From NCBI GenBank assembly GCA_032768795.1, contig CP136493.1, positions 1,054,001-1,118,000 on the forward strand: a stretch of DNA of 64,000 nucleotides, written 5' to 3'. Within the stretch, counting starts at the first letter, position 1. Each line of letters starts with the position of its first letter. This document shows positions 1 through 64,000 of the stretch, in pieces. The notes beneath the pieces are model-generated. The model saw only the letters and a program-made list of their open reading frames with translations. It did not search any database and was not told the DNA's origin. The stretch is from Tremella fuciformis. Its lineage: Eukaryota; Basidiomycota; Tremellomycetes; Tremellales; Tremellaceae. Made by a program: the position numbers and the translations under genes.

Positions 1-1130
1 GGTCTCTGTCCCTCTTTCCGAGTGAACCATTCTTTGAACCGTTATGGCTCCCGATACCCCTTCCCTTGTCCCAGGCTCGGTCACCCTCGCGCTTTTGAGG
101 CTCATCGCGGTGTCTGGCAGATTGGAAGTTGATACTGCTTCGCTTGCCCGTCTCCTGACTTCGCTTCACTGCATCCTCTTTCGCTTTCTGCTGAGCGGAC
201 AACGCTGTCGGACCGTAGAGCGGTATGCTGTCCTCAAGACCCGTTCTCGTGAGCCAACCCCCAGAGGGAAAAGCGGATGCTCTTTCATCAATGTCAACAA
301 ACTCGACCTGTCCATCAGCAACTGTTCAGGGTACCTCTCAAGCTTAAGAACGGCTTACGAGCTTGGCGTATATGTGTGGGTTGGCGAAGGCCGAGCTGCC
401 CAGTAGTGTCGAATTGATGTGCTGTCCTTTTTCGTACTTGAGGCGCAGAAAGTTCTCCACTTTTGCCTGGTCATGAGCATGACTGTGCCCAGCTACATGA
501 ACGTCACTGACCTGCAACCCAGGGGAACACTCTGCGGGGTCTACTGGGGGTGGGATGCCCCAGTCCTCGACTCCAACTATATCTGGTGGACGTGTGACGC
601 GCCGAAAGATCTCCTCTTCGCTCAATCCCTCAAAAGTGGCTTTGGGAAGTCCACCGCCGGGCTCGTCCGCAAGCTCAGACACGGCTAGGTCTGACTGAGC
701 CGTATGGGTGAGGTTCTCGGGAAGGTCTTCAACTACGACATCGGCATGCGTTCCTGTTTCGCGCTCTTTGCCTTTTGCTGTGGACCTCGGTCGTGGTGGC
801 GCTAATGATGAGCGCTTGTTCAGCAGTGTGTAGGAGGGGAGACCTCACAAGCTGAGCCATCATTTCGCTGCCGCTAGATTCGCGAGAAGCCAGAGAATGA
901 GGTATTCAGGCCATGTGTTACGCCATGAAGCGAATCAAGCAGAGGAAAGGAGGGGCACGGCGTGATTTTGCGTCCCCGGTACTGGAGGGGGACTTACGGA
1001 TGGGCCAGCCTCGCGAGAAGGGTCCCTCCTACGAGAGGAGGATGGCGGCGAAGGCGAATCGTCCGCGTAGTGGGCGAGGCCTATAGCATGAGTGTGCGCG
1101 TGGGCAATCGTATGCCTACCCACCCTGCAT
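1..1130 (-). CDS. SAP30BP/HCNGP-like nuclear protein (partial, C-terminus off the left edge)
   Basis: Members of this family (human SAP30BP, fungal HCNGP-like) are small nuclear proteins linked to transcription and splicing. Exon 1 is only ATGCAGG (1130-1124), followed by a 43-nt intron (1123-1081). Exon 2 then gives MQGLAHYADDSP, the typical family start. The donor of the next intron is GTAAGT near 986; the exons between about 985 and 815 are not resolved. The main exon (about 815-352) ends with the family motif KVENFLRLKYEKGQHIN...NPHIYAKLV. After an intron whose donor is GTAAGC near 352, the reading continues VEFVDIDERASAFPSGGWL to the left edge. The 5' end lies 55 bp from the Helitron terminus at 1186, so its original promoter has been displaced. 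Family assignment is fairly sure; the middle exon structure is not. Confidence 0.75.
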
Positions 1131-1185
1131 TGTCTTCTATTCGTGCGCTCGAGTCTGACTGAAGACGTGCAGAACGTTTCGTAGA

Positions 1186-1216
1186 CTAGGTAAATCGGCG
1201 GTGGCGCGTCGCCGAT
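1186..1216 (-). other. Helitron 3' terminal hairpin and CTAG end
   Basis: The stem-loop with 7 perfect base pairs ends 8 nt before the element end. The terminal CTAG fits the CTRR rule and the flanking nucleotide fits A|T insertion. This is the expected rolling-circle termination signal. Confidence 0.8.
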
Positions 1217-1281
1217 GGGGCGTAGCTCTGACTCCGGAAAATTTTGGACTTTTCATCTCTCATCTGTACATCTACATCAGA

Positions 1282-1817
1282 ATGGCTTTCCAGTCAGCTT
1301 TGTTCAAAAAAGCACTCAGGCAGCACCAGAGAGAGCAAAAAAAGCGACATCCCAACCCTCATGATGAGCACAAGCATTCCTGCTCTCAACAAAGCCGCCC
1401 ACAGCCAGTCAGACACTCTCCCTATCACCCACCCCAGCAACAATCCTACCTGCCTCCTGGGTCAGGCAAAGTCAATGGAGAGAAGAAGCCATGGGTGCCC
1501 AAAAGACCTGTTGTGAAGTCCTTGTGAGTCAGGCTCTCTCTTGGCATGACACAAAGCTGACTTGTAGCTTCAATGGTCCAGTCACCAATCCCCAGACCTT
1601 CAGATTGCCCTTGTGGAAAAGTAGGATGCTGGATTGGCTGAGGAAGATGAGAACACTCAGAGGAGGAGAAAGCCCACCTGGAACTCCTCTCTTCACTCCT
1701 CCCCCCACCCCTGAGCCTCCTACCTGGTCAGATCCCCCAACTCCTGCTGCTGATGATCCTGTGTGGGATGATTACAGACAGGAGATGGAGGCAGATAGAG
1801 GTAGTGTTAGTAGCTAG
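1282..1817 (+). CDS. Small two-exon gene near the Helitron 3' end, unknown function
   Basis: ATG 1282 opens a frame (MAFQSALFKK...) ending at a donor at 1524. A 44-nt intron (1524-1567, GTGAGT...CTGACTTGTAG) joins in phase to 1568-1817, giving 163 residues. The first half is rich in Lys, Gln and His; the second has repeated PPTP/PPP elements and an acidic end (WDDYRQEMEADRG). An upstream in-frame ATG exists at 1201, but it lies in the terminal hairpin. The gene converges on the Rep-helicase gene and lies inside the element next to its terminus. No domain was recognised. It may be an accessory Helitron gene or captured host sequence; the clean intron argues that it is or was expressed. Confidence 0.55.
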
Positions 1818-1948
1818 AGAGAGCACAATGACATGCATACACCCCATGAACTTGAGATTCAGCTGATGCATCAAACACTCAGAGTCATGCTTGATCAACT
1901 TTTATTCAGTCTACCTATGCATTGTCATTCATCTTTTTCTCTATACAT

Positions 1949-4900
1949 TTATTCTGTCATCTGAAGCATCTGACGTCTAGACGCATCCCTTGCTGCCAAT
2001 ACACGTCCTGATACTCCCCCCCTTCTACTCTCTGTGTTCAAGCTGTTCAATCTTGCCCAATCAAAGCCTGGCTTGAAAGCAAGGCCCTCCAGAGATCTTG
2101 CTCTTGAGATTGCCACAAATGTCAATCCCGTTGAGAAGTCGGCTGAACCAAGATCAATCACTGCCTTGTCCAGCGTCATACCCTGTGATTTGTGTATGGT
2201 GATAGCAAATGCAAGCTGCAGTGGCAGCTGGCGTCGAGAGCACCGCTGCCCGTTTGTTGTCTCCCATCTGGCTGTATGGGGCACAATGGGAACCAGTGGT
2301 ATGTTGTCTGTGGTGTGCCAGGGTGTTGGTCCAGTGTAGGATGGGAAGGCGACCATGACCACAGAAGGAACAGATTGATGAGGAGGCTCAGATGGTGAGA
2401 GCCCAATCTGATATACTGTGCCCCTGGTGCCATTGACCAATCCCTGCTCGATCCAGAGGTTGCGAGAAAGCATGACTTGAGCACCAATCATGAGGAAGAC
2501 AGCAGGAGCAAGCCCCTGTGCCTGTTCCTCTGAAGCCTGGGCTGCTCCTACCCCTGTGTGCTGAGCCAGAGAGCGCAGTACAGGCTGTCCAGAGCGAGCC
2601 AAAGTGTGTAGGTTGATCTCGGAGACACTCTGCTTTGTTGCACAAAGACATACAGCATCTTGAAAGGCCTGCTGAGATGCCGGGGAAAGGTTCCCCCAGA
2701 AGCGAGAGGACAGAAGGGTGTAGTCCTCCTGTTGAGGTGTCCCGGTGTGCAGGCGAGCAAGGGTTGCTTTGAAGGCAGTGGTGGTAGGGTCGGAGCCTTC
2801 CTGCCTCATAACAGCATCAAGCTGAACGCTCTCAGTGAAAGCAAGGTAGATATCTCGGCCAATGTTGCTGAGCCTGCCTAGATAGGAGGTTTTTGTCGAG
2901 CGTGCAGTGTTGTACAGTGGAGTGTCTCCCACAGGGGGCAGTTGACCAAAGTCGCCAATGAGCAGGACAGACAGACCGGCAAAGGGCAAGTACGCTGTCG
3001 ACGGAAAGATTTGACCAAGAGCAAGGTTGATTCTCCCCAAGGCCGCCCTTCCAACCATGCTTTTCTCATCAATGATGAGGTATCGTGTCCCATGCCACTC
3101 TTCCTGGAGGCTGGCAAGCTTTCCCTCTCCAAGCTTGTCATGACTTTCCTCTATTGAGCCTCCAAGACCAAGGGCAGCATGGTATGTTGAACCAGCAATG
3201 TTGAATGCCGCCACACCCGTGGGGGCAAGCCGGCGGACAATGGGATTTGTGCTGAAGTCGAGATTGTTGTGCTGCCCAGATTGGAGCCCTTGAAGAGCTT
3301 GGGATATGGCGTCAATGAGGAAGGATTTGCCTGTTCCTGCTGTCCCATCGATGTTGAGGAGTATTTGAGGGACTGACTCTCCAGAGAGCAGACGGTTGGC
3401 ATGGCGCAAGACCTTGTCAAAGATGAGGCGCTGTGTGGTGTTGAGTAGTTGGGGATCGACAGTGTTGCGAGCTACAGAAGGCTGAGACTGCTTGGTCAGC
3501 TCACAGTATGCAGTGGATTGTAGGCCACTGCTCACCTTCTTGCGTTCGGTTTCTAAGTAGCTTGCCCTCTCTCCTATACCATCTGATCCCCACTCCCTCC
3601 CCACTGCTTCCCAATCGTGGGAAGTATCAATATCACGTGCTCCAAGCAGTGGCCCATTCCACCCATCTTCATCAAACTGAGGGCCCATTCCAGCCAGAAC
3701 TTGCCAGTCATCAAGCTCGTGGTCATTGACTTCTTCACCCTCAGAAAACTCTGAGTCACTGTCGTTTTCATTGTCACCCTGTTGTTGACGGATGGGTCGC
3801 TTGGGCAATGTGTCTTGGTGCCCCTCTGGGTGGTCCTCAGTACAGCGAGAAAAAGCTTCTGTCCAGGATTCGTCATCAAGCTTGAGCTCTGAAGGGTGTC
3901 GATGAGGATGGTGGAGTAGTAACTTTGCCCGGCACCAGTTTTGGTGATCCTCAGACTGAGGGTCTGATGGATAATACAGCGGCCAGAGAATGATGATCTT
4001 TGGGTGCTTCCTTCGAGTGGCGTTGCGACCTTGTTTCCGGTAGAATTGAAACCATTCGTACAGGCTGATGCCCTCATGCTCTGGCTGGCGTGCCAAGTAG
4101 GCATCGTGCCAGTCTTGCTCCTCCACACCTTGGTCCAGTCCCTCATCTTCCTGCCTCTGCCTCAGGCGTCTCTGTCTCTTTTCCAGTATGCAGAGTGTGC
4201 CAAACTCTCGTGATGCAGACATCATATGTCGACCAAAGAGCTGATGACAGACTTCCTGAGCACTGTAATCCCTCTCGGTGACAATGCGGCTGAGCATCTT
4301 CTGGAAGACAATTCGTGAAGATGTTTCTTGCTCCAGGCGGGTTGAGATAGCCTGCATTATCTCGCCAAAGTTGTTGGATGGTTTTTCGCATTTTGAAGCA
4401 TACTTGGAGATGTAGGAGGCAACTGCACGGGGATCTGTGCATGGACTGATGTCGGAGTTGGCTCGCCATCCCAGTGCAGTGACTGCATTGTAACTGTTGA
4501 GGTGGGTGTCGTTGCGTGGTGTGATGAGTTGCTTGTTTCTGTTGGGATTGACAACCAGTCGGAGTTCTGTCTCCAGCTCCTTGGGGAACTTGAAGCGACA
4601 GACAAGCGGACTGTTGGGAGGAGATCCTTTTGGGCGGCGAAGACAATAGGCAGTGCACCTCGTGTGCCTCTGGACACGGTTGAGCATCTGTGCCAGATCT
4701 TTGAAGCGAAAGATGATTTCGTCGCTACTGTGGGCAGAGGGGTGCTTTGGATGAGGCGGAATGTCCTCTCCAGGATTGATGGTTGACACTCTGGTGGACC
4801 AGAAGTCAAGGAATTCCTGGACACTGTCCGGATTGTTGATATCAAGGGTGTCTGGGGATGGCGCCCCCTTGAGCCAAACCAGTCCATGGACATGGCTGGA

Positions 4901-7370
4901 GCCTCGATTTTGCCATTCAAAGCGATACCACCAGTCCTCTATTCCAAGCAGGGGTTTGAGGACCTTGGCCAAGAACAGCTCAAATCTTCGATAGAACCAG
5001 CAAGCTGCAATTGCTGGGTTCTCATTGACGTTCTTGGCATTGATGCGTTGTCGATCAGGTTCGCTCATAGTTGGTAGCGCTTGGTCCGGCATGTGGACGT
5101 GGAGATCTGGCCACTGAAGATCCGCAGCTGAGAATGTGATGAAAGCATGTGGAGTGCCCAGTTGACGGATCATTGCAGCAAGATTGCGACTCTGCTGTGC
5201 CCAGTAGGGTGGTGTTCCGGTTAAGGTGGCTGCTGATCGTCGCACTCGAGATGCCAGCTGCTTGGCTGGGTCGGACACCATGGCAGCAATGTCTGCAGCA
5301 GAGAGGGCTCGGTCCTCTTCATTCCGGCTGACATAGAAGCAGGAGAGCCGTTTTGCTCGCCACCTCATGATGCAGTTGAAGGCATAATAGCTGACTGTCA
5401 GCTTGGCTTAATGCTGAGAGATGCACTCACCGGAATCGAGGGTGTTTTGCAAACCTTCCATCCTGATAGTAGAGCAGGTGACGGAAGTAGTCTGAATCAC
5501 GTATTGTGGTAGGCCGTTGTTGATGCAGATCCCCCTGGCCGGTGGGGAAGAGGAAGGGGAAGGCCTTGGTGAGGAATGGGTTGCTGATGTCGTGCTCATT
5601 GATTGGAGTGGAATGCAGCACAGGTCCAGTGAGGAGCAGGGGTGCTGGTGGTCCTCCATCCACCACCTGTTCCAGTGCTTCCCGGATCTCCTCCACAATA
5701 TTGTTGCCTTCTCCAAGGTTTGGTATAGCCAGCTCTGGCAAGCTTGTCTCCTCTGCTGACTCCTGCTCAACTGGCCCAGTGTCAGGCTCAGGTGCGCTGT
5801 ACTGCACCTCCTCCAAGTTGACAGACCGCAGCTGATGGAAGACAGAACCGTTTTCAGGAAGGGAATTGATTGCTTCCCAGTTGATCTCGACATTCTGAAA
5901 GGCTGGATGGAAGTGTTGTAGTGCTTGCAGGTTTGCGAGAATGCGTGACCGCTGGACTTGGAACTCTGGTCGGCGTGCAAAATCCTCTGAGGGATTGGCA
6001 GCGTTGGCGGGGGCTTGGGCATTTGTCGGCTTGATGATGAGAACATCAAGGTCGGTGACGGTGAGGGGAAGTCGAGAGAGGAATCTGCCACTGTCATGGG
6101 CATAGAGACAGGTGTGGCCTCCGTATTTGGTTTGTCCACCACCAACGCGCCATGTTTGAAGCAGCACATGGTAGGGAGAGAGGAGCATCTCTTCCACCTG
6201 TGAGGGCAAGTCAGGGACTGCTCTGCCAGCTGCACGGCACAGTTCCTGCAGAGAAGGACCTGTGAAGTCAGTCATGAGAAGCACATACAATCCTGGACAC
6301 TGACCTGGATCCATACAGTTGGCAGATGTCCATTTCTCCCCATCAATTTGACAACGTGAACATTTACCCTGTTGGACCTTGAGTCCAAACCATTTCTCAT
6401 TGCAGTTCTCGCAAGTCTCCATCGTCTCAGCTGCCATTGCTGAGTGGAAGTCCCCAATACACCCAATGGCAGCTTCAGAGAGGCAGATGTCGTCAAGATC
6501 GTTGGGTGTTGCAGGAATGGGCAGGAAGGCATTGCCCAGCATGTCGACTGAGAGGGATGACTGAGTTGACTGTTGTCGACGATGATAGGCTGCTCTGGAG
6601 GATTCGCGACAGGTGCTGCAAGTCTTGAAGCGGCGAGAGGCTGTCCCTGCTTGGAGAAACTCGGAATGTTCTTTCCAGGTCTTGCACTTGAAGCAGCGTG
6701 ACTGTCCAGCATGGCGATCCAGGCGTGGTGGTGGGGCTGGTGGCTGTTCTGTGACTCGGTGTGCAGCACCTTGAGGCGGGCTGGGCGGAGTGGCGTAGGG
6801 CAGTTGAGGTGCACGTCTGGTTCGTGTGGGGCGGCCAAGCTCTACAGGATGTAGATCCTGGTTGCGACGTGGTGTTGGTGAGGTGACCTCATGGCGCGGG
6901 CGTGGAAGACCTCTCTGTGTACCAGGCGTAGGCTGAGAGCCTGGGGTGACTGGTGGCAATGGCCGGGTTGTGCGAGTGGGTGTGCCTGGCGCTGATTGGG
7001 AGTGATGCTGCTCCAAGCAAGATTGGCATGTGTTGCGTGGGCGACCTCGATTGTCTCGAAATCGAGGAGTGGCAAAGGTGAAGCCACATTTGATGCACTC
7101 AGCATGACCATGCCGTGACCGGGGTGTTGCAAGTGGGACTGGCGGTTGTTTGCGACAGAAGGAGCATGTTTTGAAGAAGTCGCTGCTGCCCCGCCCTGAA
7201 GAAGCCTTCCGAAAGTGATCACCATTGAGAGTTGTGTGCTGACCCAAACAGCGTTGGCCTCGAGAGCAGTGCATTGCTGCAATATCTGGGACTTTCTGCA
7301 TCAGTATGTGCATGCATCGCTTGAAGGCAAAGCTCACATTGATGTTATGGACAAGCCAACACTTGATCAT
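1949..7370 (-). CDS. Helitron Rep-helicase transposase
   Basis: This is the replication-initiator/helicase protein that mobilises Helitrons. Two open segments (7370-5431 and 5390-1949) are joined by a 40-nt intron (5430-5391, GTGAGT...CTGACAGTCAG) that splices in phase within the conserved HPRFRYYAFN region, giving about 1790 residues. The N-terminus has several Cys pairs (for example CSFC...CIKC and CFKC...CSTC), then a helitron-type N-terminal domain (CENCNEKW... to [12 protein letters not shown]). The Rep endonuclease has a HUH-type SSHVHGLVW and the tyrosine motif [10 protein letters not shown]. The Pif1-like helicase has Walker A GTAGTGKS, Walker [20 protein letters not shown], and C-terminal [11 protein letters not shown] and [12 protein letters not shown]. 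No frameshift or stop is seen, so it may be active. The exact start is uncertain; MHCSRGQ downstream or an upstream exon are alternatives. Confidence 0.9.
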
Positions 7371-7969
7371 GCATCAACTTGCAAGAAGTTCAGCTGTACT
7401 CATCAGCCCATGCATGCATGACAGAAGAATGGGCGACTTACAGTGGGTCCAAAGTTAGGCATGCAATAGGAAGTGAGAAGATTAGGTGTGCAAGGCAAGC
7501 CAGGCAGCCTGAAATCTCTAAGTGCTCCGGAATTTCTTTATTTGATCCCCCCACATAAACAGTCAAACTGCCAGGGCTTCGCCAGATTTGAGTAGAGAGG
7601 GGGATGAGGATGAAAATTCAAAGTCCCCTCCACCCTTATACCCAGCCTGCCGGAAAATTTTTATTTGGCCCCCCCACTTACCGTTTTCGTTCCAGGGACA
7701 CCCGCAGAATTCAGCACCGTAAGAGCTACGCTGACAAGTAACACGGACCGGAGATGCGGTTAACTCCGCCGAAGACCACGTGTACGGCGTCGAGATCGTC
7801 CCATCGGCGTTTTCTTTTCTCTCAACGCACACTTCTCTTTTCATGATGGACATTGAATGAACTTCTATGGCTTGTTCGACTGCAAGATGCATCAACTGTG
7901 CTCACCTTGCCAAGTGACACTCATCATCTCCCCCCAAACCTCGCATGATCATTGTGCTGCTGAATCAAT
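7371..7969. other. Region between Rep-helicase and alpha-kinase genes; degenerate direct repeat
   Basis: This divergent intergenic region probably holds both promoters. Two similar A/T-then-C-run segments occur at about 7538-7560 (CCGGAATTTC...GATCCCCCCAC) and 7651-7678 (CCGGAAAATT...GGCCCCCCCAC). A GTAAGT donor on the minus strand at about 7680, after an open frame from about 7895, and another at about 7440, hint at non-coding or short upstream exons of the Rep-helicase gene. No Helitron 5' end could be fixed here. Confidence 0.4.
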
Positions 7970-10522
7970 ATGACCAAGTGCAGCTCGTGCAATTGTGATC
8001 GTCCTGCCATGCCCGCCAACAGTGATGTCTGCGGGCTTTGCAAAGCAATGGCCATGGCAATGGACAAGCCTCAGATGCTGCCAATGGTGACGGGTGTGAG
8101 CAATCTCTTCCAGCTTTATGCAAAAGGCTGACTTTAGCTGCGTGCTCGCTGCTGTCAACAGTGCGGGGCTTTCGGCCTTGCAGACATAGATGGCACATCA
8201 ACCGATCTTTGGACATGCCCGGCGTGCAAAGCTCCTGGTATGTTGGCACTGGGCAGCAAAAGCTTCACAGCATCAATTCATCAACAGATGTTTCCGCGCA
8301 TCCCAAATCTTTGGATGCCATTGCAGAGGATCGTCAATCAAATGCAGCTTCTCGACAAACCTTCAATGCCCTCACTTCCAAGCAGATCATCAGCAGTCGT
8401 GCAACTCGCAAATCTGGCATGGATCAGGGTGTTCCCCATCATCCGGCTGTGAAAATCAGTGTCTTTGTAGCTGGTAAGTTGTGTGTGGCAATGTTTCCTG
8501 CAAAGCCTGATGCATCAGACTCTTCTAAGAAGCCTCGACCTTGGAATTACCAGGTGCCCGACCTTCACCCAGATTGGAACATGCTCGTGAGGGAGATGCT
8601 GCTGGCTGCATGGGAGAAAGTGGTTCTCTGTTGGAATGGGCCCGGTCAGGGCTTTGCGACATATGGGTTTGACCTAGTCTAGTCAGTGTTTCCTCTCCTG
8701 CGAAGGAATCAAGGTGGTAACATGCAAGCGAATTGGCATCAAAGGCTTTGCACGACAAAGCTGGCAAGCCTGCCATCCTTGACAATGACTTTGAGGAGGG
8801 TGAACTGCTGCTTGCAACATTCTTTCGCAAACGCTTCAAGCCAAAAGAAGGCTTTTACGGAAAACCCTTGGACGTTGCACATGGATATATCCACCTCATA
8901 TTCACAGTTCGGCCCACTGTTCTTACACGGGTTCGTAATGTTGGCAGATGGCTTATTTGTAAGCTGACCAGCAGAAGCGAGGCCATAGTCCTGACTCTTC
9001 TGTCGAGGATCTCACACCAATCAAGTTGGTAAAGGGGACCAAAAGCATGTCCGTGTCAACACGTGCCTCCCAAACTGTCAATGAGCTTCTTCCGTCATAC
9101 ATCACCAGTAGTAAGTCAGGAGGTTTGGGCAGACAACATGCTGATCAGCTTAGCACTTCCCCCCTCGCAAAGCCTCTTTCAAAGCATGTTCATTCCTTCA
9201 ACTTCTCGCGCTCGGAACAGCGGCGGACAAAATGGCCCAACTACCCCCAGTGGCTTTGAGAAGGTTCACATCCGACGCATCTATCCGCGCTTTGTAGAGG
9301 AGGAGGACAACATTGTCAGAGTTGGGCATGATATTGTGGAGGAAGCTTTTGTTGAGAAGGAGCATTTTGGGGAGGGTATGTTCAGGCTGGCGTACAAGGT
9401 AAGTCGTTGTGACAGAATGACAGTGTCTGACAATTCTTCAGATGCGACTGGCCAGCAATTCACAGACTCATTGGGTGGCTAAACGCTATTTCACTATGCA
9501 AGCCACGCTCCAGGCTCCATTTTCGGTCACAAATCCTAAAGCTCCACTCGACGAGGACCAGCAGCTCCATCTCAACTGGCTTGATGTGACCCATGGTGTC
9601 TATCTTGCTCGGTCCCTTGACGAGTTCCTGGGGGGCCTGAAGAGGAAGAAGAATGCTCGCACTGCACACAGTGAGCCGTACTATTGCAGCAGCAAGGCGA
9701 CTCATAGGCCAGGCTTTGGGATCACCCCATGTTTCATTGCCATGGAGTGCTCTCGAGAGGATAGCCTGCCCCTAAGGAGCTGGTTGATTGAGCCCGACCT
9801 TTCCATTGCCCCTTCTGGACACCATGTCCGCGAACAGAAATTCTTTGGATCCTTCTATGAAGGCATCCAACGCCAGACCACACAGCCGGCTCATGAGGAG
9901 TACGTGCCAATGGTGCTTCAGCAAGAGATACATGCATGGCTGCATTATCATTTCGAGAAGGCGACAAATGGAGAATGTGTTCCAGCAGATGTACAAGGTA
10001 TGTCCGGTAACTCTTCAGTTGCTATGCTAATATCAGGCTTTGTGTATTGGCCCAATGAAGCAGCCAGGTCTCGCAACATAGGGAAGGCAACAAACACCTA
10101 TCAAGTCAGGCTTTTTGATCTGATGGCCCACTCGTTCGTTGTCATCATAAAGCACCCATCAGCAAGTAACTAATCAGACGTTTAGCTTTGCTCGGACTCT
10201 TGGCCCAGGTGATGCAGGTAATCCTGGGGTGCAGGCATTTCTTTACGGGCACAAGTGCAATCCCGTCTGCAAGGAGGCCAAGCTCAAACCTTTCACCAAC
10301 CCATCTGAGCTCCTTTATGAGTATGTGTGTGATCCAGCAGACATTCCATTCTGGCGACGAGAGGAAGGAGAAGCAGAATTGTGGCAGAGCAACCCGGAGA
10401 TCAGTGAGGACTGGCGAAAAACAGGTCAGTGTGTGTATGACCATATCCCCATTGGGCCAAGACCACCTTCGGCTTTGATTTGTGAGGTACTGGATCTGAA
10501 CGAGCCGTTTGGGCTGAAATGA
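7970..10522 (+). CDS. Alpha-kinase family protein with N-terminal zinc-binding cysteines
   Basis: Atypical Ser/Thr kinase of the alpha-kinase (eEF2K/MHCK) family. Exon 1 (ATG 7970) has CSSCNC...CGLC. After a 42-nt intron a second cluster follows, CCQCGAF-like then CPAC, together resembling zinc ribbons. Further exons run in phase to about 8680. The 8680-8740 join is unclear, possibly a frameshift. The kinase part has a GEGMFRLAYK glycine-loop-like segment, a 45-nt intron (about 9398-9441), and HWVAKRYF with the presumed ATP-binding Lys. Later come HYHFEKATNGECVPADVQG (intron after it) and LFDLMAHS joined by an intron to FARTLGPGDAGNPGVQAF. The final zinc-type motif is GHKCNPVCKEAKL. The family has multiplied in mushroom-forming fungi. 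Here the gene lies within the mobile block, so it may be transposon cargo. Confidence 0.72.
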
Positions 10523-10684
10523 CACATCTATGCATGTCTTCTATGCTGAGCGCGTCCTGCCCAGGCATGGTGGTTGTTTGGCAGAGTTGACGTAACATCT
10601 ACGTTATGCACTGACCCTGAATGTGCAACTAGCACGGAGGGTCCCATTGATCATTTCGTTCCACCTATCTCATATCCCACAAAC

Positions 10685-12215
10685 ATGTCTATCCCTCGAA
10701 ACCAAGGCAAGCACTCTACCAAGATTCACTCAGGTGTTGACCATGCAGTTGATCCCAAAGACGATACCATCATACTACGAACCTTGATCAACAAACATCA
10801 TGGAGTCTTCAAGGCAATCAACAACGAGTTGAAGCAGAAGTATCCTCATTTGTCATTTGGGTACGCATACACATAACTTGATATGTTGGAGACTCATCTC
10901 AGCGGGAGGTCTACATTCTTTCGACGCTTAGAACAGCTTGGTATTGAGGGGTACAGGAAGGCTTCTTTACGAGGAGCAGACCTGGAACAAGCACTGACAT
11001 TGCTCCCGCTCTACCATCAAGGACGAGGCTTCCGTGGTTCACAGCATGCTTTGAGCCTTGTAGGAGTCCACACAACTCAGTGAGCACATTGAAATGCCAT
11101 GTCGCTCACAGCAGATCTGCCGTTCTACAAGCTTTACGCCATATGGACCCAGCTGCCCTTGTTGCGCGACGGCTTGGGCAAAGAGGCCGCACTCATCGAG
11201 CCCCTATTGTCTCGGCAGGAGCAAACGAGCAGTGGTCAGTTGACGGACATGACAAACTGTCAAAGCATGGGTTTGGGATATACGGCATCCGAGACGTGTA
11301 TTCTGGCAAATTCCTAGCTCTCCATGTGTTCCCCAGCAACAGACTTGCATCCAACGTCAAATGGTTGTTTCTCAAGACCGTACGAGCAACTCATGGTGTG
11401 TAACAACAAAAGCGGGTGCATATGCGGCTGATCAGAACAGGCTTTCCCGTACAGATTGCCGCAGACAGAGGCTCGGAATGTGGGCTCATGTTTCAATGTC
11501 AGGAGCATCTTAGGTGAGGCAAAAGGCTACCGTGCTCTGTTCTAAACGTACTGCAATGGCTGAAAAAGGAGGACAACATATTCACACCAAGATCTCAACG
11601 AGATTCCTTCCCATATTCAACTGCCATCAGTTCGCAACATCACAATTGAGCGTGCATGGGGTGTGATCTGCAAGGAGGTAGACAGACTTGTGGAGAAGAA
11701 ACTTGATGAGGGGATGGCGGGGGGGTTTGTCCCAACAAATGGAACTCACAGGTGACTCCCTCCGCAATCCTTCAGTACGCACGTCAGCTTGCCGCCAGCT
11801 CACAGACAGTGCATTGTTCTGGTGGATATTTGCACCACTGCTGCAAGAGACGCTCAATGAGCACTGTCTTTTTCACAACACGTACAAAGTTCGAAAGCAG
11901 CGTGACAAACTGAACCCATCTGGAGGTCCGCGAGAAAGCTTCTGGGAAAATCCTCAACATTGGGGAGGAGAGCAATGCCTACAATCTATACCGTCAGAGG
12001 AGGAGGAGAATCTGTTACAATGTATGACAGACATAGAGGCAGACGGCCATCTCCGGTGGCTACCTGTTGCGGCTAGCAATTTGCTGGAAGAAACGAGGCT
12101 GGGTCTGGGTGCTACTTGCCCGCCTCTCAGGTGGGAAACGGCTTGGGAAGTGTTCTATCTTGTACTACCTTGGGTACGCGACAAACTCCAGCCGCTTCTC
12201 GGGAACGAGTTGTGA
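10685..12215 (+). CDS. DDE integrase-core (rve-type) protein, multi-exon
   Basis: Integrase/transposase-like protein. Exons join in phase through short introns: after HLSFG (10861), after VHTTQ (11081), after RATHG (11399), after QEHLR (11514) and near 11752. The N-terminal part is HTH-like (RSTFFRRLEQLGIEGYRKAS). The catalytic triad is visible: first Asp in EQWSVDGHDKL, second in IAADRGSECG, Glu in NITIERAWG. The C-terminal part (NEHCLFHNTYKVRKQ..., then PLLQ/WW-rich) matches the layout of integrase-core genes that occur in many copies in basidiomycetes (family knowledge, not checked by search). The start at ATG 10685 is the first in frame; an upstream exon is possible. It follows the alpha-kinase gene by 160 bp on the same strand. 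All three acidic residues are present, so it may be functional. Confidence 0.65.
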
Positions 12216-12242
12216 GGTAGAACACCTGCCACAATTTGTACA

Positions 12243-13733
12243 TCACTCATCAAGTATATGGATATCGTGGTCAGCAAGTCCAGCAAAGACCCCCTCTGTG
12301 ATTGTTCCATCCAAAGATTTCCCAACTAGGTTCTCCATGTGCCGACAGGTGTAGAAAACTGCTGTCACCCTTTCCTCCGTGACACTCCCAGCACCCAGAC
12401 CGTGGTGAATGAGGGATCTTGTTGGTGCAATGATGGCGTCGCCAGCACACAGTTTGACATCAAGGTTGAGCTGGGGGAAACGGGTGAAAGCCGGAGGACC
12501 ATCCAGCTGGACAATGAGGGAGGGGATCCCCGGTGAGTCATTGGTATCGAGGTGAGGCTTTCGAGCTTCCCCATAACCAAATGCAACGCCTGAGGCCAGC
12601 CCACCAAATCGAAGTTGTTGATTGAGTGGCTGAGTGTTGTTGGCATCGGCAGCAATGTTGGCAAAGTGACCAACATGGAAGGCATAGTCGGTGGTGGTGG
12701 GATCCAGTTTTGCATAGTAGCGTCGAATCGGTGTTGCTACCAGCCGGTCCAAGGTATTGGTGAGGTGATATGCAGCTTGACGCCGTCGAAGCTCCAATGA
12801 AGTTGGGGTGTGCAGAGCCTTCCGAGCTGATTGTAGGGTGTCTTTGGTGGTGCCCAGAGTGTTGCTCTGTCGTTTGATGATCGCAAAGTGGTAAGGATGG
12901 AAATGATTGTCGGAGTCATGTGTTGTCCGGCTGTTTGTCTTGGGAACATGCTTGCCTGGACCATAGGAATCAAATCTTCGAAAGACGCCAAGGATCTCCC
13001 TCCTACTGGCCCGCCCAATGATCTTCTCCAGGCGGATGATGTGATAGGGGAGTGTCGAGTGAGAAGAGCGGATGGCTTGATTGCCAGGGCCAGCAATAAC
13101 TTGTCGAGGGATGTTTGCATAGGCAAGCTGAAGCTCCTCAAGCGTAGCATTGACTCGTTGCGAGCTGCGTGGGTGATTTGCATCGAGAAAGCGGTGGAGA
13201 AGCTCAAGGAGCACCGGATTGCTTGGCTCTGAGAAGGTTGTGACATCGAGGGGGTGTTTGTTGAACACTTGTTCCGAGTAGAGGTGCCGGGAAGGGCGTG
13301 ATTTTTTCCTAAGTCCAGTCAGCCTTGGCCTTGGCACAGAATTTTGGCATGGCTTCGCCTGGCCCTGCAAGGGGCAGTGAGGCAGAGATGAATGACGAAG
13401 CCTGGTGATGAGCAGAGAGCGTACTCACTTTGCCCCTCCGGTCACCCCCTCGTCCGCCAGTCGCTCGACCGGTCGCTCGCTCGCCCGCTCGCTTGATCGG
13501 TTGGTCTCGGTCGGTCGGTCGCCATGCCTGCGTTTCAATGCATGGCGGGTCAGGCCAGAGGCATTGCCATCGAGGGGGGGAGCCGGGGATTCACTGGTCT
13601 GCCCCCCCTGTCCCTTGGTGGTGGATGTTGGTGAAATGAGCATTGGCGGGGTGAAGAGGCGAATGAATGAAGTGAACGGACGGGCGAAAAATTTCAACCG
13701 GCGTGGGACGATCTCGACGCGGTAACGTGACAT
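12243..13733 (-). CDS. TET/JBP-like 2-oxoglutarate Fe(II) dioxygenase (start uncertain)
   Basis: Fungal TET/JBP-like enzymes oxidise methylated bases and are known to travel with transposons in basidiomycetes. The main exon (13308-12243) has the double-stranded beta-helix core: RFGGLASGVAFGYGEA, the iron-binding HLD in KPHLDTND, distal His in SLIHHG, and the oxoglutarate-binding Arg in EERVTAVFYT. No in-frame ATG exists before the core, so an upstream exon is needed. A GTGAGT donor at 13430 and CTGAC...TTAG acceptor ending at 13309 join in phase to an open segment starting at ATG 13733 (or ATG about 13643). That exon lies in GC-rich host-like DNA and nearly touches the carrier start, so it is tentative. 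The substrate cannot be told from sequence; a protein-modifying dioxygenase is an alternative. Confidence 0.6.
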
Positions 13734-14978
13734 GTCGCCATCGCTGCGAATGTCGGCTACGATAACGAACGACTTGCTTCTCGCTCGCCCGCTCTTGAGG
13801 ATGGCAGAGAAGGCCGCGAAGGTGCACCTGGACCAGGTCTACCCGGAACCGCCGTCGAAAAAGCACAATGACCTAGCCATCGAGCTTGTGTCTGGCAGTG
13901 TTGGTGGCGCGATGCAGGTGCTTGTCGGCCAGGTGGGTACCCAGAGAAAGTAATTAGCCTTTGCTGATGAGCAGCCACTAGATACGCTTAAGACTGTGCG
14001 CTCTGGTCACCGTCTACTTTGATCGTTTCATTTGACCTTCTAGCGAGCGCAAACAGCTCCCAAGGGCAAATACACCGGGACGCTTGACATCTTGAGGCAG
14101 ACAATGAAGAACGAGGGCGCACTGGCGCTTTACAAGGGTAAGTAGCCTCACGGCCTCAGTGCGATTCGGCTGACCTGCAGGCATGGTCGGTCAACTGCAT
14201 ACTCCATGGTCTGAACTGATGGTCTAGCTCTCCCCATTGCTAGGGATCGCCGCCGTCAACTCCCTCCTGTTCATGGCCTACGGCGCGAGCAGACGGCTAG
14301 TGTCGCCATACCCAGACTTGAGCGTCAAGCAGGTGGCCCTTGCAGGTAGCATGGCCGGAGCTGTGAATGCGATACTGGCGTCTCCTGTGCGCCCACCCTC
14401 TATAGTATGGCTGCCGCTCATGCTGCAGGTTGAGATGTTCAAGATTCGCATGCAGGGTCAGTATGGAGGTGCAGGCGACAAGCGGCTTTCGGCGGTCGTG
14501 AGGGACATGTGGAGCCAGTACGGCTTCCGAAACGGAATCATGCGGGGCTATTGGGTCGGTCTACGGCCCCGATAGCGCCGCTGGCGGCTGATTGCAGATC
14601 ACGGTCATACGAGAAATACCGGCATATGCTGGGTTTTACGCGGGATACGAGACCACCAAGCGGTCATTCGCGAAGCGTCTCAATACGAATTCGCTGCCCG
14701 TTTGGGCGCTGCTGTGTTCAGGTGCGACAGGAGGGGTGTGCTACTGGCTGGCTTGCTACCCGCTTGATGTCGTCAAGAGCCGAATACAGTTGGCACAGGC
14801 TCCTCCGAGTAGAGGTGGCTGGCTCAGTGGTGGCTATGTCACTCGAGAACTCGGTGCAGTCTTGCGCGAGTCAGGGCCGCGAGGGCTCTTTGCTGGGCTC
14901 GGTCCGAGTCTGCTCAGGGCTGTTCCCGCTGCCGCATCCACCTTCCTGGGTTTCGAGCTGACACGAGGTGAGATCTAG
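13732..14978 (+). CDS. Mitochondrial carrier family (SLC25-type) transporter
   Basis: Inner-membrane carrier with three repeats, each holding the family signature: QPLDTLKTR, SPVEMFKIR and YPLDVVKSR. Six exons join in phase through introns of about 41-48 nt. The joins give GQ-PLDTLKT, T-RAQTAPKGKYTG, YKGM-LSPLLGIAAVNS, ASP-VEMFKIRMQGQ and RGYW-ITVIREIPAYAGFY. The pattern RAQTAPKG...YKGMLSPLLG and REIPAYAGFYAGYE resembles the carnitine/basic amino acid carrier branch (Crc1, Ort1, Ymc1); the substrate is not certain. The start is ATG 13732 or the in-frame ATG 13750. It probably shared a divergent promoter with the HCNGP-like gene before the Helitron block came between them. Confidence 0.85.
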
Positions 14979-15117
14979 GCAAGGGCCACGTTGTTTTCAA
15001 GCTGACGGCCAGACTACCTCATCGAGCATGATCTTCTATAAATGCATAGCATAAGAGACACAGGCACGGAGCCCAGGAGATTGGTGCAGTCGACCGAAGC
15101 GATCTCCTGACGCACCA

Positions 15118-16338
15118 TCAGAAAAATCCCCCTAATAGGAAGTCAAGCTCATCGTACTCGAGGGCCGCGTGCGATTGTCTATCGGGCGTAGGCCAGGGCA
15201 CGGATTCCTCTTTGCCAAGTGCCGCGCCCAAGATCTCATCGGTCTTGTCCTCTGCAGCCTTGACAGTGTCTTCAGGCTCCTCCTCAATCGTGAGGTACGT
15301 TTTGCCGTCTGTCTCAGTGAGCTTGACTCCCTCAGCATCAAGGTCGAGGTCGATCAGCCGGTGCCTTTTCATGTGCTGCAGTAGCGTGACTACGGGGCCA
15401 TTCTCCCCGAGAAGACTCAAGTCATGTTGAAGCTTCTTCATTTGCATTTGCGTCCACCCGTTGTCCGTTCCCCCTGCGGATGTCAGAGGCAAGTGGGCGA
15501 AGACCTCCGGGCCAGGTGTATCGGCGAAGAAGGTTGAGCTTATATCGCTTAAAAAGGTGCGCGCCGATCTGTTCCGAGTCTTGCCCGAGAGCGACTTCAA
15601 CTTGTGATTTGCAGTCCAGACCCTTCGTGATTTTGTGACGCAGCTCTCTCTCGTTTGTTCATCGAAGATCTGCGATCGACCGTCCGAGAGCTGGAAAGAG
15701 AGGCTCGCCGGACGTGGCCGAGAAGATTGGACGGGACGCGGGACAGAGGTGGAGGAAGGAGTATGGAGCGAGACCCCGCTCTCCCACTCGCTCTCGACTA
15801 ACCCCGGGTAGCTCGAAGCGATCATACGCGCCGAACCTGGTTTGAGGGGTCTGGGACTGGTCTTCCTGATTGGAGACCGAGAGTTGCGCGAATTCGACGC
15901 ACGGGTTTGTGCAGTGGTTTTGGTGCCCCGTGACGGCGAGACAGGTCGGCTTGTAATATCTGATGTCGCTGTCGCAGCGCTTTTCGGGGATAAATATCGT
16001 ACGGTGGCGTCAGGGGTCGAGTGTTCAGTGGGTGTTACTCGCGAGCTGAAACGGGTGTCCGGGACTGTCAGGTGTGATGCCTGATATTGGACTGGTGGAG
16101 GGGGCCTGGATGACAGCGAAGTGCTGTTGGGCCACATGCCTCCGGTCCGACGATCCCAATGGCTCATATCGCTCATCGGTCCAGTCACTGTCAGCGACGG
16201 GTTGACAGAAGCAGGCTGGGCCGTGGTAGAAGTGACTGTGGAGGTCGGCGGTAGCGAGTTGGAGAAGGGGTCCGTCAGCCATTGGCCGAAAGCGCCCAGG
16301 TTTGTCATAGGAGGGATGCCGGAGTTGTCTTGACTCAT
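15118..16338 (-). CDS. Unknown Ser/Pro/Thr-rich protein
   Basis: A single open frame of about 406 residues from ATG 16338 (MSQDNSGIPPM). The N-terminal two thirds are low complexity, rich in Ser, Pro, Thr and Arg (SPIRKTSPRPLKPGSARM). The last 120 residues are more ordered and charged (MKKLQHDLSLLGENGPVVTLLQHMKRHRLIDLDLDAEG). No catalytic motif, signal peptide or membrane segment was recognised. The frame is open further upstream without a better ATG. It converges on the carrier gene. It may be a regulatory or DNA-associated protein, but nothing specific supports that. Confidence 0.6.
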   Translation of the reverse strand: MSQDNSGIPPMTNLGAFGQWLTDPFSNSLPPTSTVTSTTAQPASVNPSLTVTGPMSDMSHWDRRTGGMWPNSTSLSSRPPPPVQYQASHLTVPDTRFSSRVTPTEHSTPDATVRYLSPKSAATATSDITSRPVSPSRGTKTTAQTRASNSRNSRSPIRKTSPRPLKPGSARMIASSYPGLVESEWESGVSLHTPSSTSVPRPVQSSRPRPASLSFQLSDGRSQIFDEQTRESCVTKSRRVWTANHKLKSLSGKTRNRSARTFLSDISSTFFADTPGPEVFAHLPLTSAGGTDNGWTQMQMKKLQHDLSLLGENGPVVTLLQHMKRHRLIDLDLDAEGVKLTETDGKTYLTIEEEPEDTVKAAEDKTDEILGAALGKEESVPWPTPDRQSHAALEYDELDFLLGGFF

Positions 16339-17309
16339 TTGGTGAGGCGAGAAATGTGACGGGGTACGGGAGGTCGAGAGGGCGTGGGGCGACTGGTGGC
16401 AGCTGTATTTGTACGCCAAACATGAGACGGAGCAGTTCCCGGCGCCACGGTCTTGGGCGAGTTTCCAGCTTTATTGCCCGAGGTTTCCTTTCACCTATCG
16501 GGCTCGCCCTTTCCACGACGTGTCTGAACAGGATGCCGGGTTTGTGACGAGTACCGAAGTCGTCAGATCAGCCCTCGTGAAAGCAAGGGGCTGGACTGAT
16601 GCGGTCGGACGGCGAGGCCAAGTGGTGACACCCGAAAGATGTCAGTTGCTGCAGGTCACATAAGGGTGGTGACCATGTCTGAGAGGGTGTTTATAAGATG
16701 GCACTCTTTCGATTGCGACTTTCATCTGGAAGCGCGTCAGTCCCGAAAATACAAGGAATGGGACACCCAAGTAGAACCGTGCGTCATTCCATAGAAGGCA
16801 CATGAGGTGTGAGCTTGGATTTGATGATCAGTCGAGCATACAATCCCCTCTGATTTGGACACCTCTGGGACTTTGTGCAATGCTTCCACAAGCTCCCGAG
16901 ATTGATCCATCGTGAGCAGGCGCGCAGATATAGGCCGCGTCTGTCAGTCTGAATTTTCCTCTTGATGTGACAACCTCAAGGGCCATTGTGGCCACCGTTT
17001 CCCGCACGTCAGGCCGGCACGGCATCTCATAATGTGGGCACTCCTCCTTTGACCGAGCCGTTTCACTGAGGCTGGAGTGGGGTCCATATCATCTGTGTGT
17101 GGTTGCCTTCCAATTCATGGCGCCAGATGGGGTCTGCATTTAGCGGTCATCTCCTCGGGGACAAAGGTATGTAGCAGCACACATGTATTGCGTGCGATGT
17201 CGACAACCGATATGCATGTACAGTACTGTAAATGTGCTTTGCATCAGAGGGTAGCCCCTCCATACCGAACAGAAATACCATCGAGTCTTCTTACGTACCC
17301 TACCTCGAT
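16339..17309. other. Intergenic region between divergent genes
   Basis: Almost 1 kb with no supported gene. The short open frames here overlap each other and show no recognisable protein. It presumably holds the promoters of the flanking divergent genes; no motif stands out. Confidence 0.4.
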
Positions 17310-18259
17310 ATGGCTGACCATGGTACTGTTGATCTCACCGAGGCCATGGATGTCATGGACCTAAACGGGTACGAGGACTCCTTCTCGGACGCGTATCACA
17401 ACTCAGGTCAATATGCCGACAGCGATGAGCTGCAGATGGACAACGTCATAGACCGCGTAGCGAATGCCATGTTCCCGAACGGATGGCCGCGAGCAGAGCA
17501 GATGAGCGCACACGTCGTGGCACGGAGCACTTACAGCGGGGACGGCGATGACGAGTCAACCATCCGAGGCGACTGGACGTCTGCGTACACGGTCCAAGCC
17601 ACGATGACGCTGGTGATGTCGACAGCAGCCTGGGCACCATCTCTCATATCCCACCTACAGACCACGCCATGTATAGCGGCGGCTCAGGGAGCGAGACTGG
17701 AACACTCCTTGGCTCGACAACCGGTATCAAGGTCTCCCGAACCACGTATCAGCCGCCACCCAACGTCAAGCCTGGCGTATGGGTACCGGTAGACGAATAC
17801 TATTGGCTGCGGACCAAGCTCGGCCCTGACGGGCAGCTCGACCTGGCCTGGTTTGATGACAATCAAGAAGAATACGCCATCACGGGCCAGGACCTTGCGG
17901 ACACCGTGAACACTACCTTGAAAATGTACGACGGCGCACGGTTTATGAACCGGACGCTCGAGAACAACCTCCAAACTGGCGGGATGCCGGCCGAGGACGA
18001 TCCCGAAGCCCGGACAGCCGTCTTCTCCTGGCGCGCCGCGTACAAGGGGCTGAAGTCTTGCCATGTTAACTACAGGCGGTTGCGGCGAACAGACAAGAGC
18101 TCTCGCTCGGAAGCGAGTACGAGGGCGTTGTTGATCCCGCTGGTGGAGCACTTGTATGAGACGCACCAGCAGGTCATTGCCGATCAGGAGGGGGCGTTTG
18201 ACGTATTGTGGAAGCAGTATGGCCTAAGATGTTCATGTGACCCGCATGATGGTAACTAG
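17310..18259 (+). CDS. Unknown protein, tandem paralogue 1
   Basis: ATG 17310 (MADHGTVDLTEAMDVM). A 50-nt intron (17579-17628) restores the frame as RGDW-T-LGTISHIPPTDHAM, giving 299 residues. The N-terminal part is acidic, with AMFPNGWPRAEQM. The C-terminal domain is helical, with a conserved block LVEHLYETHQQVIADQ...LWKQYGLRCSC. It shares with the next gene the TEAM...M opening, the AMFP-N/D-G motif and the L-V-x-HLY-x-THQ end block, so the two are duplicates. No known domain was recognised. The paired Cys at the end (CSC) is shared and might bind metal. Confidence 0.7.
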
Positions 18260-18698
18260 TTTCGCGAGTTGAACCAAACACTCGACAACAGTCGACAGTT
18301 GCAGAGATCTATAAGACATGTTAAGGCAGGGCCAATCGTCCCGTCTTATCGCTTACAGGGGCTAAAGTCGCCTCGCTTACGTTCATCGTTCGACGTTTCC
18401 GCACCGCACTCTGAAGGACACATCTCAGCTCGGCATATGTGACGCTCACGGCGACTGGCCTGCACATGCGAGAGCCGCGCCCAAAGCCGTCCTTTGCCGA
18501 GCCGTTCGAGCACCGCTACATCTTCGTGTTTCTGAGGATTTCTGAGCGCCAATCTGCACTTCGCATTTCAATCGGTGCGCTTTTAGCCTGAAGTACTTAA
18601 GACCCCGTCCTCCAAATGCAAACGACTCATTGCGCTTGACTTTTCAAGAGCATTCCGGCAACCTTATTTCAAGCGATCAGGTGCACTATTGCTGGAAG
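18260..18698. other. Intergenic region between tandem paralogues
   Basis: About 440 bp with no supported gene; probably the promoter of the downstream paralogue. Confidence 0.4.
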
Positions 18699-19688
18699 AT
18701 GGATGACGCGGAGTGCAATGGAACGACGGAGGCGATGCAAGCCATGTCGCTTGACGATAAGGGTGAGTTCGAGGCGGCATTCCTGGACTATTCCACTCAG
18801 GCGAATCCCGCTGCGGACGATCCGTTTGCCAACCAGATGCAAATGACGAGCGCCATGTTTCCGGACGGAATACCGCAACCGGATGACTTCGCTGCGTATG
18901 CCCCGGACGTCATGGGCGGAAACGACGGCTCAAATGCTGCACAGGATTACGTGATCACGCACTGGACTGCCGGGGGGGATTGGGTGCAGCCGGTTGCACC
19001 ACCAAGCGCACCCAGCACTTCCGGCACGCTAGCTACGCATAACTGGACAACAGGAGCGACCTGGACCAACGCTGAGACACACACCATTGCCCAGACCTTT
19101 GACTCGGCTACGATCGCCTACTCTGTGACTGACGATTTTGCTCGCCAAGAGCCGTACAATCCCCCAACCGAGTACACCACTGGCCCCTTCATACCTCTGA
19201 GCCACAACATGTCCCTCCGCATTACTGCTACCGCTGGAGGCGAGAAGGGCCTAAAATTGAAAGACTCCCTCTCGATCGACCACGATCTCACGGGCGATGT
19301 CCTCATAGAAGCGTTGAGGACTTTGTGTGCGATGTACAAATGCACCGAACAGATGAACCAAACGATTGAGTCAAGCAAAAATGTCATCCGTCATTCGCGA
19401 GCTTTGCGCGAGCAACGCCACGCTTGGCGCAAGGTCTATCGCAACGTTGAAGGCTGCAGGCAAAATGTCGCTCAGATCGACGAATATCTCGCCGGCACTC
19501 AGTCGCAGGCGGACCTAACCCGACTGATGAGACCCTTGGTGAAACACCTGTATAGAACGCATCAGAACGCCGTAGCCGATGAAGGGGGAACGTTCGAAGA
19601 CTTGTGGCTATACTGCGGTGTGCATTGCACTTGCCCGAATTGGTCTGACGAACCACAGCTTCTGCATGCTAGAGATCAACAGTCGTAG
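18699..19688 (+). CDS. Unknown protein, tandem paralogue 2
   Basis: A single exon of 329 residues from ATG 18699 (MDDAECNGTTEAMQAMSL). It shares with paralogue 1 the TEAM motif, SAMFPDGIPQPDDF, and the C-terminal block LVKHLYRTHQNAVADEGG...LWLYCGVHCTC. The middle is Thr/Trp-rich with the repeated phrases HWTAGGDW and NWTTGATW. The similarity is confined to the N-terminal motif and the last 110 residues, so the pair has diverged considerably. Function unknown. Confidence 0.72.
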   Translation: MDDAECNGTTEAMQAMSLDDKGEFEAAFLDYSTQANPAADDPFANQMQMTSAMFPDGIPQPDDFAAYAPDVMGGNDGSNAAQDYVITHWTAGGDWVQPVAPPSAPSTSGTLATHNWTTGATWTNAETHTIAQTFDSATIAYSVTDDFARQEPYNPPTEYTTGPFIPLSHNMSLRITATAGGEKGLKLKDSLSIDHDLTGDVLIEALRTLCAMYKCTEQMNQTIESSKNVIRHSRALREQRHAWRKVYRNVEGCRQNVAQIDEYLAGTQSQADLTRLMRPLVKHLYRTHQNAVADEGGTFEDLWLYCGVHCTCPNWSDEPQLLHARDQQS

Positions 19689-20227
19689 GGTAGCCTGGAT
19701 GCATCAGATATCCTGCCCGCGACTCATTTGTTGTCAGAGTTGACGCGTTGTTTCGTCTGCACACCAGCGGGTGATAAGATAGGCTTTCCTTGTTGCCGCA
19801 GGGTCGCTGCGGATGCGACTGGACTGCTTGGGAGCTCCTGCCTCAGTAAGCTCTCTGTTGGCATTCCGGCCAGGGGAGGCGGCACCCTATTCCGACCTGC
19901 CGAACAGAGGCACCGCCGTCGAGAACCATCCGATGAGAGATGCAGTCTCTCTTCCCGCGCCTGAACGAGGAGTCAACAAGATTCAGCTTCAGGGGAGGCC
20001 TTCACATCGCCGCGATGTTTTGCTCCTTTTTTTCCGCTCTACCATAACATGTCCGTCCGGTCGACTGGTTTCGCACGCACGCGGGAAGCATGGAGGCGTT
20101 GGGGAGGACACGAGGAGATCTCACTGCCATGAGAGGATGTCGGCACGACGAGGCGATGTGTAGACGTGCTTTGATCTCTACATCATCACTATACCGAGCA
20201 ATCTAGAGGACTCACCGCATCGTCGTC
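19689..20227. other. Intergenic region upstream of the GH5 gene
   Basis: About 540 bp. A short plus-strand frame (19813-20163) has no recognisable content and is not called as a gene. Presumed promoter region. Confidence 0.4.
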
Positions 20228-23200
20228 ATGCCCCGCAAACCACCGCCTTCTAGCCTTCCGATCAGTATCTCCTCGCCCATCAGCCTGGATGAGGGCTATG
20301 GGCAACCTGCGGGCTCACGGACGCCGGGCGGTGGACGAGGTGGTCCGAGGGTGCAGGGCTACAACGATGTGAGTCGCTTCTCTCGCTTCTCTCCGTTCTC
20401 TCCGTGTTGCGATGCTTGCTTGCCTCATGGTCCCCTGCACTAACCCGTTGTGCGGGGCTATGCGTCGGAGTATCCCTCCTCTCCTTTGTACCCCTCACTT
20501 GTTCGTAGCCCCTGGTCCAAAACAAGATCAAAACGAGGGGGAAACACAGATAGAGGATCCCTTCCGACCTCGGCGCCCCAGCCTTTCGGACTCAATCAAC
20601 ACTTCATGTTCATCTCATTCAACAGCCCACTCATCATCTTCCACACCTTCGTCATCTCGTAGTATCCTTATAGTGGTCACCATCACTCCGTCCGGCCGAG
20701 CTCACACTCCTAGTACGACCTCCTAACCCCGTCTCCGACCGCCGCATACCTCGACCACTTCACCTCGCCGAGTGCGTACCCCTCACGCTACGGCACACCG
20801 CAACCCATCCCTGGGTCGCCTTCGATGGACTCGCCTCATTTCCACGAGAAGGATCCCTTGGACGAGTCACGGCCCGGGTCCAGCACTGCTTTTGGCTATG
20901 GCCAGTCGTACCCCTCAGACAGGTTCCTCACACCGGGACCAAGCGACACTTCACCGCTCCGCTCGACGACCGTGACGAGGACGTACCGCTCGCGCACATG
21001 TATACCGCAGTCGAAAGCCGGCAGGAGGTGGCTCTTCTGGGGTGTGCCCATCGGTCTCGTTATCGCCGCCGGGATCGCCGTCGGCGTTGTGCTCGGCGTC
21101 ACCAAGCATCCAAAGTCGTCAAGCGGGAGCAGCGGATCAAACAGCGGGAGCAGTAGCTCCGGCAGTGGCCAGTCGGGCGTGACCAGCGGGACCACTGCCG
21201 GTGACAACTCGTCGACTGTCGAGACCACGGCTGCCAGCGGTCAGAGCGGCAGCACGGTGACGACCGACTTGAACGTGCAATTCACCTACCAGAACGACTT
21301 TGGCGGTAGCTGGGCGATAGACCCCGCGAACCCGTACTCAGTATGCTATCGTATTCAGCCCGGTGACAGGAAAACTGACTCACAGGTATCTGGTCAAGCT
21401 CAGAGCTGGACTCCCAGAGTCAACGAGACCTGGACATATGGGACTGATATTGTTCGCGGTGTTAACCTCGGTGGTTGGCTAGTCACTGAGCGTGAGTTCC
21501 CAGCCCAAAATGCTTGGATCTGCGTGGCTTACGGGCTAGCGTTCATTGCTCCTGGCCTCTATGAGCAATATCAGAACTCGACCCCGCAAGCAGTCGACGA
21601 GTACACCCTGTCTCAGGCGTGAGCTCCTGTTTCGGAGGGCCCATGGGAAGCCGCTCACCAGCAGGATGGGCAGCGATCTGGCTACCGCTATGGAGGAGCA
21701 CTACAAGACCTTCATTGTCAGTCCCACGTCCCGGCATGTATTCTCCAGCTCACCTCTAGACTGAGGAAGACTTTGCCGATATCACAGCGGCAGGTCTCAA
21801 CTGGGTCCGCATTCCCGTCGGCTTTTGGGCGATCGGCACCGAGTCTGACGACCCGTACCTTGCGCAGGTATCATGGACGTACTTTGTCAAGGCCATCGGC
21901 TGGGCGAGGAAATATGGACTTCGTATCCTGCTCGACTTCCACGCCTTACCTGGCTCTCAGAACGGCTGGAACCACTCCGGAAGAGCAGGTTCAGTCAACT
22001 GGATGTACGGTGTCACGGGTATCGCCAACGCCCAACGGAGCTTGGAGTACATCCGCAGCATGGTCGAGTACATCAGCCAGGACGGTATCAAAGAGGTCGT
22101 CCCGATGTGAGTTGGCTTACACGGCTACCGTTGGTAGCCAAAGTGCTGATGGCCAGGATGAGCTTGGTCAACGAGGTGCAGGCCTCCGTGGTCGGGCTGG
22201 AGGTGATGCAGGCTTTGTATGTTGCCATATCCGTTCCCAGCAAATCTCCAGGCTGACGGGCAAGCTATTATCAGGCGTACGAGGTGATCCGCGGCATCAC
22301 CGGATACGGAGCAGGGAATGGCCCCATCATCGCCCTGCACGAGGGCTTCTTGGGCATTGCAGCCTGGAGCGGCTTTTTGAGCGGCGCCGATCGAGTGGCC
22401 CTTGACCAACACCCCTACTTGGCTTTCGGAACGGCCAACACCAACCCTTGGTCATGGCAGGTCAGTCTGGAACTTTTCCAAACGAGATTCCAATGCTGAT
22501 GAAGAAGCAAAGCACAGCTTGCTCGTGGGGAGGCGGCACCAACGACTCTCAATCCTCCTTTGGTCTAATCATGGGCGGCGAATGGTCGCTGGCCATCAAC
22601 GATTGTGGCAAGTGGCTCGACGGCGTGGGTGGCGTGAGCAACTACGGCAAACTCGCCTCATGTGACCAATGGGACCTGTGGATGGATTATTCGGACGAGA
22701 CCAAGGCCGACATGATGGGCTACGCTCAGGCCAACATGGACGCACTGCAGAACTGGTTCTTCTGGACGTGGAAGATCGGGAACTCGACCGAGCTGGGCTA
22801 TTCGACTAGTCCGTTCTGGCACTACAAGCTCGGCTGGCAGAACGGGTGGATACCGAAGGATCCTCGGGTCGCCGGCGGCTACTGCAACAGTATCGGCGTG
22901 AGCGGAGACCAGGTAGGCAACTCCGCACTGCGTCCCGGGTTGTATGGCTGACTCTCAGTTCAACGGCGTGTTCCCCGCCTCTGCCACTGGCGCAGTCGCC
23001 TCGCCCACCATTGACGCCTCGCAAGTATCCAACCACTCGGTATGGCCGCCAACATCGATGGCCCCGTCCTTCACCGCCTCGCAGATCGCCCTCTTCCCCA
23101 CGCGCACGCAGACCGGCACGCCTATCGTCCTCCCGACCCCGGCACACGTCGACACGGCCAGCATCGGCTCGGGATGGGCCAACTCTGCAGACACAACGGG

Positions 23201-23354
23201 CGCATGGGTCCCCGTGGCGGGCTGCACCTACCCCAACGAGTACGCCGGTACTGACGTGGCCGTCCCCACGGCCGTATGTACGGGTAGCGCGAGGCGGCGA
23301 GATCTTGAGAATGTGGTAGAGAGGGCCGGGCCGACCCCGGCCCCGGTGATCTAG
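20228..23354 (+). CDS. Membrane-anchored GH5 exo-beta-1,3-glucanase
   Basis: Glucan 1,3-beta-glucosidase that trims wall beta-1,3-glucan outside the cell. ATG 20228 begins a Pro/Ser-rich cytoplasmic tail spread over several short exons. A single hydrophobic segment follows (WGVPIGLVIAAGIAVGVVLGV, around 21035-21100), making a type II membrane protein, then a Ser/Gly linker. The catalytic domain has VRGVNLGGWLVTE, WVRIPVGFW, LDFHALPGSQNG, the acid/base Glu in SLVNEVQ, and the nucleophile Glu in GGEWSLAINDCG. Introns interrupt after the signature start, near 21730, 22110, 22225 and 22460. The C-terminal tail beyond the barrel is Thr/Ala/Pro-rich. Both catalytic acids are present. Confidence 0.88.
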
Positions 23355-23539
23355 AGGGTTTCTCACATAGACGACAAGGACTTTCTTACTTTATTTGGGT
23401 TTAGGGATGTCTGACGAACAAAGTACAATATACGAACTGGACCACCGAATCTCCCATTCATTCCCTGATGCTATGCATACGTGCTGGACAGATAGTGCTA
23501 CAGATGCTTAATCGAGATACCCGTTCTGTTCCAATGATC

Positions 23540-24844
23540 CTACCGTAAAGGGGCACGCTCGTCGTGATCCGCCTCAGTCGGTGTGGGCGCGGACGTGGAG
23601 ATCGAACCTGCGCCCTGATTTGGTATCGAGTACTTTGCTTGTCTGCCTGGTACCCCAGGCGTACCGTTTGACGAGTCCACGCCCAGTGAGGCAGTCCCAT
23701 CTGCATTTGCGAATGGATGTAAGCGGTCCGCTTGTCTCCTTTCACGGTCTTCCGAGCGTTCTGACCGAGTGTGGTGGAGAGGGATAATATCCTCGTGCGG
23801 GATCCGAGGCGAATGGGGCTTGTGCGACAGAGGCGAGGCCACCGGCTGGCAATGAGCGTCATCAGTGCAGAAAGCAAGGGACGTACCGGGAAATACTGTC
23901 TGTAGCCCCACCATGCCCCAATGACACCGATTATACTGCCCGCAATGACGTCCGTCGCGTGATGTCTGTAATCCATCGTGCGTGAAATAGCCACCAGCGC
24001 CGCACACGCGATAGGCGCCAGGAGGAGCCACGACTTATACGTGTACCCGAGGTTGTTGAGCACGTGCAGTTCTGCCAGTCAGATCCATCGGAGCAGAACG
24101 GTGTGAAGGGGACGTACTGCCGCCGGCCCACAGGGTAAAGTACCACATCCCGCCCCAGGCAAAACTGCTGTGTCCGCTGGGAAAGCTCCTGAACCCATCT
24201 TTGAGCTTGTCCGTCTGGGTGCACGCCGTCCAGCTCGTCAGGCCGTGCGTCGGGTCCGCCGTCAGGTCCGCAGGGAGCTGGCAGCGCGAGAAGAGGTCCG
24301 GTCGGGGTCGTCCCACGGTGATTTTGACGATATCTGTGAAAGTGACGATGAGGCCCAGACAGAGGATCAGGCCGAGGATGGACGAGTGGGCGTCCCAGAA
24401 CGAGCGGGAAATGACCAGCCTGCGGGTCAGCTCGGACATGGAGTCCGTGATGAGGGGCCGCACGCGTAGAGGATCATGAGGACGCCTGGGACGATGGCGC
24501 ATATGACTGCGAGCAGCCAGACGGGCACGCGCTCGTGTTGAGCATAAGGATGTGCAAGGGACGTATCGGTCACGCTGAACAGGCGTCTGTATCCGTCAAT
24601 CTGCAGTCAGTATCAGGCTTGTCGTTGCACAGCTTTGCCTCGCACCTTGTCCAGGAGGTAGAATATGCCCTGGCTGTCAGGACGCATCCCATGCTAGAGA
24701 TGTGAGGAGACTGACCCAGAGGAAGATGGTGAGCGCCCAGTCTGGCGCGTAGGACAGGATGATCCGAGCTCTTCTGGACCGGCTCTTCGATCGGGGGTGG
24801 TCGTCCGAGGTTGAGGTGGTCACGCGACGACGTCGACCGAACAT
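23540..24844 (-). CDS. PAP2-family lipid phosphate phosphatase (Dpp1/Lpp1-like)
   Basis: Integral membrane enzyme that dephosphorylates diacylglycerol pyrophosphate, phosphatidate and related lipids. The start at ATG 24844 (MFGRRRRVTTSTSD) leads to IILSYAPDWALTIFLW, then after an intron KVDGYRRLFSVTDTS and several membrane helices. The three PAP2 motifs are complete: KITVGRPRP, FRSFPSGHSSFA and SRTMDYRHHATD. After GYRQYFP a 44-nt intron (donor GTACGT) leads to a polar, Ser/Arg-rich cytoplasmic tail ending at 23540. The catalytic His residues in motifs 2 and 3 are present. Confidence 0.87.
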
Positions 24845-25187
24845 GTCGTCTCCAGACCAGGTCCCAGGGTTCGGACGCTAGTTGTTCACACTTTTCGGTG
24901 AGTAGTCGTCTCGACACAATAAGGCAGAGATGAGCGGTCTGGGGTATGTTAGTCACAAAAGTCCAAAGTGCAACTTCGGATGCTGTTGTTGGGTCTTGGC
25001 AGCGCAGCGATGGCTCATCCTTCGGTATCCGGTGCCTTTGGCCGAAGACCACGTGGCACGAGGAACGGGGGATCTGTTCGCATGACGCAACGTCAGTCCA
25101 GTCAACCACCACTCCAACGAGCTATAAGTCAGCAATGAAGATGCAGAAACCCATGTCAGGTCGTTCACCCACACCTCTCTACCCAGC
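24845..25187. other. Divergent promoter region
   Basis: About 340 bp between the divergent PAP2 and epoxide hydrolase genes. No gene is supported. Confidence 0.4.
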
Positions 25188-26649
25188 ATGTCTTACGCGG
25201 TCCCACCACAAAAGAGCTCCCTGAAGCTCGAGCCATTCACCGTTGCCGTTTCCCAAGCTGAGCTGGACGATCTCAAGAAGCTGGTCCAGCTTGCCCCGCT
25301 CGCCAAGAAGACGTATGAGAATACGCAGACCAAGCATAACTTTGGCGTGACACGGGAATGGGTCGCGAACGCCCAGCAAGAATGGCTGGCATTCGACTGG
25401 TAAGCCCCTGCTTACTTACTCTGGATGTTGGACGCTTTGTTGAGCGACAGGCGGAAACAGGAAGAGCGCATCAACCTGATCCCTCAGTTTCGAGCCACTC
25501 TCAAAGGCCAAGATGGTCATGATTACAAGATCCACTTTGCCGCCCTCTTCTCCCAGAAGCCCGACGCCATCCCTATAATCTTCAGCCATGGCTGGCCGGG
25601 GTGCTTCTTGGAGTTTCTGCCGTTGATGGAGCATATCAAGGCGACTCTCAAGCCCGACGAGCTTCCGTGAGTGTCGTCCTGTCCGGCGTCACTGTTGTGC
25701 TGATGATGAGGTACCACATCATTGCTCCGTCTTTGCCGGGCTATGGCTTCTCGGATCAAGCGCCGTTGGAGACAGATCTGGATGTATACCAGGTCGCGTA
25801 CCTCTTTGACTCGCTCATGAACGGCTTGGGTTTCGACAAGTACGTCGCGCAAGGAGGAGATATCGGCAGCTACATCACTTGGAGGCTCGCCAAAGAGCAC
25901 GAGTCTTGCGTTGGTGAGCTGTCAAAGGGCTGCCAGACGTATCAAACAGCTGATGGGAAGCTGCACACGTCAACTTCAAACGACTGGCCGTGACGGCCAA
26001 ACCGCCAGAAGGCTCCTCCGAGCGGGAAGAATACGACAGAACTGGCGGCCAGACACCCCTGGACATGTTGACAGGCTTCCAAAATTACGCTTACGCAATG
26101 GAGCATGGGACCCGGCCGTCCACGATTGGCCTCGTGTTGTCGTCTTCACCGATAGCCTTGCTGGCTTGGTACGCCCCTTCGACGATCACACAAGCAGAGA
26201 CTGATGGGAAGGATCGGCGAGAAGTATGTGCAGTGGTCGGACGAATCTCCGTCTCTTGAGACAATCTTGACATTCACAACGCTGTACTGGGTGACCAACT
26301 CATTCCCATCCAGCATCTGGAACTATCGTGAAGTGAGTCATTCCCCGCTTCAGCAGACGCACAAGACTGACACCAGACAAACGGCCACAAAGCGGTCAAC
26401 GATCCCGACAAGGTCGAGGTGGATCAGATGCACTGGGTCTCAGCACCCATCGGCTACTCTGACTTCAAGTGCGAGATGGTGCATACACCCGTACACCTCA
26501 TGAAGTCGCTCTGCAACTTGGTGTACAACAAGGAGCACTCGGCCGGCGGGCACTTTGCCGCCCTCGAAAAGCCCGAGACTCTGTGGGCGGACGTGCAAGA
26601 GTTCATCAAGGTCGCTTGGGGCCAGAAGAGAAAGGCCAAGGGGGAGTAA
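25188..26649 (+). CDS. Epoxide hydrolase (EHN domain plus alpha/beta hydrolase)
   Basis: Hydrolyses epoxides to diols, usually in detoxification. ATG 25188 begins an N-terminal EHN-type region (LEPFTVAVSQAELDDLKKLV...REWVANAQQEWLAFDW). The hydrolase fold follows, with the oxyanion-hole motif HGWPG, PSLPGYGFSD, and the nucleophile Asp in QGGDIGSYITWRLA. The lid region comes next and the catalytic His lies in HFAALEKPE. Five or more short introns interrupt it, near 25400-25450, 25670, 25912, 26170 and 26333. The length (about 400 residues) fits fungal microsomal-type enzymes. Confidence 0.88.
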
Positions 26650-27020
26650 CTGACTGCGGATGTAGACATGCATGTTGCGTGGGTAGTTAGTTACGAGGCA
26701 CTCACAACGATACCCCTTGTTTGTGGGGTCCCCCTTGTCCCCCTTAGTGGTGGCTGCTAAACGCTCGGCCGTATATTAGTAAATTTCTCCGTCGGATCTC
26801 TCGCCGAACGCTATTCTCGGCCAAACACAATTCATCGCCGCCGCCTCCTCCTCACCGCCTCATTGTTGGTCTTGTCTCGTTGCCTTTCTGCTAGAATCTC
26901 TTGGCGCGCCACAGCTGTCGCCATCCCCGCTAGCGTGTCTGTCGGGGACGCGAGTGACTCGAGTGACTCATATACACCGATCCGGACCCGGACGAGAGCG
27001 CGACCGACCGACGAGCCAAC
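26650..27020. other. Intergenic region upstream of the GH72 gene
   Basis: About 370 bp without a supported gene. An A/T-rich stretch near 26770 (GTATATTAGTAAATT) could serve as a TATA-like element of the downstream gene. Confidence 0.35.
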
Positions 27021-29035
27021 ATGAGACTCGTCGCTTGGACACTGTCCCTTCTTCCCCTGGCTTTGGCCCTGCCGCAAATCACAAGGCAGGGCAAGTACCT
27101 CTTCGATCCCTCTGGCAACCGCTTCTTCATCAAAGTGAGTCTGCGTCGCAGACGTATGGGGCTTGCAGAGAGCTCATGCGTAGGGTGTGGCGTACCAGCC
27201 CCAGGGGACGCTCGCGACAGACAGCGCGGCCAACGCGGACAAGTGAGTCCAGACACGAGGGGTCTGTGCTCTGCTAACGACCAGTGGTGGATTCCCGGAA
27301 CCGTATGTTTCGAAGTGTTCACTGATATGCGAAGGGGCTGACGACAGCTCGTCGTACATTGACCCCCTTTCATCGCCGCAGAACTGTACGCGAGACCTGC
27401 CCTACTTGAAACAGCTGGGCGTCAATGCCGTGCGCGTCTACTCGGTCAACTCGAGTCTGGACCATGACGAGTGCATGTCCATGCTGAGCGGCGCGGGCAT
27501 CTATGTCATGTACGCCATCTCAGTCACTGGTTCCTCCGCGGCTCCCTCTGACGCACAGGCTGGACGTCTCTTTGCCCCTGAACGGAAGCATAGATCGTTC
27601 CTCGCCCTCGTGGTCGACTAACCTGCTCGACGAGTACACCACGACGATCAGCGCTTTTACAAAGGTCCTTTGCGGCTCCCTTAGCGCGAGCAGAGGCTGA
27701 CGGGCAGTATGACAACATGCTCGCGTACAACATTGGTAATGAAGTAATCAATCTCGTTTCCAACACCAATGCTGCGCCGTTTGTTAAGGCGGCCGCGAGG
27801 GATATCAAGGCGTTTTTGAAAGGCATTGGCTCGAGCACTATGGTCGGGTACTCGGCGGTGGACGGCGATGCGGACTTCCGGAATACCTTGGCCGAGTACA
27901 TGACCTGCGGTGACGACTCCATCGCCGTGGACATCTACGGTCAGCTGGCTGCGACTTCTCTGACGGAGCTGACGACAGGTCTCAACAATTATGAATGGTG
28001 CGGCAATGAGACTCTGTCGTCATCGCACTGGGACACCATCACCTCTGGCTTCTCCGGCCTGCCCGTGGCCACATACATGTCGGAATTCGGGTGCATCACC
28101 AGCCCTCCACGGCTGTGGACCGAAGTCACCGCGCTCTTCGCTTCGCCAGTATCCGATGTCTTCTCTGGTGGCGTGGCATTCTCGTACTTCCCTACAGCGG
28201 ACGACTACGGCATGATTACGATCAGCGCGGATGGCAATAGCGTGCAGACTTCGGATGACTTCACTCGCCTCGCTGCCGAGTACAACTCGACCACGCCCCC
28301 CAACACGCCGACGCAGTCAGCCGCACCTGCCGCCAGCACCATCGGCTGCCCTGCTGAGAATGACACCCTGCTTGCCAGCAGCACGCTGCCGCCGACGCCG
28401 GACGAATCGGTCTGCAACTGTATCAACGAGAATGCTTTTGCGTGCTTGCTCAAACAATCGTCGGCGAATGAGCCGATCATTGTGGGATCCTTGACCGAGT
28501 ATGCTTGCTGCCCACCCTGTCCGAATCACGCTGACGTCCAGCTATGCCTGCTCCTTGCTTGGGTCGAACAATGCTTCCTGCGATGCCATCGCTGGAAACG
28601 GCACCTCTGGCGTCTACGGCGCCTTGTCCATGTGCTCGCCGGCTATCAAGCTCAGCTATGCCATGTCGGCGTACTATGAGCTGAACCCCGTAGACTCGAG
28701 CTGTGACTTTGCGGGCAACGCCAGCTTGAGTACGAACAGTAAGTCGTGCGTTCTCGCCGGGTTTGCGTTTGCTGATGACAGAACCCAATACTGCTCAGGA
28801 CGCCTCAGCTGCCGCGTCGTCTTGTCTTGCACAGGAGCCATCAGGTGGAGTCTTCACTCCATCGGCCTCTTCAGCGCAGACCGCATCGAGTACCGGTTCT
28901 TCCGGCTCGGCATCAGCGTCCAGCTCGAGCAAATCTGGCTCGGCAACAAGTGTGGGCGTCAATGGGTTGGCCGTGGGCCTTTCCCTGGTGGGTGTGCTAG
29001 TAGGAGGCCTTGTTGGAATTGGCGCGCATCTGTAA
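27021..29035 (+). CDS. GH72 beta-1,3-glucanosyltransferase with X8 domain and GPI signal
   Basis: Gas/Gel-type wall enzyme that cuts and re-joins beta-1,3-glucan. ATG 27021 starts a signal peptide (MRLVAWTLSLLPLALALP). The catalytic domain begins GKYLFDPSGNRFFIK-GVAYQPQG. The acid/base Glu is in YNIGNEVINL and the nucleophile in YMSEFGC. A Cys-rich X8/CBM43 region follows (NCINENAFACLL...YACSLLG...CDAIAGNG...YGALSMCSPAIKLSYAM), then a Ser-rich linker. The terminal hydrophobic tail (VGLSLVGVLVGGLVGIGAHL) is a GPI-attachment signal. At least seven introns join in phase. Both catalytic residues are intact. It sits close to the GH5 wall gene, but with other genes between them. Confidence 0.9.
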
Positions 29036-29279
29036 CGCATTATTATAATGTCACGACGGACAATCTCATGTTGCATCACATGTCACGGCTTGTATGCCAA
29101 GGACCCAATTTAGCGGATCCTTTGAAGGATCGCCGGTGCCCGGTGGAGGTGGTCCCCGGCCATCGCTCGCCAGTCCAGAGTCATTTAAATGCCTTCGTCC
29201 CCCAGTCTCAACTTGGTCTGTTTCTCAGGCCTTCTTCCTTCCCTTCCTGTCGCCACCCGCACACCCATCGTACCGCACG

Positions 29280-32091
29280 ATGGCGTCCGACGCTGAGCAG
29301 CCCTTGCTGTCTGTCAGAGACGGCGAAGACAAGGAGGCCGCGCCATTCCAGCCTGCAAAGCAGAAAGGGACGCCTCGGCCTCTCCGATGGCTGCTCTATG
29401 GCTTCTATGTCGCGGTCTTCGTTGCCGGCATAGCCAGTCAGGCGCATTATCAGAAACATCATCCCAAAGTGCAGACATGCGACACTGGTCGGTCTATTCC
29501 GGGGACGGCACCGCGCAAGAGTGAGTCTCCCCCGTGCGCTCTCGCTTCGATGAGGCTGAACATCAGATGTTTGGAAGAACCTCGATCTGGCCGAGGCTGT
29601 CGAGCTGCGGCAATGGCTTATGAGCCCAGAGAGGGCCCTCAACCTCACTCGTGTGGACGAGGCATACGACAGGTATGTCTCCACTCCTCTTCGTGCTTCG
29701 CGAGCTGAGAGCAGCGACAACTTTATCCACTTTGTCGAGGCGGCCAAACCGCCCAAAGGCCTCGCCTTGGCCCACCTCGACGCCGAGCCAGGCATCGACG
29801 TGCCGCGCTACGCCCACGCAGTCATCAACCACGGGCCGGCCGAGGTCATCCAGGACTACCTTATAGGCCCTCTCCCACCATCGCCCGAGACCCGCATGAC
29901 CAACATCACCTACCACAACGGGGTCATCCCGCTCAACGCGCGCAACACGTTCAACTGGACCCTCCTGGCTGAATACGCCGGGCGCTTGCTGTACCCCCTC
30001 GAACCGGTCTTTGCGGACCTCTTTGACGCGACATTGTCCAACGGGACGCTCATTCCTGCTGGCACGGGGCCCATGAGCTATGATGGGGCTTGGCGCCGGA
30101 GCTGGGTGCAGATGCGCCATAATGTCCCCGGCAGCTGGCTGCACGGTCTCGATTTTTACGTCTATGTAAGCTGCACGAGTTTCCATGGAGCACTGTGCGT
30201 TGCAGCTGACAGCAGGTCGATATGACCGGCACGGATCCCGACCTGTACCACATCATCAAGCTCATGCACAACCAGCACATCTACCATTCGGTGCACGACC
30301 TCCTTCTCGCTTGGAAACAGGGCAAGCTCAAGCGGAGCAAGCAGGACCTGTCGCCCTGGGCCTCGCGGCAGGTGCGCGGGAAAGGCCGCGACCTCGACGA
30401 TCGTGCTGGTCCGCGCAGTGTCCAGTTCGACGGGCCTCGATTCCGCGTCGACGAGAAGGAAGACTGGGTCAGCTGGATGGGCTGGAGCTTCTACCTCAGC
30501 TTTGAGCGAGATATGGGCCTGCACTTCTGGGACATGTCAGGCTCCCGTCTTTCACAAAAAAGCAGCTGCTGACATTCAGCCGATTCAAGGATGAGCGCAT
30601 CATCTACGAGCTCTCGCCGCAAGAAGCCATGGCGCAGTATTCTGGCTCGGACCCGCACCAGGCTTCGTCGGCCTGGCTTGACCGTAGCTTCGGCATGGGC
30701 GCCATGGTGCGAGAGGTCATCCTCGGCTACGACTGCCCCGAGTACGCCATGATGCTCAATGCGACCGTGCACGACTCGGGGACTTCCACTCGGCATAATG
30801 CTATCTGCATCTTTGAGCGCGAATCGGGCAGGCCGCTCAGTAGGCATCACGGCGAGATGCCCGACGAGTCGGGCGCGGTCAAGGGCTACGAGCTCGTCGT
30901 GCGGACCGTCAGCACCGTCGGCAACTACGACTACATCGTGAGTCGAGTCTGATGTTACGGATCAGGGCTGAAGGCAGTTTGACTACACGTTCATGCTCGA
31001 TGGCACCATCGAGATTCGTCTCTCTGCCTCGGGTTACCTGCAAGGCGGAGCTTGGCATGACACCCAGGACACGTACGGTCATCGTATCCAGATGGGCAAG
31101 ATGGGCTCGCTGCACGATCATGTTATCAATTGCGAGTCTCTTGATTGGTATCTGGGCGCCGCTGACGCAGCAGACAAAGTCGACTTTGACATTGCCGGCG
31201 CCGAAAACAGCTTCATGCAGATCAAGCTGGAGACGGAGGAGGTTGACCAGAGGTGGATCGACGAAGACTGGGGAGACATGTCCGCCAAGCAACAGAGGAT
31301 TTCGAGGGAGATATTACCGCTCGAGAGCCTGCTTGAGTGGCCCAAGAAGTGAGTCTCCCACCATAGCCCCACCTGGATGTAGCTGAACAGTAGTGCTGAA
31401 GGAGCCTATGTTGTCGTCAACCAGGATGCGAAGAACGGCTGGGGCAATCCTCGCGGCTACACCATCCACCCTGGCACCCTGTGCCACTTGACCAATCTGG
31501 AAAGCAAGCGCACGGAGAAAAATGTCAATTGGGCGAAGCATCACTTGGCCGTATCGCGGCGCAAGGATGAGGAGACGAGCAGCTCGTCACCATGGAACGG
31601 CAACCTGCCCGGCGCTCCACCCGTAGACTTCTACAATGTGGGTCTTGCTTGTCATGATGTTCTTTGCTGATATCAGTTCTTCGACGCCGAGTCCATAGAG
31701 CAAGAAGATCTTGTCGTATGGCTTAACCTCGGAACCCACCACATACCGCGAGCAGAAGGTATGTATATGGCTTCATCGTGGACGACATCGCTGATCATCA
31801 GACTCGCCCAACACGCTCACCAACCTCGCCAGTTCTTTCGCGCTCCTGGCCCCGTGGAACTTCAACGACTACGACCCCTCGATCGAGTCCCGCAACTCGC
31901 TAATCATGAACTTTGAAGGCAACTGGGTCGTGCAGGAACCCGTGCAGCCAGGCTATTGCATTCCGCCTCAGCCTGCTCCTGTCATCTACGACGGCATGCT
32001 AGGCTGGCGAGAGGACGGCTCGCCCGCGGTATCGGAGGCGGGGAACTGGTTATTGGGGGTGGTGCCAGCGCCTTTGACGGGCTGGATGTAG
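29280..32091 (+). CDS. Copper amine oxidase with N-terminal membrane anchor
   Basis: Oxidises primary amines to aldehydes with release of ammonia and peroxide, using a self-made topaquinone cofactor. ATG 29280; after a polar start, RWLLYGFYVAVFVAGIA is a single membrane segment, so the enzyme probably faces outside or the vacuole lumen. The cofactor motif is TVGNYDYIF (split by an intron after YDYI), with the Tyr that becomes topaquinone. Copper ligands are visible in SLHDHVINYKVDFDI and NLGTHHIPRAEDSPN. Eight or more introns of about 40-60 nt join in phase. Length about 800 residues. The anchored form is less common than soluble peroxisomal fungal enzymes and resembles mammalian membrane amine oxidases in layout only. 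Confidence 0.86.
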
Positions 32092-32584
32092 ACCGAAGAA
32101 GGAGAGTCTAATCATGGACAGCCTGTGATCTTGTAGATATCATCATTGTCATCTTAGCATCGTATCTGTATACACCATCTCACTGCACTAGGTAAGTAAA
32201 TGTAACGTCGCTGACACGCCGTCTTACGGGCGTCGCACTTGACTTGACCTCGGATGCCTATCCTTTGGATTGCCTCGCAAGCCTACCACCTCCTTGCTTT
32301 CACGCCAGGCACGCTGTCAGTTCGACCCCCCTCTCACCGTTAACCGTGCTTCGCCCGGAATGATGCCACTGTGCCACTTGCCACCACGTGTCTTTGCAAG
32401 GTGACTGTTCTGTCCTTTCCTTTGGTCCTTTGGCCTTCTTGGCAAGCTCCTATTCGACGTGTGTCACTACCTCAGCACAATCCCCCTCGCCTTCCACAAC
32501 GCACCACAACCCGCACTTCACTACTTCCCCTCCCAAACTCCCCACATCTGATTACCCTCCAGCGGCAGCTTCCACCAGCTGGCC
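32092..32584. other. Intergenic region upstream of the inositol kinase gene
   Basis: About 490 bp without a supported gene; pyrimidine-rich toward the downstream start. Confidence 0.4.
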
Positions 32585-34059
32585 ATGGCCGAGCTCTCCT
32601 TGCCGCCCGGCCTCCTCGGCCCCTCGGCCCCTCCCAGGCGGCTGGAGAGCCAGACGGGCGGTCACGCAGGAGTGATGGTGGACGAGTCGGGCTCGCTCGT
32701 TCTCAAAGTGAGTCTGTCGTTACTGATCAGCTTTGAGCCAGCACGATCAGCGCTGATGGCAGCCCGCCCTACCACGAGAGATCGCCTTCTACCAGCTGCT
32801 CTCGTCCTCCTATAAGTCCGATCCCATACACCAGCTCAAGCCCTTTGTCCCCCTGTTCTACGGCACGATGAAGATCATCGCCCAGACGACCGACGCGGGG
32901 GCGGTCGTGCCGGTCCCAGGCGCCCAATCTGCCCCAGAGGTGAGAGCAGGCACTGCTCATCGGAGGGCGAGCTGAGACGCAGTCCATCGTGCTGGAGAAC
33001 TTGTCCAACGACTTTACCCACCCCACGATATTCGACGTCAAGCTCGGCAGGGTCTTGTATGACGAAGCAGCCCCGCCGGAGAAGAAGGCGAGGATGGACA
33101 AGGCGGCACGGGCCACCACGTCGCACGAGACGGGTGTCCGCCTCACCGCGGGTCAGACGTGGCATCACCCGACCGAGTCCTACATTGTCACGCCGAAGGC
33201 GTTTGGCAAGTCCATCACTGCCGAGCAGCTCCATCAGGGGATAGCGCGCTTCTTTCCCCTGCCTGGCGATACCATCCTCCCTTTCGAGAGTCTGGCCCCT
33301 CCGACACCGATATCGTCTGTCCCCACATTCAGCCGGAACGTGGAGGCTGCAGATCCTTCCGCTCCAGCTTCGACCACCGACGCTCAAGCTCAAGACGCTG
33401 AGCCTACCCCTGCGACTGCCCCTCCCACCCCCGTCTCGGCGGTTGCTGTTCCAGAGCGGAAAGAGACCGGTGCACAGGAGCCTTCACCAGGCAAAGTCTA
33501 CACTCAGCATGCTGTGCCTGCTGCCGACATTGCCCGACTGCTCGAGATTCTACTTGAGCACCTGGACAAGCTCATCCAGGTGATCGAGAATCTCGAGGCT
33601 CGGTTCGTTGGCATGTCTCTACTAGTCGTTTATGAGTCAGATCCCGCTCGGCTGAAAGACGCCCTGACGCGCTTCGACGAGCGACAAGCCAAATCGGCCG
33701 TACAGGAAGCCGCAGGGCTGCCGTCTCCTCCCGAATCACCCAGTGCTTTCAGCAGGGGCAGCAGTGATGACGAGGGAGACGGAGGGAATGAGGATCGTGG
33801 GCTCAAGAGCGAGATGAGCATGGAGAACATCGACGGGGACGAGGACGACGGTGTCGCGGCCGATGCGAGGCGGAAACGGCGCTGTCCGCCTGTCGTATTG
33901 AAGATGATCGACTTTGCTCATACTCGCCTTGCGCCCGGGGAGGGCCCGGACGAAGGGGTCTTGGCGGGTCTGTATACATTTAGGATACTGCTGGAGGGAA
34001 GACTGGAGGAGGCCAAGGAGGCGGCGGACCAGTCGCCGGCCCTTCGGTCTGCCTATTGA
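32585..34059 (+). CDS. Inositol polyphosphate multikinase (Arg82/IPMK-like)
   Basis: Phosphorylates inositol tris- and tetrakisphosphate on the way to IP5 and IP6; the yeast homologue also acts in arginine gene control. ATG 32585; an intron after SGSLVLK joins to PALPREIAFYQLLSSS, and a second near 32941 joins to SIVLENLSNDFTHP. The family signature PTIFDVKLGRVLYD is complete. Later motifs are SLLVVYE and MIDFAHTRLAPGEGPDEGVLAGL, with the metal-binding Asp. Between them lies an insert of some 75 residues rich in Pro/Ala/Thr (ASTTDAQAQDAEPTPATAPP) and an acidic stretch before the last motif, so the protein is longer than yeast Arg82. Confidence 0.85.
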
Positions 34060-34514
34060 GGCTTTGGTCTCTCTGCATGTTGACGCCTATTTGAACGACC
34101 ACAAGTAATGACTTGATGACCTGTATGCATCTACTCTGTTTATCTGCAGTCGGTGCGTGCCTTCCTATCGAACGCGGTGACTAACCTCTGTCCTGCGACC
34201 CCAGGCCAACGTCCTCCTGAAGCCTCGAGCGAGCTAGGCTGTCATTGATTCTTCGCATGGAGGCCAGCGAGCTCACGACCTGCACAAACACCTTCCATTT
34301 GAGGTACTGCGACGACCTGACAGGCGCCTCGGAACCATATTGCCAGTCCGAGGTCCCCCTCCGAGATCCGAGATCTGGATACGTCATGCCGGCGGTAGAT
34401 TATCTCGACGCGATTCGATCGGAGCCAGGAGATCGATACTGGCGGGGAGCACAGATGTCTACACGGTCTGTTAGGGATGAGATGTTGTGCACGCACTTCG
34501 TTGGCTCACCCAAG
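34060..34514. other. Region upstream of the FAD oxidoreductase core
   Basis: About 450 bp. The frame of the downstream gene is open back to ATG 34257 without a stop, which would add 86 residues of no recognised similarity. It is treated as leader sequence here, but an extended N-terminus is possible. Confidence 0.4.
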
Positions 34515-35847
34515 ATGCCACCTCAGCATGTCGTGATCGTCGGTGGCGGTATCATGGGCCTCTCGACAGCCCACTATCTCATGTCCGATCCGGCGTTCGA
34601 CCCGGACACGACAGTGACGCTCGTCGAGGGCACTGATATTGCAGCGGGGGCTAGTGGCTATGCTGGAGGGTTTTTGGCCAAGGGGGATGACTGGCACACG
34701 CCAGAGACGCGGGGTAGCCCCCTCGCCTACCATCTCGCTTCCGTGCTCATCGCCAGCGCTGTCCGAGCTCAGCTTTGATCTGCACCGCGATCTGGCGACT
34801 TCGGGTGGAGGTGAGAAGAAGTGGGGTTACCGCCCCCTAGACGCATATGTGGGCGCTGCGCACGCCGACTTGAAGAGGCTGACGGCAGACTATAGATGTG
34901 GACCCGGCCTTGCCGTCCATCGCCACAAAGTTCGACTGGGTCCGCGCGACGTCGCTCACGAGCCGAGGCGACACATCGACTGTCGCCCAGCTCATGCCCC
35001 ATCCGTTCTGCCACTTCCTCGTCGACGGCCTGATCCCCCGACCAACATTTACTCTCCTCATCGGGCACGCCACCGCTTTGCGGCGAGACGCAGAAGGCCG
35101 CTTGGCTGCTGTGAATGTCAAACGGGATTTCAAGGGCCTACAAGAAGACATGGAAGTCCCGTGCGACTGCCTCGTCCTTGCCGCCGGTCCGTGGCTTGGA
35201 TCTCTGGCGACTTCGCTCTTGGGAGGGAGATCCAATGAAAACGACGACTCACTCGACATCACTGGTAGCCAGGCGAACTCAATCATTCTTCGGCCGCGTA
35301 ATGGCCAGAGCAAAGGTTTGGGCGCGAATGCGGTGTTTGCGCGTATACAGATGGGAGGTCCGCCGAGTGAGAACGAGCCAGAGGTGTATTGCCGGCCTGA
35401 TGGGACTGTTTACTTGTGAGCGTATCTTGACTGGGCATCAGAATGCTTTCGACTGATCTCACGTAGCTGCGGGACGGCCGGCACGGACCCCTTACCGCCT
35501 ACCGCCAAGGGGGTCAAGACGACCCCTGCCTCCCTGGAGAAGCTCCATGCGGAAAGTCGAGCATTATCGACGATATTCTCCCCAGAATCAGGGGCCGAAA
35601 TCGTCAGTGAGCAGGCTTGCTATTGGCCTAAACCCGCCAGAGGTCGGCCGTCAATAGGGGCGGTGAGAGGTGAGCCGGGTGTTTGGGTAGCGGGCGGGTG
35701 AGTAACCGCTATCGAAAGAACTACTTTGCAGCTGATGACAGGCATGGCGTATGGGGTGTGCTACAAGGTCCCGGCACCGGCAAAGTGTTGTCAGAGATGA
35801 TACTGGGAAAGACGACCAGTGCGGACGTCTCTGCCTTATCGCCATGA
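34515..35847 (+). CDS. FAD-dependent oxidoreductase (DAO family, Tda3-like)
   Basis: Flavoprotein of the D-amino-acid-oxidase-like fold. ATG 34515 is placed directly before the dinucleotide-binding motif (PPQHVVIVGGGIMGLSTAHYL), as usual for the family. Then come LVEGTDIAAGASGYAGGFLA, an intron, a helical region, the second FAD-contact block DCLVLAAGPWLGSLA, and the C-terminal FAD motif (GEPGVWVAGG-HGVWGVLQGPGTGKVLSEM), joined across an intron. Short introns lie near 34720, 34845, 35417 and 35700. Fungal homologues of this type (yeast Tda3) have a role in endosome-related sorting; the substrate is unknown. Confidence 0.75.
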
Positions 35848-35995
35848 CTGGCTGTGGTCCGATACAACTCCCCTTATCCTCTCCCTGTTCTGCTGTGAGA
35901 GCGGTCTGACACGGAACAGACTGATGCATCGTGTGCCGAGCTATGGCAAATAAGAGGAATTCTGACGAAGCTCAGCAGGCAGGAAGTCCGGGCGC

Positions 35996-36847
35996 TCACA
36001 GTATGTCGCCTGGCGGGTGGTAAAAGGTCCCACTGGTTGCGTGACTCATTTGAAGGGCGCTCAATGCGACCCAGAGGGCCAACGGAACCCTCTCCCTGAT
36101 TTGCTGCTGGGCTGAGAGGCGGTCCAATGACCTTTGCACGAATTTCAGCGAGGCGGCACTCCGAGCCAGGTCCAAGTCTCTTTGACTGTGCAATCAGCTC
36201 AGCGTCCGGGTTCCCGCCTGCAGACTCACCGGTCGGCAGTCAGATCCGTGCCAAACGACTGCAGGATCTCTTTTTCGATCGTCAAGGCCGCTTCTGTGCA
36301 GAAGGGATGCTGATTGCCCTGTTCGTCCCTGTACTCACTGAAACGTTGGTGCAGAGTCCCCAGGGCTTCGTAGATATCCACCGCAGTCTGGATAATGTCA
36401 TCAAAAGTGGCGTCGGGATTCGCCTGCAGCGCCTGTGCGGCAGAGTCTATCTGGCAATAGGGTTCATCCAGAGTCTCTGTCCACTGGTTCAGTGGCAGCT
36501 CATTTCTGTAGTAGTCAGAGAGGGCCGCGAGCCCGCGCATGTCAGGTGGTAGACTGGAGGTTGAACGTTCGACGTAAAGTGACTGCCTGGCCTGTGAGAA
36601 GCTGCGCGCCGTGTTGCCGAACTCCACGATGAGGTTTGCATCCACGCTCAGTGGGAAGGTTGTATCCTGTGCTTTACTTCGGCAGGTGGCTATAGTCTCG
36701 AGGAAATCCTCATTCTAGGTGTCAGCCACTCCGTCGTTCAGCATGGCAAAACAGCATTGTGTCACGGCGCACACTGACCATTACGTCCGGGAGGCTGAGC
36801 ATGTGGCGGGACACGGAAGGACGGTATGATTGGTCAGTAGAGGGCAT
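35996..36847 (-). CDS. Tandem tail-anchored family member 1 (unknown function)
   Basis: Three exons: 36847-36779, 36714-36230, 36185-35996, giving 247 residues in a continuous frame. Intron 1 is phase 0 and intron 2 phase 2, as in the other copies. After a short N-terminal exon (MPSTDQSYRPS) comes ATCRSKAQDTTFPLSVD, matching the family CR-x-K-x-x-DP-x-F-x-L block. The middle is helical. The conserved region before intron 2 reads YEALGTLHQRFSEYRDEQGNQHPF...ILQSFGTDL. The C-terminal segment (RVPLALWVALSALQM) is a weaker membrane helix than in the other copies and is followed by some 16 more residues. Function unknown; no domain recognised. Confidence 0.7.
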
Positions 36848-37355
36848 GTTGGATCCAGGAGATGTGGATGTCGTCGTACAAGAGGTATATCAGATCTGTG
36901 CGCTCGACGTATTGTGTAGGGCAAGACAGTCTCGGCTTTCTGGACTTGAGGTCCTCTTATATTCATCGTCGCACGGCTCATCGGCGTAACGACAAAAAGG
37001 GATGAGGACCGATCCTTTGTCACAGAGCGCTGATGAACAATATGTCCCAAACCTCCGGCCTCGCATCTGTTTCGAATGCCCCATGACGTGGCCCACTAAT
37101 AACGCTGCCGGTGCCACGACGGGGAAAGACCTCATGGCGGAGGATCGGCGAAACAGTATCGGAAAATGCATCTGTACAGATAGACTCCAGCCAAGATGCC
37201 AGCGCTTAGAGACGCCGAGCCAGGAAGATTATAGGGGTGGGGTGGCAAATGTAGTGTGGATATGGCACATCGGCTACTGATGGGGATCAGGCACAAGTGA
37301 GAAGATAAAGACCAAGTTAGTGAAGCGGCGCCTCGCCGCGCTGAGTGAGAACAGC

Positions 37356-38212
37356 CTACGTGGGCTTCTTTGTGATGATCTCCAAAGCCACTTTGGCACC
37401 GACAGCGGCACCGGCAACGACACCAGCCCCGAACGCGGTGGTGTATCTGGCCAAGCCATTGACATTAGCAACCTCAGCCTCGCTGATCGCAGTATCATGT
37501 TCAATAACTTCCTCTAAGCGAGTCATGATCGCGTCTTCAAGCCTGGAGACCCTACCTGTTCAGCGACCAGATCCACAGCATGAGCGCTCAAACTCACTCT
37601 GTCCGGGTCAGGTCGCTGTCGAAACTCCAAAGAATGCTCCGCTCAAGCCTCAGGCTTGCAGCTCTATAGAGCGGATGGGCCTCTCCCTTATAGTTGCGGT
37701 ATTTACCCTTGCACGTCTCGATCCACTGGTGAAACATGCTCAATTCTTCGTAGATCTCGGTAGCGGCTTTCAAGTCGTCCGCGTCAGTTGGCTCTGGGAT
37801 CCCATTCAACACCTTTATGACCTTTGAAATGTTAGACAGATGCTTCTCTCCGTTCTCCGCCACGTCGAGGTAATGGTTCCAATATCCCGCGGCTTTTGAC
37901 ATCCTTGAACCGATGGGGCGCAGGGCAGACGGCATCTGAGCCATGATGGTTCCCTCAGGGATCTCCTTATAGTCCTGCGTTAGGTTGTGCGTTGTGGTCA
38001 GCAAGGCTGCGAGTTTGTCGGAAGTGACATTGAGCGGCTTTCTCTTAGTCTTGGCTTTGCCCCAAGAGGCTTCCAGAGTATCGAAGAAGGCCCCTGTCTG
38101 TCCATCAGAGGCGGGTCACAGGAAGTCTCACGCGACGATTTACGGTAGGCCCTGCCAAAGTGACTTCAAATGGCCGAGAGAAACGAGGGTGGAAGCCGTC
38201 AGTGTTAGTCAT
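37356..38212 (-). CDS. Tandem tail-anchored family member 2 (unknown function)
   Basis: Exons 38212-38144, 38097-37608 and 37552-37356 give 251 residues in phase. Exon 1 ends FSRPFEVTLAGPT, very like member 6 (FSQPFEVTLPEPT). Exon 2 starts TGAFFDTLEASWGKAKTK, then LNVTSDKLAALLTTTHN. The conserved block before intron 2 is YEELSMFHQWIETCKGKYRN...LERSILWSFDSDL. Exon 3 ends in a Gly/Ala-rich hydrophobic segment (TTAFGAGVVAGAAVGAKVAL) and a short basic tail (EIITKKPT), typical of tail-anchored proteins. It lacks the CR pair of the N-terminal motif. Unknown function. Confidence 0.72.
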
Positions 38213-39155
38213 TGTTGTTGACATGATGAGTCAGATCCTTCTGGGTCCGTGTTGTCGTATGACGTCAGCAATTGGGCAGGGCAGTCGATAAGATGGGGAC
38301 GTGTAGAGATCCGTGCGTTCGGAAGCGGGACAGGCTTTGCCGTGGTATGAGAGGACAGATTCGAGTGGCAAAAGAGAAGGAGTTGGCCTCGATGGGCGCT
38401 TCTTAAGGCATGTATGGATCGCAGACACGACGAGCCCACGGGGCGAAGGCTACTTTGGCAGATCCCTTGTCTACAAAACTGTGGCGGCGGGAACTCTGTG
38501 GCAGAACTAGGGGGTGGCGAACAGTGTGGCATGAAGCAATGTGGCACAAAACCTAGTGGCAAATGCAAGACATACGTGTGATGCGAGAGTTGAGACAAAC
38601 CGCTCTGGGTCAAGCGGACGCCAGCTCTCATCCGATTTGCGACGCTGTCAAGGAGACAATGAGCACCGTCCCGATAGCAGTCAAGGCCCAAAAGGATGCT
38701 CTGTCACGGCGGGCGCTCTCCTGGATCTCCTGGAGATACTGCTTTGTCATGGCGGAGAGACCTTCCTGCATCTGATCGAACCTGTGCATTCAGCTTAAAA
38801 CAAATCGCCTTCATCCCTGACATCACTTACGCCTCTCGATGCATCTTGCTACCAGAACTTTGGATGATATCGAATTCAATCAGCTCAGCGGCAATGGGGA
38901 AACTTTCGGGGATGGTCCCATCGTCTTGCCGATAGGACAAGAACGCATTGTGTAGCACAGCCAGGGACTCATAGAGATCAGTCCCGGCTCTCTCGATTTC
39001 CTTCTTTGAGCGGCGAGGTCTGTCTCGCAGCACATCCGCGGAAGCTTCTATCTTCTTCATCGTCTCCCTGGAATGTTCGGCCCACTGAAGATAAGTTGTC
39101 TGGTTTCTCACCGAAGAAGAGATTGAAGAAACCGCCGTCCGCAAAAATGTGGGCA

Positions 39156-39160
39156 TGCTC
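39156..39160. repeat. Target site duplication of copia element 1 (left)
   Basis: TGCTC directly before the 5' LTR, repeated at 44854-44858 directly after the 3' LTR. A 5-bp duplication is typical for Ty1/copia integrases. Confidence 0.9.
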
Positions 39161-39324
39161 TGTTGAACAATAGGCCCCGAGGACCCCGAGGACGCCTCAT
39201 AGGGTCAGAATTGCCTCTTGCGGCCAAATGAGTAACCTTATGTAGATGGCTTGGGCAGAGCGACAGCTCATAAGTAGAGAACTGCAGAGATGGACGAATG
39301 CATAGCTCTCATCATTGTGTAACA
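39161..39324 (+). repeat. 5' LTR of copia element 1
   Basis: 164 bp, TG...CA ends, matching 44690-44853 with no difference noticed. Confidence 0.95.
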
Positions 39325-39338
39325 GATTAAAAGTCCCA
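39325..39338 (+). promoter_or_regulatory. Primer-binding site of copia element 1
   Basis: GATTAAAAGTCCCA directly follows the LTR. Its complement, TGGGACTTTTAATC, has the form of a tRNA-Lys(UUU) anticodon arm (5' stem strand, loop CTTTTAA, start of the 3' strand), not a tRNA 3' end. The same start is found in element 2. Confidence 0.6.
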
Positions 39339-39670
39339 AGTCTCAGCCCGAGACTACAGAGAGCATAACGGGCTGTCTATCGAGCCGTCGCCGCTGCCGC
39401 AGACGCTCTAGACACCGCCACAAACCGAGCCGTCGCCGTCTACATCGCCGCGGACGCTCGAGGAAGTTCCTAGCCGTCAGAGAAGGCTAGAGGAAGAACG
39501 AGAACACCTCGTAAGCACACAGGGAGAGCGTCGGGCCTAGTAACAGGCGCTCTATCGCGAAAGTCGTCCCCAGCGAGGTATCGTTCCGCTGACGCACACT
39601 CTGCCGTCATATTTATCAAAATCAGCACCCCCGCGTGCGCACAGACCATCCCTTACATACCTTTATCGCG

Positions 39671-42600
39671 ATGTCAGCCACCAGAGTCAACATCGACGCG
39701 ATCCCAAAGCTCTCGCATGATCCTTCGTCATATGCGCCGTGGCGGGCGGCCGTAGAAGTCGCCCTGCAGCTTGGAGACTGCTGGAATGCAGCCTTGGGCC
39801 TCGATCCCGAGCCAGGGCGTGTCGCAGCTACCGAGCGTCGCACTCGAGCAGGATCCGTCATGCCGACGGGATCCGAGGCTGGCGCGTTCAGCAGCGAGGA
39901 TAAGAAGGACTGGGAGAGGTGGCAAGCCCGAGAGAGCAGGGCACAGGCGATGTTGAAGGGAACGGTCTCGGAAGCCGTTCGGCTCGACATTGAAGACCTA
40001 CTCGCTGCAGCCGATATGTGGCTGTATTGCGACAAAATGCACGAGGCCGACCTCCTGGAGAATCAGCGCATTGTTCATGCCCGCCTGTGGACTCTAGACC
40101 TGCGAGGGGACGCCTCTGCGGACGAAATGAGCGCTCACGTCGAGACGTTCTCCAAGGCGATTTCGGACGGCAAGCGCGTCGGGATCGTCCTGAGCGACAC
40201 CGAGCGCGCTCAGAGATTCCTTGCCACGATCCTTGACCCCGCCTTCAACATTGTGAGGGCTGAATTGGCCCCCATCGCCAAGGACAAGCAGTCCTGGGCC
40301 GTCGTGCTCTCGAAATACACCACCGAGATCGCGCGACGAAGGGCTAGGCCGCCTCAAGGCCGTCAAGGTAACGGTGGTGGCAAACCGCTCGCGATGGCTG
40401 TCGAGCGTCGCCCTCGGTTCGAGAGAGACAAGGCCAATGACGAGTGTCGACATTGCGGCAAGAAAGGTCATTGGGAGCGTGATTGCCGCAAGAAGGCTGC
40501 AGAACTGCAGCGCGGCGGCCTGCAGGGCCGCGGCGGACGCTCTGCTCGGCAGAGAGGCGGCCGAGGTGAACGCAAGGGCGTTCAAGACCGTCAGGACGTC
40601 GTCGCCGCAGCCGACAAGAGGATCACGATTCCTCCTAAGGCCGACTCGGGACTGCTCGCTGCAGCCCTGGAAGTTGACATGGATCCGTGGGCCGGTTTGA
40701 CTGTTGCCGCCACCGAATGGGCCGAGCTCGATGATGATAGCGACGATCGCATCGTCTTTCCTGACCAGCTCGACAACCCGTGGTTCGAGGATGGGTCTGC
40801 AGAGGCCAGTAATGACGCCCTGTTCACCGCAGACACTCTGCAGGTCGAGTCAGAGGCCGTCGAGCCCGTTTGGGTGCTCGACAGCGGAGCTACCGACCAC
40901 TTGACACCGCACAGGTCGATCCTAAAACGCGTCCGCCGTCTCGAGACGCCCCGAGTCTTTGGGCTAGCCAGCGACACCGGCACAATGCAGGCCATCGAAG
41001 TAGGCGAGATAGATCTTGTCCTGTCGTCTGGGCAACGCCTCACGCTCCGAGACGTCTACCACGTCCCGACAGCTCGAATCAGCCTCTGCTCCCTGTCAAG
41101 GCTGCTGCGATGGGGCTGGCGGGCGGATCTCAAGGGTGACGGCGGAACGCTTGAGCGACGGCAGGAAAGGCTAGCTCTGCGAAAGAAAGGCTCGCTTTGG
41201 ACCGTGCGACTCGGCAGGACGCATCCTACGATCCTGCTTGCAACCGCAGTCGACGCTAGATCACCGCTCGAGGCTGAACATCAGCGTCTCGGTCATATAG
41301 GCATCGAGCGTCTGAAAGAGCTGGGTAGGAAAGACCTACTTACCGAGCCCTGGCGAGTCTATAAAGACGATCCGTTCGTTACCGCTGCATGCGAGGTGTG
41401 CGCTCGCACCAAAATTACCAGGCCGCCGAAGGCCGGTGACGCCCCGCTGCTCAGAGGCGGCGGCGACGGTGTCGGCGTTGATGTCGACATTACCGGGCCA
41501 TTCGAGACGTCCGTTGACGGATGCGAGAACATGCTCGTGGCTATCGAGCGCTCGAGCAAGATCCTTGGCGTGGTCCCGATAGGCCGGAAGTCAGAGGCGT
41601 TCAACGCCTTGCAGCAGTTCGTAGCCAAGATCGAGCGGCAGCTCGGAGATCGCGTCCGAGTCATTCGCAGCGACGGCGGAGGCGAGTTTGATAGCCTGGA
41701 AGCCCGAGCGTTCTATCAGTCAGCCGGTATTCAACATTACATGACGCCTAGGTACACGCCCGAGCTCAACGGGGCGGCTGAACGAACGATACGCACCGTC
41801 AAAGACATGATAGCCGCCATGCTGGCCGATAGCCGCTTGCCTCATTCCTACTGGTCTTTCGCAGCCCGTTACGCCGCAGTAATCATCATGAAGCTGTCTG
41901 TGTCAGCCAGGACGGGCTTATCGGCTTGGAGCGCGCTTACAGGGCGGGAGAGAGGCCTAGATTCCGTCCTGCGATTCGGGCAAAGGTGTCATGCGCAGAT
42001 CCCGTCTCAGATTCGCCGCAAGGCGTCGTTTACGATAGAGCGCGGCGAGGCGTGTCGGATACTCGGTCAGAGTGAGACCCAGAGCGGATGGATTGTGCAG
42101 CTTGACGCCACGGGCGAGATTGCCCATCGAAGAGACGTCAAAGTGCTTGAGATGTCGGAGGACGATGAGGCCGATGTCGGTCACGTGACCCAAAGCGACC
42201 AAGCACAGCTCATACCGGTTGGATCGATGGGAGGCAAGATCGCAAGTCATTCAAGCCAGGATGATGATAGAGACGATCTGGAGGTACCTGGAGATCAGCC
42301 TGAGCCGGGGCAAGCTCAGAAAAATGTCGCTGGAGTAGAGATCTCAGAGGAAGAGCTCACAATCAACGATCCCGCAGTTGCCGTGTCCAACACACCCGAG
42401 CAGCCTCGGGTCCCCCGTCCATCCCGTCTTCCTGTAGCCACCAATCGTTCCAGGATTCCCGTTGCCGACAGGTGGACGTATGTACCAGTCGTCGAGACCC
42501 CGCCGGCACCTCCCGTGGCCGCCAATACCGTCGGACGGCCCGTCCGCGAGAAGAAAGCGCCCGCAAAGTTCGGTGCGATCGTTGAGCGGCTGCATAGCCC

Positions 42601-44695
42601 TTTCGCCTTCCTATCCGCCAATGCCGCCGACGGCCCCGTGATGCCTGTAGATCCCAGGAACCTAGCCGAGGCGATGGCTAGCGATGACAGAGGAGAGTGG
42701 ATTGCCGCCATGGAGAAGGAAATTGCGAACATCGAGAGTAAGGGGACATGGCAAGAGGTCAAACTTCCTGCAGATCGCAAGGCAGTCGGATCGCGTTGGG
42801 TATTTAAAGTCAAGACCGATGCCGACGGCCACGTCGTCAAACACAAGGCTAGGCTTGTCGCACAGGGCTTCTCGCAGGTGCCGGGCGTCGATTTTGAAGA
42901 GACGTTCGCGCCGGTAGGCCGTCTCGGATCTCTGAGACTGTTGCTAGCCATCGCTGCAGCCGACCGCATGATTGTCGCACAGGCCGACGTCGAAGGAGCG
43001 TATCTGAACAGCCCAATCGACACAGAGGTCTACATTCGGTATCCGGACGGGATGCGGCGGAGACCAGGCTGCGACGCTCTGCTGCTGTTGAAGAGCCTGT
43101 ACGGCCTAAAGCAGTCAGCAAGGAACTGGTGGGAAGAGCTAGGACGAGTCTTACATCGACAGGGCTTCCTGAGGACGAACGGTGACTGGGGACTGTATGT
43201 GCGGCAGGACCGACAAGGCCGAATCGTGCTTGTCTTGGTCTACGTCGACGACATCGTGATTGCCGCATCATCGCAGGGGGAGATAGACGACCTGTGGACC
43301 GCCCTAAAGGCTGAGTGGACGATCACTGTCATAGGCGACGTCGGAACCGTGCTTGGGATGAAGGTATCGCAGGACAAGGCTAGGCGGACGATCTGGCTGA
43401 GTCAGCCCGCATACATCGACAGGGTGCTCGAGAGGTTCCCAGAGCACGCTCGGCGACGCACCAGATCAACACCGTTGCCGCAGGATGCCAAGATCGATGC
43501 AGAGGACATGTCGACGGCCCTAACGCCCTATCAAGAACTTGTCGGATGTCTCCTATGGCTAGCGGGCTGCACCCGCCCGGACGTCATGTTCGCGGCCTCG
43601 TATCTATCCCGAGCGCTCGCTGCACCTACCCGTCAGCATTGGGACCTCGCACAAGGCGTCCTGACCTACCTAGCCCACACACGGACTGTTGGGCTCAAGC
43701 TAGGCGGCGGGAAAGATGACGGGCTGCAGGGCTGGGTAGATTCCGACTGGGCAGGCTGCAAGGAGACCCGGCGGTCAACCACGGGTTGGTTGATGGAGTT
43801 CAAGGGCTCGCCGATCACCTGGTCGTCCAGACGGCAGGCTACCGTGTCAACATCCACCGTCGAGGCCGAATACATCGCTGTCGCAGAAGCAGCCAAGGAG
43901 GCAGTTTGGCTCAGGAATCTACTCTGTGAGCTAGGACTCGAGCAGAGATCACCAACGCCGCTCTCCTGCGACAACCAGGGGTCCATCAGACTCGCAGGAC
44001 AGCCTACTACTCACTCTCGAACCAAACATATCGACATAAAGCATCATTTGATTCGGGAACTTGTTGACACAGGCAAAGTCAGCCTGCGGTACGTCAGCTC
44101 TGCAGACCAGAAGGCAGACATCCTCACCAAGTCGCTCCCCGCCGCCGCCCACGCGCGCCATTTTGAAGCTCTGGGTCTGGGCCGTCCGCCTGCCGGCGCG
44201 GAGCGCGCTCTTGTCCACCTAGCGGCTGCATTCAGCGATCTAGAAGGCTTCGGCGGTAGCGGGAAGATGTTGAATGACAAAGTCAGTCGCGCTCCGAATC
44301 GTCTGCCACACCACGTGGTCAAGCCAAAACGCCGAAATGCCGCTAGTCAAACCCATCAGCTCGCACATCAGCAACGCTTCGCTGCATGCGCACGGGGAGT
44401 GAGAGACTGTATGCATGCAGGGGGAGCCAGAGGATCCCAAAGAGGATCAGGGCTACCGGCAGACACCAAGATCATCGATTTTGGGTCGGTATTGATGGAG
44501 AACGGCCGGACGCCTTCCCATCAGCCTGAAGGAAGTGTTGGTCTGGACCGTGCGACGCTCGCGACGCGCGGTCTCGGGCCTCTATCGTCCTGGAGCGAAG
44601 ATCAACAGGCTTGGGGATGCCCGGTAGGTCCTTGGCACAACCGCCAGACCTGTTGCGGCCACCTGCAGCCTGCAGACTTCGAGGGGGAGTGTTGA
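39671..44695 (+). CDS. Copia gag-pol polyprotein, element 1
   Basis: Single frame of about 1674 residues from ATG 39671 (MSATRVNIDAIPKL). Order: Gag with zinc knuckle CRHCGKKGHWERDC, protease VLDSGATDHLT, GAG-pre-integrase HQRLGHIGIERL, integrase with Asp (VDVDITGPF), Asp (RSDGGGEF) and Glu (ELNGAAERTIRTVK), reverse transcriptase with YVDDIVIA, and RNase H with VDSDWAGC, EAEYIA and RTKHIDIKHHLIRE. This order is typical for copia. No stop or frameshift was seen. The frame goes on for about 180 residues after the usual RNase H end and stops at a TGA inside the first bases of the 3' LTR. Confidence 0.95.
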   Translation: MSATRVNIDAIPKLSHDPSSYAPWRAAVEVALQLGDCWNAALGLDPEPGRVAATERRTRAGSVMPTGSEAGAFSSEDKKDWERWQARESRAQAMLKGTVSEAVRLDIEDLLAAADMWLYCDKMHEADLLENQRIVHARLWTLDLRGDASADEMSAHVETFSKAISDGKRVGIVLSDTERAQRFLATILDPAFNIVRAELAPIAKDKQSWAVVLSKYTTEIARRRARPPQGRQGNGGGKPLAMAVERRPRFERDKANDECRHCGKKGHWERDCRKKAAELQRGGLQGRGGRSARQRGGRGERKGVQDRQDVVAAADKRITIPPKADSGLLAAALEVDMDPWAGLTVAATEWAELDDDSDDRIVFPDQLDNPWFEDGSAEASNDALFTADTLQVESEAVEPVWVLDSGATDHLTPHRSILKRVRRLETPRVFGLASDTGTMQAIEVGEIDLVLSSGQRLTLRDVYHVPTARISLCSLSRLLRWGWRADLKGDGGTLERRQERLALRKKGSLWTVRLGRTHPTILLATAVDARSPLEAEHQRLGHIGIERLKELGRKDLLTEPWRVYKDDPFVTAACEVCARTKITRPPKAGDAPLLRGGGDGVGVDVDITGPFETSVDGCENMLVAIERSSKILGVVPIGRKSEAFNALQQFVAKIERQLGDRVRVIRSDGGGEFDSLEARAFYQSAGIQHYMTPRYTPELNGAAERTIRTVKDMIAAMLADSRLPHSYWSFAARYAAVIIMKLSVSARTGLSAWSALTGRERGLDSVLRFGQRCHAQIPSQIRRKASFTIERGEACRILGQSETQSGWIVQLDATGEIAHRRDVKVLEMSEDDEADVGHVTQSDQAQLIPVGSMGGKIASHSSQDDDRDDLEVPGDQPEPGQAQKNVAGVEISEEELTINDPAVAVSNTPEQPRVPRPSRLPVATNRSRIPVADRWTYVPVVETPPAPPVAANTVGRPVREKKAPAKFGAIVERLHSPFAFLSANAADGPVMPVDPRNLAEAMASDDRGEWIAAMEKEIANIESKGTWQEVKLPADRKAVGSRWVFKVKTDADGHVVKHKARLVAQGFSQVPGVDFEETFAPVGRLGSLRLLLAIAAADRMIVAQADVEGAYLNSPIDTEVYIRYPDGMRRRPGCDALLLLKSLYGLKQSARNWWEELGRVLHRQGFLRTNGDWGLYVRQDRQGRIVLVLVYVDDIVIAASSQGEIDDLWTALKAEWTITVIGDVGTVLGMKVSQDKARRTIWLSQPAYIDRVLERFPEHARRRTRSTPLPQDAKIDAEDMSTALTPYQELVGCLLWLAGCTRPDVMFAASYLSRALAAPTRQHWDLAQGVLTYLAHTRTVGLKLGGGKDDGLQGWVDSDWAGCKETRRSTTGWLMEFKGSPITWSSRRQATVSTSTVEAEYIAVAEAAKEAVWLRNLLCELGLEQRSPTPLSCDNQGSIRLAGQPTTHSRTKHIDIKHHLIRELVDTGKVSLRYVSSADQKADILTKSLPAAAHARHFEALGLGRPPAGAERALVHLAAAFSDLEGFGGSGKMLNDKVSRAPNRLPHHVVKPKRRNAASQTHQLAHQQRFAACARGVRDCMHAGGARGSQRGSGLPADTKIIDFGSVLMENGRTPSHQPEGSVGLDRATLATRGLGPLSSWSEDQQAWGCPVGPWHNRQTCCGHLQPADFEGEC

Positions 44696-44853
44696 ACAAT
44701 AGGCCCCGAGGACCCCGAGGACGCCTCATAGGGTCAGAATTGCCTCTTGCGGCCAAATGAGTAACCTTATGTAGATGGCTTGGGCAGAGCGACAGCTCAT
44801 AAGTAGAGAACTGCAGAGATGGACGAATGCATAGCTCTCATCATTGTGTAACA
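44690..44853 (+). repeat. 3' LTR of copia element 1
   Basis: 164 bp, matches the 5' LTR and is followed by the TGCTC target copy at 44854-44858. Confidence 0.95.
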
Positions 44854-45130
44854 TGCTCTGCACCAGAGATCCCGCGAAATCAGTTCTTCGCTCCATGCGG
44901 CGGCGCGCTTGGGTCACGAGCTGCTCGAAAGACTCAGAGCTGACCCGGAAGTCAAAATTGGGGTCCTGCGCCTTTGTTCTGCAAATCGCCAAAGTATCGG
45001 CGAGAACACCCGGCTGATCGTCAGCGACCAGGAGTGCAATCCCTTGAGGCTATACGCGAGCGCTTACGGGAGGGGTAGGTAGCCTAATATCATACTGATC
45101 GTCGTCAGTCTCCGAAGCAGAGGTCAACAT

Positions 45131-45797
45131 TGTTGATATTGAGTGTATATATTGTAGTGCGCCGAGAGTAATGTAGAGAGTCAAAATGAAGCCCAGACCT
45201 GTTCCAAGAAGGGGTTTCAATAAGGTGGCGAGCGGTCCGGCAGCTTCTTGAGCCCTTCCAAAAAGTGCAAGTTGTCAAAGGCTGCCTCTCTCAGACATCC
45301 CCTTCCTTTCGAACTCTCCCCCAGTTTGTCAGTCCGCTCGCAAGTGGTCAAATGCTTCAGCCTCTGGGCTCAACTACCTCTTGGCCTACTTTTCAAGAGA
45401 GCGAGCAACCTCCGCAGTGCGCTTCAGGCTTATCGAAGGGTTCAGGCTTCTCTAGAGCGTCAAAACAAAACAGGGGCATAATACAAACACGGTCAAGTCG
45501 AACTACTCAGTTGCAGGATCAAACGTCCGGAGGCGCGAAGACTATTGAAGTGTAAGTATACTGAGTACACTGGTGGGGAGTTGACTACATCGCGAAGCTG
45601 AGCAGTAGGGCCTGGTCAATCTGCCACATGTGAACAGCAGCTCCTGTAGATGTATAGTAACTCCCGCTGCCCGGTATGATTTGCCCTAGGACTCGTCACA
45701 TCTCCCACTACAGACGACCTGTCGTGAAACGCAATGCATGCACAGGATATATAGGGTGGCGAAAGATACTTGAATACTCACAATGGGACAGCTTTGA
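45131..45797. other. Region between family member 3 and the MITE
   Basis: About 670 bp without a supported gene. A plus-strand Ser-rich frame (about 45265-45555) has no good start and no recognisable content. Confidence 0.35.
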
Positions 45798-45799
45798 TA

Positions 45800-46294
45800 C
45801 AGTTGGGTGTCAGAACTGATTGAACGCTCAAAATTCGTATTTGGCTGTGATTTTGGCTTGTAATGCTGTTGCAAATGTTGCGACCATGTTCTCTTTCCAC
45901 ATAGCACACATGCATCACTCTCCTGCTAGCAGAGCATCCTTATATGCCTCCTGCATGCATACAAAGCTTAATGCATGCAAAATCGATATGCACAAACTGA
46001 GTGAAGGGCTTGCATAAGGGTTGGCATTTAGGGCATGTTCATTCAATTGCCTATTAAATTGGTAATTGGCCAGCACTTTCAGTGACTCTTATCTCAGCAA
46101 CAAACTTGACAATCTATGCATACAGCACCGGCCCCAAGCAAAGAAAAGGTATAAGTATATGTGTACAGACTGTGCTTGCCATAAAAAATGGATGCGTAGC
46201 TAGGTTGCTTGTCAAAGTTGTGCAGAATCACTCCCAGCCAAAATCACAGCCAAATACGAATTTTGAGCGTTCAATCAGTTCTGACACCCGACTG
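45800..46294. mobile_element. Tc1/mariner-type MITE
   Basis: A 495-bp AT-richer element with long inverted ends of about 57 bp. The left end starts CAGTTGGGTGTCAGAACTGA and the right end, read inverted, starts CAGTCGGGTGTCAGAACTGA; the match continues with a single difference noticed. TA dinucleotides flank both sides (45798-45799 and 46295-46296), the target duplication of Tc1/mariner elements. It contains no transposase, so it would depend on one encoded elsewhere. Confidence 0.85.
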
Positions 46295-46333
46295 TAGAGT
46301 GAGGACAGTGCCCTTCACTTCACCTTGACGACC

Positions 46334-47098
46334 TTATTGGGTCGCGGAGCTTCCCACGTATGACGTTATGCGACCAGCGGCGCAGATGAGGGTTGATATC
46401 GCCGCGAAGACCAGACCTACGTTGACTGCTCTAGTCCACCTGTCCTCCCCAAGGGACTTGAGCTCGTCCCAGGTCAACTTCTGAGCCTCATCATTTGCCC
46501 TGTCCAGAGCATCGCGGCTTGCTCATCAGCGGCGTCCCGTCTGTCACTGAACACTTACACATTGTCTTTAAAGTCAGTGCCAAATGACTGTAAGATACCC
46601 CTTTGAATCTCCAGATCCAGAGTGTTGAATACTGCCCGGGTGGCTGCAGATCCTCCTTCACAAGCCGAGAAGTCTTGCTGAAGGCATGAAAGTCGGTCGT
46701 ATATTTCCCGCACGACGGCCTGCCTCTTCTCGGCAAAGGACTCGTCGTCCAATGGGGACACCAAAATATCGGAGAAGGACCTTGACTCCTCGTAGCCGCT
46801 CGAACCTGTCAAGTCATCGACCTGAGTCACTTTGGTCTGTAAACGTTCCGACACGTGTACCACGACGGCCTTGAGGTCGCTGCTGGCCACCGTGAGGGCA
46901 AAGTTTGGGTCCTTAGCATTGCTTCTGCATTGTCGTAAGGTCCTGGCGAAGTGTCCATGCTTATCCTCAAGGTCAGCCACAACTTTGCGGGGAAGCTTTA
47001 GGAGTATTAGAGATGTTGAGGCAACGACTTACAGTAGGCTCACATAGGGTAGTAGTATCGAAAGATGGGACATATGCGCATGAGAGCTTCTCAGTCAT
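46334..47098 (-). CDS. Tandem tail-anchored family member 4 (unknown function)
   Basis: Exons 47098-47033, 46995-46559 and 46517-46334 give 228 residues. Exon 1 encodes MTEKLSCAYVPSF...LCEPT. Exon 2 has FARTLRQCRSNAKDPNFALTV, one of the clearest copies of the N-terminal motif. The block before intron 2 is YDRLSCLQQDFSACEGG...RGILQSFGTDF. Exon 3 has an amphipathic part (DEAQKLTWDELKSLGEDRW) and a membrane segment (AVNVGLVFAAISTLICAAG) 11 residues from the end. Its left neighbour is the MITE, 40 bp beyond the stop. Function unknown. Confidence 0.74.
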
Positions 47099-48630
47099 TG
47101 CGATTGGAATGGATCACAGAAATTGTGCGATAACAAGGAGCGAGTGGCAAATGGGTGCAGCCCTTCCCGTGCCGCAGCTGTTTATACAGGCCATGGGTGC
47201 CACACAGCTGCACGAAGGCATAAACCTTCTTCCCTTGTCTTGTGCACTGCATTCATCCCAACCAGACGCAAGTGGACGAGGTGATGCGAGTCATGTTCCA
47301 AGAGACGCACAGCCTCGCAGAAGCTCGTAATAGGAAATGGACCATTTGCAATCCGAGTACCATTCATCTCACCGTACATGTTCGTACAAAAGCGTGACCT
47401 GATGTCATACTGTGAGCATGGGCAAGAAACAAGCGCGCAGAGCGAGCAACACACGATTTTAACCCGCGCTCCTCCCTTCAGTAAAGTCACAAGAGGCTAC
47501 CCAAAGCTTTGCTAGGCGGGTTGTTGATCGGGATCAATCACATCGCTGCGAGGCAGAAGCACGCAACTGCGCCGACGATAGACAAGTAGACATGAGAAAG
47601 TCATCATGCCATACAGATACCCTTGTGTCAGAGAGCTACCCCCACACGGACATACGCCTCTGAGCTTAGGACTGAGTAGACGTTTCAGGAGTGCTCTCTG
47701 ACAATTGTGTCTTGCCTCTACGCTTCCGACAGGAGGCAAATCGAGTTTGGTCCAGGACCTACCTTGACTGTGAATACCTGTCGTCCCCGCCAGACAGCGC
47801 CCACGCCAAGCCATTAGATCCGCGGGGTATTGCCGTGCACAAATTGACAAGTGACCATCTCTTACACCGGCAGTTTTCCCCTACTTTCCCGCGCCGTTCC
47901 GGTTGCACCTCGGACAACGACATCAGCCCGCCTAGTGAGCTCGCGAGTGGAGACTGTCCAATCGGTCTCATTTCGACTCGATGGACGAGTTTGTGGGCTG
48001 AGGGGGCATGAGGACCCTTAACCAGCTGATGGTGGACATTTCCATGCTGACAAGACACCTCATCACCCACAGTGCTTTCCTGACATTTTGCTGCGCACGG
48101 ATCGCTGCGTTGTCGATGGACACAAGCCGAGCTGTGGAGTGAGCACAGTACATGTCCCCTGCGCTTACAAGATGCTTACTCCCGCGGCAGGGAACAAAGC
48201 AAAAGGGCTCTCGCGAAGAATTGATCACCAACTTTGACAGACTTGGTATCCTGCCGAGCAAGATAAAGGGTTAGCTCAAGTCCCCCCTGTCGGACCCGCG
48301 AAACAGTCCGCGCGTGTTACATTTCCCTGATCAAAGTGCCTGTCACAGTCCCGTCAGGCCTTCGGTATCTCAATGTACCCAGAAAGTGCCCGTGAGCATT
48401 CATAGACTGGGATGCAACCGTTCGCAGTCTGAAGCGAGTGGGGCAGTTCCCACCCTTTACGGATATTTGCAGGGCAAGGCTCGTTGTAGTCCGTTCTTCT
48501 ATGATCGGCAGGATAATAAAACTGTACCCTCATGGGTAGAGCAGTGATGCATGTAGTAGAGAATTTCACTGCATTTACCACAATTGTAAGGGAAAGCTTT
48601 GTACTGAGAAACGCGAAAGGCAATGCGGGG
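47099..48630. other. Long intergenic region in the tandem array
   Basis: About 1.5 kb with only short overlapping frames. A minus-strand frame at 47968-48261 could be an old family fragment, but the N- and C-terminal motifs were not found. No gene is called. Confidence 0.35.
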
Positions 48631-49272
48631 TCACTTCGTGAAATGACTGAGGCCATACCCTAAAGCCATCACACTCCCAACTGCAAGAACCTGTGCGGTA
48701 AGCACACGAGGGGCAATATCCTTTTGCCGCTGTTTGTCAAGCTGGTCGTACGAGTCATGGGTCAGTTCCACCGCGCTCTTTATTCTGTCAAGACTGCATA
48801 ATCAGCCGAACGTCTAGCGTCAGGTCGACACTCACAATGCCTCGGCGCTTCTGCTGTCAAGAATTGCGGTCACTGCCCCTGTCAGAATAAGAGTCATCGC
48901 ACGGAATGCAGGATGTTCTTCGTCGTCTTTGTCTCGATAACCCGCGAGTTGCTCATGCAAAGACAGGCAGAATCCAATCACAGCGCGTGCGAGTGTTTCC
49001 TTCGCCAGAGAGTCCTGTCTAGCATCCGAGGGAGTGGCTTGAAACTTTCTGACGGATTCGAAGTTTTCGGTGGCTGTGTTGTCTAGGTAGTCCGCCAACT
49101 CAGTGAAATATACCTTCTGCTCTCTCCAAGAAGCAGGGGACACCCACTCCCTCACCGGCTCGGGCGAAGAGTCAAAGAATGTCGGTTTTCCAGCGACCTG
49201 CAGCTGTTTGGCCCGTGCTCCCAACAAACCCAACAGACCGTCAGTCCCTTGTGAGGTGACTGTGCGCCACAA
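48631..49272 (-). CDS. Tandem tail-anchored family member 5, N-terminus not found
   Basis: Exon 3 (48793-48631) follows a phase 2 intron (48835-48794, GTGAGT...TGATTATGCAG) as in the other copies. It encodes RIKSAVELTHDSYDQLDKQR and the terminal hydrophobic segment RVLTAQVLAVGSVMALGYG. The upstream exon (about 49272-48836) has only the general layout: FCLSLHEQLAGYRDKDDEEHPAFRAMTLI matches the family YRD...HP region. The CR...DPNF motif and exon 1 are missing, and no in-frame ATG is present near 49272. It may be a truncated or much diverged copy, or its first exon is unrecognised. Confidence 0.5.
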
Positions 49273-49745
49273 AATATTTTACTTCGCATTGATCTTGCAA
49301 GTCAACATGTACAGCATATGCTCCAAAGACAACAGGTCTCCGAGTCAACGCTCACTAGAGCCTCGAATCGATCCTCCACTTATTTATGCCTCAAACAGAC
49401 AGCCGAGTGGTTGGAGAAGATCGGAGCCCAAGATGATCGATTCGTACCCCTGCATGTATCGAGCAGTATGCGCACCTAGCTGCCCATAGAAAAACTCGAG
49501 ACACGTGCTTGCCTGCTGCGAAACCAGCACTCTCCTCGAACCTCGGATGTATGAATGGCTCGTACGTAGCAGATCGACAAGGGGGTGGCGGTGCGAATCG
49601 AAAAATTGCTATCCCTGTGCCCCGAGTTGAGAGTCGAAAGCCGACTTAGGCAGTGGGAAACATGTACATACCAAACGCAGCGGGTTGTATTCGAGTCAAA
49701 CAGTCACCAGCGGTCCAAAAATGGGGACGTTATTGTAGACACGAC
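49273..49745. other. Intergenic region in the tandem array
   Basis: About 470 bp; the missing first exon of member 5 could lie here, but none was recognised. Confidence 0.35.
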
Positions 49746-50587
49746 CTACTGCATGCTCGTAGTCGCCGTATGAATGGCACTTATGCAAAAGACGGCTAGA
49801 ACAAGTGCACGGACCGAAGTGTCGCGTCGCCTCGCTAACTCAAACCCGCCGCGCGAAAAGTTCCAGTCACGGTTGATGCGCGCCGAGCTGCTTTCTCTGT
49901 TCAATGCTTCTTCGCTGCACGGTGAGCCGCGGGACTATGACCAGCGGCACTCACAATTCTTCAGAGAGCCTGCTGCCGAAGCTCTCAATCGTAGCTTGCT
50001 CGACGGTTAGCGCCACAGCAGGAAAGTAATGAGGATTGTGGTCGCCCTCGGTGCGGCTATTGTTGAGCTCTTGCCACAGGTTACCGATCGACTCATAGAA
50101 ATCGAGCGAAAACGCCTCGATATCCGTCAATGTCCTCTTGTCTTTTGCTTGCAAGGTTTCGGCGGCGCGCTTACTCTTCATCAATGCGTCTGTGAGTAAT
50201 TTTGCGGTGTGCGTGGCAGCGGCTTTCTGCTGCATCCAGATCGTGGACGAGAGCAGCCAAGAGACTGGATAGGGCAACATCTCCCCCTCAGTCAATTCTC
50301 CTGCTTCCGCTGCGAGCTTTCGCGTGAATGTCAAGACGGTCACCAGCTCCTCGACCGATTTCGAAGTAACTACAAGTGCAAAATTTGGATCCCGACACTT
50401 ATAACGACAATCGCTCAAAAAGCGGCGAAAATGTCCAGACTGCGTTGTCAGGAGTGTCACATGGTACGATTTGTAGACTTACTGTGGGTTCTGGGAGGGT
50501 CACTTCAAACGGCTGGGAGAACAGACGTTCCACCTGAGGGACGGCTGTATCATGCTCATCAGATGACCCGGTTGCGTTGTCAGACAT
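49746..50587 (-). CDS. Tandem tail-anchored family member 6 (unknown function)
   Basis: Exons 50587-50483, 50439-49955 and 49896-49746 give 246 residues in phase. Exon 1 ends FSQPFEVTLPEPT, intron 1 is 43 nt, and exon 2 begins SGHFRRFLSDCRYKCRDPNF followed by ALVV. The block before intron 2 is YESIGNLWQELNNSR...EQATIESFGSRL. Exon 3 is basic (SSSARINRDWNFSRGGF, LARRRD) with a membrane segment SVRALVLAVFCISAIHTA close to the end. This copy and members 1 and 4 give the clearest definition of the family. Confidence 0.76.
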
Positions 50588-51479
50588 CACGATGGGCTCA
50601 GTACAACGTCGCCCTCTATAACTCGGTCTTAACCCTTCAGGCCACTCCGTGTGTGAAGGGCACGCAACCAGCGTTTAGGAGTCAGAGGGATATGCGGAAC
50701 GGTGACCTGGAGGCTATGTATACTGAATGGTGTTGCGAGCGATAATTCTTCAGACCCTGCAGACAAGTGGGCGAACCAGCTACGGACTGACCAAGTGGCT
50801 GTGCAGTGCTGAAACTCCAGCAGAGCCACTATGAGATAGATCTTTTCATGCATCCTTTGTCGGCTGCCAGCCTTCGCGAGAGCTAGTGCAAATTTTCGAG
50901 CATTGTGTGAAATGATTTCGCAAAGCGAGCGATTCCTGAGGGTTGCGCATAGCATGCCTTTTGTGGCCGAAGTGCATGGAGCAGGTCAAACGAGTTTCTT
51001 GTGTGTCGCTGCACAACGCGAAAGCCCTGAGAGGGGAAGAGCCAGGCTTCTCATGGCGGCTTCTCGCATCCTCGAGTATTAGCACTCTCGATCGAAATTC
51101 GGGGAGGCTTATCAAGCGGGTTGAGCAGGTAACAGTCTTGTAGCAGCTTCGAGCCCAATGCCTGTCCTGGTCCACCCTTCTGTGCTTCCACCTTGAGCCA
51201 TCCCGGCTTGGCGACCTGCCACCAAGGTAGAACTGCATTGTGCCTTTCTGCTTCCGAAAGTGGGGCTTATGTCATGTTAAGAGGAACATGGCCACGACAT
51301 CTTGCGTCCGCGAAGATCATTGAACGAATCCCCACAGGGCGAGCAGGAACGATACCGTATACTCCTATTTGCGATGCATCCACTGCAGAAAAATGCTGTA
51401 CACTTCGATCACATGTGCGACTTCGCGGCCGTGGCCCAAAAGCGTGAAGCGCATATCTATTCCTCGTGGTTATACGAGA
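50588..51479. other. Intergenic region in the tandem array
   Basis: About 890 bp with no supported gene; only short overlapping frames. Confidence 0.35.
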
Positions 51480-52283
51480 TCAGTTGATGTTGCGCTTCGC
51501 GAGTGAGTACCAGGCAGATGCCCCGAAGATGGGAGCCACAGCAGCTGTTCCCCGAAGCAGTGATTTCAGCGACGATCGCGCGTCCCTATCACCCCAAAGC
51601 CTCTCGCTTGCCGCGGACTCCAAGGTGTCCCGGCTTGGAAACCTGTCTCATCAGGCGACCGAATTTGATCAGCAGCGGACACTCACTTGGTCTCATCGGG
51701 CTTCTGCCCGAAGGAACGGAGGACAGCCTGTTCAACGACCACTTTCATGAGCTCGGCGGCAGGATGTGGCTTGCCGTCCATAGTTGAGAATGTCGAGAAA
51801 GCCTTATGCAGACTCCCCAGCGACTTGTACACTTGGGTTATGGCGCTGGTGATATCATCAACCGGAGACGGAACTTGAAGGGCCGGGAGTGCGGCTTCCA
51901 GGTCGATGGTCGGCTCCTCGACAGCGGCCATTTGCTCATTCGTGTAGTGCCGTGAGGGCTGCCAGTGGGACAGGACCCAACGCATACCAGGAGGCATGCT
52001 GCCCGCCGTCCCATTGTGCATCTGTTTGGTCAAGAGCTTGATGCGCTCGCAAACTGGCTCGACGGTAGTCGCGAGGTGTTTGGAGTCAACCATGAGAGAG
52101 AAGTCCGGATTCTCAGACTTGTCTCGACATTCTTTCAGCAATTCGTCCCAATCTTGAGACTGACATCAGCGACAGAGATGAGACCCCGCGTCGAGGAGGC
52201 GACCAGCAGGTACTCACTGTAAACTTAGGAAAGGTGGTCTTGAGCGAATTCACGGACCCGAACGGCGTACCAGTCGTGGACAT
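51480..52283 (-). CDS. Tandem tail-anchored family member 7 (unknown function)
   Basis: Exons 52283-52218, 52159-51687 and 51642-51480 give 233 residues. Exon 1 is 66 nt (MSTTGTPFGSVNSL...), the same length as in member 4. Exon 2 begins SQDWDELLKECRDKSENPDF then SLMV, the family motif. The block before intron 2 is YKSLGSLHKAFSTF...QAVLRSFGQ. Exon 3 has LESAASERLWGDRDA and the hydrophobic segment LLRGTAAVAPIFGASAWY, ending in the basic AKRNIN. It is the last copy recognised before the O-fucosyltransferase-like gene. Confidence 0.75.
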
Positions 52284-52596
52284 TCTCGAGACTAATCAGT
52301 TACAGTAAGTAGAGCTTGTACGTTGGATCAGTTAAAGCGGGTGGCAAATTGGCGGACCCGTCCAGTTCTCTTGGCCGCTAATGTAGCAAGGGCGAACCCA
52401 GCCAATAAACCGTGCCCAAGAACAACTTTGCCCTTCGAAGATCCATTACCTCATATTGTTCGGGACCTGCCAAGTGAAAGCCGAAGAGCCAAGTGAGAGG
52501 AAGGCGGGATGGCGAAGCATTGCCGCGTCGCGCTTCTGTACAGTGGAGCTGCATGCCCCATCTAGATGCCCAAAGATGACTGAAATGCTAAAATCA
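52284..52596. other. Intergenic region
   Basis: About 310 bp between family member 7 and the O-fucosyltransferase-like gene, both on the minus strand. Nothing recognised. Confidence 0.35.
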
Positions 52597-54257
52597 TTAC
52601 CAAAATTGCGTCAGATCGGGGTGTATCCCATCCCTCTGTCGCAGGAGCACAATGTTGCTCGATGTCGTTGAAAACTGCGACGTCAGCCCAATCCGGCCTT
52701 CTGTCCGCGCAGCTCACCCCATTGCCCACAAACACGCCGGCGCGTCTGGCAATCTCCATGTCAACTGCGACGCCAAGCTCGCGGTCCTTCCATCCAGGGT
52801 AAACGTCTCGCTTGCCAATCCAGACCCTATCCCATCCTTCTGACTGAAGCCACATGCGGACTTCTTCGGCCCAGTCATCCTCGCCGTCGCTGAGAATGTA
52901 CAGCACGCGTAATAGCGGGTGATTTTTCCTCATTCTCCGCGCGCGAGCGATGATGTCGAGGACCTCGGGAAGACATTTGGCTCGATACAGACCCATACGG
53001 GTCGCTTCGACCATATCGTTGGGTGGTGGGACGTTTTCATTTCCAGGTAGTCGGGGAAGCTTGTTGAAGGAAACGAACGGTCTGACGGTCAGATATATTC
53101 TGTTTGCTGCATACCAACTCACGCTGCCCGTTCTCCCTTCTCCGTGCACGTTTGCTCCCACTCCCTGCCTCTGCGCAGATGCAACGCCAAGACATGCTTC
53201 CACATGTGTGTCCTAACTACTGCATCCGACGTCGGATGCGCTATGCGCTCCAGGTCATATGGGGCTGTTTCTGGTGCCAACTCCGGGAGGACTTCATTCA
53301 GGATGGACAGCACCGATGGGGAGAAGGTGAAATGCTTCATGACCGGGGAGCGAATGAACGAATCGTACAGCTCCAGCGGAGCTTTCGAGTCAAAGAAGCT
53401 GCCCGTCAGCGAATTGATTGGATCAGATGATTAGGCTGACTCGTCGTCAAAGGGCTCGCCCCGTATCCTGATGCAGCTCTCATCGCTACCAGCCAGCAAG
53501 ACCTGCATTTGGTGTATGCGGTCCTGGCCATTGGCAACAAGATCGAGATTCCCATTCGGCGTCTCCTCTGTCTTGCGCGTATACGTGACCTCACGCCAGG
53601 ACGAACACTGCTGGCGGTAATATGATGCCCTGTCGCTCAGCCCTGTCTCCGGGTTTCAGACTCGAGCTAGGGCGGGGTGACTCACGGTACCGCCCTCGGA
53701 GATCCATAGTAGCGTTCAAAGCCGCTGACTACGGTCGAGATATATGCCGAAAGGGGGATGTTGGCCGACCGCCAAGGCCAGCGAGTCAAGACGAACGGCA
53801 AGCTCTTCCATGTCAGTACCAGTCGCGCATGTGACCCTCTCCATCAGGGAACGGGGGGGCTTACCGTCTTGTCCTCGACGAAGGGCTCAAATGCCAGGCT
53901 GCGATTGCCCAAGAGGGCCAAGTGGTGCTGCAGCAGCACGCGCTGGAGCTGGTGATTGAAGCCCGTACCCTGCGGCACGTCAAACTTGACATACCGCCCG
54001 CTGCGCCCTTCGGCCTCCCCGAGCGCGGCGCCATGCTCGACCGTCCATTCCGCGCGATACGAGGGCGGAAAGGGCGGACTGGGTCGCCAGAGGACTCCAA
54101 AGACGATCAGGAAGAGGACGGCGAGGATGCGGTACTGCGGTCGCCGTAGGAGAGACGAGGCAGACGAGGAAGGGCGGAAGGACCCGGCTGAGCGCGAGAG
54201 GGACGAGGTGTCGAGGGTGATGGGCGGGCCGAGGGGGTTGGGAAAGGTGATCCTCAT
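52597..54257 (-). CDS. O-fucosyltransferase-like membrane glycosyltransferase
   Basis: Type II Golgi-type protein. ATG 54257; cytoplasmic Ser-rich start, then a membrane segment (YRILAVLFLIVFGVLWR). The GDP-fucose site region is VPQGTGFNHQLQRVLLQHHLAL. After several introns come a Cys-containing region (SCIRIRGEPFDDE), FIRSPVMKHFTFSPSVLSIL, and THMWKHVLALHLRRGREWE, with the Arg of the HxRxG-type motif. The C-terminal part has DMEIARRAGVFVGNG joined by an intron (GTGAGC...GACGTCGCAG) to FSTTSSNIVLLRQRDG, the typical family end. Stop at 52597. The acceptor could be protein or glycan; this is inferred from the fold motifs. Copia element 2 lies 146 bp upstream of the start. Confidence 0.78.
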
Positions 54258-54403
54258 CTCGGATCGGGCTCGCGGGCGGGACGAGGTGGATGGGCTGGGT
54301 GCTGTCTAAAGGCAGAGTATCACCTTTGACGCGACGATGGTGGTATGAGTAGCTGCGCGGGGAAACAAAATGAGAAGGAGACAGACGCGTGCCCGCCGCC
54401 GCC

Positions 54404-54520
54404 TGTTAGCGGTGCCGCCACCTCGAGTCATAGGGTAATTACCGAGAAACTCCGTCAGCTAGTAGGACCCATTACCATCTCGTAGGATATGTCGGATGCG
54501 ACTCATATCTCACGACAACA
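54404..54520 (+). repeat. 5' LTR of copia element 2
   Basis: 117 bp, TG...CA ends; same sequence as 59783-59899 as far as can be read. Confidence 0.95.
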
Positions 54521-54534
54521 GATTAAAAGTCCCA
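54521..54534 (+). promoter_or_regulatory. Primer-binding site of copia element 2
   Basis: GATTAAAAGTCCCA, identical to the site in element 1 although the LTRs differ. Fits the anticodon arm of tRNA-Lys(UUU) rather than a tRNA 3' end. Confidence 0.6.
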
Positions 54535-55310
54535 CGTACTCGATCGTGACTAGGCCGGCAGCAACAGCCAGGATAACACAAAGCAAGGCCTTGGCTCAGC
54601 GGTTTAACAGCCGTCACCCCAAGGTCTGGATTCTTCTTGGCTGTGTGGGCCAGTACGGGACGTGTGCTTAATTGGGTGACTCCATTTTGCGCCGCCTGCG
54701 CTGTGTTTCCCCGGTTAGGTTTACTATTAATCTGTGGTCCCCAGTACCTATTTGGCGCTGGTTTGCCCGATTAGTAGAGGGTCTAGTCAGTCAGTCGGTT
54801 CGAGTACCACGAGGTGCGGCATAGCGGGCATTCGACAACGTCGATCGTCAGACCCGTGCAACTTCATCGTCTCGGTATTCTCTATCCGACAGACCGAGAC
54901 GACGGAACGCCTTGTTCAATCCGTCACGTCCTGGAGGGCGGTTTTGCCTTGGACGGTTGTCCTGGAGGGCAGGTTTTTTGCCTTGGACACGGAGGACGGA
55001 GAACTGGAAGGGCGCGCCTTGTTTAACCGGAAAGCCCACCACTCTTGGGCGGGAGAACTGAAGGGCGGGAGTAACGCTCTGCACCGTGCAGGTGTAGGAG
55101 AAGCGGGCAGTCTAGCTTCGGCTCAGACGTAGACATTGTCTTCGGACGGTGTGGAAATCCAGATTATCACTGGTGGCGTGCACGGAGAGGCCCTTGGTGC
55201 ACGTCTTGCGTACGATAAGTCCTCTCCGAGAGTTTTATCACTCTGTTTAAGGCTGTTGCTGAATTCGCAACGGATAAGGCCTTGGTCGTCATCACCTATT
55301 CTACGGCACG

Positions 55311-58300
55311 ATGAACGACAATTTCACTTCAACCACCACTGCCGCCCAGGCAATTCCTTTCCTCTCGACACCCCGCGGTTACTTCAAATGGCGCTTTGCT
55401 GTCCGCCTTGACCTCACTACGGCGGGATGCATTGGCATCATTGAAGGTACGGATGTTGAACCGTACAGGACGGGTGGAGCTGGAGGAGTGCCAGTGCGCA
55501 CGGCGCGTGCTGGGTCAGTAGCACCTGAGGGAGACACGAGTCTCACAGGTGGCGTGCTGGGCACCGCAGAGCTCAAGCGGTGGGAGGAGTGGAGGAAGCG
55601 GGAATACTATGCGCAAGGTGTCATCCTACGCAGGTTAGACCCGGGGATTCAGATGGAGATCTCAGAGATGAAGTCGGCCAAGGAGATGTGGGACTGGCTG
55701 GAACGGGACATGAAGCGCGAGGACCCCGCATACAAGGCATCCACCGATGATGCTCTACGCGCTATCCGCCTTCCCGCCAACGCCACTGTCAAAGATCACG
55801 CCGATCATCTCAACAAGTTCAACTCTCTTTTCTTCGAATCTCAACAAGCCGGTAACAAGTACGAGGACTCCACCCGCGCTCTTATCTTTCTCAATACTCT
55901 TGTCAACAACCCACGTTGGGACATCCCTATCCAATTGCTCGAGTCATCACCCCTTTACGAGCAAAGCTGGTCGGAAGTCCGACAATTCTATCAAACCCAA
56001 GTATCACGGTGGGAGGCCAAAGGTCTACCGTGGAAGGAGGCTCAGCCTGCAGCTCAACTGAACGCTGCGGAGAAGGGCGAGCGGATCTCCTTGGAGAAGG
56101 GTGCGAAGAAGGGTGGCTGGAAAGCCAAGAGTGGAGGAAAGGGCACGAAGCTGGTGTGCTGGATGTGCAACAAGGAAGGACATCTCAAGCGAGACTGTCC
56201 AGAGAAGACAGGCGTCCGAGGGAGCAGCAAGGTGACCAAGGGTAGAGGAGAGAAGCAGCAGGATGGTGAAGAAGACCGACTAGTCAACTTCTTTGCCGGC
56301 GCTACCTTCTCGGAACAGGCCCTTGCCTCGACCTCCTCAACGCCAGAATTCCTTGTCGATAGTGGATGCACGCACCATGTGTCCCCGTACAAGCATTTGT
56401 TCACCAACCTCAGACCTCTGAAAGAGTCTGTTGTATTTCATGTCCCTGGTGGTCACCAATTCACGGCAACCATGACAGGCGACATTGTCATCACCACATC
56501 CTCCGGACACAAGATCAAGCTGCTCGATGTCTATTATCATCCTCAGACAACGAAGAACATGCTTTCAGCCTATACCCTTATCGACAAAGGCTGGAGTGTC
56601 AAGCTTAAGGAGGAGACCGTGGAGGTGGGACCTATCAAGGTCAAGGGGACACGGCGAGGAAATTTGCTGTGGGTCAAGCTCGGTGCAGTACGCCACACAG
56701 AGCTTGAGGATCCAGTGAAGTTGGATGTGAGGGAGATCAACGCTCTCACTGTCCGTGAAAGCCCACTGGAGGAGGAGCACAAGCGTCTAGGACATATTGG
56801 ACGAGAGAAGCTCCTGAAGCTGGCCGGTGATGGCCATCTACGGTATTCTAAGGAGGAGTTGGAGAAGGACAAGTTCAGGCTGGATGACTGCGACGCTTGT
56901 CAAGCTCGGAAAACAACTCGACCTCCAAAGAATGGTGAAAGCCCTCGAGGGCAGTCGGACTGCGAGGTCATACATATTGACATTGCTGGTCCTATGGACC
57001 CCTCGAAAACAGGCTTTCGGTATTACCTTGGTATCATTGATGATCACTCAAAGATCAACAATGTGGTTCCCCTCGTCAACAAGCAGAACGTCTTCTTCCA
57101 CGTCATCAACTTTGTCAATAGGATTGAGCGGCAGACTGGTCACAAAGTCAAGTTCATCAGGACAGATGGTGGCGAGGAGTTCAAAAGCGACAAAGCTTTA
57201 GTATTCTATCATCAGACTGGCATCATTCACCAAATCTCGCCACGGTATACACCTGAACTCAACGGAGTGGCAGAAAGGTTCAACAGAACGGTGAAGGAGA
57301 TGATAGGAGCGATGCTTTCCTCGGCAAATCTTGGACATGAGTACTGGGATTACGCAGCCAAGTACACCTCGGTGATGCTCATGAAGACGGCATGGGGAGG
57401 AGACGGCGTCAATGCTTGGACAAAATTCACTGGAAGAAGTCCAAACCTGGCGCACACTCTCATGTTTGGCGAGCTGGTCTTTGCTCAGATCCCAGCAGAG
57501 ATCAGGAAGAAGGCAAGACTGGATACGGACAAGGGAGAACTGGCACGGGTAATGGGGTTGGAGATACAGCGGAGCGGCTGGTTGGTGAGGATGGAGGGAG
57601 ATGGGCAGCTGCACATCAGTCGTGACGTCAAGAGCGCATCTGGACACCCTCTCACACCGGACAACACCATCGTTCCAATTGATACACCGCAACAACCCCC
57701 GGCAGTCACGGCAGAAACAGTTCCTCCGGCACCGGCTGCCATTGCACCAATATCCATGGCACAAGTCCGACCAGTACAAGCGGCTGCAGACATTCCAAGT
57801 CAGGAAGAAGCTGCTCGGGAACCAGAGAGGAGAGAGGAAGTGTCCGTGCAGGAGAAGGAGGGAGAGCAACAACAGGTGGAAAGGGTCTTGGAGCAAGCAT
57901 TGCCAGTCAATGCTGCTCAGGAAACAACGACACCCGATTCACTGCTGGACACCCTCCCTGTACCGACACCGCCTGAAGCTGTGCCACCACCCATGCCAGT
58001 GAGGCGCAGCAACCGTGTTGCAGAAAGGGTAACCTCTGTTCACCAGGCAAACCTAATGCAGGCATGGCACGGAGAGGATGCAAGGGGAGCATACCTGGCA
58101 TCCGAGACAAGGCTAGAGGAGGACACATCCTCGGGAGAATCAGAGCCTCCAACAGCACGAGAGGCACTGATGGGCAAGGATCGGGATAGCTGGAAGGCAG
58201 CAATGCTGAGGGAGCTCGACAACATTGAGTCAAAAGGGACTTGGGTCGAGGTGATGCTCCCACCTGGTCGGAAGGCCATAGCATCTCGATGGGTTTTTGC

Positions 58301-59714
58301 TCGAAAGTACGATGCGGATGGCAAGGTCATCAAGCACAAGGCGCGCATCGTGGCAAAAGGCTTCTCTCAACAGCCTGGGGTTGACTACGAGTTGACCTAT
58401 GCACCCGTAGGACGGATGGCAAGTCTACGGCTTCTCCTTACTTTGGCGGCAACACTGGGTCTCAAGTTACGCCAAGCAGACGTCGAGGGAGCATATCTGA
58501 ATGCAGACCTAGACGAGGAGATTTACATGGAGCACCCCGACGCAGTGGTCAAGAAACGACAGGGGACAGTGCTCCGCCTTCTCAAGTCACTGTACGGGCT
58601 CAAGCAATCTGCAAGAGTCTGGTGGCTGGAACTCGGCAAAGCTCTGCACGGGCTAGGGTTCAAGAGGCTTGAGGGAGACTGGGGCATGTACTACAGGCCT
58701 GGCGGAAAGCATGGTGGACCAATGCTTATCCTTGCCTATGTGGACGACATGGTGATGGCGGGAAGAAGTGACAAGGAGATTGATGTGGTCATGGCGGCAT
58801 TGAAGAAGCAATGGGTGATGACGGAGATTGGCGAGATGAGCCAGATCTTAGGACTCAAGATTGTTCGAGACCAAGCAAAACGAGTCATTCACCTTTCTCA
58901 GCCGGCATACATCGACAAGGTTGCTCTACGGTTTCCCGGACATTCTCATCACAAGTCACTGGTAGTCCCACTGCCTACGCATAGGGACGGTCAACCAGCA
59001 GTCACCGCACACGACAAGGCAGCCCCTCTCTCGCCCTTTCAAGCAGTGGTCGGATGCTTGATGTGGATTGCAGCATCCACCCGACCAGATATCAGCTTTG
59101 CAACCAACTACTTGGCACGGTACAGCTCAGCACCACTGGAGTCACACTGGCGACTAGCAATGCGCGTAGTTGCCTATTTAGCCAAGACACGCACTCACGG
59201 GCTGGTCCTCGGAGGAGCAAGCATGAGTGGCGTTGAGGGATGGGTGGACTCCGACTTTGCTGGATGTGTGGTCACACGGAGATCCACAACGGGCTATATG
59301 TTCAAGGTGTGCGGATCAGCAATCAGCTGGATATCAAAGAGACAAGCGACGGTTTCAACATCAACGCTGGAGGCGGAATATGTTGCGATGGCGGAGGCAG
59401 CCAAGGAGGCAAAGTGGTTGAGCGGGTTGATGGAAGAGATAGGCTGGAAAAGGAGGCCGACAACTCTCTACTGTGACAACCAAGGCGCTCTCACTCTTGC
59501 GGAAAATCCTGGGATTCACGCACGCACAAAGCATATTGAAGTCCGACATCACTTCATACGAGAACAGGTGGAACGAGGAGAGATCAGATTGATCTATGTC
59601 CAGAGCGCAAACCAGCATGCCGACATCCTCACCAAAGCCTTACCGGGTCCGCGGCTCCTGAAGAACAGAGAGGATCTGCGGATAGAGGGAATTTGGACGG
59701 AGCAGGATGGGTAA
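55311..59714 (+). CDS. Copia gag-pol polyprotein, element 2
   Basis: 1467 residues from ATG 55311. Gag with zinc knuckle CWMCNKEGHLKRDC, protease LVDSGCTHHVS, GAG-pre-integrase HKRLGHIGREKLLKL, integrase with Asp (IHIDIAGPM), Asp (RTDGGEEF) and Glu (ELNGVAERFNRTVKEM), a Pro/Glu-rich linker, reverse transcriptase with YVDDMVMAG, and RNase H with VDSDFAGC, EAEYVAM and RTKHIEVRHHFIRE. All catalytic residues are present and no frameshift is seen. It ends 68 bp before the 3' LTR, unlike element 1. A leader of about 790 bp lies between the 5' LTR and the ATG. Confidence 0.95.
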   Translation: MNDNFTSTTTAAQAIPFLSTPRGYFKWRFAVRLDLTTAGCIGIIEGTDVEPYRTGGAGGVPVRTARAGSVAPEGDTSLTGGVLGTAELKRWEEWRKREYYAQGVILRRLDPGIQMEISEMKSAKEMWDWLERDMKREDPAYKASTDDALRAIRLPANATVKDHADHLNKFNSLFFESQQAGNKYEDSTRALIFLNTLVNNPRWDIPIQLLESSPLYEQSWSEVRQFYQTQVSRWEAKGLPWKEAQPAAQLNAAEKGERISLEKGAKKGGWKAKSGGKGTKLVCWMCNKEGHLKRDCPEKTGVRGSSKVTKGRGEKQQDGEEDRLVNFFAGATFSEQALASTSSTPEFLVDSGCTHHVSPYKHLFTNLRPLKESVVFHVPGGHQFTATMTGDIVITTSSGHKIKLLDVYYHPQTTKNMLSAYTLIDKGWSVKLKEETVEVGPIKVKGTRRGNLLWVKLGAVRHTELEDPVKLDVREINALTVRESPLEEEHKRLGHIGREKLLKLAGDGHLRYSKEELEKDKFRLDDCDACQARKTTRPPKNGESPRGQSDCEVIHIDIAGPMDPSKTGFRYYLGIIDDHSKINNVVPLVNKQNVFFHVINFVNRIERQTGHKVKFIRTDGGEEFKSDKALVFYHQTGIIHQISPRYTPELNGVAERFNRTVKEMIGAMLSSANLGHEYWDYAAKYTSVMLMKTAWGGDGVNAWTKFTGRSPNLAHTLMFGELVFAQIPAEIRKKARLDTDKGELARVMGLEIQRSGWLVRMEGDGQLHISRDVKSASGHPLTPDNTIVPIDTPQQPPAVTAETVPPAPAAIAPISMAQVRPVQAAADIPSQEEAAREPERREEVSVQEKEGEQQQVERVLEQALPVNAAQETTTPDSLLDTLPVPTPPEAVPPPMPVRRSNRVAERVTSVHQANLMQAWHGEDARGAYLASETRLEEDTSSGESEPPTAREALMGKDRDSWKAAMLRELDNIESKGTWVEVMLPPGRKAIASRWVFARKYDADGKVIKHKARIVAKGFSQQPGVDYELTYAPVGRMASLRLLLTLAATLGLKLRQADVEGAYLNADLDEEIYMEHPDAVVKKRQGTVLRLLKSLYGLKQSARVWWLELGKALHGLGFKRLEGDWGMYYRPGGKHGGPMLILAYVDDMVMAGRSDKEIDVVMAALKKQWVMTEIGEMSQILGLKIVRDQAKRVIHLSQPAYIDKVALRFPGHSHHKSLVVPLPTHRDGQPAVTAHDKAAPLSPFQAVVGCLMWIAASTRPDISFATNYLARYSSAPLESHWRLAMRVVAYLAKTRTHGLVLGGASMSGVEGWVDSDFAGCVVTRRSTTGYMFKVCGSAISWISKRQATVSTSTLEAEYVAMAEAAKEAKWLSGLMEEIGWKRRPTTLYCDNQGALTLAENPGIHARTKHIEVRHHFIREQVERGEIRLIYVQSANQHADILTKALPGPRLLKNREDLRIEGIWTEQDG

Positions 59715-59782
59715 AGGACTGGGGATAGTGAGCACGGCAGTTTGGGTAGCACTAGGAGACTCAAGAGCGGCGGCAGAGGGAG

Positions 59783-59899
59783 TGTTAGCGGTGCCGCCAC
59801 CTCGAGTCATAGGGTAATTACCGAGAAACTCCGTCAGCTAGTAGGACCCATTACCATCTCGTAGGATATGTCGGATGCGACTCATATCTCACGACAACA
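59783..59899 (+). repeat. 3' LTR of copia element 2
   Basis: 117 bp, followed by the CCGCC target copy. Confidence 0.95.
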
Positions 59900-59983
59900 C
59901 CGCCGTCCGGAGGAATTGATGCCGTAAGCCTCCTCGACTCATTAGCAGCAGGAGTATGCATGGGAGCTAGCCTAATCAGAGTC

Positions 59984-61914
59984 TCACTGGGCCCCATTGA
60001 TCGCCGTGGCACTAACAGTGGGCGCACTGACGATCGCACTAGCGCCTGTGCCAGTCATAATGGCGTTCTCCGCCGCCGCCGTCGCCGAGAAGCCCATGGA
60101 CCCCGCGGTGCTAGCATAATGCCCGAGCAGACTCTGGTCAGGCTGGACCCAGTCGTCATCGTCCCACTGAGGCGCACCATATGCCGAGGACGCAGCTGCC
60201 GAAGCGGCCGAGACGGGTGTGCTAGCCATGGCGGACGCGGCGGTGTATGGGGTCCCGCTGGCGCCGTTGACTGCTCCGGCAACTAGAGACAGGGCGTCGG
60301 CGGTATCGTCCGAAGAGGGGTCGTAGGTGGTATCCACCCCGTCTTCCGCGGTGTCGAGAGCCGAGACGATGTCCGAGCTGGTCGGGTCGACATCGGCCAG
60401 GTTCATCTGCGATGGCAAGAGTGTCTGTGCTGCGCTTGGCCTGACCGGGAGCTTGCCCATGGCAGACGAGATTTGCTGCTGGACCGGCTGTGCGACGCTT
60501 TGGGCAGAGGCGAGACCCTGCACCGCCTGAGACGGAAGCTGGCCCTGGAGACTCGAGAGATCGGGTATCGAGTGTCCCGGGAGGGAGGCGGCAGTGATGG
60601 TAGGCAAGCCCGCGGCAAGACCCAGCACCCTGCCAGCGGCGTCCAGCTGTACAGGGACCAGGTTGTCGTTGACCTTGACATACTGGATGGCGGCGGCCGG
60701 AGCCGTCTGGGCCTGCTGCATCGGGGCAGGGATGCTCTGTGCACTTTGCGGCACTTGCATGACCTGACCTGGAGTGCCCTGTGACGGGTTGGGGATGGCG
60801 AAATCTGCTTTTCCAGCCTGGTTCTGCACGCCCTTCTGCGAACCGGTCTGATCTCCGTTAGAAACGCCTTTGTCGATGATGTTGGCGATGTTTTCAATGT
60901 CGTCGTCCTGACTCGAAGCAGCGAGCACCCTGCCTTGGCCAACGTTGGCAACATAGCTGGGTGGGCTATTGGACAAGGTCGACATTGGCACACCGGAGCC
61001 TGGGGCACTGCCGAAAACCTGTGGCTGTGCGAGGAAAGCTTGACCCGGCACCGAAGCTTGCGAGACAGGCTGAGCGGCGAGTATGCCGTTGAGCGAGCCG
61101 GTCAGCCCGCCCAGCAGACCACCGAGTCCAAGTCCAGGAGCCAAGCTGTCGACCGGAGCAGTCACGCCTTGAAGTGTACCGCCAACCTGGCCGAGCAGGC
61201 CGCCGACCGTACCACCGACAGTGGGCCCCAGGATTCCTCCGACCGTGCCGAGGACAGGGGCCACGGGACCTTCGACAGCGCCGAGAAGAGGACCCGCAAC
61301 CCCACCGACTGTTCCCAGAAGGCCGCCGACGATTCCATTCACCGGTGCTGGGAGGGTGTTGGAGATCCCCTGAAGCGTGCCAGGGAGTCCGTTAGCGATC
61401 GAGCCGACGGTCCCAGGAAGGTCCGTGAGTGCGCCTTGTAGGTTCTGTGCAGAGACGGTCCCAGGGACCGAGGCCAGGTTGATTGGCACGATGCTGCCGG
61501 CCGTCGAGCCGACCAGACCCAGAGGCGTGGCACCCTGGCCGACAGAAGCCTGAGCGAGGAGTGGCGTCGCCTCGCCGACCACGGACTGAGCCGCGTCAAA
61601 GGGGGTCTGACGCTTGTCTACCCCTACTGTCAGCATCAGCACAAGTTGTGATTCGTCATTGTGTCAAGCGGCGGAACGTGAGAGAGGGACATACGCCAGA
61701 TACGCTTGTTCATGGGACCAGGCAGGTTTCGGTGACCAGCCATGCCATTAGCAGAGTGACCATGGCCCAGCAAAGGGCTGTTCACGCTTGGCGAAGCCGA
61801 TTCAAAGTCGTTTGGGTCTGGCGAGCGCGCATACTGAGCGGGCGTGGGCGCGGCCAAGGTCGACGAGGTCACAAACAGACCTGCGAGAACAACGGATCCG
61901 GTGGAGAACTTCAT
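59984..61914 (-). CDS. Secreted Gly/Ala/Ser-rich repeat protein, unknown function
   Basis: ATG 61914 starts a clear signal peptide (MKFSTGSVVLAGLFVTSSTLA, then APTPAQYARS). A short intron near 61630-61695 joins the first exon (ending GPMNKRIW) to the long second exon. Residues roughly 120-250 carry imperfect Gly-rich repeats of the form LLGxVGGxxGPxLGxVxG, hydrophobic and without Cys. The rest is Gln/Ala/Ser-rich with an acidic stretch (SSQDDDIENIANIID). There is no GPI-type tail. It may be a structural wall or extracellular-matrix protein, which is inference from composition alone. About 600 residues. Confidence 0.7.
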
Positions 61915-62429
61915 CCCGATTAAAGATTATTTGAAGATGAGTCGGAGAGATGCTAGATGTGAGGTGATTGAGAGAAAGCTCGACCGGCGAGGTGAATTTG
62001 GTAAGGCGAATAGAAGATTGAAGGTTGGAAGAAGGGCGCACAGCACCGACGAAAAATGTTAGAAAACCTGGGTTGGTCAAAGTAGACGAAGAAAAGCCAA
62101 TCGCTACCACAGGAGCCGCTTTATATCATGATTGATGTCACCTCCGTATCCAAAAGCGCGATCTCATTTCGAGTGTGCCAAAAAGGGTAAGTACCGGAAA
62201 GCGTCAATCTGCAGGATAATGTCTCGGAGCCTTGCGTTTTCCGGTCAGATTCTGAAACGCTTCCGGTCCTGTATGCATGAAAGTAGAAGCGCTTGGCTTT
62301 GTGCACCAGCGTTTTCTGTTCGCGGCTTGCAATGCTCATCATCTGGGCCGGTCGCGTTCCTAGTCAGTGACGCTATTATGGCTGTCACTGCTGCCTCGCT
62401 CAGAGGTCGTCGCATTGGTCATACCTTGG

Positions 62430-64000
62430 TCTGGGACCGTGCTGCTCTTTCGAGAAGCATCCAGCCTGTGGGCGTTTCTTCCAGCACCCCGAGTGCGCAC
62501 CAAAAGCCGAGTGCAGCCCCTAGCTCGCCCTCGTCGAACACCCCGATCCGTTCACCGATGGCCTTGACCGTCCACTGCCCCGCTCCCTCGAACAATTCCG
62601 CAACCGACGCTTGAACGGGAGTGGCTTCGACTTCAACGACGCGATCGTCAAACTCCAGCTTGACCACGGCGGTGCCGACATGCTGCAACCATCGAAGACG
62701 CTTGTCCGGTTTAAAATGATGAAATGCAGCTTCGTAGTTCCGCTGAGCACTGAAATCGATCAGCCGCATGCACCCAAGGCTACTTGAAGACTGACGCCTC
62801 GAGTTTAGGTGGTAAGTGAAGGGAGGAAGGCTGGATTTTGGGCCAAAACATCCGCGAAATGACGAGTGGGTGTACTTCAGACTGCAATCAGCTCTGCACG
62901 CCTGTCCTACAGCTTCAAGATCACCTTGATATCACCCTGGACATGATCGTCAATCCGCTTCGAATCCGCCATATCCTTTAGCATAACATCGCAGATCTGC
63001 AAGGCCTGTTCCCCGAATCGAATCTTCAAGAGCTCGATAATGCGGATCTGCTTTTCAACTACTGCTCAGTCTGTACGGGAGTTGCGGCTGACCTCTGTGA
63101 CCGCATCATAATCTTTGACGGCCAACAAGCGCGAAGCAAGCAAGACTTGCAGCTCCTTCACGATCACATCTCGCGACTCGTATATGCTGACAAGGGTGGA
63201 GACGATATCGCCGGCTTTCCCGCTCCGGAATTCCGCTCGTCAGCAAGGGAATGGTGACCTTCCAGGAACCTACCTGGGGCAGCGTCGAACGGCTCTGGCT
63301 CCCATTTCGGATCCAAGAAGTCCTCCACGGTATCGTCATTGCTCTGCGGTATCAAGCCGGCGCTGTGCTCATTCTCGTCTTGCAATTCTTCGCCCTCGAC
63401 CAGGGTTGCTACGATGCACTTGATGGTGTCCGATCTCTCTCGCAGGTGTTTCCGGATCGGATCGGCCACTTTGTGCAAAAGGACGCCCTGAGGATCCAGA
63501 ATGCGAAGACAGCGTATAGTCGAGATATATTGGGTGATGACATCCTTGGTTTCCGCACCCGGGTGTAGCAAACGCCTCAAGTTCCTGTGAACATCAGCAA
63601 CGCTTGGACGCTCTTGTTTCGCCATTCACGCGGCTTTTAGCTTGTCGACCAGGACAGAGCGTTGATCCACTTTGTAGAGACATTCCTTCAGGTCTTCCAA
63701 TGCCGCCATTGAATCCGGATAATCGACAATAATATCGAATAGCTCGTCCGATCTTACGCGTCAGTCTCTAAGCAGCGTTGCATGTCTATCTACTGACCGT
63801 ATATCGAAGAAGCATTTGCAGAGGTGGTAGTCGAACCTCGAGAACATGGGTCTCAGAGCGGCCTGAGCGGGCTCATTGCCTAGCACATGTCAGCCAGCGT
63901 AGGGGCACATCCTCGTGTCAAGCTGACCTTCAAACATGCCGGACAACCAATTCGCAACACCATCGCCGACTCGCTGTCGGGCTCTGGTCAATCTCTTGGC
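62430..64000 (-). CDS. APC2: Anaphase-promoting complex subunit 2 (APC2), partial, 5' end off the right edge
   Basis: Cullin-like scaffold of the APC/C ubiquitin ligase. Reading from right to left: an exon ending before RRLLHPGAETKDVITQYISTIRCL and KVADPIRKHLRERSDTIKCIV, then FLDPKWEPEPFDAAPG, the strongly conserved APC2 signature. After an intron come DIVSTLVSIYESRDVIVKEL...LLAVKDYDAVTEV, then IELLKIRFGEQALQICDVMLKDMADS, then the WPKIQ region, and HFKPDKRLRWLQHVGTAVVKLEFDDRVVEVEATPVQASV, which is cullin-homology. The frame ends near 62430, after LEETPTGWMLLERA. The usual C-terminal winged-helix that contacts APC11/E2 was not found downstream, so further exons are missed or it is lost or diverged. 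Confidence 0.8.

Follow-up and report, generated by a model that had tools for sequence, protein, structure and literature searches.

Seven related genes lie in tandem on the minus strand between positions 35,996 and 52,283 of a 64,000-nucleotide stretch of the genome of Tremella fuciformis, the edible silver-ear mushroom (contig CP136493.1), referred to here as the window. The array, proposed in a first-pass annotation, is borne out by a homology profile and by gene models. Judged from their sequences, the seven genes (G1 to G7) are one family of long-diverged paralogues sharing common descent. We tentatively propose that their products are cytosolic helical bundles, each anchored by a single C-terminal helix in an organelle membrane (probably the outer membrane of mitochondria), and that they could act there as docking adaptors.

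Gene models of the array

The copies and the mobile elements among them are as follows:

51480..52283, minus strand: G1, exons 52283-52218, 52159-51687 and 51642-51480; 233 aa; hydrophobic tail ends AKRNIN; spliced protein exact in P0002
49746..50587, minus strand: G2, exons 50587-50483, 50439-49955 and 49914-49746; 252 aa; spliced protein exact in P0004
48631..49259, minus strand: G3, exon 2 about 49259-48836, exon 3 48793-48631; held-out profile match at E 9.5e-12
46334..47098, minus strand: G4, exons 47098-47033, 46995-46559 and 46499-46334; 222 aa
45798..46296, no strand assigned: MITE-like element in the gap from G4 to G5; its inverted repeats are 76 nt long and 91% complementary
44854..45130, minus strand: 5' part of G5, exon 1 45130-45068 and start of exon 2 45013-44854; ends in the target duplication GAGCA
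39161..44853, plus strand: Copia LTR retrotransposon in exon 2 of G5; 5.7 kb; 5-bp target duplication GAGCA
38628..39160, minus strand: 3' part of G5, rest of exon 2 39160-38831 and exon 3 38781-38628; starts with the target duplication; hydrophobic tail
37356..38224, minus strand: G6, exons 38224-38144, 38097-37598 and 37551-37356; 258 aa; P0001 exact from the second Met
35996..36847, minus strand: G7, exons 36847-36779, 36714-36230 and 36185-35996; 247 aa; closest to the ENA relative P0003, 66%

Five of the seven copies are intact (G1, G2, G4, G6 and G7), each giving a full open frame when spliced. The annotation had counted six resolved copies with closing frames, which holds for these five; G5 is interrupted by the Copia element. 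For G1, G2 and G6 the spliced products have exact counterparts in a public protein set (P0002, P0004 and P0001, respectively), implying that transcripts exist; searches of the same set returned no spliced product of G4, G7 or the off-window copy G8.

Intron 1 is in phase 0 in all six window copies that have it and intron 2 is in phase 2 in all seven, as had been read by eye, and G8 agrees in both respects. The range given for exon 2, 437-490 nt, is corrected to 437-500 nt: the exon measures 437 nt in G4, 473 nt in G1, 485 nt in G2 and G7, and 500 nt in G6, the last in agreement with P0001. A length of 485 nt had been assigned to three copies; G2 and G7 have it as they stand, and the third is G5 only after its exon-2 pieces are rejoined (160 + 330 nt minus the 5-nt duplication). 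The x-P-T ending of exon 1, described as frequent, occurs in G2, G4 and G6 and in none of the other copies (3/6). The CR-x-K-x-x-DP block is likewise not common to all seven, as this N-terminal block is absent from G3, for which exon 1 was also looked for and not found. G3 is either a 5'-truncated copy or a pseudogene.

Homology, further copies and damage

The family profile was built from six exon-2 sequences (G1, G2, G4, G6, G7 and G8) and run against 2,603 ORFs, taken in all six frames from the window and from six fetched loci. It recovers the held-out pieces of the remaining copies, namely G3 at 9.5e-12, the 3' piece of G5 at 3.6e-16 and its 5' piece at 1.4e-6. With exon 2 of G7 alone as query against the 28-Mb genome, G1, G2, the 3' piece of G5 and G6 are found at E <=6.1e-9, G4 appears only at E 1.07 and G3 is missed. 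Another contig carries an intact eighth copy, G8, and a broken ninth, G9; the number of copies is a minimum, since G4 was not among the genome queries. Weak genome matches on contigs C1 (two), C2 and C8 (at 817 kb) were considered as more copies and gained no support from the profile.

Outside the organism's own genome, searches of the public protein set returned a single relative, P0003 from an ENA contig; it shares 66% identity with G7 over 136 gap-free residues and has no relative in the virus collection. A tree of nine rows groups G7 with P0003 (93/97), the only grouping with fair support. None of its six inner branches is starred, and it yields no order of duplication. Recent duplication was sought as DNA repeats of at least 25 nt (seed 12) between copies and was not seen; the direct repeats found in the window are the Copia LTRs and one pair within the Copia element. 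A search for RNA genes found none.

Damage affects G5 (Copia insertion), G3 (truncation) and the off-window G9 (broken). The LTRs of the Copia element (39161-39324 and 44690-44853) are 164 nt each and 100% identical, and its single long ORF (39593-44695) matches RVT_2 and Pol_BBD above cut-off, and gag, rve and SH3 below it.

The C-terminal tail and the predicted fold

By hydropathy, the most hydrophobic stretch stops 5-14 residues short of the C-terminus in all six complete proteins, in keeping with the tail-anchored layout first proposed. A hydrophobic segment can be drawn in the last exon of all seven copies and of G8, weakly in G1 and G7. The mean tail score of the eight copies, 1.71, is matched by 0 of 100,000 random sets of eight drawn from 564 six-frame ORF tails, and in seven of the eight an Arg or Lys is among the six residues that precede the segment. 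Over the first 45 residues of six proteins, mean hydropathy maxima run from -0.12 to 1.02, and hydropathy revealed no N-terminal signal peptide or secreted-effector feature in these six.

Taken singly, the tails are less distinct: when ranked among six-frame ORF tails, G1 has a p of 0.16 and G7 one of 0.10, and against shuffles of their own composition p is >0.05 for G1, G6 and G7. A rough insertion-energy sum (position-independent scale) is positive for all eight copies. The tails are thus only moderately hydrophobic, and some may not span a membrane. The C-terminal helix could instead pack on the bundle or on a partner, making the proteins ordinary soluble scaffolds; the positive sums and the modest hydrophobicity of G1 and G7 suit such an arrangement. 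We nevertheless regard it as rather unlikely, given that the hydrophobic maximum falls at the same place in six of six complete proteins, that Arg or Lys lies just upstream in seven of eight copies, and that no null set equalled the mean tail score.

As the first-pass annotation recognised no known domain, so Pfam searches with nine family sequences (five complete proteins, then G8, P0003, the 3' piece of G5 and G3) gave sub-cut-off matches only, the best being Sey1_3HB with G8 at E 0.0078. PADLOC on five sequences gave one weak, unrelated match (E 0.032), the best match among sequences of solved structures had E 0.14, and in PDB and viral fold comparison no match stands out. AlphaFold models of P0002 (mean pLDDT 72.5, pTM 0.68; ten-residue blocks of 83-94 over residues 21-60 and 101-180) and of P0001 (mean pLDDT 64.6, pTM 0.66) are alike and mainly helical at moderate confidence, with a strand-helix-strand unit followed by helices; pLDDT in the anchor region is at most about 54 in both.

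Syntaxin-type SNAREs, too, consist of a helical part and a tail anchor behind it, and the family could be a far-diverged branch of such a known tail-anchored group, acting in membrane fusion. Syntaxin-1A is indeed among the Foldseek matches, but at E 3.0 and rank 34. The SNARE motif spans about 60 residues, and exon 3 supplies only about 20-42 ahead of the segment, a short stretch to which exon 2 could contribute; with E values as high as 10 allowed, Pfam still assigns no SNARE family to any of the nine family sequences. Membership of this group thus seems improbable.

Constraint, recognition and a role at the membrane

The description of the family as fast-evolving is not supported. G7 and the broken G9, the only pair near enough to count, differ, over 70 codons, at 21 first, 11 second and 44 third positions; third positions are thus saturated and second positions constrained, as read from a single pair that cannot represent the whole family. 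At the protein level this pair looks constrained, and it gives no sign of diversifying selection.

The idea of a role in recognition, defence or incompatibility gained nothing from the analysis. Under it, the array would serve intracellular recognition, its diversified surfaces sensing non-self in the form of another nucleus or of the companion fungus Annulohypoxylon stygium. The copies do stand in tandem, some gained and some damaged, amid transposons, and PMC13066641 reports that T. fuciformis strains associate only with those A. stygium isolates that belong to the matching cluster. That paper, however, points to accessory chromosomes for partner specificity. The array sits near 1.09 Mb of what would be chromosome 4, outside the accessory compartment as delimited in PMC10696834, where chromosome 4 is also reported as 99.99% alike between both nuclei of Tr01. 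Genome-wide, exon-by-exon searches at E 0.001, with prokaryotic control genomes, found no match to NACHT (PF05729; 11 candidates scored) or NB-ARC (PF00931; 3 scored), which weakens the incompatibility readings; the PADLOC match is not credible, and diversifying selection is not seen in G7/G9. STE3 matches occur on contigs C8 and C2 and none on C4, the array's contig. We consider recognition unlikely.

Cell-death domains linked to fungal NLRs, such as HeLo, HELLF and Goodbye, are small and helical. The family resembles them in that both are diversified in fungi and built on a small helical domain; it differs in its C-terminal hydrophobic segment, in a genome without NACHT or NB-ARC matches and in its lack of Pfam matches, the nine sequences giving no HeLo, Goodbye or similar domain even with E values as high as 10 allowed. 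A set of organelle-surface receptors of new fold, mitochondrial by their tails, whose copies diversified in tandem so as each to bind a different partner and to discriminate partner or nucleus without NLRs, appears improbable. Separately, G8 lies on C8, about 204 kb from the STE3 match there.

The reading we tentatively prefer is that of membrane-anchored docking adaptors, the word adaptor being chosen because no catalytic family is recognisable. In the models, exon 1 would form a short strand (PFEVTL-type motif) and exon 2 another after the DP-x-F-x-L block; the two may pair, and some four main helices would come next, with the anchor helix last. Insertion would be post-translational, with the bundle on the cytosol side, and a single scaffold would vary its surface by copy, each with its own partner. 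Paralogues might give each other partial backup, which would account for the tolerated loss of single copies. Homology with a common exon plan, the spliced G1, G2 and G6 proteins, the placing and mean score of the hydrophobic tails, the Arg or Lys ahead of them, the basic ends of G1, G6 and G8, the AlphaFold models, the G7/G9 constraint and the gap-free G7-P0003 identity favour these adaptors. Against them speak the weak tails of G1 and G7, the insertion sums, the low pLDDT of the anchor region, the missing spliced products of G4, G7 and G8, and the tails of G2, G5 and G7, which carry nothing basic behind the segment.

Fis1, Tom5 and Miro are examples of tail-anchored proteins of the mitochondrial outer membrane. 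Like such proteins as described in PMC4154396, the family has a short, moderately hydrophobic single C-terminal segment, an N-terminus without a hydrophobic segment and, in some copies, basic residues after the segment: at least two in G1, G6 and G8, whose C-ends fit that description, and one in G3 and G4. Unlike them, its cytosolic part matches no Pfam family and three of the eight copies have no basic residue there. With lineage-restricted fungal tandem families it shares paralogues in tandem, a near absence of relatives elsewhere in the searches made, and transposon-damaged copies; it differs in that its sole countable pair looks constrained and not rapidly diversifying. In the open-access literature we found nothing linking tail-anchored proteins with Tremella, with heterokaryon incompatibility or with orphan genes of fungi, and the accessible portions of PMC10696834, PMC13066641, PMC13288022, PMC12116889, PMC2712456 and PMC4154396 do not mention the family.

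The array thus represents a family absent from the Pfam copy searched, in a cultivated mushroom that depends on a companion fungus. With the 27 published T. fuciformis haplotypes (PMC13066641) one could test directly how many copies each carries, how polymorphic they are and what selection acts on them. PMC10696834 describes RNA-seq of fruiting body, mycelium, mixed culture with A. stygium and colloid-type cells. Should the tails be mitochondrial, the array would be unusual as a multi-copy tandem set of tail-anchored adaptors.

Gene structure and public products of the array

The first-pass annotation had described seven tandem genes of one design (G1 to G7, numbered along the minus strand from 52,283 to 35,996), and all seven proved to be real, homologous copies. 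An exon-2 profile, built on six sequences with G3 and both pieces of G5 held out, recovered G3 (E 9.5e-12) and the two G5 pieces (E 3.6e-16 and 1.4e-6) among 2,603 six-frame open reading frames (ORFs). Identity to G1 of four other complete proteins of the window is only 19–25%. The reported intron phases (intron 1 in phase 0, intron 2 in phase 2) recur in every readable copy, including G8, an intact copy outside the window. PFEVTL, an exon-1 motif absent from the annotation, is found in G2, G6 and G8, three of the seven copies having exon 1.

After splicing, the reading frames of five copies are complete; their introns are of the GT-AG type and 37–64 nt long. Spliced G1 and G2 are letter-identical to the public proteins P0002 and P0004, respectively, and P0001 is letter-identical to the G6 model (exon 2 starting at 38,097, exon 3 at 37,551), its start being the second methionine of G6. 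Because unspliced introns would disrupt the frame, these three proteins most likely derive from transcripts, an origin that we infer since their source label 'lgn' is unexplained. The longest contig listed for P0002 and for P0004 is 4,514 nt in each case; therefore a single contig, like one read-through transcript, may cover both G1 (51480-52283) and G2 (49746-50587). Public protein searches returned no spliced products of G4, G7 or G8; the silence of one of them carries little weight, because it scored just the 7,992 candidates that had the most words in common with the query, and overlooked P0004.

Damaged copies, mobile elements and relatives outside the window

G3 retains exons 2 and 3, with the first block of exon 2 missing, and a search for its exon 1 found none. 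Exon 2 of G5 is interrupted by a Copia element (39,161-44,853) with GAGCA at both borders and 164-nt long terminal repeats (LTRs) identical to each other. This Copia family looks recent, because an LTR search of the genome, with 40 of 140 candidates scored, gave at least 40 places at 96–100% identity and at least eight at 100%, both window LTRs included. A second, distinct Copia polyprotein (55278-59714, plus strand; open frame of 1,478 codons) carries RVT_2, Pol_BBD and gag domains over the Pfam cut-off. Further features of the window are:

45798-46296, between G4 and G5, MITE-like element (inverted repeats of 76 nt with 91% complementarity, spacing 347 nt)
1949-7373, minus strand, Helitron-like long ORFs with a PIF1-type helicase, by eye
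59984-61663, minus strand, 559-codon open frame with Gly-Thr-Val-rich repeats, zero Pfam matches

The neighbouring ORF regions 17232-18259 and 18546-19688 (both plus strand) share, by eye, a block of similar residues and a CxC motif at the end; neither has a Pfam family above cut-off, and together they are perhaps another small tandem orphan family.

Six family sequences (exon 2 of G7, G2, G8 and G3, plus P0002 and P0001) were used to query the genome, yielding one further intact gene, G8 (contig C8, 998,440-999,228). Adjoining it is a broken copy, G9 (C8, 997,776-997,990), whose closest relative among the copies is G7. A transposon-like sequence (transposase-like by eye; L017, 7500-9550, minus strand) comes just after G9 and may have truncated it. 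Since single-sequence queries each recover few copies (G8 finds G2 at E 0.0037; G3 exon 2 found none in the genome), further diverged copies may have been overlooked. The only relative that protein searches returned outside the genome is P0003, a 138-aa protein from an ENA contig of 13.9 kb, whose gap-free alignment with G7 spans 136 residues at 66% identity.

Over 70 codons, G7 and G9 show 21, 11 and 44 differences at positions 1, 2 and 3, respectively; dN is 0.26, and dS is not computable because of saturation. This codon pattern goes against the earlier description of the family as fast-evolving and speaks for long-standing constraint, in a single pair that includes a dead copy and from which the other copies cannot be judged.

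Genomic setting, hydrophobic tail and possible role

The searched genome comprises 11 contigs and 28,140,229 bases (C1, 8,650,000; C2, 3,633,012; C4, 2,494,003; C8, 1,584,971). Tremella fuciformis Tr01 haplotype A has 11 chromosomes totalling 28.15 Mb, with chromosomes 1, 2, 4 and 8 at 8.65, 3.63, 2.49 and 1.58 Mb (PMC10696834, Table 1). On chromosome 4 the window would span 1,054,001-1,118,000 and would lie outside the accessory compartment that an excerpt of the same paper places at 1–500 kb of that chromosome. Table 1 of that paper also assigns the pheromone-receptor locus of haplotype A to chromosome 8, and the genome search gave one STE3 match on C8 and another on C2.

A recognition role, as suggested earlier, is possible for the array, but its usual partners were not found: an exon-by-exon profile search of the genome gave no NACHT or NB-ARC match. 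Partner specificity in Tremella fuciformis is ascribed, as a hypothesis, to accessory chromosomes in an excerpt of PMC13066641, and the G1–G7 locus is not mentioned in the extracts of the literature on this species that were examined.

The hydrophobic segment reported in the last exon holds for the copies as a group, and is weak in G1 and G7 taken singly (p 0.16 and 0.10). The most hydrophobic 17-residue window ends 5–14 residues before the C-terminus in six complete proteins, and the mean tail hydrophobicity over eight copies was attained by 0 of 100,000 random sets. Against an anchor, a rough insertion-energy sum is positive for all eight, and some of the tails may not span a membrane. Mitochondrial tail anchors are, in an excerpt of PMC4154396, short and moderately hydrophobic, then followed by positive charges; by this description G1, G6 and G8 are alike and G3 and G4 partly so, whereas G2, G5 and G7 are unlike. 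We take the family to be tail-anchored helical adaptors maintained in several copies; the adaptor role is reached by elimination, the weakest step of our interpretation.
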